Of a stretch of 32,243 nt of DNA, positions 1 to 32,243 are shown piece after piece; within the stretch, counting starts at the first letter, position 1, and each line of letters starts with the position of its first letter. The notes beneath the pieces were generated by a model that saw nothing but the letters and a program-made list of their open reading frames with translations, made no database searches and was not told where the DNA came from. Location: assembly GCA_002256345.1 (NCBI GenBank), contig NKIY01000021.1:1-32243 (forward strand), read 5' to 3'. Position numbers and translations under genes: made by a program. The DNA is from Bradyrhizobiaceae bacterium PARB1 (GTDB lineage: Bacteria; Pseudomonadota; Alphaproteobacteria; Rhizobiales; Xanthobacteraceae).

Positions 1-127
1 TAAGCAACTGCTATCTCGCTGAGCGATCCACGAATCTGTCTCACGCGCCGAGATCGGTCGGAAGCCGTGGATTTTCAGGCAAACGCCGCTGAAAGATCCT
101 GCTGAGACAGCTTGACTGTTCAGATAA
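1..127. other. Foreign left-edge segment adjoining truncated ardC
   Basis: This segment does not continue the ardC reading frame that begins just to its right; an in-frame TAA at 125-127 closes that frame. The abrupt loss of homology suggests the end of an insertion or a deletion joint. I do not recognise the element, and no terminal repeat can be tested because the window starts here. Confidence 0.3.
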
Positions 128-355
128 ATCGCCGAGATGAGCGCCGCCTTCTGCTGCGCATCGCTCGGTATCGTCCCCACCGTCCGCCATGCCGATTACA
201 TCGGCTCCTGGCTGGAGGTGCTGCGCGAGGACAATCGCGCGATCGTCCGCGCCGCCTCGCAGGCGAGCAAGGCGGCGGACTGGATCTTGTCGTTCCTGCC
301 CGAGGCCGAAACGACGGACCCTGGCAGCGACGCGATCGACAGGAGGGCGGCATGA
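128..355 (+). pseudogene. ardC: C-terminal remnant of ArdC-like antirestriction protein
   Basis: About 75 residues match the tail of ArdC/DUF1738-type proteins as I know them: AEMSAAFCCASLGI, then YIGSWLEVLREDNRAI, then a helix AASQASKAADWIL. Full ArdC proteins are about 300 residues, with an N-terminal ssDNA-binding domain and a zincin-like metalloprotease domain; both are missing here. A stop sits at 125-127, directly before the homologous stretch. An ATG at 137 could start a 72-residue peptide, but it is probably not functional. The final TGA overlaps the next gene's ATG (ATGA at 352-355), which is the usual coupling in intact versions. In full-length form ArdC protects incoming DNA against restriction; this copy should not. 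Confidence 0.65.
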
Positions 356-723
356 TCCTCCTGACCGACGAACTGCGCGCGCAGCTACTGGCCAACGGCC
401 GCATCCGCGACGCCGACCATGTGCCGGTGGTCAAGTTTTTTAATCCGCTCGGTGAGGGCGTCTGGCTTGCGACAGAGCTCGGCCCCGACGGCGACACGCT
501 GTTCGGTCTGGCCGATCTTGGCGAACCGGAGCTCGGCTATTTCTCGCTCGAGGAAATGATCTCGGTGCGCCTGCCGTTCGGGTTGGGTATCGAGCGCGAC
601 ATCCTCTTCACCGGCCAGTTCCCGATCTCGGTCTGGGCCGAGGCCGCGCGCGAAGCCGGCAGCATTCGCCGCGCCGAACGGATTATCCGTGCGGCAGGGC
701 GGTCCCGGTGGGACGGCGTGTGA
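352..723 (+). CDS. DUF2958 domain protein
   Basis: A 123-residue protein starting MILLTDELRAQLLANG, with the VVKFFNPLGEGVWLATEL and LFGLADLGEPELGYFSLEE segments typical of DUF2958. The family is carried by plasmids and integrative elements; its biochemical role is not known to me. The start at 352 is chosen because it has an AGGAGG-type site about 7 nt upstream and overlaps the ardC stop. A longer reading of the same frame from 112 would run antiparallel to family homology and through the ardC frame. The gene ends in a TGATG overlap with the next gene, so three genes appear translationally coupled. Confidence 0.85.
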   Translation: MILLTDELRAQLLANGRIRDADHVPVVKFFNPLGEGVWLATELGPDGDTLFGLADLGEPELGYFSLEEMISVRLPFGLGIERDILFTGQFPISVWAEAAREAGSIRRAERIIRAAGRSRWDGV

Positions 724-1499
724 TGCGCTTCCGCCGTTGGCATCGACCCGAACCCTATGGCGACACGTCGCGAAAGCGTGCGGCGTTTCTCCGCAAGCAG
801 CGCCTCGAACGCGAGGCGCTGCCCCTTTTTGCCGACGAGATCGCCGCCGGCCAACATGGCGTCGACGAGGAGATGGCCCGTCGCGCCGTCTGGTGGGACG
901 AGGCCGAACGGGCGCGCCGCCGCATGCGGGCGGCCTCCTGGCGCAAGGCCCGCACCCGCCTGTTCGCGTTGCCCGACGCGCTGCGGAGCACCGTGCGCGA
1001 GATCTGGCGCGATTGCCCCTATCCGGCCGATCCGGGCTATTTCGCGGATCTGCTCCACCAGATCGACGTCGGCCGCGTCGATCCGCACCGGCCGCCCTGG
1101 AAGTTCCACCCGGAGCTGAAGGCACGGATGACGCCGGACCCGTCGAGCTTCGACGCCGCCTTCCGCCAGATCGGCCAGCGCAAGGTCGGCGGCGGGCCGA
1201 AGACCACGGAGGCGGACGAGCTGCTGTTTTGCGGCAATCTCGGCTCCGGCATCCTCTTCCTGCGTTCGCGCGTGCGCCTGATCGAGCGCCACGAGAGCTT
1301 CTACACCTCGTCGGGCCATCGCCTGCGCGACTCCAAGGTCGGCAGTGGTGGGCACTTCGTCGAGATCGAGATTACGGGCGACTGCTCGGACGCGGAGCTG
1401 GCGACGATCGAGCGCATTGCCCAGGCGGCCGACACGCGGCCCGTCGCGGTCAGGAGGGCCGCGCGGCCTGGCCGGATGACGAGCGGGAGAACGGCATGA
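723..1499 (+). CDS. Hypothetical protein, basic N-terminus
   Basis: A 258-residue protein starting MRFRRWHRPEP. The first 90 residues are very rich in Arg, Glu and Ala and look helical (KRAAFLRKQRLEREAL; AERARRRMRAASWRKA), suggesting a charged, possibly nucleic-acid-binding segment. The rest is a mixed globular region, including LFCGNLGSGILFL and VEIEITGDCSDAELATIE. I do not recognise a family. The ATG at 723 overlaps the DUF2958 stop (TGATG) and has no strong ribosome-binding site of its own, so translation is probably coupled. An upstream ATG at 708 is less likely. The last 20 residues are low-complexity and basic. Confidence 0.7.
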   Translation: MRFRRWHRPEPYGDTSRKRAAFLRKQRLEREALPLFADEIAAGQHGVDEEMARRAVWWDEAERARRRMRAASWRKARTRLFALPDALRSTVREIWRDCPYPADPGYFADLLHQIDVGRVDPHRPPWKFHPELKARMTPDPSSFDAAFRQIGQRKVGGGPKTTEADELLFCGNLGSGILFLRSRVRLIERHESFYTSSGHRLRDSKVGSGGHFVEIEITGDCSDAELATIERIAQAADTRPVAVRRAARPGRMTSGRTA

Positions 1500-1702
1500 T
1501 GATCCCCACTGTCCTGCCGGCCGCTGCCTCTCGCCCTGGGCGGTGTTCTCCCGGCGTGCCGCCGCGGCCTCCGCAAAGTCAACGGCCTTGCCGTTCCCCA
1601 TCGCCGCCGCCCAAAGGCGCCCGCTTCGGTGACTGTCCGGGATTCCGGCGGTCCCTCGGAGCCCTACCGCTCACGGTGAGCGGCAGCAGCCAGGAGGTCT
1701 CC
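1500..1702. other. Intergenic region with hairpin before 1703 gene
   Basis: About 200 nt with no convincing gene. It contains the perfect stem CCGCTCA/TGAGCGG at 1667-1683, with a three-base loop and no T-run. The ribosome-binding site AGGAGG follows at 1692-1697. The hairpin sits close enough to the next start to act on translation or mRNA ends rather than as a clean terminator. Confidence 0.45.
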
Positions 1703-2083
1703 ATGCGTAGCTCGACATCCATCGAATCCGTCTTCGTTTTCGGCTCCAATCTCGCGGGGCGCCACGGCAAGGGCGCGGCCCTGTGGGCTCGCCGGCACCG
1801 CGGCGCGATCTACGGCCGGGGCGTCGGGCCGCAGGGACGCGCCTATGCAATCCCTACCAAGGATCGCCAGTTGCGCGTGCTGCCCCTCGCGATCATCCGC
1901 GGCTATGTCGGCGACTTCCTCGCCTATGCCCGCCTTCGGGCCGAGCAGCGCTTCGAGGTCACGCCGATCGGCTGCGGCCTCGCCGGCTACCGCCCGGACC
2001 AGATCGCCCCGATGTTCGCCGGCGCTCCGGCGAACGTCATCCTGCCGGATGCCTTCCGCGCCTTGCTGGCCTCGCGGCCCTGA
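1703..2083 (+). CDS. A1S_2505-type phage/plasmid conserved protein
   Basis: A 126-residue protein with the pattern of the A1S_2505-like non-structural phage family: VFVFGSNLAGRHGKGAAL near the N-terminus, YAIPTKD in the middle, and IGCGLAGYRPDQIAPMF followed by ILP near the end. The glycine-rich N-terminal motif and the late IGCGLAGY motif recall macro-domain-like nucleotide-binding folds, but that is inference. The start is set by AGGAGG 5 nt upstream of the ATG at 1703. It stands alone between two non-coding stretches. Confidence 0.75.
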   Translation: MRSSTSIESVFVFGSNLAGRHGKGAALWARRHRGAIYGRGVGPQGRAYAIPTKDRQLRVLPLAIIRGYVGDFLAYARLRAEQRFEVTPIGCGLAGYRPDQIAPMFAGAPANVILPDAFRALLASRP

Positions 2084-2301
2084 CCGCCGGGGCTTGCCTC
2101 GGAGGCGCGTCTCGGCTGAGCGCAAGCTTCCTCCCGCTCGCAACGGCGACCCGCCGCGCTGGTCCGGTCACGAACGACGTCGCCGTCGATTTCCCGGAAC
2201 CTTCAGGCGTCTCGGCGGTTTCGGCCGATACCCGCGAAGCGACTATTCTAGTCGCCGCTGGCGCAAGTGACCGGAGGCGAAAAACAGCCAGGGGGCTGAC
2301 A
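2084..2301. other. Intergenic region before response regulator
   Basis: About 220 nt. The response-regulator frame stays open across it but shows no family-like residues until after 2302, so I treat it as non-coding. No clear promoter or hairpin was recognised. Confidence 0.35.
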
Positions 2302-2706
2302 TTGGATACGGAACCGGACCAACCGCAGACCCTCCTCGTCGTGGAGGATGACATCTTTATCCGCCTCGACATCGCGGACTACCTGCGCGGCTGCGGCTGG
2401 GTTGTGGTGGAGGCAGGCTCGGCCGCCGAGGCGGTCGCCCTGCTCGAATCCGGCGCCCCCGTCGATCTCGTCTTCTCCGATATCCAGATGCCCGGCACGA
2501 TGGACGGCTTCGGCCTTGCGGCATGGGTACGCCAGCATCGGCCGGGCGTTCGCATCATTCTCACGTCCGGCGCCGTCCAGAGAACCGAGGCGGCCGTCTC
2601 CCTCTGCGACGAGGGACCGATCGGCAAGCCCTATGATCAGCAGCGCCTTGCCGAACGCATCCGCCATCACCTTGCGTCGGCTGCAACGGGGGCGGTGGGG
2701 GCATAA
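2302..2706 (+). CDS. Single-domain response regulator (receiver only)
   Basis: A 134-residue CheY-like receiver domain with no output domain. The acidic pocket is VVEDD, the phospho-acceptor Asp is in VFSDIQMPG, the conserved Thr/Ser switch is in ILTSGA, and the Lys is in IGKPY. All four key positions are present, so it should be phosphorylatable. The start is uncertain: the TTG at 2302 has GGGGG about 7 nt upstream and places VVEDD at a normal distance from the N-terminus, and no ATG fits. No histidine kinase is encoded nearby, so the partner is probably on the host chromosome. Receiver-only proteins in alphaproteobacteria often act in phosphorelays or as adaptors. Confidence 0.8.
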   Translation: MDTEPDQPQTLLVVEDDIFIRLDIADYLRGCGWVVVEAGSAAEAVALLESGAPVDLVFSDIQMPGTMDGFGLAAWVRQHRPGVRIILTSGAVQRTEAAVSLCDEGPIGKPYDQQRLAERIRHHLASAATGAVGA

Positions 2707-2767
2707 GCCGGCGGGCGACGGCGCCTGCCTCGCGCGGTTTAGAGGGAGAGAGGGGATGGGGATTTCG

Positions 2768-2820
2768 TGACGGGTTGATAGCGGAGAGAGAGGCTCTCGG
2801 CGCCCGTCGCGGAGTAGTCC
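2768..2820 (+). promoter_or_regulatory. Type-2 structured leader, copy 1 (parB-like gene)
   Basis: A 53-nt stretch ending 3 nt before the ATG at 2824. It matches 6851-6903 at 46 of 53 positions without gaps (counted by hand). An outer stem GACGGG/CCCGTC encloses the sequence GAGAGAGGCTCTC, which can form a short inner hairpin. The GCGGAG ribosome-binding site follows the outer stem directly. An attenuator or translational control element is an inference from repetition and position. Confidence 0.55.
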
Positions 2821-2823
2821 ACC

Positions 2824-4974
2824 ATGGCAAAGGTTGCCAAGAAGATCACCCTCTCGCGCTCGCGCGACATTCCCTTCAACCAGCTCGAACGCAGCGCCTC
2901 CAATGTCCGGCGCATCAAGACGCCGGCCGCCGTGACTGAGATGGCCGAGGACATCGCCTATCGCGGCCTCCTCCAGAGCCTCAATGTCCGCCCGATCCTC
3001 GACGCCGATGGCAACGAGACCGGCCGGTTCGAGGTCCCGGCCGGCGAGACCCGCTTCGACGCGCTGGAGCTGCTCGTCAAGCAGAAGCGCATGTCGAAGA
3101 CCGAAGCCGTGCCCTGCGTGTGCCGCGATCCCAACAGCGGCATTCTCGCCGAGGACGACAGCCTCGCGGAGAACACGCTGCGCCGCGCCCTCCATCCGCT
3201 CGACGAGTTCCGCGCCTTCCTCGCCATGCGGGAAAAGGGCATGTCGGAGGACGAGATCGCCTTCGCCCACCGCACCAGTAAGCGCGTCGTCGCTCAGCGG
3301 CTCGCCCTCGCCAAGGTCTCACCCAAGCTGCACGACGCCTTCGAGACCGGCGCGATGTCGCTGGCGGAACTGGAGGCGTTCACGGCCCATCCCGATCACG
3401 CCCGCCAGGAGCAGATCTGGGAGGCCATCGAGAACTCCCACTTCCGCGAAACCTGGCGGATTCGCGAAATGCTCACCGAGACCAGCGTTCCGGCCTCCGA
3501 CAAGCGCGCCCGCTTCATCGGCCTCGACGCCTATGCGGCGGCCGGCGGCCCGGTCCTGCCGCGCTACCTCTTCGACGACGATGAGGACGGCTGGCTAGAG
3601 GACGTGCCGCTTCTCGACCGGCTGGTCGGCGAGAAGCTCAAGGCCGCCGCCGCCGAGGTGGCCGCCGAGGGCTGGAAGTGGGTCGCCGCCGACCTTGAGC
3701 TGCCCTACGGCTACGACCACGACCTGCGCGGCATCACCGGCGCGTTCGCGGAGCTGACCAAGAAGGAACGCCGCGAGCGCGACAAGCTGCGCAAGGAGCA
3801 GGAGCGGCTCGAGGCCGAACGTGCGGGCCATGACGAACTGCCCGACGAAATCGACCAGCGCCTCGGCGAGATCGAGAAGCTGCTCGAAGCCTTCGAGCGC
3901 CGTCCGGCCGTCTACGATCCGGCCGAGATCGCCATCGCCGGCGTTTTCGTCAGTGTCGACGAGGACGGCGAGCTGATGGTGGATCGCGGCTGGGTCCGTC
4001 CGCAGGACGAGCCGGTCGAGACCGTCGAGGGCGCGGCGCCGGAGCTCGACGCAGACGGTGGCGGTGAGGCCGATGGCGCGACCGCGCCGCAGGTGCAGCG
4101 CGCCGTCATCACCATCGGCGGCGAGGCGTCCGAGCCGGAGCCCGACGACGACGACGAGATCGTCAAGCCGCTCCCCGAGCGGCTGGTGATCGAGCTGACC
4201 GCGCACCGGACCATTGCGCTGCGCGAGGCCGTGGGCGCCAATCCGCATGTCGCCATGACCGCGTTGCTGCACAAGCTGGTGCGCGACACCTTCCGGCGCT
4301 CCACCCGCGGCGCGTCGGTTCAGGTCTCGGTGCTGGAAGTCTATTGCCGCGAACAGGGTGTGGACCTCAAGAACAGCCCCTATGCGAAGGCGGTGGTAGA
4401 GCGGAACGACGGCTGGAAGGCCGATGTGCCGGCCGACGACGACGCTCTGTGGGACTGGCTCGCCGCGCTCGACGAGGCGAGCCGCATGGCGCTGCTTGCC
4501 CATTGCGTCGCCTACGGGATCAACGCGCTCTACGAGCGGCCGAACCCGTTCAGCGCCACCGGCATTTCCGAACAGCAGCTCCAGGCCCGCATGGCGGAAG
4601 CCGATCGGCTTGCCCGCGCGACCGGCCTCGACATGGCGGAAGCCGGTTTCCGGCCCACCGTCGCGAACTACTTCGGCCGCATCACGAAGCGGAAAATCCT
4701 CGAAGCCGTAGCCGAAGCGGTCGGCGAGGGCACCGCCAACCTGCTCGCCTTCGAGAAGAAGGACAAGATGGCGGCCGAAGCGGAGGAGCGGCTGGCGAAC
4801 ACCGGCTGGCTGCCCGAGCCTCTGCGCCTGCTCGCCGACGAGCCGGCCGTCGAGGCGTCCGCGCAGCAGGACGAGGAGAACGTGGCGCTGCCCGACTTCC
4901 TCGCCGGCGGCGACGAGGCGGAAACCGCTGCCGAACCTGCCGACGATCCGGTGGCCCTGGTCGCCGCCGAGTAA
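2824..4974 (+). CDS. Large ParB/RepB/Spo0J-family protein
   Basis: A 716-residue protein, about twice the length of a classical plasmid ParB. Residues of about 15-130 form a ParB N-terminal domain: IPFNQLERSASNVRR, then AGETRFDAL at the place of the canonical GERRxxA box, then AENTLRRALHPLDEF. A helix-turn-helix follows at about 140-170 (DEIAFAHRTSKRVVAQRL). The middle (about 310-350) is a charged coiled-coil-like segment rich in Lys, Glu and Arg. An acidic linker (EPEPDDDDEIVKPLPERL) leads to a C-terminal region of unknown fold ending in an acidic tail. ParB proteins bind DNA sites and CTP in partition; the altered box and the long C-terminus make a non-partition role possible. No parA is in the window. 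The type-2 leader lies directly upstream. Confidence 0.85.
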   Translation: MAKVAKKITLSRSRDIPFNQLERSASNVRRIKTPAAVTEMAEDIAYRGLLQSLNVRPILDADGNETGRFEVPAGETRFDALELLVKQKRMSKTEAVPCVCRDPNSGILAEDDSLAENTLRRALHPLDEFRAFLAMREKGMSEDEIAFAHRTSKRVVAQRLALAKVSPKLHDAFETGAMSLAELEAFTAHPDHARQEQIWEAIENSHFRETWRIREMLTETSVPASDKRARFIGLDAYAAAGGPVLPRYLFDDDEDGWLEDVPLLDRLVGEKLKAAAAEVAAEGWKWVAADLELPYGYDHDLRGITGAFAELTKKERRERDKLRKEQERLEAERAGHDELPDEIDQRLGEIEKLLEAFERRPAVYDPAEIAIAGVFVSVDEDGELMVDRGWVRPQDEPVETVEGAAPELDADGGGEADGATAPQVQRAVITIGGEASEPEPDDDDEIVKPLPERLVIELTAHRTIALREAVGANPHVAMTALLHKLVRDTFRRSTRGASVQVSVLEVYCREQGVDLKNSPYAKAVVERNDGWKADVPADDDALWDWLAALDEASRMALLAHCVAYGINALYERPNPFSATGISEQQLQARMAEADRLARATGLDMAEAGFRPTVANYFGRITKRKILEAVAEAVGEGTANLLAFEKKDKMAAEAEERLANTGWLPEPLRLLADEPAVEASAQQDEENVALPDFLAGGDEAETAAEPADDPVALVAAE

Positions 4975-5027
4975 CCGCAGCAGCGGGGCGGCTCCGGCCG
5001 CTCCGCATCCCGTCCCCTTCCACCACA

Positions 5028-5065
5028 CGGCCCGGCATCCCGCCGGGCCGTTTTCGTTTCAGGAG
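5028..5065 (+). promoter_or_regulatory. Hairpin-RBS unit 1
   Basis: Perfect stem CGGCCCGG/CCGGGCCG at 5028-5050, then TTTTCGTTTC and the ribosome-binding site AGGAG, then ATG at 5074. The hairpin plus T-tract looks like an intrinsic terminator of the parB-like gene, but it lies only about 10 nt before the next gene's ribosome-binding site. The same design recurs at 5571, 7490, 8163 and 8921. Confidence 0.6.
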
Positions 5066-5073
5066 ATCAATCC

Positions 5074-5547
5074 ATGCCCGCATACAATGTCTATGACGCC
5101 CCGCTCGGCAGCCTGATCCGGTACTTCGACGGCACCCCGAAGCCGCCGGCCCGCTTCACCAAGAAGCTAGCCGCTTGGCAAAGCCGAAACGGTGTCGGCC
5201 GGCTCGTGCGCAAGCAGCCCAGCCGCGAGCGCGCGACCTATACCGCGCCTGCCTCGATCACCCTGCACGAAGGCAACTTCGCCTCCGGCTCGGTCATCCT
5301 CGTCACCGTCATGCGCACGCATTCGGTCGATAGCCATCTCGGCTTCGAGATCGTCGAGCGGCCGAAGATCGGCATGGTCCGCGTGCTTCACCCCATCGGC
5401 GACGACGAGGAGCTGCTGCATCTCGCGGAGAACCGCGAGGCCGCAGAACTTTGGCTGGCAAAGGCCGGATACAGCCGTTGCCGCCTGGAGGAGATCACGG
5501 CCGATGAGGTCGGCGCCGACGTCGTCGAGGGTCGGGCGGCCGCCTGA
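5074..5547 (+). CDS. Hypothetical accessory protein
   Basis: A 157-residue soluble protein starting MPAYNVYDAPLGSLIRYFDG. The first third is basic (PPARFTKKLAAWQSRNG; RLVRKQPSRERAT). The rest alternates beta-like and helical stretches (LHEGNFASGSVILVTVMR; LHLAENREAAELWLAKAG). I do not recognise a family, though proteins of this look are common on rhizobial plasmids. It is the first gene after the parB-like gene and has a good AGGAG site. It is separated from both neighbours by hairpin-RBS units, so it may form its own expression unit. Confidence 0.7.
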   Translation: MPAYNVYDAPLGSLIRYFDGTPKPPARFTKKLAAWQSRNGVGRLVRKQPSRERATYTAPASITLHEGNFASGSVILVTVMRTHSVDSHLGFEIVERPKIGMVRVLHPIGDDEELLHLAENREAAELWLAKAGYSRCRLEEITADEVGADVVEGRAAA

Positions 5548-5570
5548 CCCTCGCTCGTTCCCTCTCACAA

Positions 5571-5611
5571 GGCCCGCAGTCGAAAGACCGCGGGCCATTT
5601 TCGTTTCTGGA
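5571..5611 (+). promoter_or_regulatory. Hairpin-RBS unit 2
   Basis: Stem GGCCCGC-A-GTC with loop GAAA and GAC-C-GCGGGCC at 5571-5596 (one mismatch). It is followed by ATTTTCGTTTC and TGGAG, with the ATG at 5620. The arrangement is the same as unit 1, but the stem sequence differs. Confidence 0.55.
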
Positions 5612-5619
5612 GAAACCCT

Positions 5620-5886
5620 ATGGCTATTCCCGATTATGCCCGCACCAACTTCAACACGCTGCTGCGCGCCGCCGGTGACGGCAATCTCGCACTCATGGAG
5701 TGCCTGGATGCCGTGACCGGCGATCGCCGCTATGTGCTCTGCGCCGTTGGTCGCGCGGACGACGGCGATTTCGTCATGACGCCCTTCGGCCATCTCGCCG
5801 ATGGCAATCCCTACGACGCCTATCTGCCGCCCCATCCCGACGATCTGGACGGCTTCATCGCGAATGCCGATGGAGGCGCATCATGA
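5620..5886 (+). CDS. DUF6117 family protein
   Basis: An 88-residue protein starting MAIPDYARTNFNTLL. It has DGNLALMECLDAVTGDRRY, YVLCAVGR and FVMTPFGHLADGNPYDAYLPP, which is the DUF6117 pattern as I know it. Length is as expected for the family. The function is unknown. The TGGAG site lies about 8 nt upstream. The stop overlaps the next start (ATGA at 5883-5886), so the two genes are probably translated together. Confidence 0.8.
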   Translation: MAIPDYARTNFNTLLRAAGDGNLALMECLDAVTGDRRYVLCAVGRADDGDFVMTPFGHLADGNPYDAYLPPHPDDLDGFIANADGGAS

Positions 5887-6179
5887 TGACGGTCGAGGAG
5901 ATTTTCGCCGAGGACCGCGGCAATGCTCCCGCGGAGCGTTCGCTTCCGTGGGAGGAGGTGCGCGACGGCATGACCGTCGTCATCGAGCCCAAGCCCCATT
6001 GGGCCGACGATGCGCGGGCCTTCCGGCTCGATGCCCGCGAATATTGCTACTACGCCGACTGGACCCGGAATGGCGCCCGCGCCCGGTTCTACGGCCACAT
6101 CGATACTTCCGGCGATGATCTGCTGCTGAAGGCTCGCGCCCTGATCGTCCGCGAGATCGCCGAAGGCCATTGGAGCTGA
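5883..6179 (+). CDS. Hypothetical protein, coupled to DUF6117 gene
   Basis: A 98-residue protein starting MMTVEEIFAEDRGNA and ending EIAEGHWS. It contains WEEVRDGMTVVIEPKPHW and an aromatic stretch DAREYCYYADWTRNG. I do not recognise the family. The double ATG at 5883/5886 overlaps the previous stop, so coupling decides the start. There is no gene for about 370 nt downstream. Confidence 0.7.
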   Translation: MMTVEEIFAEDRGNAPAERSLPWEEVRDGMTVVIEPKPHWADDARAFRLDAREYCYYADWTRNGARARFYGHIDTSGDDLLLKARALIVREIAEGHWS

Positions 6180-6503
6180 TTGCAACATCGGGTCGAGCTT
6201 CAGTTTAACATCCGAAGCCGCCATCTCCGGTCTGCGATCGGGGATGGATTCCGTGCCCGGCCAGAAACTCAGGCTGACATCGGCGTGCCGCCGAGGCTGG
6301 CGCGGCGAGGCAACTGCGACGGGTTTCCGGCATCCTGTCGGCAGCAAAATACCACCCCGCTTCCATTCGCTGACCTTGGTCCGAGCCGTCTCGCTATCAA
6401 TCAACCCGTGAAGGGTCGGCTTACGCAAGCGTGCCGCCCTCGCGGAATCGGAAAGGCCCGACCGCGCGAGGGTGATTGCAGATCCGTTCAGACACTTCGG
6501 GCG
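6180..6503. other. Non-coding stretch with one strong hairpin
   Basis: No convincing gene on either strand. The open frames here overlap coding regions antisense or lack any start signal. A perfect 8-bp stem CCCTCGCG/CGCGAGGG spans 6437-6472. Its role is unknown; it may be part of the 5' leader of the gene at 6554. Confidence 0.4.
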
Positions 6504-6542
6504 CCTGTCGCGCGGGGGGTGGTCCCCCGCCTCCAAGACAGG
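6504..6542 (+). promoter_or_regulatory. Nested hairpin covering the RBS of the 6554 gene
   Basis: Outer stem CCTGTC (6504-6509) pairs with GACAGG (6537-6542). Inner stem GCGGGGG (6512-6518) pairs with CCCCCGC (6524-6530). The 3' arm contains the AGG of the CAGGAG ribosome-binding site, 11-12 nt before the ATG at 6554. When folded, the site would be blocked. Confidence 0.5.
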
Positions 6543-6553
6543 AGCCGGAACCC

Positions 6554-6718
6554 ATGTCCTACGCAGATGCCGCCGCCTTCGCCGCCAGCCTCGCCACCAC
6601 ACTGATGGTCTCCATCGTCGTGTTCCAGGCCGGGGACGGAACCCACGGCGCTTGCCCCGCCAACGAATTCGACGGCGACGATGAGATGGTGAAACTGGAA
6701 CTCGACCCATGGAGCTGA
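6554..6718 (+). CDS. Small hypothetical protein
   Basis: A 54-residue protein starting MSYADAAAFAASLATT and ending with an acidic tail and LDPWS. The middle stretch LMVSIVVFQAGDGTHG is hydrophobic but too short and too early broken to be a sure membrane segment. The CAGGAG site lies 9 nt upstream and is inside a hairpin. No family recognised. A GC-rich stem with CTTTC follows at 6745-6773. Confidence 0.6.
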   Translation: MSYADAAAFAASLATTLMVSIVVFQAGDGTHGACPANEFDGDDEMVKLELDPWS

Positions 6719-6744
6719 GACGCGAAGCGCCTCATCCCCGACGG

Positions 6745-6773
6745 CCCGGAACGCGCAGAACGCGTCCGGGCTT
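6745..6773 (+). terminator. Likely intrinsic terminator after 6554 gene
   Basis: Stem CCCGGA-A-CGCG / CGCG-TCCGGG with a CAGAA loop and one bulge, followed by CTTTC. The T-run is weak, so termination may be partial. Confidence 0.45.
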
Positions 6774-6850
6774 TCAGCGTTGCGGTGGCCGATCCATCAC
6801 CGGGGACCGCGCTGGCGGAAAGAGAGAGGAAGAGGCCGGGCCTTTGGCTG

Positions 6851-6903
6851 TGACGGGTTGGTTGCTGAGAGAGAGGCTCCCGGCTCCCGTCGCGGAGTGA
6901 TCC
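6851..6903 (+). promoter_or_regulatory. Type-2 structured leader, copy 2
   Basis: Matches 2768-2820 at 46 of 53 positions with no gap, and ends 2 nt before the ATG at 6906. The GACGGG/CCCGTC outer stem and the GAGAGAGGCTC core are kept. Changes lie mainly in loops and flanks, and the inner stem tolerates a T-to-C change by a G-T type pair. The same leader on two unrelated genes suggests shared control. Confidence 0.55.
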
Positions 6904-6905
6904 CG

Positions 6906-7463
6906 ATGACCCATGCCAGCAATTCCACCTTCGCGCCGATCGGGCGGATTCTCGCTGACCGCGTGCTACCCGGATTTCAGCGCACGCAGAAGCTCCCGTT
7001 GCGCATTTCCTGCCTCGGCACAGCCAGCTATGCCGGCGCCACAGATGCCGATTATCGCGACCGCAATGTCTCGCTCGGCGACGCTGCATCGCCGGAAGAT
7101 GCCATCGTCCTTGCCGCCGTCCGCGTCTCGCAAGGCGATATCCGCATCGGCGACGACGATGCGTTGCACTTCAGGCCGCGCCTGATCGTCGTTCAGGACA
7201 ACACGCTCGGCCTGGTCCTCGCCGGCGAGATCCGCGCCAGCATTATCCTCTGGCAGCAGCCGGTTGCCAGTGATGGCGAAGCCCGCCGCATCATAATCGA
7301 GGCCAGCCGCCTGCGCGGCATGGCCTTCGCCGCTTCCGGCGAACGCGATCATGCAACGGCCCGCGATCTCCGGTTCAGCGCAGCGCTGCTCGAAGCGCGG
7401 CTGGTCGATCCGGTCTGGCGCGAGACCGCTGCCGATCTTCTCCGGTTGCCCCAGGCGGCGTGA
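6906..7463 (+). CDS. Hypothetical protein with type-2 leader
   Basis: A 185-residue soluble protein starting MTHASNSTFAPIGRILADRV. It has beta-rich central stretches (AIVLAAVRVSQGDIRIG; RPRLIVVQDNTLGLVLAGE) and a helical, Arg-rich C-terminal third. I do not recognise a family. The start at 6906 is chosen because the conserved leader ends there; only a weak GCGGAG site precedes it. The earlier open frame before it is low-complexity and is not part of the gene. It is followed by hairpin-RBS unit 3. Confidence 0.65.
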   Translation: MTHASNSTFAPIGRILADRVLPGFQRTQKLPLRISCLGTASYAGATDADYRDRNVSLGDAASPEDAIVLAAVRVSQGDIRIGDDDALHFRPRLIVVQDNTLGLVLAGEIRASIILWQQPVASDGEARRIIIEASRLRGMAFAASGERDHATARDLRFSAALLEARLVDPVWRETAADLLRLPQAA

Positions 7464-7489
7464 ACCATCCGGCAATCTCGATCCCTTCG

Positions 7490-7523
7490 GCCCGGCATCC
7501 CACCGGGCGCAAATCCTATGGAG
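7490..7523 (+). promoter_or_regulatory. Hairpin-RBS unit 3
   Basis: Stem GCCCGG/CCGGGC at 7490-7508, with the same CATCCC-type loop as unit 1. It is followed by an A-rich spacer and the site TGGAG, with ATG at 7530. The T-tract of the other units is missing, so this copy looks diverged. Confidence 0.45.
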
Positions 7524-7529
7524 TTTCCC

Positions 7530-7931
7530 ATGCCGAAATTTGTCGTCAGCAAAGGCCATGACGCCTTCGTCTATTATGAAACCGTCGTTGAAGCCGACAC
7601 GCCCGAGGAGGCGCGAGCACTCGCCACGAGCGTCCATTACAATGGCGAGTGGCTCGCCACCGGATATGTGCAGGAGTTCGATGACTACGAAATCGACGAG
7701 CACAGCGGCGTGCGCCTGCTCGAAAGCGGCGAGACCGTCGAGGCGTTCCTGACCATCGGCGTCACCGCGCAGGAACGCGATGCGTTGCTGGCGGGCCTTC
7801 GGCTTCTTCAACTCGCCCTTGCACGCGGACCCATCGACCCGCCGCTCAGGAGCGTCCTCACCGACGACGATGCACACGCCGGCCTTGATCTCACACAGAT
7901 CGACGCGCTGTGCGAACGCATCAACGTCTAG
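7530..7931 (+). CDS. Hypothetical acidic protein
   Basis: A 133-residue protein starting MPKFVVSKGHDAFVYYETVV. The N-terminal half, with repeated acidic and aromatic residues and ADTPEEARALA, resembles small sensor-like or DpnD/PcfM-like domains that bear a 'VEADxxEEA' turn; this likeness is weak. The C-terminal half has a helix RDALLAGLRLLQLALARG and ends DALCERINV. The start at 7530 has GGAG 6 nt upstream; an ATG at 7518 is too close to the hairpin. The next gene follows after 9 nt. Confidence 0.65.
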   Translation: MPKFVVSKGHDAFVYYETVVEADTPEEARALATSVHYNGEWLATGYVQEFDDYEIDEHSGVRLLESGETVEAFLTIGVTAQERDALLAGLRLLQLALARGPIDPPLRSVLTDDDAHAGLDLTQIDALCERINV

Positions 7932-7940
7932 GAGGCGTCT

Positions 7941-8135
7941 ATGTATGCGGCCTATCTGCGCCTCGAACTCCGCGTGTGGGACAGCGACCGCGCCGTCATC
8001 CGCGCCGCCAGCCGCAAGCTGGCTCCATTCGCCCGACGAGACCCGGCCAGCAGGGACGCGCGCAAGCACTTCTATCGCGAGATGCTTCACCACCACGCCG
8101 ATGCTCGGAGGCTTGTGTTGCAATTCCGTCTCTGA
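7941..8135 (+). CDS. Small basic hypothetical protein
   Basis: A 64-residue, Arg-rich protein starting MYAAYLRLELRVWDSDRAVI. An excellent AGGAGG site 6 nt upstream supports translation. It lies 9 nt after the previous stop, so the two are probably in one operon. No family recognised. Confidence 0.6.
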   Translation: MYAAYLRLELRVWDSDRAVIRAASRKLAPFARRDPASRDARKHFYREMLHHHADARRLVLQFRL

Positions 8136-8162
8136 CGCCACCGGCGTCCCATTCCTCATCTT

Positions 8163-8197
8163 GCCCGGCCTCGCGCCGGGCTTTGTCGTTTCAGGAG
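8163..8197 (+). promoter_or_regulatory. Hairpin-RBS unit 4
   Basis: Stem GCCCGGC/GCCGGGC, then TTTGTCGTTTC and AGGAG, with ATG at 8204. From the stem to the base before the ATG it matches 8921-8961 at 38 of 41 positions (hand count). The two changes near the end lie in the spacer. Confidence 0.6.
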
Positions 8198-8203
8198 CCC
8201 GCT

Positions 8204-8626
8204 ATGCCGATTTATACTATCGAGACCACCTACCACCTGCCCGTCTACCGTCAGCGAACCTACAACGCCGACACGATCGCAGATGCTTGCCGCAAAGCCA
8301 TCGAGGACGATGGCTGGGCCGATGCCAAGGAGGACGTCGACACTTCCGGCGAAACCTATGTTTCCGGAATCTGGCAGGGCGCCGACGCGGCCTATTCCGG
8401 TCCGGCAATCCTCATCCCCTCGCAGTTCGCCGAAACCGTCGAACGCAAGGCGGGACATTTCGAGATCCTGCTTGGCCTGCTCAAGCTCCTGCTCGCGGAC
8501 GTGCAGGTCGCCCGACCGTCGTCACAGGAATGGATTGCTCGCGCCACCTGGGCCGTCGCCCGTGGCGAGGCGATCATCGCCGGCGCGCGCGATCCTGACG
8601 CTCCCGTCGAGGGAGACCGGCCATGA
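8204..8626 (+). CDS. Hypothetical protein, Ala/Asp-rich
   Basis: A 140-residue protein starting MPIYTIETTYHLPVYRQRTY. The N-terminal part carries NADTIADACRKAIEDDGW, again a strand followed by a helix bearing an acidic 'A-D-T/S-x-x-x-A' turn. That turn also occurs in the genes at 7530 and 8623, so the three may share a small fold. The C-terminal half is helical (FEILLGLLKLLLADVQ). The start follows AGGAG, and the stop overlaps the next start (ATGA at 8623). Confidence 0.65.
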   Translation: MPIYTIETTYHLPVYRQRTYNADTIADACRKAIEDDGWADAKEDVDTSGETYVSGIWQGADAAYSGPAILIPSQFAETVERKAGHFEILLGLLKLLLADVQVARPSSQEWIARATWAVARGEAIIAGARDPDAPVEGDRP

Positions 8627-8895
8627 CGCAGTACATCGTCAAGATCGGCTTCTGGCTGCGCGCCTATGACGGTTTCACTGTCGAGGCCGATAGCGACGCC
8701 GAGGCGATCGGAATAGCCAAAGCGGCCGCCACAATCGCGATGGAGGCATCCGGTCAGCCGGAACATGTCGAGATCGAGGAGCGGCGCGAGGGTGTCATCA
8801 TCTACATCGATCGCGTCGCGGCGGATGCCCGCCAGACCGTCATAGAAGACGTCGCGTTCGACGACGACCGCATCCATCCCGCACCAGCGGACTGA
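8623..8895 (+). CDS. Small hypothetical protein, coupled
   Basis: A 90-residue acidic protein starting MTQYIVKIGFWLRAYDG, followed by VEADSDAEAIGIAKAAA. The strand-turn-helix at the start resembles the N-termini of the 7530 and 8204 products. It overlaps the previous gene by 4 nt and probably depends on it for translation. Function unknown. Confidence 0.65.
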   Translation: MTQYIVKIGFWLRAYDGFTVEADSDAEAIGIAKAAATIAMEASGQPEHVEIEERREGVIIYIDRVAADARQTVIEDVAFDDDRIHPAPAD

Positions 8896-8920
8896 CCCCC
8901 ATCATCATCCCCTTCAATCA

Positions 8921-8955
8921 GCCCGGCTTCGCGCCGGGCTTTGTCGTTTCAGGAG
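8921..8955 (+). promoter_or_regulatory. Hairpin-RBS unit 5
   Basis: Near copy of unit 4: stem GCCCGGC/GCCGGGC, TTTGTCGTTTC, AGGAG, with ATG at 8962. The loop differs by one base. The conservation covers the spacer and the ribosome-binding site as well as the hairpin, which suggests duplication of a working unit. Confidence 0.6.
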
Positions 8956-8961
8956 CCTGCC

Positions 8962-9378
8962 ATGACCGACTACTTCACCCACTTTTCCTGCCTGCTCGAC
9001 GTCGGTACGCCCGACAACGCCGCTCGCGCCCTTGATCTTTACAATCAGCTTTCCGAAGAGGGCGCTTCGGAAGTACCGCCCTCCGACGGCTTCCTCCTGT
9101 CGATCCAGCCCGAGTACGGCGGCGCCAAGCTCTGGATGCGCGATGACGTCACCGGCGACCCGGAGCGCCTGCTCCAGTTCGTCAAGCTGTGTGCTGCTAC
9201 GTTCGGTCTGACCGGCCGTTGGGGCTTCCAATACGCCAACATCTGCTCGAAGCCGCGCGTCGACGGCTTCGGCGGTGGCGCGCATGTGCTCGATCTCGCC
9301 ACAGGGGAAACCGTCGCCTGGACCTACACCGACGGCTGGCTTGCCGACGTGCTTGGTGGAGGTGGTCCAGATGCCTGA
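8962..9378 (+). CDS. Hypothetical protein
   Basis: A 138-residue acidic protein starting MTDYFTHFSCLLDVG. It has IQPEYGGAKLWMRDDVTGD, the aromatic stretch TGRWGFQYANICSKPR, and a C-terminal ETVAWTYTDGWL. I do not recognise a named family. It overlaps the next gene by 8 nt, so the pair is probably co-translated. The AGGAG site of hairpin-RBS unit 5 serves its start. Confidence 0.7.
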   Translation: MTDYFTHFSCLLDVGTPDNAARALDLYNQLSEEGASEVPPSDGFLLSIQPEYGGAKLWMRDDVTGDPERLLQFVKLCAATFGLTGRWGFQYANICSKPRVDGFGGGAHVLDLATGETVAWTYTDGWLADVLGGGGPDA

Positions 9379-10015
9379 GATCATCGAGACCACGGTCTTT
9401 CGGCTCAGCGAGCTTTCCGACGCGGCGAAGGACAGGGCCCGCGCCTGGTATCGAGAAGGCGGATTTGATTACGACTGGTACGATGCGGTCTATGAGGACT
9501 TCGAGCGGACTGCGGAAATCCTCGGAATCCGCTTCAAGACCCGCAGCGTTCGCCTTATGGGCGGCGGCACGCGTCAGGAGCCGCGCATCTCCTTCACGGG
9601 CTTCTGGTCCCAGGGCGATGGTGCGTCGTTCGAATGCTATTACTCCTACCGGAAGAGTGCCTCGGCAGAGATCCGATCCTACGCGCCGCAGGACAAGGAG
9701 CTGCATGAGATCGCCGATGCGTTGCTGGCGATCCAGCGCCGCAATTTCTATCAGCTTCATGCCGAGGCCAGCCGCCAAGGTCGATATTATCACGAGTATT
9801 GCATGTCGATCTCGGTCGAGCGCGACAGCCCGACGTATCAGGACATGACCCCCGACGCCGAGGAGATCGTGACCGAGGCGCTGCGAGATCTCGCTCGCTG
9901 GCTCTATCGCCAGCTTGAGCGCGAGTACGAGTACCTGTCCTCGGACGAGATAGTCGACGAAACGATCGTCGCCAATGGATACACCTTCACCGAATCCGGC
10001 CGTCGCTTCGGCTGA
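9371..10015 (+). CDS. Antitoxin-like accessory protein (label uncertain)
   Basis: A 214-residue protein with an N-terminal LSELSDAAKDRARAWYREG, then YDWYDAVYEDFERTAEILGI, a beta-rich SFTGFWSQGDGASFECYY, and a helical end (ALRDLARWLYRQLEREYEYL). Proteins with this pattern are often labelled 'antitoxin of toxin-antitoxin stability system' on proteobacterial plasmids and phages. I recall the label but know no experimental basis, and no adjacent toxin is obvious; the 138-residue partner upstream is the only candidate. The ATG at 9371 lies inside the end of the previous gene. Confidence 0.65.
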   Translation: MPEIIETTVFRLSELSDAAKDRARAWYREGGFDYDWYDAVYEDFERTAEILGIRFKTRSVRLMGGGTRQEPRISFTGFWSQGDGASFECYYSYRKSASAEIRSYAPQDKELHEIADALLAIQRRNFYQLHAEASRQGRYYHEYCMSISVERDSPTYQDMTPDAEEIVTEALRDLARWLYRQLEREYEYLSSDEIVDETIVANGYTFTESGRRFG

Positions 10016-10022
10016 CGCCATT

Positions 10023-10050
10023 GAGCGCCCCATCTTCAGGCGGGGCGCTC
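10023..10050. terminator. Hairpin between convergent genes
   Basis: Perfect 9-bp stem GAGCGCCCC/GGGGCGCTC directly after the stop at 10015. It lies between this gene and the minus-strand gene that ends at 10092, so it may serve both strands. There is no strong T-run on either side. Confidence 0.5.
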
Positions 10051-10091
10051 TCATCATGTTGGCAACCGTTCCGTTGCCGGCGGTGGCCGCG

Positions 10092-10490
10092 CTACCACTC
10101 ACCCTTTCGCCCATCCACGGCATGTTCGAAGCGTAGCGCCCATGGTCGGATCGCGCGATTGTCGTCCGTTCGCGTAACGCGCAGTCGCGATATCCCCGGT
10201 ACGAGAGTCGGCGCCGCATCGAAAGCGACAGGGATCGTGTAGACCTCCCGCGCCTGCCGGTTCTGGTAGCGCGCCTCGGCATTGCTGATGACGGTGGGCG
10301 CGATGTCCCAGACCTCCGACAGCACCGCGAGGATCGCCGCAACCGCGATGACGCAGCCACGGAATGCGGCCGAGGTCGACCAATGCCCTTCACCGAAACC
10401 CGGCAGGTCGGAAGCGATTGCCGACGCGGCGAACGCAAGGATAACGAGCCAATAGAATCTCGGCGCTCGCGGGAGCAGTGACTTGATCAC
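10092..10490 (-). CDS. Putative membrane protein
   Basis: A 132-residue protein read from GTG at 10490, with AAAGGAA about 9 nt upstream. Two hydrophobic segments are visible, FYWLVILAFAASAIA (about 12-26) and CVIAVAAILAVLSEV (about 46-60). A soluble C-terminal half of mixed charge follows. This predicts a hairpin-like inner-membrane protein. It is the only minus-strand gene in the region outside mobile elements, and its upstream DNA is AT-rich (10500-10540) compared with its surroundings, as expected for a promoter. No family recognised. Confidence 0.55.
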   Translation of the reverse strand: MIKSLLPRAPRFYWLVILAFAASAIASDLPGFGEGHWSTSAAFRGCVIAVAAILAVLSEVWDIAPTVISNAEARYQNRQAREVYTIPVAFDAAPTLVPGISRLRVTRTDDNRAIRPWALRFEHAVDGRKGEW

Positions 10491-10749
10491 GAGCGTATTC
10501 CTTTCAAATACTACTATAATTTCCGGATCTATGAGGCCGAATTCGCCTCAGATCCTTTCCGCCAAATAGTAAACCAAAGTCTTTGCCGCGACGACGTGAC
10601 GCCTGAGCACCTTAGGCCGCGATCGGCGGCTTTCGGCGATTCGGCCGACGGCATGAGAGTGAGAGCGAGGCCGGGACGGATTTGAGCCTGTGCGGTCGAG
10701 AGAGAGCGCTGTGCGGCTCGATCCTGTCCCGCTCTCCCGAGGCTTTCCC
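10491..10749. other. Divergent intergenic region, leader of the methylase/helicase gene
   Basis: It contains an AT-rich part near 10500-10580 (promoter-like for the minus-strand gene) and a GC-rich part before the ATG at 10750. The latter has GGGAC...GTCCC around a GAGAGAGAGCGC core, which recalls the type-2 leaders at 2768 and 6851 in layout but not closely in sequence. Confidence 0.35.
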
Positions 10750-12984
10750 ATGAACATGATTTCCGCATCCGCGGCGGCATCCGCCACCGCGCCGCTTCCG
10801 ATTGTCCCCGATTGCGACATCCCCGCCGCTCTCTTCACTGCGGCGCAGCTTCTCCTGCCTCATATCGAGCGTGGCCAGCGCATCGATGCCGGCATGCTGC
10901 GCGACGCGATGGAAACAGCATTCGGCGCATCAGACGCCGCCGGTGCCTGGAACTGGAAAACGGCCTACGACGCCTGCGAGGCGGCGACCGTTCTCTTCCT
11001 GCGCAAATACGGCAAGGCGCTTTTCCGTAAATCCGCATCCCCGGCGACGGTGCTACCGCAGCTCGCCAAGATCGCCGGCCTGCTGCCGACGCATACCCGC
11101 CGCTCGGAGGAAGCGCAGTCCTTCCAGCAATTCTCGACGCCGATCCCGCTCGGCCTCGCGGCCGTGACGGCGGCGGCGATCACGCCCGCCGACCGCGTGC
11201 TGGAGCCGTCAGCCGGGACCGGGGTTCTCGCCATCCTGGCCGAGATCGCCTGCGGCTCGCTCGTTCTCAACGAGCTTGCTGAAACCCGCGCCGGTCTCCT
11301 TTCCCTTCTCTTTCCGGCCCTGTCCATCTCCCGCTTCGACGCGGCGCAGATCGACGATCATCTCGATGCCGGCATTCTGCCGTCCGTCGTGCTGATGAAC
11401 CCGCCGTTCTCCGCCATGGCCAATGTCGACGGCCGCATGGCGGACGCTGCCTTCCGCCATGTCGCTTCGGCGCTCGCGCGTCTCGCTCCCGGCGGCCGTC
11501 TAGTCGCCATCACCGGCGCCAACTTCGCCCCTGACACTCCGGCCTGGTCCGAAGCCTATGGCCGGCTGCAGGAACGCGGCCGCGTCGTCTTCTCCGCCGC
11601 GATCAACGGCTCAGTCTATGCCAAGCACGGCACGACCTTTCCGACGCGGCTGACCGTCATCGACAAGATGCCGGCAGACGACCCGTCCGTATTCCCGGCC
11701 GCGCCCGGCGTCGCGCCAGATGTGGCCACGCTGCTCGGATGGCTGGCCGAGCATCTGCCGCCGCGCCTGCCGATCGATCCGGCCGTCGCCGTCCCCGTGG
11801 TCGCGCCGCGCACCGTCCGCGCCTATGTCAACCGGGCGGCCAGGGCCGCGCCCGCCGTGGCGCATGCCGAGCCGAAGGGCGCTCCGCTCGACTACGAAAC
11901 CGTCGACTGGACGCCGGCGGATGCCGGTCGCCTGTCCGATGCGATCTATGAGGAATACGGGCTCCAGACCATCCGGATTTCCGGGGCTCAGGCGCATCCG
12001 ACCCAGCTCGTGCAGTCGGCCGCCATGGCGAGCGTCGCCCCGCCGAAGCCGAGCTATCGACCGACACTGCCGGCGAACGTCGTCGATCTCCTCTCCGACG
12101 CGCAGCTCGAAACGGTGATCTATGCCGGCGAGGCGCATTCGGATTTCCTCGCCGGCGCGTGGACGGTCGACGACACCTTCGACAAGCTGACCGCCGCGTC
12201 CGAGGACGCCAAGGACGCTGTGCGTCTGCGCCAGGGCTTCATGATCGGCGACGGCACCGGCGTCGGCAAGGGCCGGGAATCGGCTGCGATCATTCTCGAC
12301 AACTGGCTCCAGGGACGGCGCAAGGCCGTCTGGATCTCGAAGTCGGACAAGCTGATCGAGGACGCGCAACGCGACTGGGGCGCGCTCGGCATGGAGCGCT
12401 TGCTGGTCACGCCGCTGTCGCGTTTCCCGCAGGGCAAGCCGATCACCCTGAACGAGGGCATCCTATTTTTAACCTATGCCACGCTGCGCTCCGACGACCG
12501 CGGAGAGAGGGTTTCCAGGGTCAAACAAATCGTCGAATGGTTTGGGCCCGACTTCGATGGAGTGATCATTTTCGACGAGGCGCATGCCATGCAGAACGCC
12601 GCTGGCGGCAAGGGAGAACGCGGTGACGTCGCCGCATCGCAGCAGGGCCGCGCCGGCCTGCGCATCCAGCACGCGCTTCCCAATGCCCGCGTCGTCTATG
12701 TCTCCGCCACCGGCGCGACCACCGTTCACAATCTCGCCTATGCGCAGCGGCTCGGCCTGTGGGGCGGCGAGGATTTCCCCTTCGCCACGCGCGCCGAGTT
12801 CGTCGAGGCGATCGAGGCCGGCGGCGTGGCGGCGATGGAGGTGCTCGCCCGCGACCTGCGCGCGCTCGGCCTCTACACCGCCCGCTCGCTTTCCTTCGCC
12901 GGCGTCGAATACGAGCTCATCGAGCACGAACTGACGCCTCAGCAGGTTCGCATCTACGATGCCTATGCCGGCGCCTTCGCCGTC
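10750..12984 (+). pseudogene. Methyltransferase/strawberry-notch helicase, 5' part (interrupted)
   Basis: The first 745 residues of a gene that continues at 19469. Around residue 152 lies the SAM-binding motif LEPSAGTG, and near 217 the catalytic NPPF of an N6-adenine DNA methyltransferase. Around residue 500 lies the Walker A motif GDGTGVGKGR and near 607 the DEAH box (IFDEAHAM), followed by VSATGATT, as in the strawberry-notch (SBNO) group of SF2 helicases. Homology ends at AYAGAFAV, where mobile DNA begins, and a spurious frame runs to a stop at 13020. The joined gene would be about 1450 residues, normal for this plasmid family. The start at 10750 is the first ATG before the conserved region. 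The truncated product keeps the methyltransferase domain and the ATPase motifs but lacks the C-terminal helicase half. Confidence 0.85.
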
Positions 12985-13007
12985 TTATGGGCAGCTGCCC
13001 ATAATGC
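12982..13007. repeat. Diverged RIT-type end with 20-bp palindrome
   Basis: It starts exactly where the helicase gene is cut. Against the RIT end at 15642-15667, in the same orientation, it matches 18 of 26 positions with no gap (hand count), including an unbroken CATAATGC. Positions 12985-13004 form a perfect palindrome (TTATGGGCAG/CTGCCCATAA). It may be the true left end of the first insertion, or the relic of another RIT-like element. Confidence 0.45.
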
Positions 13008-13011
13008 AGAG

Positions 13012-13090
13012 CGTTTTTAGCTTGGCGTCGCGCAGGAATGCAGGTGGCGAGAGTGCGCTACGGTGGGTCGCGACGGTTAGCTAAAAACGT
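13012..13090. repeat. 79-bp imperfect inverted repeat
   Basis: CGTTTTTAGCT at 13012-13022 is repeated inverted as AGCTAAAAACG near 13079-13089. Pairing continues inward through a GTCGCG/CGCGAC segment with a few mismatches. It fills the gap between the diverged RIT-type end and the IS91-like element. It could be a small non-autonomous element or part of the IS91 replication-origin end. Confidence 0.4.
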
Positions 13091-13372
13091 GTTGGACTAA
13101 GCCGCCGGCACAGGGTGGCTGCTATGGGCGTTTAATCGAGGCCTTACCCATAAACAGGCGTGGCGTGGGTGCGGGCGTTGTCGTGAACGCGATTGCAGGG
13201 GTCGCGCGAGCCGACGGCGGCACGGAAATCGGTTGCGGCAAGGTGCGGACCGGCGTCGCGCTCTGCCGGGAGGGGCCGGAGGGCACGACGGCGCGCATTT
13301 TCGCGGGGCCGGCTCGGTTTCTTCTGCCGAACGGCCCGTGCCTGCGGTGGCGACGAAAGCGGGGCGCTTCTT

Positions 13373-14575
13373 TCATGATGTATCCCAGTATGGTGGCGGG
13401 CCGGTGCCGGCGTCGAAGATTTCGACGGTGATCATCTGCCCGTGATGACAAGCCGGGCATTGCCTGAGCGAATGACCGGTGAGATCCTCGTAGCGGTCGC
13501 GATAGTCCTTTGCGGATCGGCTTTCCGACGGCTTGGGAACCGGCATGCCGAGCAGGGCGCGGCAGTGGGCGAGCTTTTCCACGCGATAGCGATTGCCGAG
13601 AAAGCCGTAGTAGCGGATGCGGTGGAAGCCTTCGGGCAGGACGTGAAGCAGGAAGCGGCGGATGAACTCGTCGGCCGCAACGGTCATGACCTTCTGCTGA
13701 TTGCCGTGCCGATAGTCCTTCCAGCGGAAACGAACGGTGCCGTCCTCGATGGCGACGAGACGGTTGTTGGAGATGGCGACGCGGTGGGTATAGCGGCCGA
13801 CGTAGTCGAGGACCTGCCCGGGTCCGGCGAAGGGTGGCTTGGCATAGACGACCCACTCGGCCTTTCGTAGCGGCGCCAAATAACGCAGGAAGGCGCCACG
13901 CTCGCTCAGGTCCTGCAAGCCAGAGAAGAATTTCAGCTGGCCGGCGTCGAAGGCTTTCTCGAGATGTTCCAGGAACAATCGCCGGAACAGGCGCGAGAGA
14001 ACCCGGACCGGCAGGAAGAAGCCAGGCTTGCAGGTGATCCACCGCTGGCCGTCCGCAGACAGGCCGCCGCCTGCGACGACGCAATGTAGATGCGGATGAT
14101 GAAGCACGTTCTGGCCCCAGGTGTGCAGCACCGCGAAGAAGCCGATCTCGGCACCCAGATGCTTGGGATCTGCGGCGATGGTGCGCAGGGTCTCGGCGGT
14201 GGCGCGGAAGAGAAGGCTGTAGACGAGCGCCTTGTTCTGGTAGGCGATGGCGGCAATATCGCCCGGCAGCGTGAAGACGACGTGAAAGTATTGCGTGTCG
14301 AGAAGCTCGGCGCGGCGATCCTCCAGCCATTGCGCGCGGGCCAGCGATTGGCAGCGGGGACAATGCCTGTCGCGGCAGCTGTTGAAGGCGATGCGCCGGT
14401 GGCCGCATTGATCGCATGCTTCGACGTGCCCGCCGAGCGCGGCGGTCCGGCACAATTCGATCGCCGTCATGATGCGGCGCTGGGCGGTCGACAGCGACGT
14501 GTCATGCTGAGCACGATAGGCTTCCCCGTAGCAGCGGAGGATATCCGCCACTTCCGGCCCGGAGCGGGCCACCAC
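13373..14575 (-). CDS. IS91-family HUH transposase
   Basis: About 400 residues, the usual family length. Near the N-terminus is a zinc-binding region CDQCGHRRI...CRDRHCPRC. The HUH metal site is in LHHPHLHCVVAGGG (about residue 165). The catalytic tyrosines are in LDYVGRYTHRVAISNN. The start is set at GTG 14575, 9 nt after the recombinase stop at 14584, because the same frame upstream overlaps the recombinase gene antisense-free but without family residues. An ATG at 14470 would lose a conserved helical start. All catalytic motifs are intact, so the element may be active. The enzyme nicks ssDNA at the element's origin end and moves it by a rolling-circle process. Confidence 0.85.
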   Translation of the reverse strand: MVARSGPEVADILRCYGEAYRAQHDTSLSTAQRRIMTAIELCRTAALGGHVEACDQCGHRRIAFNSCRDRHCPRCQSLARAQWLEDRRAELLDTQYFHVVFTLPGDIAAIAYQNKALVYSLLFRATAETLRTIAADPKHLGAEIGFFAVLHTWGQNVLHHPHLHCVVAGGGLSADGQRWITCKPGFFLPVRVLSRLFRRLFLEHLEKAFDAGQLKFFSGLQDLSERGAFLRYLAPLRKAEWVVYAKPPFAGPGQVLDYVGRYTHRVAISNNRLVAIEDGTVRFRWKDYRHGNQQKVMTVAADEFIRRFLLHVLPEGFHRIRYYGFLGNRYRVEKLAHCRALLGMPVPKPSESRSAKDYRDRYEDLTGHSLRQCPACHHGQMITVEIFDAGTGPPPYWDTS

Positions 14576-14583
14576 CGCGCCGC

Positions 14584-15465
14584 TCAGAAGTATTGCGGTT
14601 TGGCGGGCGGCGGCAGGATCGGTGCCGGACGCGGCAAAAGCTCGAACGGGCTCGACGTGGCGCAGACCTTGTTGGTGGCAATCCTCAGGTAATGGGCGGT
14701 GGTCGCGAGACCCCTGTGACCGAGCAGCAGTTGAATGGTGCGCACGTCGGCACCAGCCTCCAGCAAATGGACGGCAAAGGCGTGCCGCAAGCTGTGCGGC
14801 GTGACCGGTTTGGACAATCCGGAAAGGTCGTGCGCTTTCGCGCAGGCTTGTCCCACCGCATCCCTGGTGATCGGCTGGCCGGCACGATCGCCGGGGAAGA
14901 GCCACCCCTGTGGCCGGCACATCTTCCAATAGTTGCGCAGGATCTCCAGGAGCTTGGGCGACAGCATCACGTAGCGGTCCTTCTGGCCTTTGCCCTGCTC
15001 GACGCGGATGACCATTCTCAGGCTGTCGATGCCCGTGGGCTTCAGCTGTACCGCTTCCGAGATGCGCAAGCCGGCGGCATAGCACGTGGTCAGGATGGCA
15101 TGGTGTTTGACGTTGAGAACGCAGCCGAGGAACTGCTGGACTTCCTCAGGACTGAGTATGATCGGCAGCTTCTGCGGCTTCTTGGGTAGCGGGAGGACCT
15201 CTTCAGGCACCCAGTCCCTCGCGAGTGTCACAGTGTAGAGAAAGCGCAGCGCCGCAATGGCGGTATGGATCGAGCCGGGCGCCAGCTTCTTCTCGTTGAC
15301 CAGATAGACCTGATAGGTCCGAATGTCCTCGCGCCCGAGCAATTCCGGCGATTTACAGAAGTAGCGAGCGAATAGCGACACCTGTTGCAGATACGAGAGC
15401 TGGGTGTTGAGCGCGAGGTTGCGTACCTGCATGTCCTCGCTCATGCGCTGGCGAAGTCGGGTCAT
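14584..15465 (-). CDS. IS91-associated tyrosine recombinase
   Basis: 293 residues, with a core-binding N-terminal domain (about 10-95, including ARYFCKSPELLGREDIRTYQ) and a catalytic domain with the Arg in AAGLRISEAVQL, HSLRHAFAVHLLEAG, LLGHRGLATTAHY and the nucleophilic Tyr at the end of that motif. The full R-H-R-H-Y set is visible. The ATG at 15465 has AAAGGAGGAG a few bases upstream, a very strong site. The transposase follows without a gap, so the pair is one operon. The role in IS91-type transposition is not established; it may resolve intermediates. Confidence 0.85.
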   Translation of the reverse strand: MTRLRQRMSEDMQVRNLALNTQLSYLQQVSLFARYFCKSPELLGREDIRTYQVYLVNEKKLAPGSIHTAIAALRFLYTVTLARDWVPEEVLPLPKKPQKLPIILSPEEVQQFLGCVLNVKHHAILTTCYAAGLRISEAVQLKPTGIDSLRMVIRVEQGKGQKDRYVMLSPKLLEILRNYWKMCRPQGWLFPGDRAGQPITRDAVGQACAKAHDLSGLSKPVTPHSLRHAFAVHLLEAGADVRTIQLLLGHRGLATTAHYLRIATNKVCATSSPFELLPRPAPILPPPAKPQYF

Positions 15466-15643
15466 GACAAACTCCTCCTTTGTCTGATGGAATAGGCTGC
15501 AAGCAGCCGCTCCATTCTCGCGCAGTTGGAGATCTATTTACACGCATGACCGGCGCCCGAGGCGACGACGCCGTCAAGACCGCGCCGTCGGCGAAGGCCC
15601 TGTTTGCCGCTCCGCGACTGCGGAGCGGGTTAGTCCAAGATGC

Positions 15644-15673
15644 CTAATCGCGAGGTGGGCATAATGCGAAGGA
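15644..15673 (+). repeat. RIT left inverted repeat
   Basis: 30 bp starting CTAATCGCGAGGTGGGCATA. It is a perfect inverse of 19439-19468. Confidence 0.9.
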
Positions 15674-15744
15674 ACGCGACACGATCACGATCATTCGCGG
15701 ATTTGAGGGCCACGTCCTTCACATTATTTCTCCTTTGCATGAGT

Positions 15745-16749
15745 TTAGAGAGTGTCGAGCCAGGCGAGCAGGCTGGCATCTCGTTTCCAGGATGGTGGGC
15801 GATTGCTCGCTGCCGGAACTCCGACCTTTTCCAGAGCCTTTCGCTTGGTTTCGAGATTGGCCTGGGCATAGTGGTTAGTCGTGTCGAGGCTGACGTGACC
15901 AAGCCAGCTGCGGATGACGGTGATGTCAACTCCCGCCGAGACGAGGTGAACAGCGGTCGCGTGCCGGAAGCTGTGCGGCGTCACATGCTTCGAACGAAGC
16001 GTGGGCGTCGTTTTCGCGGCCGCCTCGACGTAAGCTGCCAGCTTGAACCGCACGCCCGACGCCCCCAGTGGTTCGCCGTATCGGTTGACGAAGATGCGCT
16101 CATCCGGTGCGCGCGGCTGCCCCTCAAGCAGCTTTTTCAACAACGAGATGGTTTCCGGCCAGAGGGGGCAGATGCGTTCCTTTCGACCCTTTCCATAAAG
16201 ACGTGCGCTATACGGTGCTTCGAACCGGATCGCCTCGGGACACAAATCGAGCGCCTCCTGAATGCGCGCGCCACTATTATAGAGAAGCGACAACAGCACA
16301 TGGTCTCGCACCCCCTCGATCGTCGAACGGTCGGGCTGTGCGAGGATGGCCTCGACCTCCTCTGGCTCAAGATAGCAAGGTGCAGCGGTGGGTTTGCGCT
16401 TGAGCGGGATCGCGAGGACCTCAGCACATTGGGCGACATATTCGGGGTCCTTGTCTGCCACGAAGCTGAAGAAGCTGCGGATCGCGGCAAGCCGACAGTT
16501 GCGCGTACCGATCGTGCCCTTGCGTCCATGTTCCGCATGAGTAAGGAACGCGCGCACCTCGCCGGCGGAGACATCGGCCAGGGTGATCTGTGCGACACCG
16601 CCGCCGTTTCGTTCCGCGACGAACCGGAGAAGCAGCCGCCAGGTGTCCCGATAGGACTTGATGGTATGGATCGAGGCGCTGCGCTGTTCGGCCAGCCATT
16701 CCTGGAAGAACGCCCGCAACAATGCGGGGAACGGATTGACCGTTTTCAT
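15745..16749 (-). CDS. ritC: RIT tyrosine recombinase, third gene
   Basis: 334 residues. The N-terminal core-binding domain is seen in FFQEWLAEQRSASIHTIKSY. The catalytic residues are the Arg in NSGARIQEALDL, the HSFRHATAVHLVSAG box, WLGHVSLDTTNHY and the Tyr that ends it. All are present. Its ATG overlaps the stop of the second gene (ATGA at 16746-16749), which fixes the start. In RIT elements the three recombinases are always kept together and are thought to act as a set. Confidence 0.85.
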   Translation of the reverse strand: MKTVNPFPALLRAFFQEWLAEQRSASIHTIKSYRDTWRLLLRFVAERNGGGVAQITLADVSAGEVRAFLTHAEHGRKGTIGTRNCRLAAIRSFFSFVADKDPEYVAQCAEVLAIPLKRKPTAAPCYLEPEEVEAILAQPDRSTIEGVRDHVLLSLLYNSGARIQEALDLCPEAIRFEAPYSARLYGKGRKERICPLWPETISLLKKLLEGQPRAPDERIFVNRYGEPLGASGVRFKLAAYVEAAAKTTPTLRSKHVTPHSFRHATAVHLVSAGVDITVIRSWLGHVSLDTTNHYAQANLETKRKALEKVGVPAASNRPPSWKRDASLLAWLDTL

Positions 16750-18101
16750 GACAGCGCCTCCCCATTGAGGCAGGGCGCGCCGACAACGCGGAACCGCTCA
16801 CTGGCTTCCTGCAGCAGATCCTGCGTGACGGTGATATAGACCAGCGTGGAGTTGATGTCCCGGTGGCCCATATAGGTTGAGAGGAAGCGCAGCCTGTCTT
16901 GTGGGTCAATGCCGGCCCGGTACCATTCGAGGATCCGGTTCACGACCATCGAGTGTCGCAGGTCATGCACACGCGGCCCTGTCCGTCCGGACCGAGGTTT
17001 GAGCCTGGCGCGACGCATGACCTTGGTGATCATCGTTGAGATCACTATTGGGGTGTAACGATCATCGAGATGGTCGTGCCAGAATAATCCCGACTGAGGA
17101 TCTTGCGGCGCGCCGGCGCGCCGCCTCGCATCGAGATAGGCGCGAAGTTCGGCCATGACGCTGTCGGATTGCGGCAGGATCCTGGTCTTGTAGAACTTCG
17201 TTTCCCGGACCGTGATCGTGCCGGATTGAAGGTCGACGTCACCCAGATCGAGCCAAGCAAGCTCACCACGCCGCAGCCCCGCGCAATAGGCCAGAAGGAT
17301 CATGGTATAGAGGCTCAACGGCCGCAGGGGAGCATGCGGCGACGGGTATGTGCGGGCAACATCAAGCATCCGCCGGATGTCGGTCGGGCTGAAGATATGT
17401 GGCCGTCGATGCTGTCGCGCCACCTCCCGCTCCGGCCGCGGATTGAAGCGTTTCGGCGGGATGTTCGGATCGAGGCGGTACCGCGCCTTGGTCAGGATAC
17501 GCCCCAGCTTCTGGCATTCCGCGGCGTGATTGCGAGTAGGCTTGGCGACCGCCCAGCGAGCCAACATCGTCTCGAGCTGTTCACCAGCCAGCTCTGGATG
17601 CCCTTGAAGAAAGCGGTCGAACCGCAGCAACCAGTGAGCCTGTGTTTCGTACTGATACCCCCGGCTGCGCATCAACATGACATGGTCGCGCATGAAGTCG
17701 CCCAGAACGCTGCCGAAGGGTGCTGGCCGGTGTAGACCAGCGAGAGCCATATCGGGGTTGGGGGACGCGAGAGCCCGCCAGATTGACTTGTTCTGTTTGA
17801 CATTGTGCTGACTGCGGAGCACGGCGACGGGGTTGTTGGCGATCAACCCCATATCGACGAGATAGTCGAGGAAGCGATCAACTATGCAGACCTGGTTCAA
17901 CAGCGACGGCAATTGCCAACGCTTTTCCATTTCGTTCAGCCACGCCTCGAGCATCTGGCGGTCGACTATCTGGTGACGGCGGGCAACATCGTCAAAGCTG
18001 TGAAGGATGCAACGATAAGTGCGGCAGCTTCTCTGCCGGAACTGGGATGCTTGCAGAAAGTCAGCGACAATAGTGCGATCGGGATCGGGCCAGGCGCTCA
18101 T
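16746..18101 (-). CDS. ritB: RIT tyrosine recombinase, second gene
   Basis: 451 residues, longer than its partners because of an extended N-terminal region (about 1-150) with DFLQASQFRQRSCRTYR. Catalytic motifs are the Arg in YCAGLRRGELAWLDL, HDLRHSMVVNRILEW, YMGHRDINSTLVY and the final Tyr. All are present. It overlaps both neighbours by four bases (ATGA), so translation of the trio should be coupled; a stop in the first gene could therefore reduce its expression. The start is set by the overlap. Confidence 0.85.
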   Translation of the reverse strand: MSAWPDPDRTIVADFLQASQFRQRSCRTYRCILHSFDDVARRHQIVDRQMLEAWLNEMEKRWQLPSLLNQVCIVDRFLDYLVDMGLIANNPVAVLRSQHNVKQNKSIWRALASPNPDMALAGLHRPAPFGSVLGDFMRDHVMLMRSRGYQYETQAHWLLRFDRFLQGHPELAGEQLETMLARWAVAKPTRNHAAECQKLGRILTKARYRLDPNIPPKRFNPRPEREVARQHRRPHIFSPTDIRRMLDVARTYPSPHAPLRPLSLYTMILLAYCAGLRRGELAWLDLGDVDLQSGTITVRETKFYKTRILPQSDSVMAELRAYLDARRRAGAPQDPQSGLFWHDHLDDRYTPIVISTMITKVMRRARLKPRSGRTGPRVHDLRHSMVVNRILEWYRAGIDPQDRLRFLSTYMGHRDINSTLVYITVTQDLLQEASERFRVVGAPCLNGEALS

Positions 18102-19327
18102 GACAGCACCTCCGATCCGGGCACGTCGAGCGCCACTGCCCGAAGATCCTCGGTGGCAAGTTTGAGATAGGCGTTCGTGGACTCGGTCGACCGGTGCCCA
18201 AGCACGTCGCCGATTATCTTTTGCGGAACCGACGCACGCAGCAGTTCGACCGCCCGAGCGTGCCGGAAGACATGCGGCCCTCGTTTCCCTGGCGGTGTGA
18301 CATCTGCGGCTGACAGCCTCCGCTGCACCATGCCGTATAGATTCGTCATAAAGGTATAGGGCGCGCAGGACCGGACGAAGATTTCCCGCAATTCAACCTG
18401 CGGACGCCCGAGGCGCAGATAGTCGAGCAGTGCCTCCCCGACCGGCGTCAGGAGCGGCATGTAAGAACAGGAGTTGGTCTTGGTATGACGGATGCGGAAC
18501 GATTCCGCGCGCCAGTCGATGTCCTCGAGCTGGAGTTTGCAGACTTCACTTTCGCGCAGCCCATAGGTAGCGAGTAATTGCAATATCGTGTAATCGCGCA
18601 GCCCCCTCGGCGAGCTGTCCTTCCTCGTCACCTCCAAAACCGCCGCGATCTGCTTACTGTCCAGGGTCGATGGAACACCCTCGTAGGTATAGAGCATGGG
18701 GCCAATGACGTGTGGGGCCAGATCGGTCGGAATTCGCCCCGTTCTATGGAGATAGCGCAGCAGCGAGCGGAGCCGTGCGGCAACGCTCGCGAGCGATATT
18801 CGGCGCAGGCCAGCGGTTCGCATGTCCATGTAGAGATCGATGTCTCGGACGCTCAATGACGCGAGACCGACGGCCCTACCGCGACCGAGCTGCCATTCCA
18901 GAAAGTGCCGCGCCTCCCTCATAAACGCGTCGATAGTAGTATCTGCAAGACCGCGTTCTTCGTGCAATCAAGTCTCGTATTCGTGGCAGATTGCATGCCG
19001 GGGCATCGCATCCGGCCCGATTTCGGCGACAGGCGGCCATTCCCCCTGTGCAAGCCGCAGCAACTTGCAGACCGCCGTGTGCGGGAGCTTATGCCAACGC
19101 GGGCTGGGAGATCGGCCATAGCGCACACGAAAGCGCTGAACCGCATGGCAAAAATACTGCTCGACCTGCAACGGCGTTACCGTCGCCACGGGCATGTCGC
19201 GTTCAGCCAGATAGTCCAGAAAGGCGCGGGCGTAGAGCCGGTGGTTGGCCACGACCACCGGATTGTAGTTCTGCTTCGTGAGCAATTTTGCGAGCTCGGC
19301 GATCAGCTCGTCGTGCGACTTCGACAT
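18098..19327 (-). pseudogene. ritA: RIT tyrosine recombinase, first gene, with in-frame TGA
   Basis: The frame runs from ATG 19327 (GAGGAG 6-7 nt upstream) to 18098 but holds a TGA at 18968-18970. Without it the protein would be 409 residues. Both sides belong to one protein: before the stop CRHAICHEYET-like residues end the N-terminal part, and directly after it LHEERGLADTTIDAFM begins the core-binding domain. The catalytic part is intact: TYGLRESEVCKL, HVFRHARAVELLRAS, VLGHRSTESTNAY. A TGG-to-TGA change (Trp to stop) is the simplest cause. The codon straight after is TTG, which could restart a 289-residue protein with the whole catalytic domain. Confidence 0.75.
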
Positions 19328-19438
19328 GATTGTCTCCTCAGACGGTTGGAAGGCCGCCGAAGTTGGCAATCAAAATAATGCGCAGCAAGGACCGCGCTGA
19401 TACGCAGAAATCAAGGAAATTCAACATGAATCCCAGAC

Positions 19439-19468
19439 TCCTTCGCATTATGCCCACCTCGCGATTAG
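19439..19468 (-). repeat. RIT right inverted repeat
   Basis: Perfect 30-bp inverse of 15644-15673. The helicase reading frame resumes directly after it. Confidence 0.9.
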
Positions 19469-21588
19469 CCATCATCCATAACAATCTGGACGCGGCGATG
19501 CAGGCCGCCAACATCACCGGTGGCGGCGAAGGCGGATCGGGCACCCTCAACAAGCAGGCGAAATCCGCCGCCCGCTCGGCCTTCGAGAGCGCCAAGCAGC
19601 GCTTCTTCGGCCATCTGCTGACCAGCATGAAGACGCCGACCCTGCTTCGCTCGATCGCCGCCGATCTGGAGGCGGGCCATTCGGCCGTCATCCAGATCGT
19701 CTCGACCGGCGAGGCGCTGATGGAGCGGCGTCTGGCCGAACTGCCGACCGAGGAGTGGAACGACATCCGCGTCGACATCACGCCGCGCGAATACGTTCTC
19801 GACTATCTTGCCCATTCCTTCCCGGTCCAGCTCTACGAGCCGTTCACGGATTCGGAGGGCAATCTGTCGTCGCGTCCGGTCTACCGCGACGGCCAGCCGG
19901 TCGAAAGCCGCGAGGCCGTCGCGCGCCGCGATGCACTGATCGCAAAGCTCGCCAGCCTGCCTCCCGTTCCCGGAGCGCTCGACCAGCTCGTCCAGCATTT
20001 CGGGACGGATATGGTCGCCGAGGTGACGGGCCGGTCGCGCCGCATCGTCCGCAAGCGCGGCGGCGGCGTCACCATCGACCGGCTTGTGGTCGAGACGCGC
20101 GCCGGGGCCGCCAACCTCGCCGAGACGCAAGCCTTCATGGACGACCAGAAGCGTGTGCTCGTCTTCTCGGACGCCGGCGGCACCGGCCGCAGCTATCATG
20201 CGGAGAAGTCGGCGAAGAACACGCGGCTGCGCGTCCACTATCTGCTCGAGGCGGGCTGGAAAGCCGACACCGCCATTCAGGGTCTCGGCCGGACGCACCG
20301 CACCAACCAGGCGCAGCCGCCGCTCTTCCGGCCGATCTCGACCAATGTGAAGGCGGAGAAGCGCTTTCTCAGCACCATCGCCCGCCGCCTCGATACGCTG
20401 GGCGCGATCACCCGCGGCCAGCGCCAGACCGGTGGCCAAGGGCTGTTCCGCCCCGAGGACAATCTGGAAAGCCATTACGCCCGCGACGCGCTCCGTCAGC
20501 TCTACATGCTGCTGGTGCGCGGCAAGGTCGAGGGATGCTCGCTCGACCGTTTCGAGTCCGCCACCGGCCTGAAGCTGATGGACTCGACCGGCATCAAGGA
20601 CGAGCTACCGCCGATCACGACGTTTCTCAACAGGTTGCTCGCGCTCACCATCGAGCTTCAGGGCATCCTCTTCACGGCCTTCGAGCAGCTCCTGACCGCC
20701 CGCATCGAGGGCGCGATCGCCTCGGGCACCTATGACGCCGGGCTGGAGACGCTGAGCGCGGAGAGCTTCGTCGTCGTCGATCGCCAGACGATCTACACCC
20801 ATCCGCGTACCGGCGCCGAAACCAGCCTGCTCACCATCAACGAGCGCAAGCGCAACCGTCCGGTGACGCTCGAAGCCGCTCTCGCCGAGCTCGATGATCC
20901 GCGCGCAAAGCTGCTCGTCAACGAGCGTTCCGGCCGCGCCGCCGTTCAGATCCCGGCCAGCAGCATCATGCTCGACGATGGCGAGATCGAGCGCCGCGTC
21001 CGGCTGATCCGGCCGACCGAGGCCCACAACATCCCGGTGCGCTTCATGGGCGAGACCCATTGGGTCGAAACTGACGGGGAGACCTTTGCGTCAGCCTGGA
21101 AGGCCGAGATCGCCGACGTGCCGGAGTTCACGGACGCCACGCTCCACATGGTAACAGGCTTGCTCCTTCCGATCTGGAAGCGGCTTCCGAACGACTCGAC
21201 GCGCGTCTACCGGCTTCAGACCGACGACGGCGAGCGCATCATCGGCCGCAAGGTCTCGCCGGCCTGGGCCGCGAATGCGACCACGACCGGCGCTGCCGCG
21301 ATCACGCCGGACGATGCCTTCACCGCTCTGATGGACGGCCGCACCATCCTCGGTCTCACTGAGGGACTTCAGCTTCGCCGCGTCCGCGTCATGGGCGCCA
21401 ACCGCATCGAGCTGTCGGGCTTCGACGACACGATGCGCGAGCGCCTCACGGCCTACGGCCTGTTCCACGAGATCATCTCGTGGAAGCTGCGCATGTTCGT
21501 GCCGGTCGATGCCAATGGCTCGGCGGTTCTCGGCAAGCTGCTCGACCGCTGGCCGGTCGAGCGCATCGGCGAGAAGGAGGCCGCGTGA
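19469..21588 (+). pseudogene. Strawberry-notch helicase, 3' part (interrupted)
   Basis: Continuation of the gene starting at 10750, in the same frame when the intervening 6,489 bp (12982-19470, divisible by three) are removed. It resumes with IIHNNLDAAMQAANIT, which follows AYAGAFA naturally. It holds the second helicase lobe, with VLVFSDAGGTGRSYHAEKS and the arginine-finger-like motif IQGLGRTHRTNQAQ (about 250-270 residues in), then the conserved SBNO C-terminal region. An ATG at 19450 lies in the RIT inverted repeat and could start a fusion peptide, but no ribosome-binding site is clear. The stop overlaps the Toprim gene's start (TGATG at 21586-21590). Confidence 0.85.
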
Positions 21589-22631
21589 TGCCCCGTCACG
21601 ATGCCTCCGAACTGGCAAGCCGTCTCGGCCATCATGCCGAGGCGGTTTGCCGCCATTACCTGAAATCAGGCCACCGCGCCGGACGATACTGGATCGTTGG
21701 AGACGTTCAGAACAACCCCGGCCGCTCGATGTTCGTGCGGCTGACCGGCCCTGAATCCGGTAAGGGTGCTGCCGGAAAATGGACGGATTCCGCAACCGGG
21801 GAACATGGCGATCTGCTCGACGTCATTCGCGAAACGCTTGGCCTCATCGACTTCAAGGACGTGGCCGAGGAAGCACGCCGCTTCCTCGCTCTCCCGCATC
21901 CCGAACCGGAGATGACGAGGACGTCCACCGGCAGGACGTCGAACGTCGCTGTCGGTTCGCCCGAAGCGTCGCGGCGGCTTTTCGCCATGTCGCAGCCGAT
22001 CGGCGGCACACTCGCGGAAATCTACCTCAACGGGCGGGCGATCACCTCCCTCGTGGGAACCACCGCGTTGCGCTACCATCCGCGGTGCTATTACAAGCCC
22101 GATGAGCATTCGCCCACCGAGATCTGGCCGGCGATCGTCGCGTCCGTCACCGATCCTCACGGCAACCAGACCGGCGCACACCGCACCTGGCTCGCCCCGG
22201 ACGGTTCGGGCAAGGCGCCGGTCGAGTCACCCCGGCGGGCGATGGGCGACCTTCTCGGGAATGGGGTCCGCTTCGGCGTCGCCGGTGAGGTGCTCGCGGC
22301 CGGCGAAGGCATCGAGACCGTGCTGTCGCCCCGTCAGGTTCTGCCCCACATGCCGATGATGGCCGCGCTCTCAGCGGCTCACCTCGCTGCCATCCTGTTC
22401 CCGGCGACGCTGCGCAGGCTCTATGTCCTCCGGGATCGCGACCCGGCCGGGGACGGCGCAAGAGACAGCCTGGTCGCCAGAGCAAGGAGCGTCGGGATCG
22501 AGGCGATTTCGGTGTCACCGATGCGCGAAGACTTCAACGAAGATCTGCGCTGGCGCGGCGTCGACGCCCTCCGGGCGACCCTGATGGAGCAGCTTCATCC
22601 CGATGACGTCCACCGTTTCGTGGAAGGGTGA
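21588..22631 (+). CDS. Toprim-domain protein (plasmid primase-like)
   Basis: 347 residues. The N-terminal half (about 1-110) is the DUF7146-like region with a primase-type zinc-less start (CRHYLKSGHRAGRYWIVGD). The C-terminal half carries a Toprim domain: the catalytic Glu in LAAGEGIETVLS (about 240) and the DxD in YVLRDRDPAGDGARD (about 285). Toprim domains coordinate magnesium in primases, topoisomerases and nucleases. Such proteins follow the strawberry-notch gene on many rhizobial replicons, and the TGATG overlap shows they were co-translated. The insertion in the helicase gene may therefore reduce expression of this gene too. Confidence 0.85.
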   Translation: MPRHDASELASRLGHHAEAVCRHYLKSGHRAGRYWIVGDVQNNPGRSMFVRLTGPESGKGAAGKWTDSATGEHGDLLDVIRETLGLIDFKDVAEEARRFLALPHPEPEMTRTSTGRTSNVAVGSPEASRRLFAMSQPIGGTLAEIYLNGRAITSLVGTTALRYHPRCYYKPDEHSPTEIWPAIVASVTDPHGNQTGAHRTWLAPDGSGKAPVESPRRAMGDLLGNGVRFGVAGEVLAAGEGIETVLSPRQVLPHMPMMAALSAAHLAAILFPATLRRLYVLRDRDPAGDGARDSLVARARSVGIEAISVSPMREDFNEDLRWRGVDALRATLMEQLHPDDVHRFVEG

Positions 22632-22962
22632 AGAGATCGGCGGGGGAAGAGGCGCGGTCCAGGCGTCTTCACCTGCCGTCTCCATTCATCATCGTGATCA
22701 TCCTTTGAAGTCGGAGAGAGCGGCGCCCACGGCCTTCTGAGAGGGCGATCGGCCCACAAACGGGCCGTCCGGGCAATGGCGCGGCGCCCGGCTATTTTCC
22801 GCCGGCGGGGCGAGCCCCGCCTTTGCAGCGCGAAACAAAATAGCCGGGCTTGGCCATCAAGGCCCTCGCGAGAGGCGAGGGCTGCCAGGCCGTCCCGCCC
22901 GTGGGCTTCCGACGCCTGCGAAGGCCGCGATGGGCGCGGTCTCCAGACGAAGGACGCTCACG
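22632..22962. other. Structured non-coding leader before DUF2493 gene
   Basis: About 330 nt with no gene. It holds a perfect 13-bp inverted repeat (22788-22800 with 22839-22851, GCCCGGCTATTTT and inverse). Nested in it is a GGCGGGGC/GCCCCGCC stem. Downstream is a CCCTCGC/GCGAGGG stem with a GAGA-type loop near 22863-22880. The outer repeat recalls the ATTTT/AAAAT stem of the leader array at 25.7-31.7 kb. Confidence 0.45.
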
Positions 22963-23901
22963 ATGATGAACGAAGACGATACCGCAGGCTTCGAGCCGGA
23001 CCATACCTCATCCCCCACCGATCATGTCCTCACCGAACTCCAGCTCTACGGCTGGCGCCCGTTTCAGGACGAACCCGATCCGAGGCCGCTTCCGGAGGGC
23101 AACGCCGTCGCCGCAGCCGTCGCAGATATCTTCGACGCCCTCGTCGCGACGCTCGGCGACACGCGACTCGAACCCGACCTCGACGAGTTGCTCTGGGGGA
23201 CCGTCAATCTCTTCCATCGCGCCGCGAGCCGGGTCGAACGCGATCTCGACGACAACGAGCAGGCGCAGCGCCGCCTCCAGCGTGAACAGGACGGCAGCGA
23301 GGTGAAGTCGGTCGAGCTCGAACGCCTCACGGCCGAGGGGCAGACCATGATCGAACGGCGTAACAGCATGGAGCTCTTCCGCGACGTCGCCGTCGAAGCC
23401 TTCGAGCACCACACCGGCAGCGCCTGGCGGCCCCGCACCGGCTCGATGATCAGCCATCGCAATCTGACCGCCGCGATGATCGACAGCCGCGACTTCCTTG
23501 CCGCGAAACGCAGGGCTGAGAACGAGGTGCTCTTGCCAGCCGGTCCGAAGGTTGCCGTCTCCGGCGGAACCGACTTTAACGACCATAACCTGATCTGGGC
23601 GAAGCTCGATCAGGTCCAGGCGAAGCACGCCGACATGGTGCTCATTCACGGCGGCGCGAAGACGGGCGCAGAGCGCATCGCCGCCCGATGGGCAAACAGC
23701 CGCAAGGTGCCGCAGATCGCCTTCGAGCCTGACTTCAAGAAGTACCCGGCGAAACAGGCCCCGTACAAGCGCAACGACACGATGCTCGAAGTCCTGCCAG
23801 TTGGCGTCCTCGTCTTCGGCGGTGGCGGCATTCAAGGGAACCTCGCGGACAAGGCCCGCAAGCTCGGCATTCCCACCATGCAGTTCGACGGCGGCGCGTA
23901 A
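22963..23901 (+). CDS. DUF2493 / SLOG-family protein
   Basis: 312 residues. The N-terminal 180 residues are acidic and helical (RVERDLDDNEQAQRRLQRE) with no named family. The C-terminal 110 residues form the DUF2493 (YspA-type SLOG) domain: KVAVSGGTDFNDHNLIWAKL, VLIHGGAKTGAERIAARWA, FKKYPAKQAP, VLVFGGGGIQGNLADKA and a final FDGGA. SLOG proteins bind nucleotides or their derivatives, and some act in conflict systems; the substrate here is unknown. The start is ATG 22963, with GAAGGA about 9 nt upstream; ATG 22966 is equally possible. The stop codon lies in the loop of a strong hairpin. Confidence 0.85.
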   Translation: MMNEDDTAGFEPDHTSSPTDHVLTELQLYGWRPFQDEPDPRPLPEGNAVAAAVADIFDALVATLGDTRLEPDLDELLWGTVNLFHRAASRVERDLDDNEQAQRRLQREQDGSEVKSVELERLTAEGQTMIERRNSMELFRDVAVEAFEHHTGSAWRPRTGSMISHRNLTAAMIDSRDFLAAKRRAENEVLLPAGPKVAVSGGTDFNDHNLIWAKLDQVQAKHADMVLIHGGAKTGAERIAARWANSRKVPQIAFEPDFKKYPAKQAPYKRNDTMLEVLPVGVLVFGGGGIQGNLADKARKLGIPTMQFDGGA

Positions 23902-23932
23902 GCGCCGCCTCTGGCGGCTGTTCCAGCCGCCA
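23890..23932 (+). terminator. Tandem hairpins at the end of DUF2493 gene
   Basis: First stem GGCGGCGC/GCGCCGCC with a GTAA loop that contains the stop codon (23890-23909). Second stem TGGCGGCTG/CAGCCGCCA at 23912-23932. No T-run follows, so these may protect the 3' end rather than terminate strongly. Confidence 0.5.
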
Positions 23933-24064
23933 ATACTTGACTATCGGAGAGGTTGATGGCTCTTATGAAACATCCTTGCAGAACCGGAAAAGTAGCATAG
24001 TCGCAGGCGGAGCGTATCTACAGGCAGCCTGTCGTGATCCTCAACCGATCATGTGGAGGTTTCC

Positions 24065-24481
24065 ATGTCGCTCATCCTTCTCGCCATCTCCTTGACGATC
24101 GCCTTCTGCGTCTTCGCCTACAATCTCGCGATCTACGCTTTGCCGTTCATGGTTGGCCTGTCGGCCGCCCAATATGCCTGGGGCGCTGGAGCCGGCATCT
24201 TCTTGTCGGGGCTGGCCGCCGTCAGCGCGGCATTGCTGTCGATCGGTCTCGTACTTGCGGTCCTCGGCTTTGCCAGGAATCCGGCGCTGCGGCTGATCGC
24301 TCTCGCCGTCTTCGCCGTGCCGGCCGTCATCGCCGGCTATGCGCTCATCCATGGTGTAGCGAAAAATGCGATCGACCCCGGCTTGATGCTCAATCTGCTT
24401 TCCGCCAGCGCCGGTCTGTTCATCGGTATCGCGGCCATGGTCAATCTCAACGCCCTCGGCGTGTCGATATTTTCTCGGTGA
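24065..24481 (+). CDS. Small integral membrane protein
   Basis: 138 residues with four hydrophobic segments, roughly 2-24 (LILLAISLTIAFCVFAY), 30-50, 55-75 (LLSIGLVLAVLGFA) and 80-135 containing two more (LIALAVFAVPAVIAGYALIH). It should sit in the inner membrane. No family recognised. The start at 24065 has TGGAGG 6 nt upstream; the ATG at 24053 lies within that site region and is less likely. It stands alone, with about 160 nt of non-coding DNA before it. Confidence 0.65.
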   Translation: MSLILLAISLTIAFCVFAYNLAIYALPFMVGLSAAQYAWGAGAGIFLSGLAAVSAALLSIGLVLAVLGFARNPALRLIALAVFAVPAVIAGYALIHGVAKNAIDPGLMLNLLSASAGLFIGIAAMVNLNALGVSIFSR

Positions 24482-24660
24482 TGGACCGGCCGCGATCCGC
24501 CGCTCTCAGCGAAGAAAGCCGGCGGCTCGCGCCGCCGGGCTTGGATTTCCCGCACTGATGGGCTGCCACGACAGTGCTGCCCACACCATACTCCGCTTTC
24601 GGCCCACTTCGCCCGGTTTGGGAAGTCGGTCGTTGGCGTGAGGTCTGCAGGCCGTAGACA
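24482..24660. other. Non-coding stretch
   Basis: About 180 nt after the membrane-protein gene. It has a GCCGGCGGC...GCCGCCGGC stem near 24518-24540 that may terminate the gene. Nothing else was recognised. Confidence 0.3.
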
Positions 24661-24993
24661 GGCCCTGCCAGCCAGCTCATTCATTTCGTAAAGTGGATAC
24701 GGCCGCGGAGACCTTCACGAACCTTTCCGCAGGTCGAGTGGATCGAGCCTTCCGCCATCGACAGTGGCGACGCGGCGCTGTTCCGCGTCTACGAGCCCGG
24801 TAGCCTCTTTATTCTCGTTCCGTCCAGCCTGTCCGAGGAAGGGCGCGGGTGGCCGGAAGGAGAGATGAACGGGTGTCTTTCGAAGGCGGCGCAGGTCCAT
24901 GGGGCCTGCCGCTTCGCTGTTGCCGGCAAGGACGATGGTTCTGCTGTGCGTCCCCGTGTTCGTGCTTTCAGAGGCACCAATCCCTCCGACTGA
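24661..24993 (+). pseudogene. Degraded coding remnant
   Basis: A frame read from 24661 to a TGA at 24991 looks protein-like: VEWIEPSAIDSGDAALFRVY, then EPGSLFILVPSSLSEEGRGW. It has no plausible start codon before an internal ATG at 24868, and a TAG at 24655 closes it upstream. I infer a gene that has lost its 5' end. I do not recognise the family. The opposite strand is also open here but reads as low-complexity. Confidence 0.3.
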
Positions 24994-25154
24994 CTGATCC
25001 CCTAAGTCCGTTCTGTTTCCTCCGGCAACCCCCGCAGCTCCCAGCCGTGTTGCCGCGCAGGCGCGGCTGCCCGCTCCACCTGGGGCCTTGGGGGTCAAGC
25101 TGCCGCCGAAGGCGTCAGTGCAGGAGTCTCCCGACGGCCTTGGCCGGGTCTCGT

Positions 25155-25173
25155 CGGAGGGATGGTCCCTCCG
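25155..25173 (+). promoter_or_regulatory. Leader hairpin of ssb
   Basis: Perfect stem CGGAGGGA/TCCCTCCG with a TGG loop. It ends about 20 nt before the ATG at 25194; the site ACGGAG lies between. It follows a CCGACG...CGTCGG stem upstream, so this is another structured leader. Confidence 0.5.
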
Positions 25174-25193
25174 AGAAGCAACGGAGACTTACA

Positions 25194-25598
25194 ATGCAGA
25201 ACATCGTCATTCTCGCCGGCAACATCGGTCAGGCCCCCGAAACCCGCACCACCCAGGGCGGCACCCGGATCACCCACTTCACGCTGGCCACCTCGCGCCC
25301 CCGCTATTCGGACGGCAAGGTCGTCCGGGACGAGAAGGGCTACCGGGTCCAGGACACCGAATGGCACCGGATCACCGCCTTCAACGGCCTCGGCAAGACG
25401 ATCCAGGACTATTGCGAGAAAGGTATGAAGGTTCTGGTTCGCGGCCGCATCCACTACTCGAAGTGGACCGACCAGGAGGGCAACGACCGCTACGGATGCG
25501 AGATTATCGCCGAGACGGTCGATTTCCTCAGCCGGGCGAAGCAGACCGAGAACGAGGACCGCGGACAGACCGACTACGACGACGACATCCCGTTCTGA
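25194..25598 (+). CDS. ssb: Single-stranded DNA-binding protein
   Basis: 134 residues, a compact plasmid-type SSB. The OB-fold is visible in IVILAGNIGQAPETR, THFTLATSRP, DTEWHRITAFNGLGKTIQDY and KVLVRGRIHYSKWTDQEG. The acidic C-terminal tip DYDDDIPF, which binds partner proteins such as primase and exonuclease, is present. It should form tetramers that coat ssDNA in replication, repair or conjugative transfer. The long Gly/Gln-rich linker of chromosomal SSBs is nearly absent. The start is ATG 25194, with CGGAG about 8 nt upstream. A strong terminator follows. Confidence 0.95.
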   Translation: MQNIVILAGNIGQAPETRTTQGGTRITHFTLATSRPRYSDGKVVRDEKGYRVQDTEWHRITAFNGLGKTIQDYCEKGMKVLVRGRIHYSKWTDQEGNDRYGCEIIAETVDFLSRAKQTENEDRGQTDYDDDIPF

Positions 25599-25613
25599 GC
25601 GGGAACGGAGAAG

Positions 25614-25643
25614 ACCCGGCGGCGAAAGCCGCCGGGTTTCTTT
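25614..25643 (+). terminator. Intrinsic terminator of ssb
   Basis: Perfect 10-bp stem ACCCGGCGGC/GCCGCCGGGT with a GAAA loop, followed by TTCTTT. Confidence 0.8.
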
Positions 25644-25809
25644 ATGCTCGCGGCGGATCGCGGTTGCGCCGGGCTTTCCTGCCGTCGCGCATCGGTCGCT
25701 GAACGCGGTTGCAGCGTTGTGCCCAACCGTCTTTCTCTCAATGAGAAGCCGATCATACCGGCAGTCGGGCCGCGTCAAGGACGCCCGGTGCCCCCATGTG
25801 TGGACGGCC

Positions 25810-26051
25810 CGTGGAATGCAAGACTATGTTTCTGGCAGCGACCAATCAGGTTCAGTCATGTGTCCGGCCTATATGCGCAGCGTCGGTGCTGCTGGCCCTG
25901 ATGAAGTCCGCGGACGGAGAGCCAATCAATTTTGCGCGCTCAAAGCGCTGGGGGCACCCAGGCTTCACTCCATCCCCGGCCTAACCGGTTCGCCATCACA
26001 ACTCAGTCCTTCATTCCCCCGCCCGACCGGTGATGGCCGAACGGGATTCCC
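25810..26051 (-). other. Non-coding end of IS110-type element
   Basis: About 240 nt between the transposase stop and the left inverted repeat. In the IS1111 subgroup the long non-coding end lies downstream of the transposase and carries the bridge RNA. I expect that here but cannot pick out the loops by eye. Confidence 0.35.
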
Positions 26052-27074
26052 TCAGGCCGTTGCCGGCCGATACACTTCCTCCCGTCTGAGAATAGCCCAC
26101 GCAATGCGCGCGGTTTTGTTGGCGATCGCCACGGACACCAGCCTTGCAGGTCTGCGATCCAGCAACCGTGCGATCCACGGAAATGAAGATGCGTCGAGGC
26201 GGGCTCGCCGAACAACCGCAGTCGCTCCGACCACCAGCAATCGCCTGATGGTTCGATCTCCCTGCTTGCTGATCCGGCCGAGCCGTTCTTTCCCGCCACT
26301 GCTGTTCTGTCGTGGCGTCAGACCGAGCCAGGCCGCGAATTGCCGTGCGGATCTGAATTCCGCAGCATCCCCGACCGAAGCGGCGATAGCCGCCGCCGTC
26401 AGTGAACCTACGCCAGGGATGGTCATCAAGCGACGGGCGGCCGCGTCGCTCCTGCACCAAGCAATGATAGTGCGATCCAACTCGGCAATCTTCTGACTGA
26501 GTTCTTGTAGTTGGTTTCGAATGTGTTCCAGCGCCTGCACTGCTGGCGCGGGTAGCTCATCTCTTGCCGCATGCAGCGCTTCGAGCGCGGTCTTCACGCC
26601 CATCGCTCCTTGCGGAGCAATGATGCCAAATTCCGCGAGGTGGCCACGGAGAGCGTTGATGAGCGCAGTTCGGTGACGAACGAGTAGATCTCGCGTCTTG
26701 TGTTGCATTAGCAGTGCTTGCCGCTCGCAGCTCTTGATCGGCACGAAACGCATCGTAGGGCGTGTGACCGCTTCGCAGATCGCCTCGGCGTCTGCAGCAT
26801 CGTTCTTCCCGCGTTTGACATAGGGCTTCACATACACTGGCGGCATCAGCTTGACCTCGAAGCCCAACTTGCCGAGTTCTCGCGCCCAGAAATGAGAAGT
26901 CGAGCAGGCTTCCATACCGACTAGGCAACGCGGGATCTGTTCAAAGAATTGCAGCAACTGATTTCGGCGGAGCTGGCGGCGAGCAACGACACACCCAGTG
27001 TCATCAACAGCATGTACCTGAAAAACGTTCTTGGCCAGATCAAGACCAACGACAGCGATATTCTCTAAAGACAT
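26052..27074 (-). CDS. IS110-family transposase
   Basis: 340 residues. The N-terminal DEDD nuclease domain shows Asp in VVGLDLAKNVFQVHAVD (about 10), Glu in CLVGMEAC (about 53), and the Asp pair in KRGKNDAADAEAICEA (about 90). The C-terminal Transposase_20 domain begins at LMTIPGVGSLTAAAIAASVG, with the conserved Ser region FAAWLGLTPRQNSSGGKERL. All are intact, so it may be active. IS110-group transposases work with a bridge RNA made from a non-coding end of the element; the stretch 25810-26051 downstream of the gene or the short 27075-27136 stretch upstream would hold it. Confidence 0.9.
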   Translation of the reverse strand: MSLENIAVVGLDLAKNVFQVHAVDDTGCVVARRQLRRNQLLQFFEQIPRCLVGMEACSTSHFWARELGKLGFEVKLMPPVYVKPYVKRGKNDAADAEAICEAVTRPTMRFVPIKSCERQALLMQHKTRDLLVRHRTALINALRGHLAEFGIIAPQGAMGVKTALEALHAARDELPAPAVQALEHIRNQLQELSQKIAELDRTIIAWCRSDAAARRLMTIPGVGSLTAAAIAASVGDAAEFRSARQFAAWLGLTPRQNSSGGKERLGRISKQGDRTIRRLLVVGATAVVRRARLDASSFPWIARLLDRRPARLVSVAIANKTARIAWAILRREEVYRPATA

Positions 27075-27285
27075 GGTGCGGTTCCTTTGAATTGCTGGAG
27101 CGCGGTGATCGTATCATCTCGCGCTGCGGTCCCGGAGGGCCGTCCACACCATCAATTTTGCCGCCGCTGCACGACGACAAAATCGGCTCCCCCAGACGCC
27201 GGAGTCTCCGGTCGCTTCGCGATCCCTGACCCGTCCCTCCAACGCCCGGACAATCGCCTCCGTCATCGAGACAAAGGAGGTTCAC

Positions 27286-27444
27286 ATGACACAGGTTCTC
27301 GACATCTACGCCGAAATCGCCGAGCTGCGCGCCGAGCTCGACCACTGCATCCTCACCCGCAAGGAGCGCGCCGAGACGCTGCGACGCCTCGAAGCCGCGC
27401 GTGCGGAGGCCGAGCGCCGGGAGCGGGCGAGGGAGGGAGCGTAA
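27286..27444 (+). CDS. Small coiled-coil protein behind leader A
   Basis: 52 residues, almost entirely one charged helix: MTQVLDIYAEIAELRAEL, then RKERAETLRRLEAARAEAE. A coiled coil or a small regulatory or structural peptide is likely. The start has AAAGGAGG about 5 nt upstream, inside the leader's final stem. The TAA lies in the loop of the terminator hairpin. No family recognised. The IS110 element lies in its leader, so its expression is probably changed. Confidence 0.65.
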   Translation: MTQVLDIYAEIAELRAELDHCILTRKERAETLRRLEAARAEAERRERAREGA

Positions 27445-27458
27445 GCTCCCTCTTTTTT
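27433..27458 (+). terminator. Terminator with stop codon in the loop
   Basis: Perfect stem GAGGGAGC/GCTCCCTC with a GTAA loop that holds the stop codon, followed by six T. Confidence 0.85.
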
Positions 27459-27576
27459 GTCCGCGACGGCGGCCGCGGATCGCATGGGCGGGATCTCGGG
27501 CCGCCTCGCGGCCTTCACGAGAACTTCGGACGGAATCGCCACGCGCATGGGCGCGTTGCAATCCGACTTCCTTGTC
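27459..27576. other. Non-coding stretch after leader-A gene
   Basis: An open frame through here (MGGISGRLAAFTRTSDGIAT) has no ribosome-binding site and runs into the repeats, so I do not call it a gene. Nothing else recognised. Confidence 0.3.
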
Positions 27577-27629
27577 GGAGCATCGGATCGTTCCCAAAAA
27601 CCGGAAACCACTTTTTGGTCCGATGCTCC
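27577..27629. repeat. Long palindromic intergenic repeat
   Basis: Perfect 11-bp outer stem GGAGCATCGGA/TCCGATGCTCC and inner stem CCAAAAA/TTTTTGG around CCGGAAACCAC. Palindromes of this look (AAAACCG...CCACTTTT) are scattered in many rhizobial genomes, from memory. It sits where the other modules have a short GGTTCGACC-type hairpin. Confidence 0.6.
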
Positions 27630-27632
27630 TGT

Positions 27633-27741
27633 GATGAAGGGGGGCACGGCCGCCCCTCTCAAGCTCTCCCCATGAAGGAAGGGCAAAGCCCCTCCTTCAA
27701 ACATCCTCCCATGGAAGGGGGTGCCGCACCCCCTCCAAACC
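27633..27741 (+). repeat. Triple-hairpin module, copy 1
   Basis: Three consecutive hairpins, each opening with ATGAAGG or ATGGAAGG: a GGGGGGC type, a GAAGGAAGGGC/GCCCCTCCTTC type, and GGAAGGGGGTGC/GCACCCCCTCC (one bulge). It lies between the terminator of the previous gene and leader B. Confidence 0.65.
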
Positions 27742-27753
27742 TCCCCGGACCAT

Positions 27754-27989
27754 ACGGACGCGGCCCCTGGTCGGGGCCGCGGGCTATCTCTCTCTGACTG
27801 CGCATTCTACGCCAGCCCACCCGGCGTCAAGGACTGCGCGGCCCCTCCAATTTTCGGCTCCGTTCCTTGATAGGCCCGGATCAGAAAATCGGTTCCTCCG
27901 CTTGCCGCGCGGCGGCCGCTGGCGCGGTCCCTGACCCCCGCTGGGCTACAGCGTGGACACCTTTCGTCAGAAACGAAAGGAGACTTGAA
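27754..27989 (+). promoter_or_regulatory. Type-1 structured leader B
   Basis: 236 nt ending at the ATG at 27990. In order: 5' stem GCGGCCCC/GGGGCCGC; CTCTCTCTGAC; CCGGCGTCAAGGACTG; stem CCAATTTTC (27847-27855) with GAAAATCGG (27884-27892); hairpin CCGC-TGGC-GCGG; GGTCCCTGACCCC; then CCTTTCGT (27960-27967) with ACGAAAGG (27973-27980). The last stem contains the AAAGG of the ribosome-binding site. Confidence 0.75.
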
Positions 27990-28538
27990 ATGCCTAAGCT
28001 CGATTTCCTCGACCTCTTTGCGAAGTTCGATGCCTTCGGAAGTCTGGTGCGCGCGAACCGCGCAAAATGCGCGACGCGCTTCGCCGAAGTCGTCCACGAC
28101 CGGCTCGCCAATGCGCTCGACGACCTCGCCGGCTTTTGCCGGGAGGCTATGCGCATCGAACGGTTGTTGGAGACCGAGATCGATCCGGACGCACGCGACG
28201 CCCTGGACGAGACCCTTGGTCTTTGCATCGGCAACCTCGAAACCAGCGGTGGCGGCTTCTATCCGTGGCACTTGCTGGATAGCATCGATCCCCGCATGGA
28301 CTATGGCGGATACATCGATCCTGTCGCAGCCATGTGGTGCCCTGGTCCCGTCCCGGCGTGTTACACCGTCGACGACAAGCACCTGTGCGGTCTCGGTGCA
28401 ATCATCGCACGGATCGCGGCCGACACCGGCATCCGCTTCACCACCTATCTCTACTTTAAGAGCATCGGCCCGGACGGGGCAGCGGACCTCGACCCGGCGA
28501 TCTACGAAACCCCGATCGACAACCACAGATACCGATAG
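27990..28538 (+). CDS. Hypothetical protein behind leader B
   Basis: 182 residues starting MPKLDFLDLFAKFDAFGSLV. A helical N-terminal half (VVHDRLANALDDLAGFCREA) leads to a Gly/Pro-rich middle (GGGFYPWHLLDSIDPRMDYG) and a C-terminal LCGLGAIIARIAADTGIRF. It appears to be a distant paralogue of the 30637 product: both have VRANR near residue 20 and a late LCGLxxIxxxxAxxTG motif. No named family recognised. The start is fixed by the leader's AGGAG, 6-7 nt upstream. The gene ends before a 16-bp perfect hairpin. Confidence 0.7.
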   Translation: MPKLDFLDLFAKFDAFGSLVRANRAKCATRFAEVVHDRLANALDDLAGFCREAMRIERLLETEIDPDARDALDETLGLCIGNLETSGGGFYPWHLLDSIDPRMDYGGYIDPVAAMWCPGPVPACYTVDDKHLCGLGAIIARIAADTGIRFTTYLYFKSIGPDGAADLDPAIYETPIDNHRYR

Positions 28539-28544
28539 CGCCGG

Positions 28545-28580
28545 AGAGGCGGCGGGCGGCTGCGGCCGCCCGCCGCCTCT
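28545..28580 (+). terminator. Strong hairpin after leader-B gene
   Basis: Perfect 16-bp stem (AGAGGCGGCGGGCGGC and inverse) with a TGCG loop. There is no T-run. It starts 6 nt after the stop codon. Confidence 0.6.
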
Positions 28581-28629
28581 GCCGTGTACGGCCAGCAAAG
28601 TCGAGCGGATCGACCGCTCGCCCTTGCTC

Positions 28630-28736
28630 ATGAAGGGGGGCGAGCCGCCCCTCTCAATCTCTCCCCATGAAGGAAGGGCGAAGCCCCTCCTTCAAACTTC
28701 CTCCATGGAAGGGGGTGTCACACCCCCTTCCAAACC
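28630..28736 (+). repeat. Triple-hairpin module, copy 2
   Basis: Same layout as copy 1. The third stem GGAAGGGGGTG/CACCCCCTTCC is perfect. A GAGCGGATCGACCGCTC hairpin precedes it at about 28604-28620. Confidence 0.7.
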
Positions 28737-28753
28737 ATCCCCATTCCTATTCG

Positions 28754-28987
28754 GACACGGCGTCTGGTCGACGCCGCGGTGCTCCTCTCTCTCTGACTTC
28801 CCAGTGTACGCCAGCCCATCCGGCGTCAAGGACAGCGCGGCCCCTCCAATTTTCAGCTCCGACCCGATGGGCCGAACCAGAAAATCGGTTCCTCCGCTTG
28901 CCGCTCGGCGGCCGCGTTCCGCGGTCCCTGACCCCCTCTGGGCTACAGCGTGGACACCTTTCGTCAGAAACGAAAAGGAGATTTTCC
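28754..28987 (+). promoter_or_regulatory. Type-1 structured leader C
   Basis: 234 nt ending at the ATG at 28988. 5' stem CGGCGTC/GACGCCG (28758-28776), pyrimidine tract, GGCGTCAAGGACAG, stem CCAATTTTC (28846-28854) with GAAAATCGG (28880-28888), hairpin CCGCG-TTC-CGCGG, GGTCCCTGACCCC, and CCTTTCGT with ACGAAAAGG (one bulged A) over the ribosome-binding site. It is very close to leader E. Confidence 0.75.
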
Positions 28988-29037
28988 ATGACTGCGATTG
29001 AAAACAACAACGTCGATGCGACTAGAGCGTTTTCCGG

Positions 29038-29679
29038 TCATTCTGGGTCATATCCCGCGGCTTTGAAGAAGTTGGCGCATTCGGCTGATGAGAAGAGCGG
29101 GATGATGTCTGCGATCCTGCTCCAGAGACTGTCGCGCGTTCGCTCTGCGGCCTTGCGCAGCAGGGCTTTGAGCTTCGAGAAGGCGTTCTCGATCGGGTTA
29201 AAGTCGGGGCTGTAGGGCGGCAGGTAGAGCAGGCTCGCCCCTGCGGCCTCGATCGCCGCGCGCACGCCGGCGCCCTTGTGGGAGCCGAGATTGTCCATGA
29301 TGACGATGTCGCCGGGCTTCAGCTCCGGCACGAGCACCTGATCGACATAGGCCTGGAAGGCTGCACCATTGATCGGCCCGTCCAGCACCATGGGCGCGAC
29401 CATGCCAGCAAGCCGCAGGCCGGCCACGAAGGTCGTCGTCCGCCAATGGCCGTGCGGCACGCCCGAGCGCAGTCTCTCGCCGCGAGCACTGCGGCCGTAG
29501 CGCCGGGCCATGTTGGTCGAGGCCCAGGTCTCATCGATGAAGACGAGGCGCTGCGGATCGAGATCGGGCTGGCTCTCGAACCAGTCCCGGCGCCGCTTCA
29601 GGATGTCGGGGCGTTCCTGCTCCGCCGCGTGCGCGGTCTTTTTTTCCAAGTGAGCCCATGGCGGGCGAAGAAGCGCCAT
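29038..29679 (-). CDS. IS630 transposase, frame B (DDE catalytic part)
   Basis: Frame B holds the catalytic triad: Asp in [11 protein letters not shown], Asp in [13 protein letters not shown], and Glu in [16 protein letters not shown]. It begins in frame-A overlap and is most likely made as a fusion with frame A by -1 frameshifting on the A7 run; the fused transposase would be about 315 residues. The annotated first Met (29679) lies in the overlap and has no clear ribosome-binding site. All catalytic residues are intact. Confidence 0.85.
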
Positions 29680-29984
29680 AGCGTGCCGATGCCGAAGCGA
29701 TGTCCCCGCTCGGCCAGATGCGCCTGCAACTCGGCCAGCGTGATGTCGTCGCGCTCATCGACCAGGGCAAGGATCTGCTCCCTCTGCGCCTCGATCCGCG
29801 CCGAGTGCCGGTCCCCGCCGCGCGGCTTCGCAGCCGGACTGCCCATCTGATTGTCGCGAGCGCACCAGCGGATCGCGCTCGATACGCTCACCCCGAAGCG
29901 CTCCGCAGCCTGGCGCCGCGACATCCCGCCTGAAACCGCTACAGCGACCCGTTCGCGAAGATCCAGAGACAAGCTGCGAGCCAT
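29598..29984 (-). CDS. IS630 transposase, frame A (DNA-binding part)
   Basis: 128 residues. The N-terminal helix-turn-helix is [20 protein letters not shown], then [20 protein letters not shown] second winged-helix-like part follows ([16 protein letters not shown]). The frame ends shortly after [10 protein letters not shown] run of seven A in the mRNA (29645-29639) at TGG-AAA-AAA-AGA is a candidate -1 slippage site into frame B. Both frames overlap there (29598-29679). Confidence 0.85.
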
Positions 29985-30334
29985 GCCTGCCGGCCTCCGA
30001 TCCGGCAGACAGTTTGAATCAGAACACGCGCCTCTTGGGAATCCTCAACGATTCAACTCGACCGGAAAACGCTCTAGCGAGGACCATCAAGGACCGCGCG
30101 AACCCTTCGATGGCGAAATCCATCTGCCCGCCACGATCTCCAAGGAGTTCCTGTCGACCGCCCTGCTTTGGGCTATTGAGAACAAGGTGGAGTTCGGCGT
30201 GTTCCACGAGCCGGACACGATCGTCATCGCGCATTTCTTCGGCGACGAGCAATTCCTGCCTTCGCGCCGGACCGACAAGCGCTGGCAAATCGGCTTGGAG
30301 GACCGGTTGCCGGACGACGACTATTAACGCTTCG

Positions 30335-30362
30335 ATCGGAGGCGGCATCTGCCGCCTCCGAT
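30335..30362 (+). terminator. Intrinsic terminator after leader-C gene
   Basis: Perfect 13-bp stem ATCGGAGGCGGCA/TGCCGCCTCCGAT, followed by TTTCGG, 8 nt after the TAA. Confidence 0.7.
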
Positions 30363-30401
30363 TTCGGCTTCGGCGGCGCAGACCCGGCTTGCCGCCGGAT
30401 A

Positions 30402-30636
30402 CGGACACGGCCCCTGGACGGGGCCGTGGGTACTCCTCTCTCTGCCGTCCGATCGTGGCACCGCCTCTCCGGCGTCAAGGACATCGCGGTCCCCCAATTT
30501 TCGGCCTCCGCCCGAAGAGGGCGTCGTCAGAAAATCGGCTCCCCCGCTCGCCGCCGCTGGCGGTCGCGTCGCGATCCCTGACCCCTCGATGCTGCGGTGC
30601 GGCCTCCTTCCGTCAGAGAGACGAAAGGAGAACTTC
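30402..30636 (+). promoter_or_regulatory. Type-1 structured leader D
   Basis: 235 nt ending at the ATG at 30637. 5' stem CACGGCCCC/GGGGCCGTG (30406-30428), CTCCTCTCTCTGCC, CGGCGTCAAGGACATC, stem CCAATTTTC (30494-30502) with GAAAATCGG (30530-30538), hairpin CCGCTGGCGG, GCGATCCCTGACCCC, and CCTTCCGTC (30606-30614) with GACGAAAGG (30620-30628). No triple-hairpin module precedes this copy. Confidence 0.75.
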
Positions 30637-31182
30637 ATGACTTGGGACCAAGCCCTCATGCTGATGGTGAAGCTGTCCGGCTTCAAGCTCATAGTCCGGG
30701 CCAACCGGTTCGGATGCGATACGGATCTCGCGCGCGAGGCGCACGATATTCTGATCGCCCATCTCGACGAGTTCCGCGAGGACCTCGACCGGGTTATCGC
30801 CCTATGGAAAGAATTGCTTGCCGAGCGGGACCCCGACAAGGCCGACGATGCAGCCTACGACCTGCGCGATCTGCGCATCCGGGTCGAGCACTTCTGGCTC
30901 CACAATCACCATCCGTACAATGTCGGCGGATGGCGTCACGCCGACGATGCGGGCACTTATCGCATCGCCGACGAGTGTGACTATGAGCTGTTCGGAGCGC
31001 ACCACTGGGTGCGCGACCTCACGGACAACGAACTGTGCGGCCTGCGACCGATCCTCGACCAGCTCGCCGAGGAAACCGGGCTGAACATCCCGGCCGTCGT
31101 CATCTACTACCGGCCCGATCCCGGCCGACCTGCAGCGCGGCCGATGACGCCATTTGATCCCGATGCGCCAATCCCTTGGTGA
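30637..31182 (+). CDS. Hypothetical protein behind leader D
   Basis: 181 residues starting MTWDQALMLMVKLSGFKLIV. Helical N-terminal half (AREAHDILIAHLDEFREDLD; RVEHFWLHNHHPYNVGG) and a C-terminal motif LCGLRPILDQLAEETGLNIP. It is a likely distant paralogue of the 27990 product. The cluster of His and aromatic residues (FWLHNHHPYN; AHHWV) could bind metal, but that is speculation. The start has GAAAGGAG 7 nt upstream. No named family recognised. Confidence 0.7.
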   Translation: MTWDQALMLMVKLSGFKLIVRANRFGCDTDLAREAHDILIAHLDEFREDLDRVIALWKELLAERDPDKADDAAYDLRDLRIRVEHFWLHNHHPYNVGGWRHADDAGTYRIADECDYELFGAHHWVRDLTDNELCGLRPILDQLAEETGLNIPAVVIYYRPDPGRPAARPMTPFDPDAPIPW

Positions 31183-31192
31183 CGGTATCCGG

Positions 31193-31224
31193 GAAGGTGG
31201 TTGCGGCCACCTTCGCATTCTTTT
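31193..31224 (+). terminator. Intrinsic terminator after leader-D gene
   Basis: Stem GAAGGTGG/CCACCTTC with a TTGCGG loop, followed by GCATTCTTTT. Confidence 0.65.
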
Positions 31225-31292
31225 CGACCGCAGTGTTTGCCGGGGGGGACGTAGCGTAGGATCTCCGACCGGATCGACCGGCCGGATGCCCT

Positions 31293-31400
31293 ATGAAAGG
31301 GGGGCAAGCCGCCCCTCTCAATCTCTCCCCATGAAGGAAGGGCGAAGCCCCTCCTTCAAACATCCTCCCATGGAAGGGGGTGTCCCACCCCCTTCCAAAC
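31293..31400 (+). repeat. Triple-hairpin module, copy 3
   Basis: Near copy of 28630-28736. The third stem GGAAGGGGGTG/CACCCCCTTCC is perfect. A short CCGGATCGACCGG-type hairpin precedes it at about 31269. Confidence 0.7.
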
Positions 31401-31417
31401 CATCCCCATTCCTATTT

Positions 31418-31651
31418 GGACACGGCGTCTGGTCGACGCCGTGACTACTCCTCTTTCTCTGACTTCCCAGTGTACGCCAGCCCATCCGGCGTCAAGGACA
31501 GCGCGGCCCCTCCAATTTTCAGCTCCGACCCGATGGGCCGAACCAGAAAATCGGTTCCTCCGCTTGCCGCACGGCGGCCGCTAAAGCGGTCCCTGACCCC
31601 TCTGGGCAACAGCGTGGACACCTTTCGTCAGAGACGAAAAGGAGATTTTCC
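31418..31651 (+). promoter_or_regulatory. Type-1 structured leader E
   Basis: 234 nt ending at the ATG at 31652. 5' stem CACGGCGTC/GACGCCGTG (31421-31443), CTTTCTCTGAC, GGCGTCAAGGACAG, stem CCAATTTTC (31512-31520) with GAAAATCGG (31546-31554), hairpin CCGC-TAAA-GCGG, GGTCCCTGACCCC, and CCTTTCGTC with GACGAAAAGG (one bulge) at 31621-31642. Confidence 0.75.
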
Positions 31652-32026
31652 ATGACACATCGCAAGATCATCACCATCGATGGCGGCAGCGCGGAATATT
31701 GGAGGCAGCGAACGGAGGGCTTTCGCCTTATCCACGAGGCGGAGCGGGCTCTCGAACGATTGAAGGACGCGCCGATGTACCTTCACGGCGGCTACGACGA
31801 GGACGGAGACGTCATCGCCATCGAGAACCTCGGGCCGTATGACGACATGGAGGATGCGATCCGGGCGATCGAGGCGAACGAGACTGCGGTTAGCATCCTC
31901 GTCGCGCAGGGCCGCACCAAGATCGGCGACTACGAGATCAGGGCGGTGGTCCGCGAGTTGGCACCCGACGACGGAGACATCGAGGACCCCGCGAGCAACC
32001 CGCTCTGGGGTCCCGACGCCGATTAA
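31652..32026 (+). CDS. Hypothetical acidic protein behind leader E
   Basis: 124 residues starting MTHRKIITIDGGSAEYWRQR. A helical middle (LIHEAERALERLKDAPMYL) is followed by an acidic stretch (YDEDGDVIAIENLGPYDDME), a further helix AIRAIEANETAVSILVAQG, and an acidic tail. No family recognised. It is unrelated to the other leader-linked genes, except for similar size and charge. The start has AAAGGAG about 8 nt upstream, inside the leader's last stem. Confidence 0.7.
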   Translation: MTHRKIITIDGGSAEYWRQRTEGFRLIHEAERALERLKDAPMYLHGGYDEDGDVIAIENLGPYDDMEDAIRAIEANETAVSILVAQGRTKIGDYEIRAVVRELAPDDGDIEDPASNPLWGPDAD

Positions 32027-32031
32027 GGTCC

Positions 32032-32067
32032 AGGCGAGAGGCGGCCACGGCCGCCTCTCGCCTTTAT
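32032..32067 (+). terminator. Intrinsic terminator after leader-E gene
   Basis: Perfect 15-bp stem (AGGCGAGAGGCGGCC and inverse) with a two-base centre, followed by TTAT. A GCCGGTTCGACCGGC hairpin follows near 32089. Confidence 0.7.
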
Positions 32068-32115
32068 CTCTGTGCCGGGAGCCAGGGCAGCCGGTTCGAC
32101 CGGCTGTCCTGGCTT

Positions 32116-32243
32116 ATGAAAGAGGGGCGAGCCCCCCTCTCAATCTCTCCCCATAAAGGAAGGGCAAAGCCCCTCCTTCAAACATCCTCCCATGGGGAAA
32201 GGGGACGGTTCCCTCCTCCCTTTCCCCAAACCCCTTTCCCTCT
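32116..32243 (+). repeat. Triple-hairpin module, copy 4 (reaches window end)
   Basis: The first two hairpins resemble the other copies. The third has a different sequence, GGGGAAAGGG/CCCTTTCCCC, but still pairs perfectly over 10 bp (32194-32227). The position suggests that another leader and gene follow beyond the window. Confidence 0.65.

Follow-up and report, generated by a model that had tools for sequence, protein, structure and literature searches.

The window, meaning the whole 32,243-nt stretch of DNA that was analyzed, contains five related elements of about 230 nt (copies A to E), each of which precedes a small gene. Copies B, C, D, and E are intact, and copy A is split by an IS110-type insertion. 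An SSB gene lies directly 5' of copy A; SSB genes belong to the usual content of leading regions. The features are as follows.

25200-25598, plus strand: SSB gene, directly 5' of copy A (PF00436, E = 1.1e-27; start estimated from the domain match)
25752-27285, minus strand: copy A, consisting of a left half, the IS110-family insertion (25798-27149), and a right half; 5' of the 52-aa ORF
25752-25757 and 25774-25778, minus strand: -10-like TATGAT and TTGAC in the left half of copy A
27223-27230, minus strand: partner strand GTCAGGGA in the right half of copy A
27286-27444, plus strand: ORF behind copy A, 52 aa, coiled-coil-like by eye
27804-27989, minus strand: copy B, with TAGAAT (-10-like) at 27804-27809 and TTGAC at 27826-27830; A/T arm 27848-27892 and partner 27928-27935 in the minus-strand fold
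27990-28538, plus strand: 182-aa ORF following copy B, without a Pfam match and homologous to the one after copy D
28803-28987, minus strand: copy C, with TACACT (-10-like) at 28803-28808 and TTGAC at 28825-28829; A/T arm 28847-28888, partner 28925-28932
28988-30327, plus strand: ORF behind copy C, interrupted by an IS that encodes a DDE_3 transposase (about 29022-30076, ends set by eye)
30452-30636, minus strand: copy D, with CACGAT (-10-like, weak) at 30452-30457 and TTGAC at 30474-30478; A/T arm 30495-30538, partner 30575-30582
30637-31182, plus strand: 181-aa ORF following copy D, without a Pfam match
31469-31651, minus strand: copy E, with TACACT (-10-like) at 31469-31474 and TTGAC at 31491-31495; A/T arm 31513-31554, partner 31590-31597
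31652-32026, plus strand: 124-aa ORF following copy E, without a Pfam match

A first-pass annotation had described the copies as a five-member family of leaders, and the family proved to be real. Repeat analysis of the window linked copies B, C, D, and E by the direct-repeat families D2 to D6, and their alignment showed a mean column identity of 83%. We then searched the window without filters using a covariance model of the element core, whose 18 source sequences include the window's four intact copies. These were matched on the minus strand at 27823-27937, 28822-28934, 30471-30584, and 31488-31599 (E = 1.5e-20 to 1.7e-19), as was the right half of copy A at 27126-27232 (E = 4.8e-8). No other place in the window reached E < 1e-6; the sixth-best match had an E value of 0.009, and this search yielded no further convincing element, e.g., before ssb. 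The IS110-family element in copy A carries a perfect 13-nt inverted repeat at its ends (25798-25810 and 27137-27149), and joining the flanks in silico without the insertion gave a hairpin of the same kind. The fold and promoter statistics exclude copy A, which is split. As the annotation had also stated, the layout corresponds to no named RNA family: none of 4227 Rfam families (Rfam 15) was matched at its gathering score, and 10 weaker matches, with E values of at least 0.06, all lay below it.

GTCAAGGAC and CCCTGACC, previously regarded as separate boxes, together make up a single long-range stem, one strand each, with GTCAAGGAC and CCCTGAC as opposite sides of one long imperfect hairpin. In alignment A2, which covers 18 sequences and was made from sequence only, two-sided changes were found at 17 of 38 pairs, which none of 500 shuffles reached. 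Alignments A3 (77 distinct rows) and A4 (92 distinct rows) each showed such changes at 28 of 37 pairs, with 93.0% and 92.9% of cells paired, respectively; both were aligned to the model and are biased towards it, and the A4 loci were picked by a pattern that includes the A/T arm. The claim that stems are kept while sequences change is upheld. In the element of pTiC58, GTCCAGCAC and TGCTGGAC replace GTCAAGGAC and its partner. The two arms also match within each copy: their duplex energy was -16.9 kcal/mol, whereas arms exchanged between copies gave -12.1 kcal/mol, and the best of 200 permutations reached -12.7.

Of the two strands, the minus strand, which is the template for the gene, gives the better fold. 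For copy C, the folding z score was -5.3 for the minus strand as DNA versus -2.5 for the plus strand as RNA. In a non-redundant set of 49 elements (from 98 at a 90% identity cut), the strand taken as transferred (T strand; minus in the window) folded more stably than the complementary strand in 48 with DNA parameters (median z, -4.46 versus -2.08) and in all 49 with RNA parameters, a difference that partly reflects base composition (shuffled T strands, -36.2; shuffled complements, -30.8). On the minus strand, G·T wobbles outnumbered A·C mismatches by 194 to 30 cells in A3, where G·T exceeded A·C in 70 rows, fell below it in 2, and equaled it in 5, and by 40 to 10 cells in A2.

These data bear on the possibility that the plus-strand transcript holds the whole element as a structured leader that regulates translation, be it as a riboswitch, an attenuator, or the target of a trans-acting RNA. 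Such a leader would be in line with a conserved paired structure preceding small genes, with the overlap of a small hairpin and the Shine-Dalgarno sequence in several copies, and with a plus strand that folds somewhat better than its own shuffles (median z of -2.55, RNA parameters). However, the three commonest wobble pairs turn into A·C mismatches on the RNA strand (A3 columns 64-114 in 68 of 76 lettered rows, 7-142 in 31 of 75, and 54-133 in 30 of 77), and the plus strand is the poorer fold. A cis-regulatory RNA leader as the main reading was rejected on the basis of the Rfam search, the folding of both strands, and the strand of the wobbles, and we regard it as quite unlikely. The wobbles, the fold energies, and the hexamers described below also leave the earlier view that RNA is the conserved molecule unsupported.

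The minus strand carries TTGAC and, mostly 15 to 17 nt further on, a TAnnAT-like hexamer, and a polymerase on the folded hairpin would be directed into the gene by them. Over the 49 elements, the mean -10 match was 3.98 of 6 positions, compared to 2.37 in shuffles (highest of 2000, 2.86), with A at position 2 in 46 and T at position 6 in 48. The corresponding place on the plus strand towards the gene had a mean match of 1.47 and thus no -10-like hexamer, which again speaks against an RNA leader. In a larger set of 88 elements (from 203 at an 85% cut, with 2 more excluded for lying too near the locus end), the -10 match was 3.69 versus 2.32 in shuffles (highest of 1000, 2.59), A2 and T6 occurred in 83 and 82 elements, respectively, and TTGAC was matched at 4 or more of its 5 positions in 83. 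Poor hexamers were seen in copy D (CACGAT), pTiC58 (CTGGAC/CACCCT), and locus L025 (TGGCAG). The spacing is non-uniform and often below the usual 17 nt, being 15 nt in 24 of the 49 elements and, in the set of 88, 15 nt in 28, 17 nt in 30, and 18 to 19 nt in 16. In double-stranded DNA, the hexamers would read away from the gene and may give rise to transcripts in that direction. In a class test of the transferred-strand fold, the -35 and -10 fell in or at the hairpin stem, and the arms were complementary copy by copy.

The genes behind the elements had been called mostly unrelated. Most are indeed different small genes, but copies B and D precede genes with homologous products (28% identity, E = 5e-8). 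None of the downstream genes tried gave an above-cutoff match in Pfam or NCBIfam that would indicate a known protein function, including the 52-aa product behind copy A. Membership of this product in a common 55-aa family, plausible by eye, was not retained (E = 0.30 against the pTiC58 member). DNA similar to the ORF behind copy E occurs in 43 of 72,556 plasmid records. Across the set of 88, the downstream ORFs form 17 clusters, of which 12 are singletons, one being the copy C ORF that the IS interrupts. A lenient Shine-Dalgarno test without shuffled control identified, behind 85 elements, an ATG ORF with a Shine-Dalgarno-like 4-mer at a median distance of 55 nt from the core (10 to 90% range, 50 to 66); no qualifying ORF was found behind the other 3. 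On annotated plasmids, neighbors of the elements include at least one of ardC-type, ssb, DUF736, HU, or WGR genes, names that are absent from some other annotated element-bearing stretches examined.

Relatives of the elements were found in Rhizobiales, Sphingomonadales, Acetobacteraceae, and Paracoccus, among others on pTiC58, pRL7, a Sinorhizobium meliloti megaplasmid, pNL1, and pSWIT01. Matches to one copy were found in 494 of the 72,556 plasmid records, 109 of which are typed as non-mobilizable in PLSDB; element-bearing plasmids are typed there as MOBQ, MOBP, or MOBF. The model matched at E ≤ 0.001 in 78 of 80 loci (exceptions, L125 and L129), and locus L001 holds seven copies within one 23-kb stretch.

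Transfer polarity was assessed in these relatives. A nic-like motif, restricted to the RSF1010-like (MOBQ) arrangement as described in PMC4814116, occurred 8 times among 140 element-bearing loci scanned. In all 8 cases, the site was on the strand that folds and the elements lay 3' of nic, the nearest 1.3 to 5.1 kb away. This places the elements on the transferred strand and in the leading region, and makes the T strand the template for the gene. Relaxase orientation was consistent with the elements in all 23 contigs carrying both (in 2 of them, the relaxase match was under the Pfam cutoff) and in 15 of 16 further pairs, the discordant one being L078, where the relaxase side is a fragment of a helicase-like ORF. 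Loci with several matches had a single orientation in 44 of 44 cases, some of these loci overlapping; the orientation sets also overlap, and several contigs are near-identical. This link to oriT and relaxase is a further point against an RNA leader. No relaxase was found on the window's own contig, which ends at 32243, and the T strand of the window is therefore inferred from the relatives.

From the wobble pattern, the fold energies, the minus-strand hexamers, and the placement in a conjugative leading region, we read the elements as predicted single-stranded DNA (ssDNA) promoters, similar to Frpo, in the leading region of a conjugative plasmid (probability of about 0.85). Probably, they are not RNA switches. 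The riboregulator with a ligand or trans-acting partner that had been proposed finds no support, since the minus-strand signals and the leading-region placement favor an ssDNA promoter; overall, the first-pass interpretation is partly supported. During mating, the minus strand would enter the recipient 5' end first as the T strand, and each element would fold at the single-stranded stage, forming a long imperfect hairpin that has side arms in its interior. The first arm of the main stem would offer TTGAC and then, mostly 15 to 17 nt on, TAnnAT as the non-template strand, and the second arm, continuing into the gene, would be the template. RNA polymerase bound to the hairpin would then read the gene next to it, giving a transcript whose short 5' untranslated region contains the Shine-Dalgarno sequence, and the A/T-rich arm may serve as an UP element. 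The transcript start is predicted to fall downstream of most of the hairpin, for copy C at about 28960-28968. With such a start signal on the entering single strand, the genes behind it would be switched on at once, and expression would presumably be early and transient because synthesis of the complementary strand removes the hairpin. The ssDNA-promoter model assigns no role to the GC-rich hairpin 5' of copies B to E or to the TCAGAGAGAGA tract.

The T-strand hairpin might instead chiefly prime complementary-strand synthesis, as a primer RNA or primosome site, with gene expression being secondary. This would involve the same strand and place and is compatible with promoter function, and the title of the Frpo paper reportedly names both transcription and primer RNA synthesis. 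However, several copies per plasmid, each at an almost fixed distance from an ATG that has a Shine-Dalgarno-like motif (85 of 88), are what a promoter needs and priming does not, which makes this very unlikely. Ordinary double-stranded promoters that point away from the gene and produce antisense or divergent transcripts, the hairpin being a coincidence, would fit the normal sigma-70 layout of TTGAC-15/17-TAnnAT on the minus strand but leave the copy-specific arm complementarity, the two-sided changes, the narrow plus-strand ATG distance, and the oriT-linked placement unexplained, and are extremely improbable.

Among the known systems closest to the ssDNA-promoter reading are Frpo of plasmid F, reportedly described by Masai and Arai in 1997, and ssi of ColIb-P9, a single-stranded promoter whose activity is said to depend on secondary structure (Bates, 1999; Nasim, 2004) and which is reportedly linked to the leading-region genes ssb, psiB, and ardA. 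The likeness to ssi is one of description, not of sequence, with function reported there and inferred here. Frpo1 and Frpo2, the two copies of F, are described as T-strand hairpins of the leading region that reconstitute -35 and -10 boxes 5' of leading genes, Frpo2 preceding ssb (Couturier et al. 2023, PMC9849209). On that description, the elements share strand, region, boxes, and position before leading genes, and our best reading is that they would work like Frpo, with no detectable kinship. Model R1 found no match in the F leading region (50,000-69,000) at E values up to 10, and homology to the Frpo sequence family of F-like plasmids was therefore rejected. In our own fold of this one plasmid, the region before ssb forms an A/T-rich hairpin, as in the elements here, and the -35 and -10 of Frpo2 could not be convincingly placed by eye. 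Compared to Frpo, the elements add GC-rich side arms to give a multibranch hairpin, are alphaproteobacterial, span three relaxase classes, and reach seven copies in the 23 kb of L001 versus two on F.

EGeRS1 of the Bacillus plasmid pLS20 is likewise a long conserved region containing inverted repeats and present in five copies; each copy precedes an establishment operon, and one of these operons includes ardC (PMC8708921). As presented there, an ssDNA promoter was considered highly unlikely, since the fold lacked a promoter and the transferred strand was the non-template strand; in contrast, the elements here have a predicted promoter in the fold and a transferred strand that is the template. 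For RP4, strong zygotic induction was described and no ssDNA promoter was reported in the sections available (PMC7314908). In the literature consulted, ssDNA promoters are documented for two E. coli plasmids, F and ColIb-P9; candidates elsewhere come from Samuel et al. 2024 (PMC11541004), who sought folded -35/-10/UP hairpins before leading-region ORFs, using BLAST for known sequences and deriving new candidates from a few example islands before BLAST elsewhere. In the available main text of that study, no words beginning with "Rhizobi," "Agrobacterium," or "Alphaproteobacteria" occur. The literature searched (mostly the best 10 to 40 matches, without subscription journals and supplements) yielded no report of ssDNA promoters in alphaproteobacteria; Frpo together with Rhizobium gave a primer name only, and together with Alphaproteobacteria nothing.

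We consider it likely that the elements form a separate, alphaproteobacteria-wide family of ssDNA promoters, a multi-arm hairpin unrelated in sequence to Frpo that drives an early-expression program when Ti, symbiotic, and degradative plasmids enter a cell and is shared across MOBQ, MOBP, and MOBF transfer systems, each copy marking an uncharacterized small establishment or anti-defense gene. If so, the ssDNA-promoter mechanism would also operate on large plasmids from alphaproteobacteria that are environmental or plant-associated. Model R1 would then be a practical probe that predicts T-strand polarity and leading regions and flags small uncharacterized genes predicted to be expressed first on entry, as candidates for establishment or anti-defense functions.

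Repeat families, alignment and a covariance-model search recovered, in place, all five repeated elements (copies A to E) that the first-pass annotation had proposed in the window. Copies B, C, D and E are intact, and copy A is split. Insertion sequences were found at the following positions:

25798-27149, IS110-family element, interrupting copy A within its hairpin
about 29022-30076, DDE_3 (IS630-like) insertion sequence, inside the gene behind copy C

IS110-family elements were also seen in the Ancylobacter stretch L062 (16696-17658), ~0.5 kb from an element, and in the Gluconacetobacter plasmid L193 (13297-14385), more distant from the element than in L062. In the window, the array is preceded by an SSB gene and, farther upstream, by genes for a strawberry-notch helicase, toprim/DUF7146, YAcAr (SLOG) and ParB-like proteins, the last one matching below the Pfam cut-off. 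These surroundings are much like those of the elements on other alphaproteobacterial plasmids. On related plasmids the methyltransferase/strawberry-notch helicase gene is a single gene, whereas in the window (10690-21588) a gene for an IS91-type transposase and a pair of tyrosine recombinase genes interrupt it. A second repeat of ~106 nt with GC-rich palindromes (27634-27739, 28629-28734, 31293-31398 and 32115-32220) lies directly upstream of copies B, C and E and once more at the contig end, which suggests that a sixth element may follow past position 32243.

Two motifs previously described as separate boxes, GTCAAGGAC and GTCCCTGAC, turned out to pair across ~100 nt as one long hairpin, from whose interior the ATTTT/AAAAT stem and the "CCGC" hairpins branch off as side arms. 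The hairpin arms extend outward toward the start codon, e.g., AGCCCA with TGGGCT in copy C, and minimum free energy folds differ somewhat among copies. In pTiC58, both stem sides are altered jointly, with GTCCAGCAC paired with TGCTGGAC, and more paired replacements are present in other relatives. Among 18 sequences aligned by sequence alone (A2), 91.3% of the cells were paired and 17/38 pairs showed two-sided changes; none of the shuffles was as high (0/500). Larger alignments of 77 (A3) and 92 (A4) distinct rows, both fitted to the model and the latter drawn from loci chosen via a pattern in which part of the A/T arm is fixed, gave 93.0% and 92.9% paired cells, each with two-sided changes in 28/37 pairs. 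Shifting the partners by 1 to 3 columns as a control left pairing at 36 to 50% in all three alignments.

The first-pass annotation took the RNA to be what is conserved, but wobble counts and stability favor the minus strand. On this strand, G·T cells outnumber A·C cells by 40 to 10 in A2 and by 194 to 30 in A3, where one weak pair holds 14 of the 30. G·T occurs in the A/T arm in 68/76 lettered rows and in the TTGAC stem in 31/75 rows of A3. Since G·T on the minus strand corresponds to A·C mismatches on the mRNA, the wobbles assign the fold to the minus strand. DNA folding showed the minus strand to be stabler than its complement in 48/49 elements (median z, -4.46 versus -2.08). Shuffled minus strands also fold better than shuffled complements (-36.2 versus -30.8), so the raw stability difference is in part one of composition.

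On the minus strand, TTGAC lies within a stem, and the best -10-like hexamer is found 15 to 17 nt beyond it in 47/49 elements. The mean match of this hexamer to TATAAT was 3.98 (shuffles, 2.37; n = 49), with A at position 2 in 46/49 and T at position 6 in 48/49. A wider set of 88 more diverse elements gave 3.69 (shuffles, 2.32), with these bases in 83/88 and 82/88, respectively; spacing is variable and often short (15 to 17 nt in 72, 18 to 19 nt in 16). The mean -10 match on the plus strand toward the gene was 1.47, and some copies have weak promoter hexamers. Pairing of the spacer arm with the 5' arm of the same copy has an energy of -16.9 kcal/mol, versus -12.1 kcal/mol with the arms of other copies (200 permutations; best, -12.7). 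In the folded hairpin, the TTGAC arm would serve as the non-template strand and the opposite arm, continuous with the gene, as the template strand. Many copies also carry a TCAGAGAGAGA-like purine tract 3' of the -10 on the strand transferred in mating (T strand); in the window, each -10 is directly followed by such a tract:

about sense 27783-27799, minus strand, TCAGAGAGAGA-like tract
about sense 28787-28799, minus strand, TCAGAGAGAGA-like tract
about sense 30436-30447, minus strand, TCAGAGAGAGA-like tract
about sense 31453-31465, minus strand, TCAGAGAGAGA-like tract

The promoter model gives no role to this tract or to the upstream GC hairpin.

In pTiC58, the element reads toward a nic-like site located between traC and traA at a distance of 4.8 kb. 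The layout of this site, inverted repeat - TAATTGCG/CCCT, resembles that tabulated for the RSF1010 nic, inverted repeat - TAAGTGCG/CCCT (PMC4814116, Table 1). Because the site is arranged like that of RSF1010, the T strand of pTiC58 would run from nic via traC, traD and traG to the element and would be the element's template strand. A scan of 140 element-bearing loci, covering MOBQ-type sites only, found eight occurrences of the nic-like motif, all agreeing in orientation. A relaxase match was present on 23/36 element-bearing contigs, two relying on matches below the Pfam cut-off and several being near-identical, and in all 23 it lies downstream on the gene's strand. Element-relaxase distances are 1.2 to 9.1 kb in 30/32 cases and 26 to 28 kb in the remaining two, both on one contig (G220:C779). 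Further pairs from 13 loci, a set partly overlapping the others, agree in 15/16 cases; the lone disagreeing locus, L078, has a mere fragment of a helicase-like ORF. The named relaxase agrees on the annotated plasmids L008 (pTiC58), L062, L064, L068, L070, L191, L192 and L193, the last more weakly because it is a small circle. L065 and L067 are typed MOBP, with no relaxase named in their annotation tables, and tblastn found one in agreeing orientation in the unannotated L066. No relaxase was present in the stretches viewed of L001, L003, L009, L063 and L069 or on the window's own contig.

Copy C matches 494 of 72,556 plasmid records (355 conjugative, 109 non-mobilizable and 30 mobilizable); a sphingomonad element matches 208 and an Acetobacter element 421, in overlapping sets. 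Genome samples of the family and the order yielded matches in 11/198 (E 1e-5) and 15/397 (E 1e-6), respectively, the window's own genome included. A pattern scan of an 84,980-species collection returned at least 120 stretches. The 80 loci listed, with taxonomy read from record titles, belong to Rhizobiales (35), Sphingomonadales (32), Acetobacteraceae (8), Paracoccus (2) and unplaced MAGs (3), and 78/80 match the model. L125, a Bryobacterales MAG contig, fits the scan pattern, not the model, and may be a chance match or mis-binned.

Frpo, the single-stranded promoter of plasmid F, is described as a T-strand hairpin that rebuilds -35/-10 in the leading region, before the leading genes, and whose activity ends once the second strand has been synthesized (PMC9849209, PMC11541004). 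The anatomy of the elements matches this description, and no relation by descent to Frpo was detectable. For EGeRS1 of pLS20, strand and promoter arguments (PMC8708921) count against a single-stranded promoter, whereas both favor one here. The best reading is that the elements work like Frpo, as predicted single-stranded promoters.

Downstream of the core, the modelled central part, 85/88 elements have an ATG with a Shine-Dalgarno-like site (median distance, 55 nt). The products fall into 17 clusters, of which the four largest have 32, 21, 11 and 7 members. In the window, the genes behind B and D encode homologous products. The largest cluster (32/85 ORFs) consists of a ~55-aa protein that looks like a coiled coil by eye; it includes:

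L008 (pTiC58) 29261-29428, ~55-aa protein WP_162936979.1

The single member of this family scanned gave no Pfam or NCBIfam match above the cut-off. The product behind copy A showed no kinship with the pTiC58 protein (E 0.30). Judging from the neighbors ArdC, SSB and DUF736 and from Samuel et al. (PMC11541004), we infer that the products of the genes behind the elements may have anti-defence or establishment roles.
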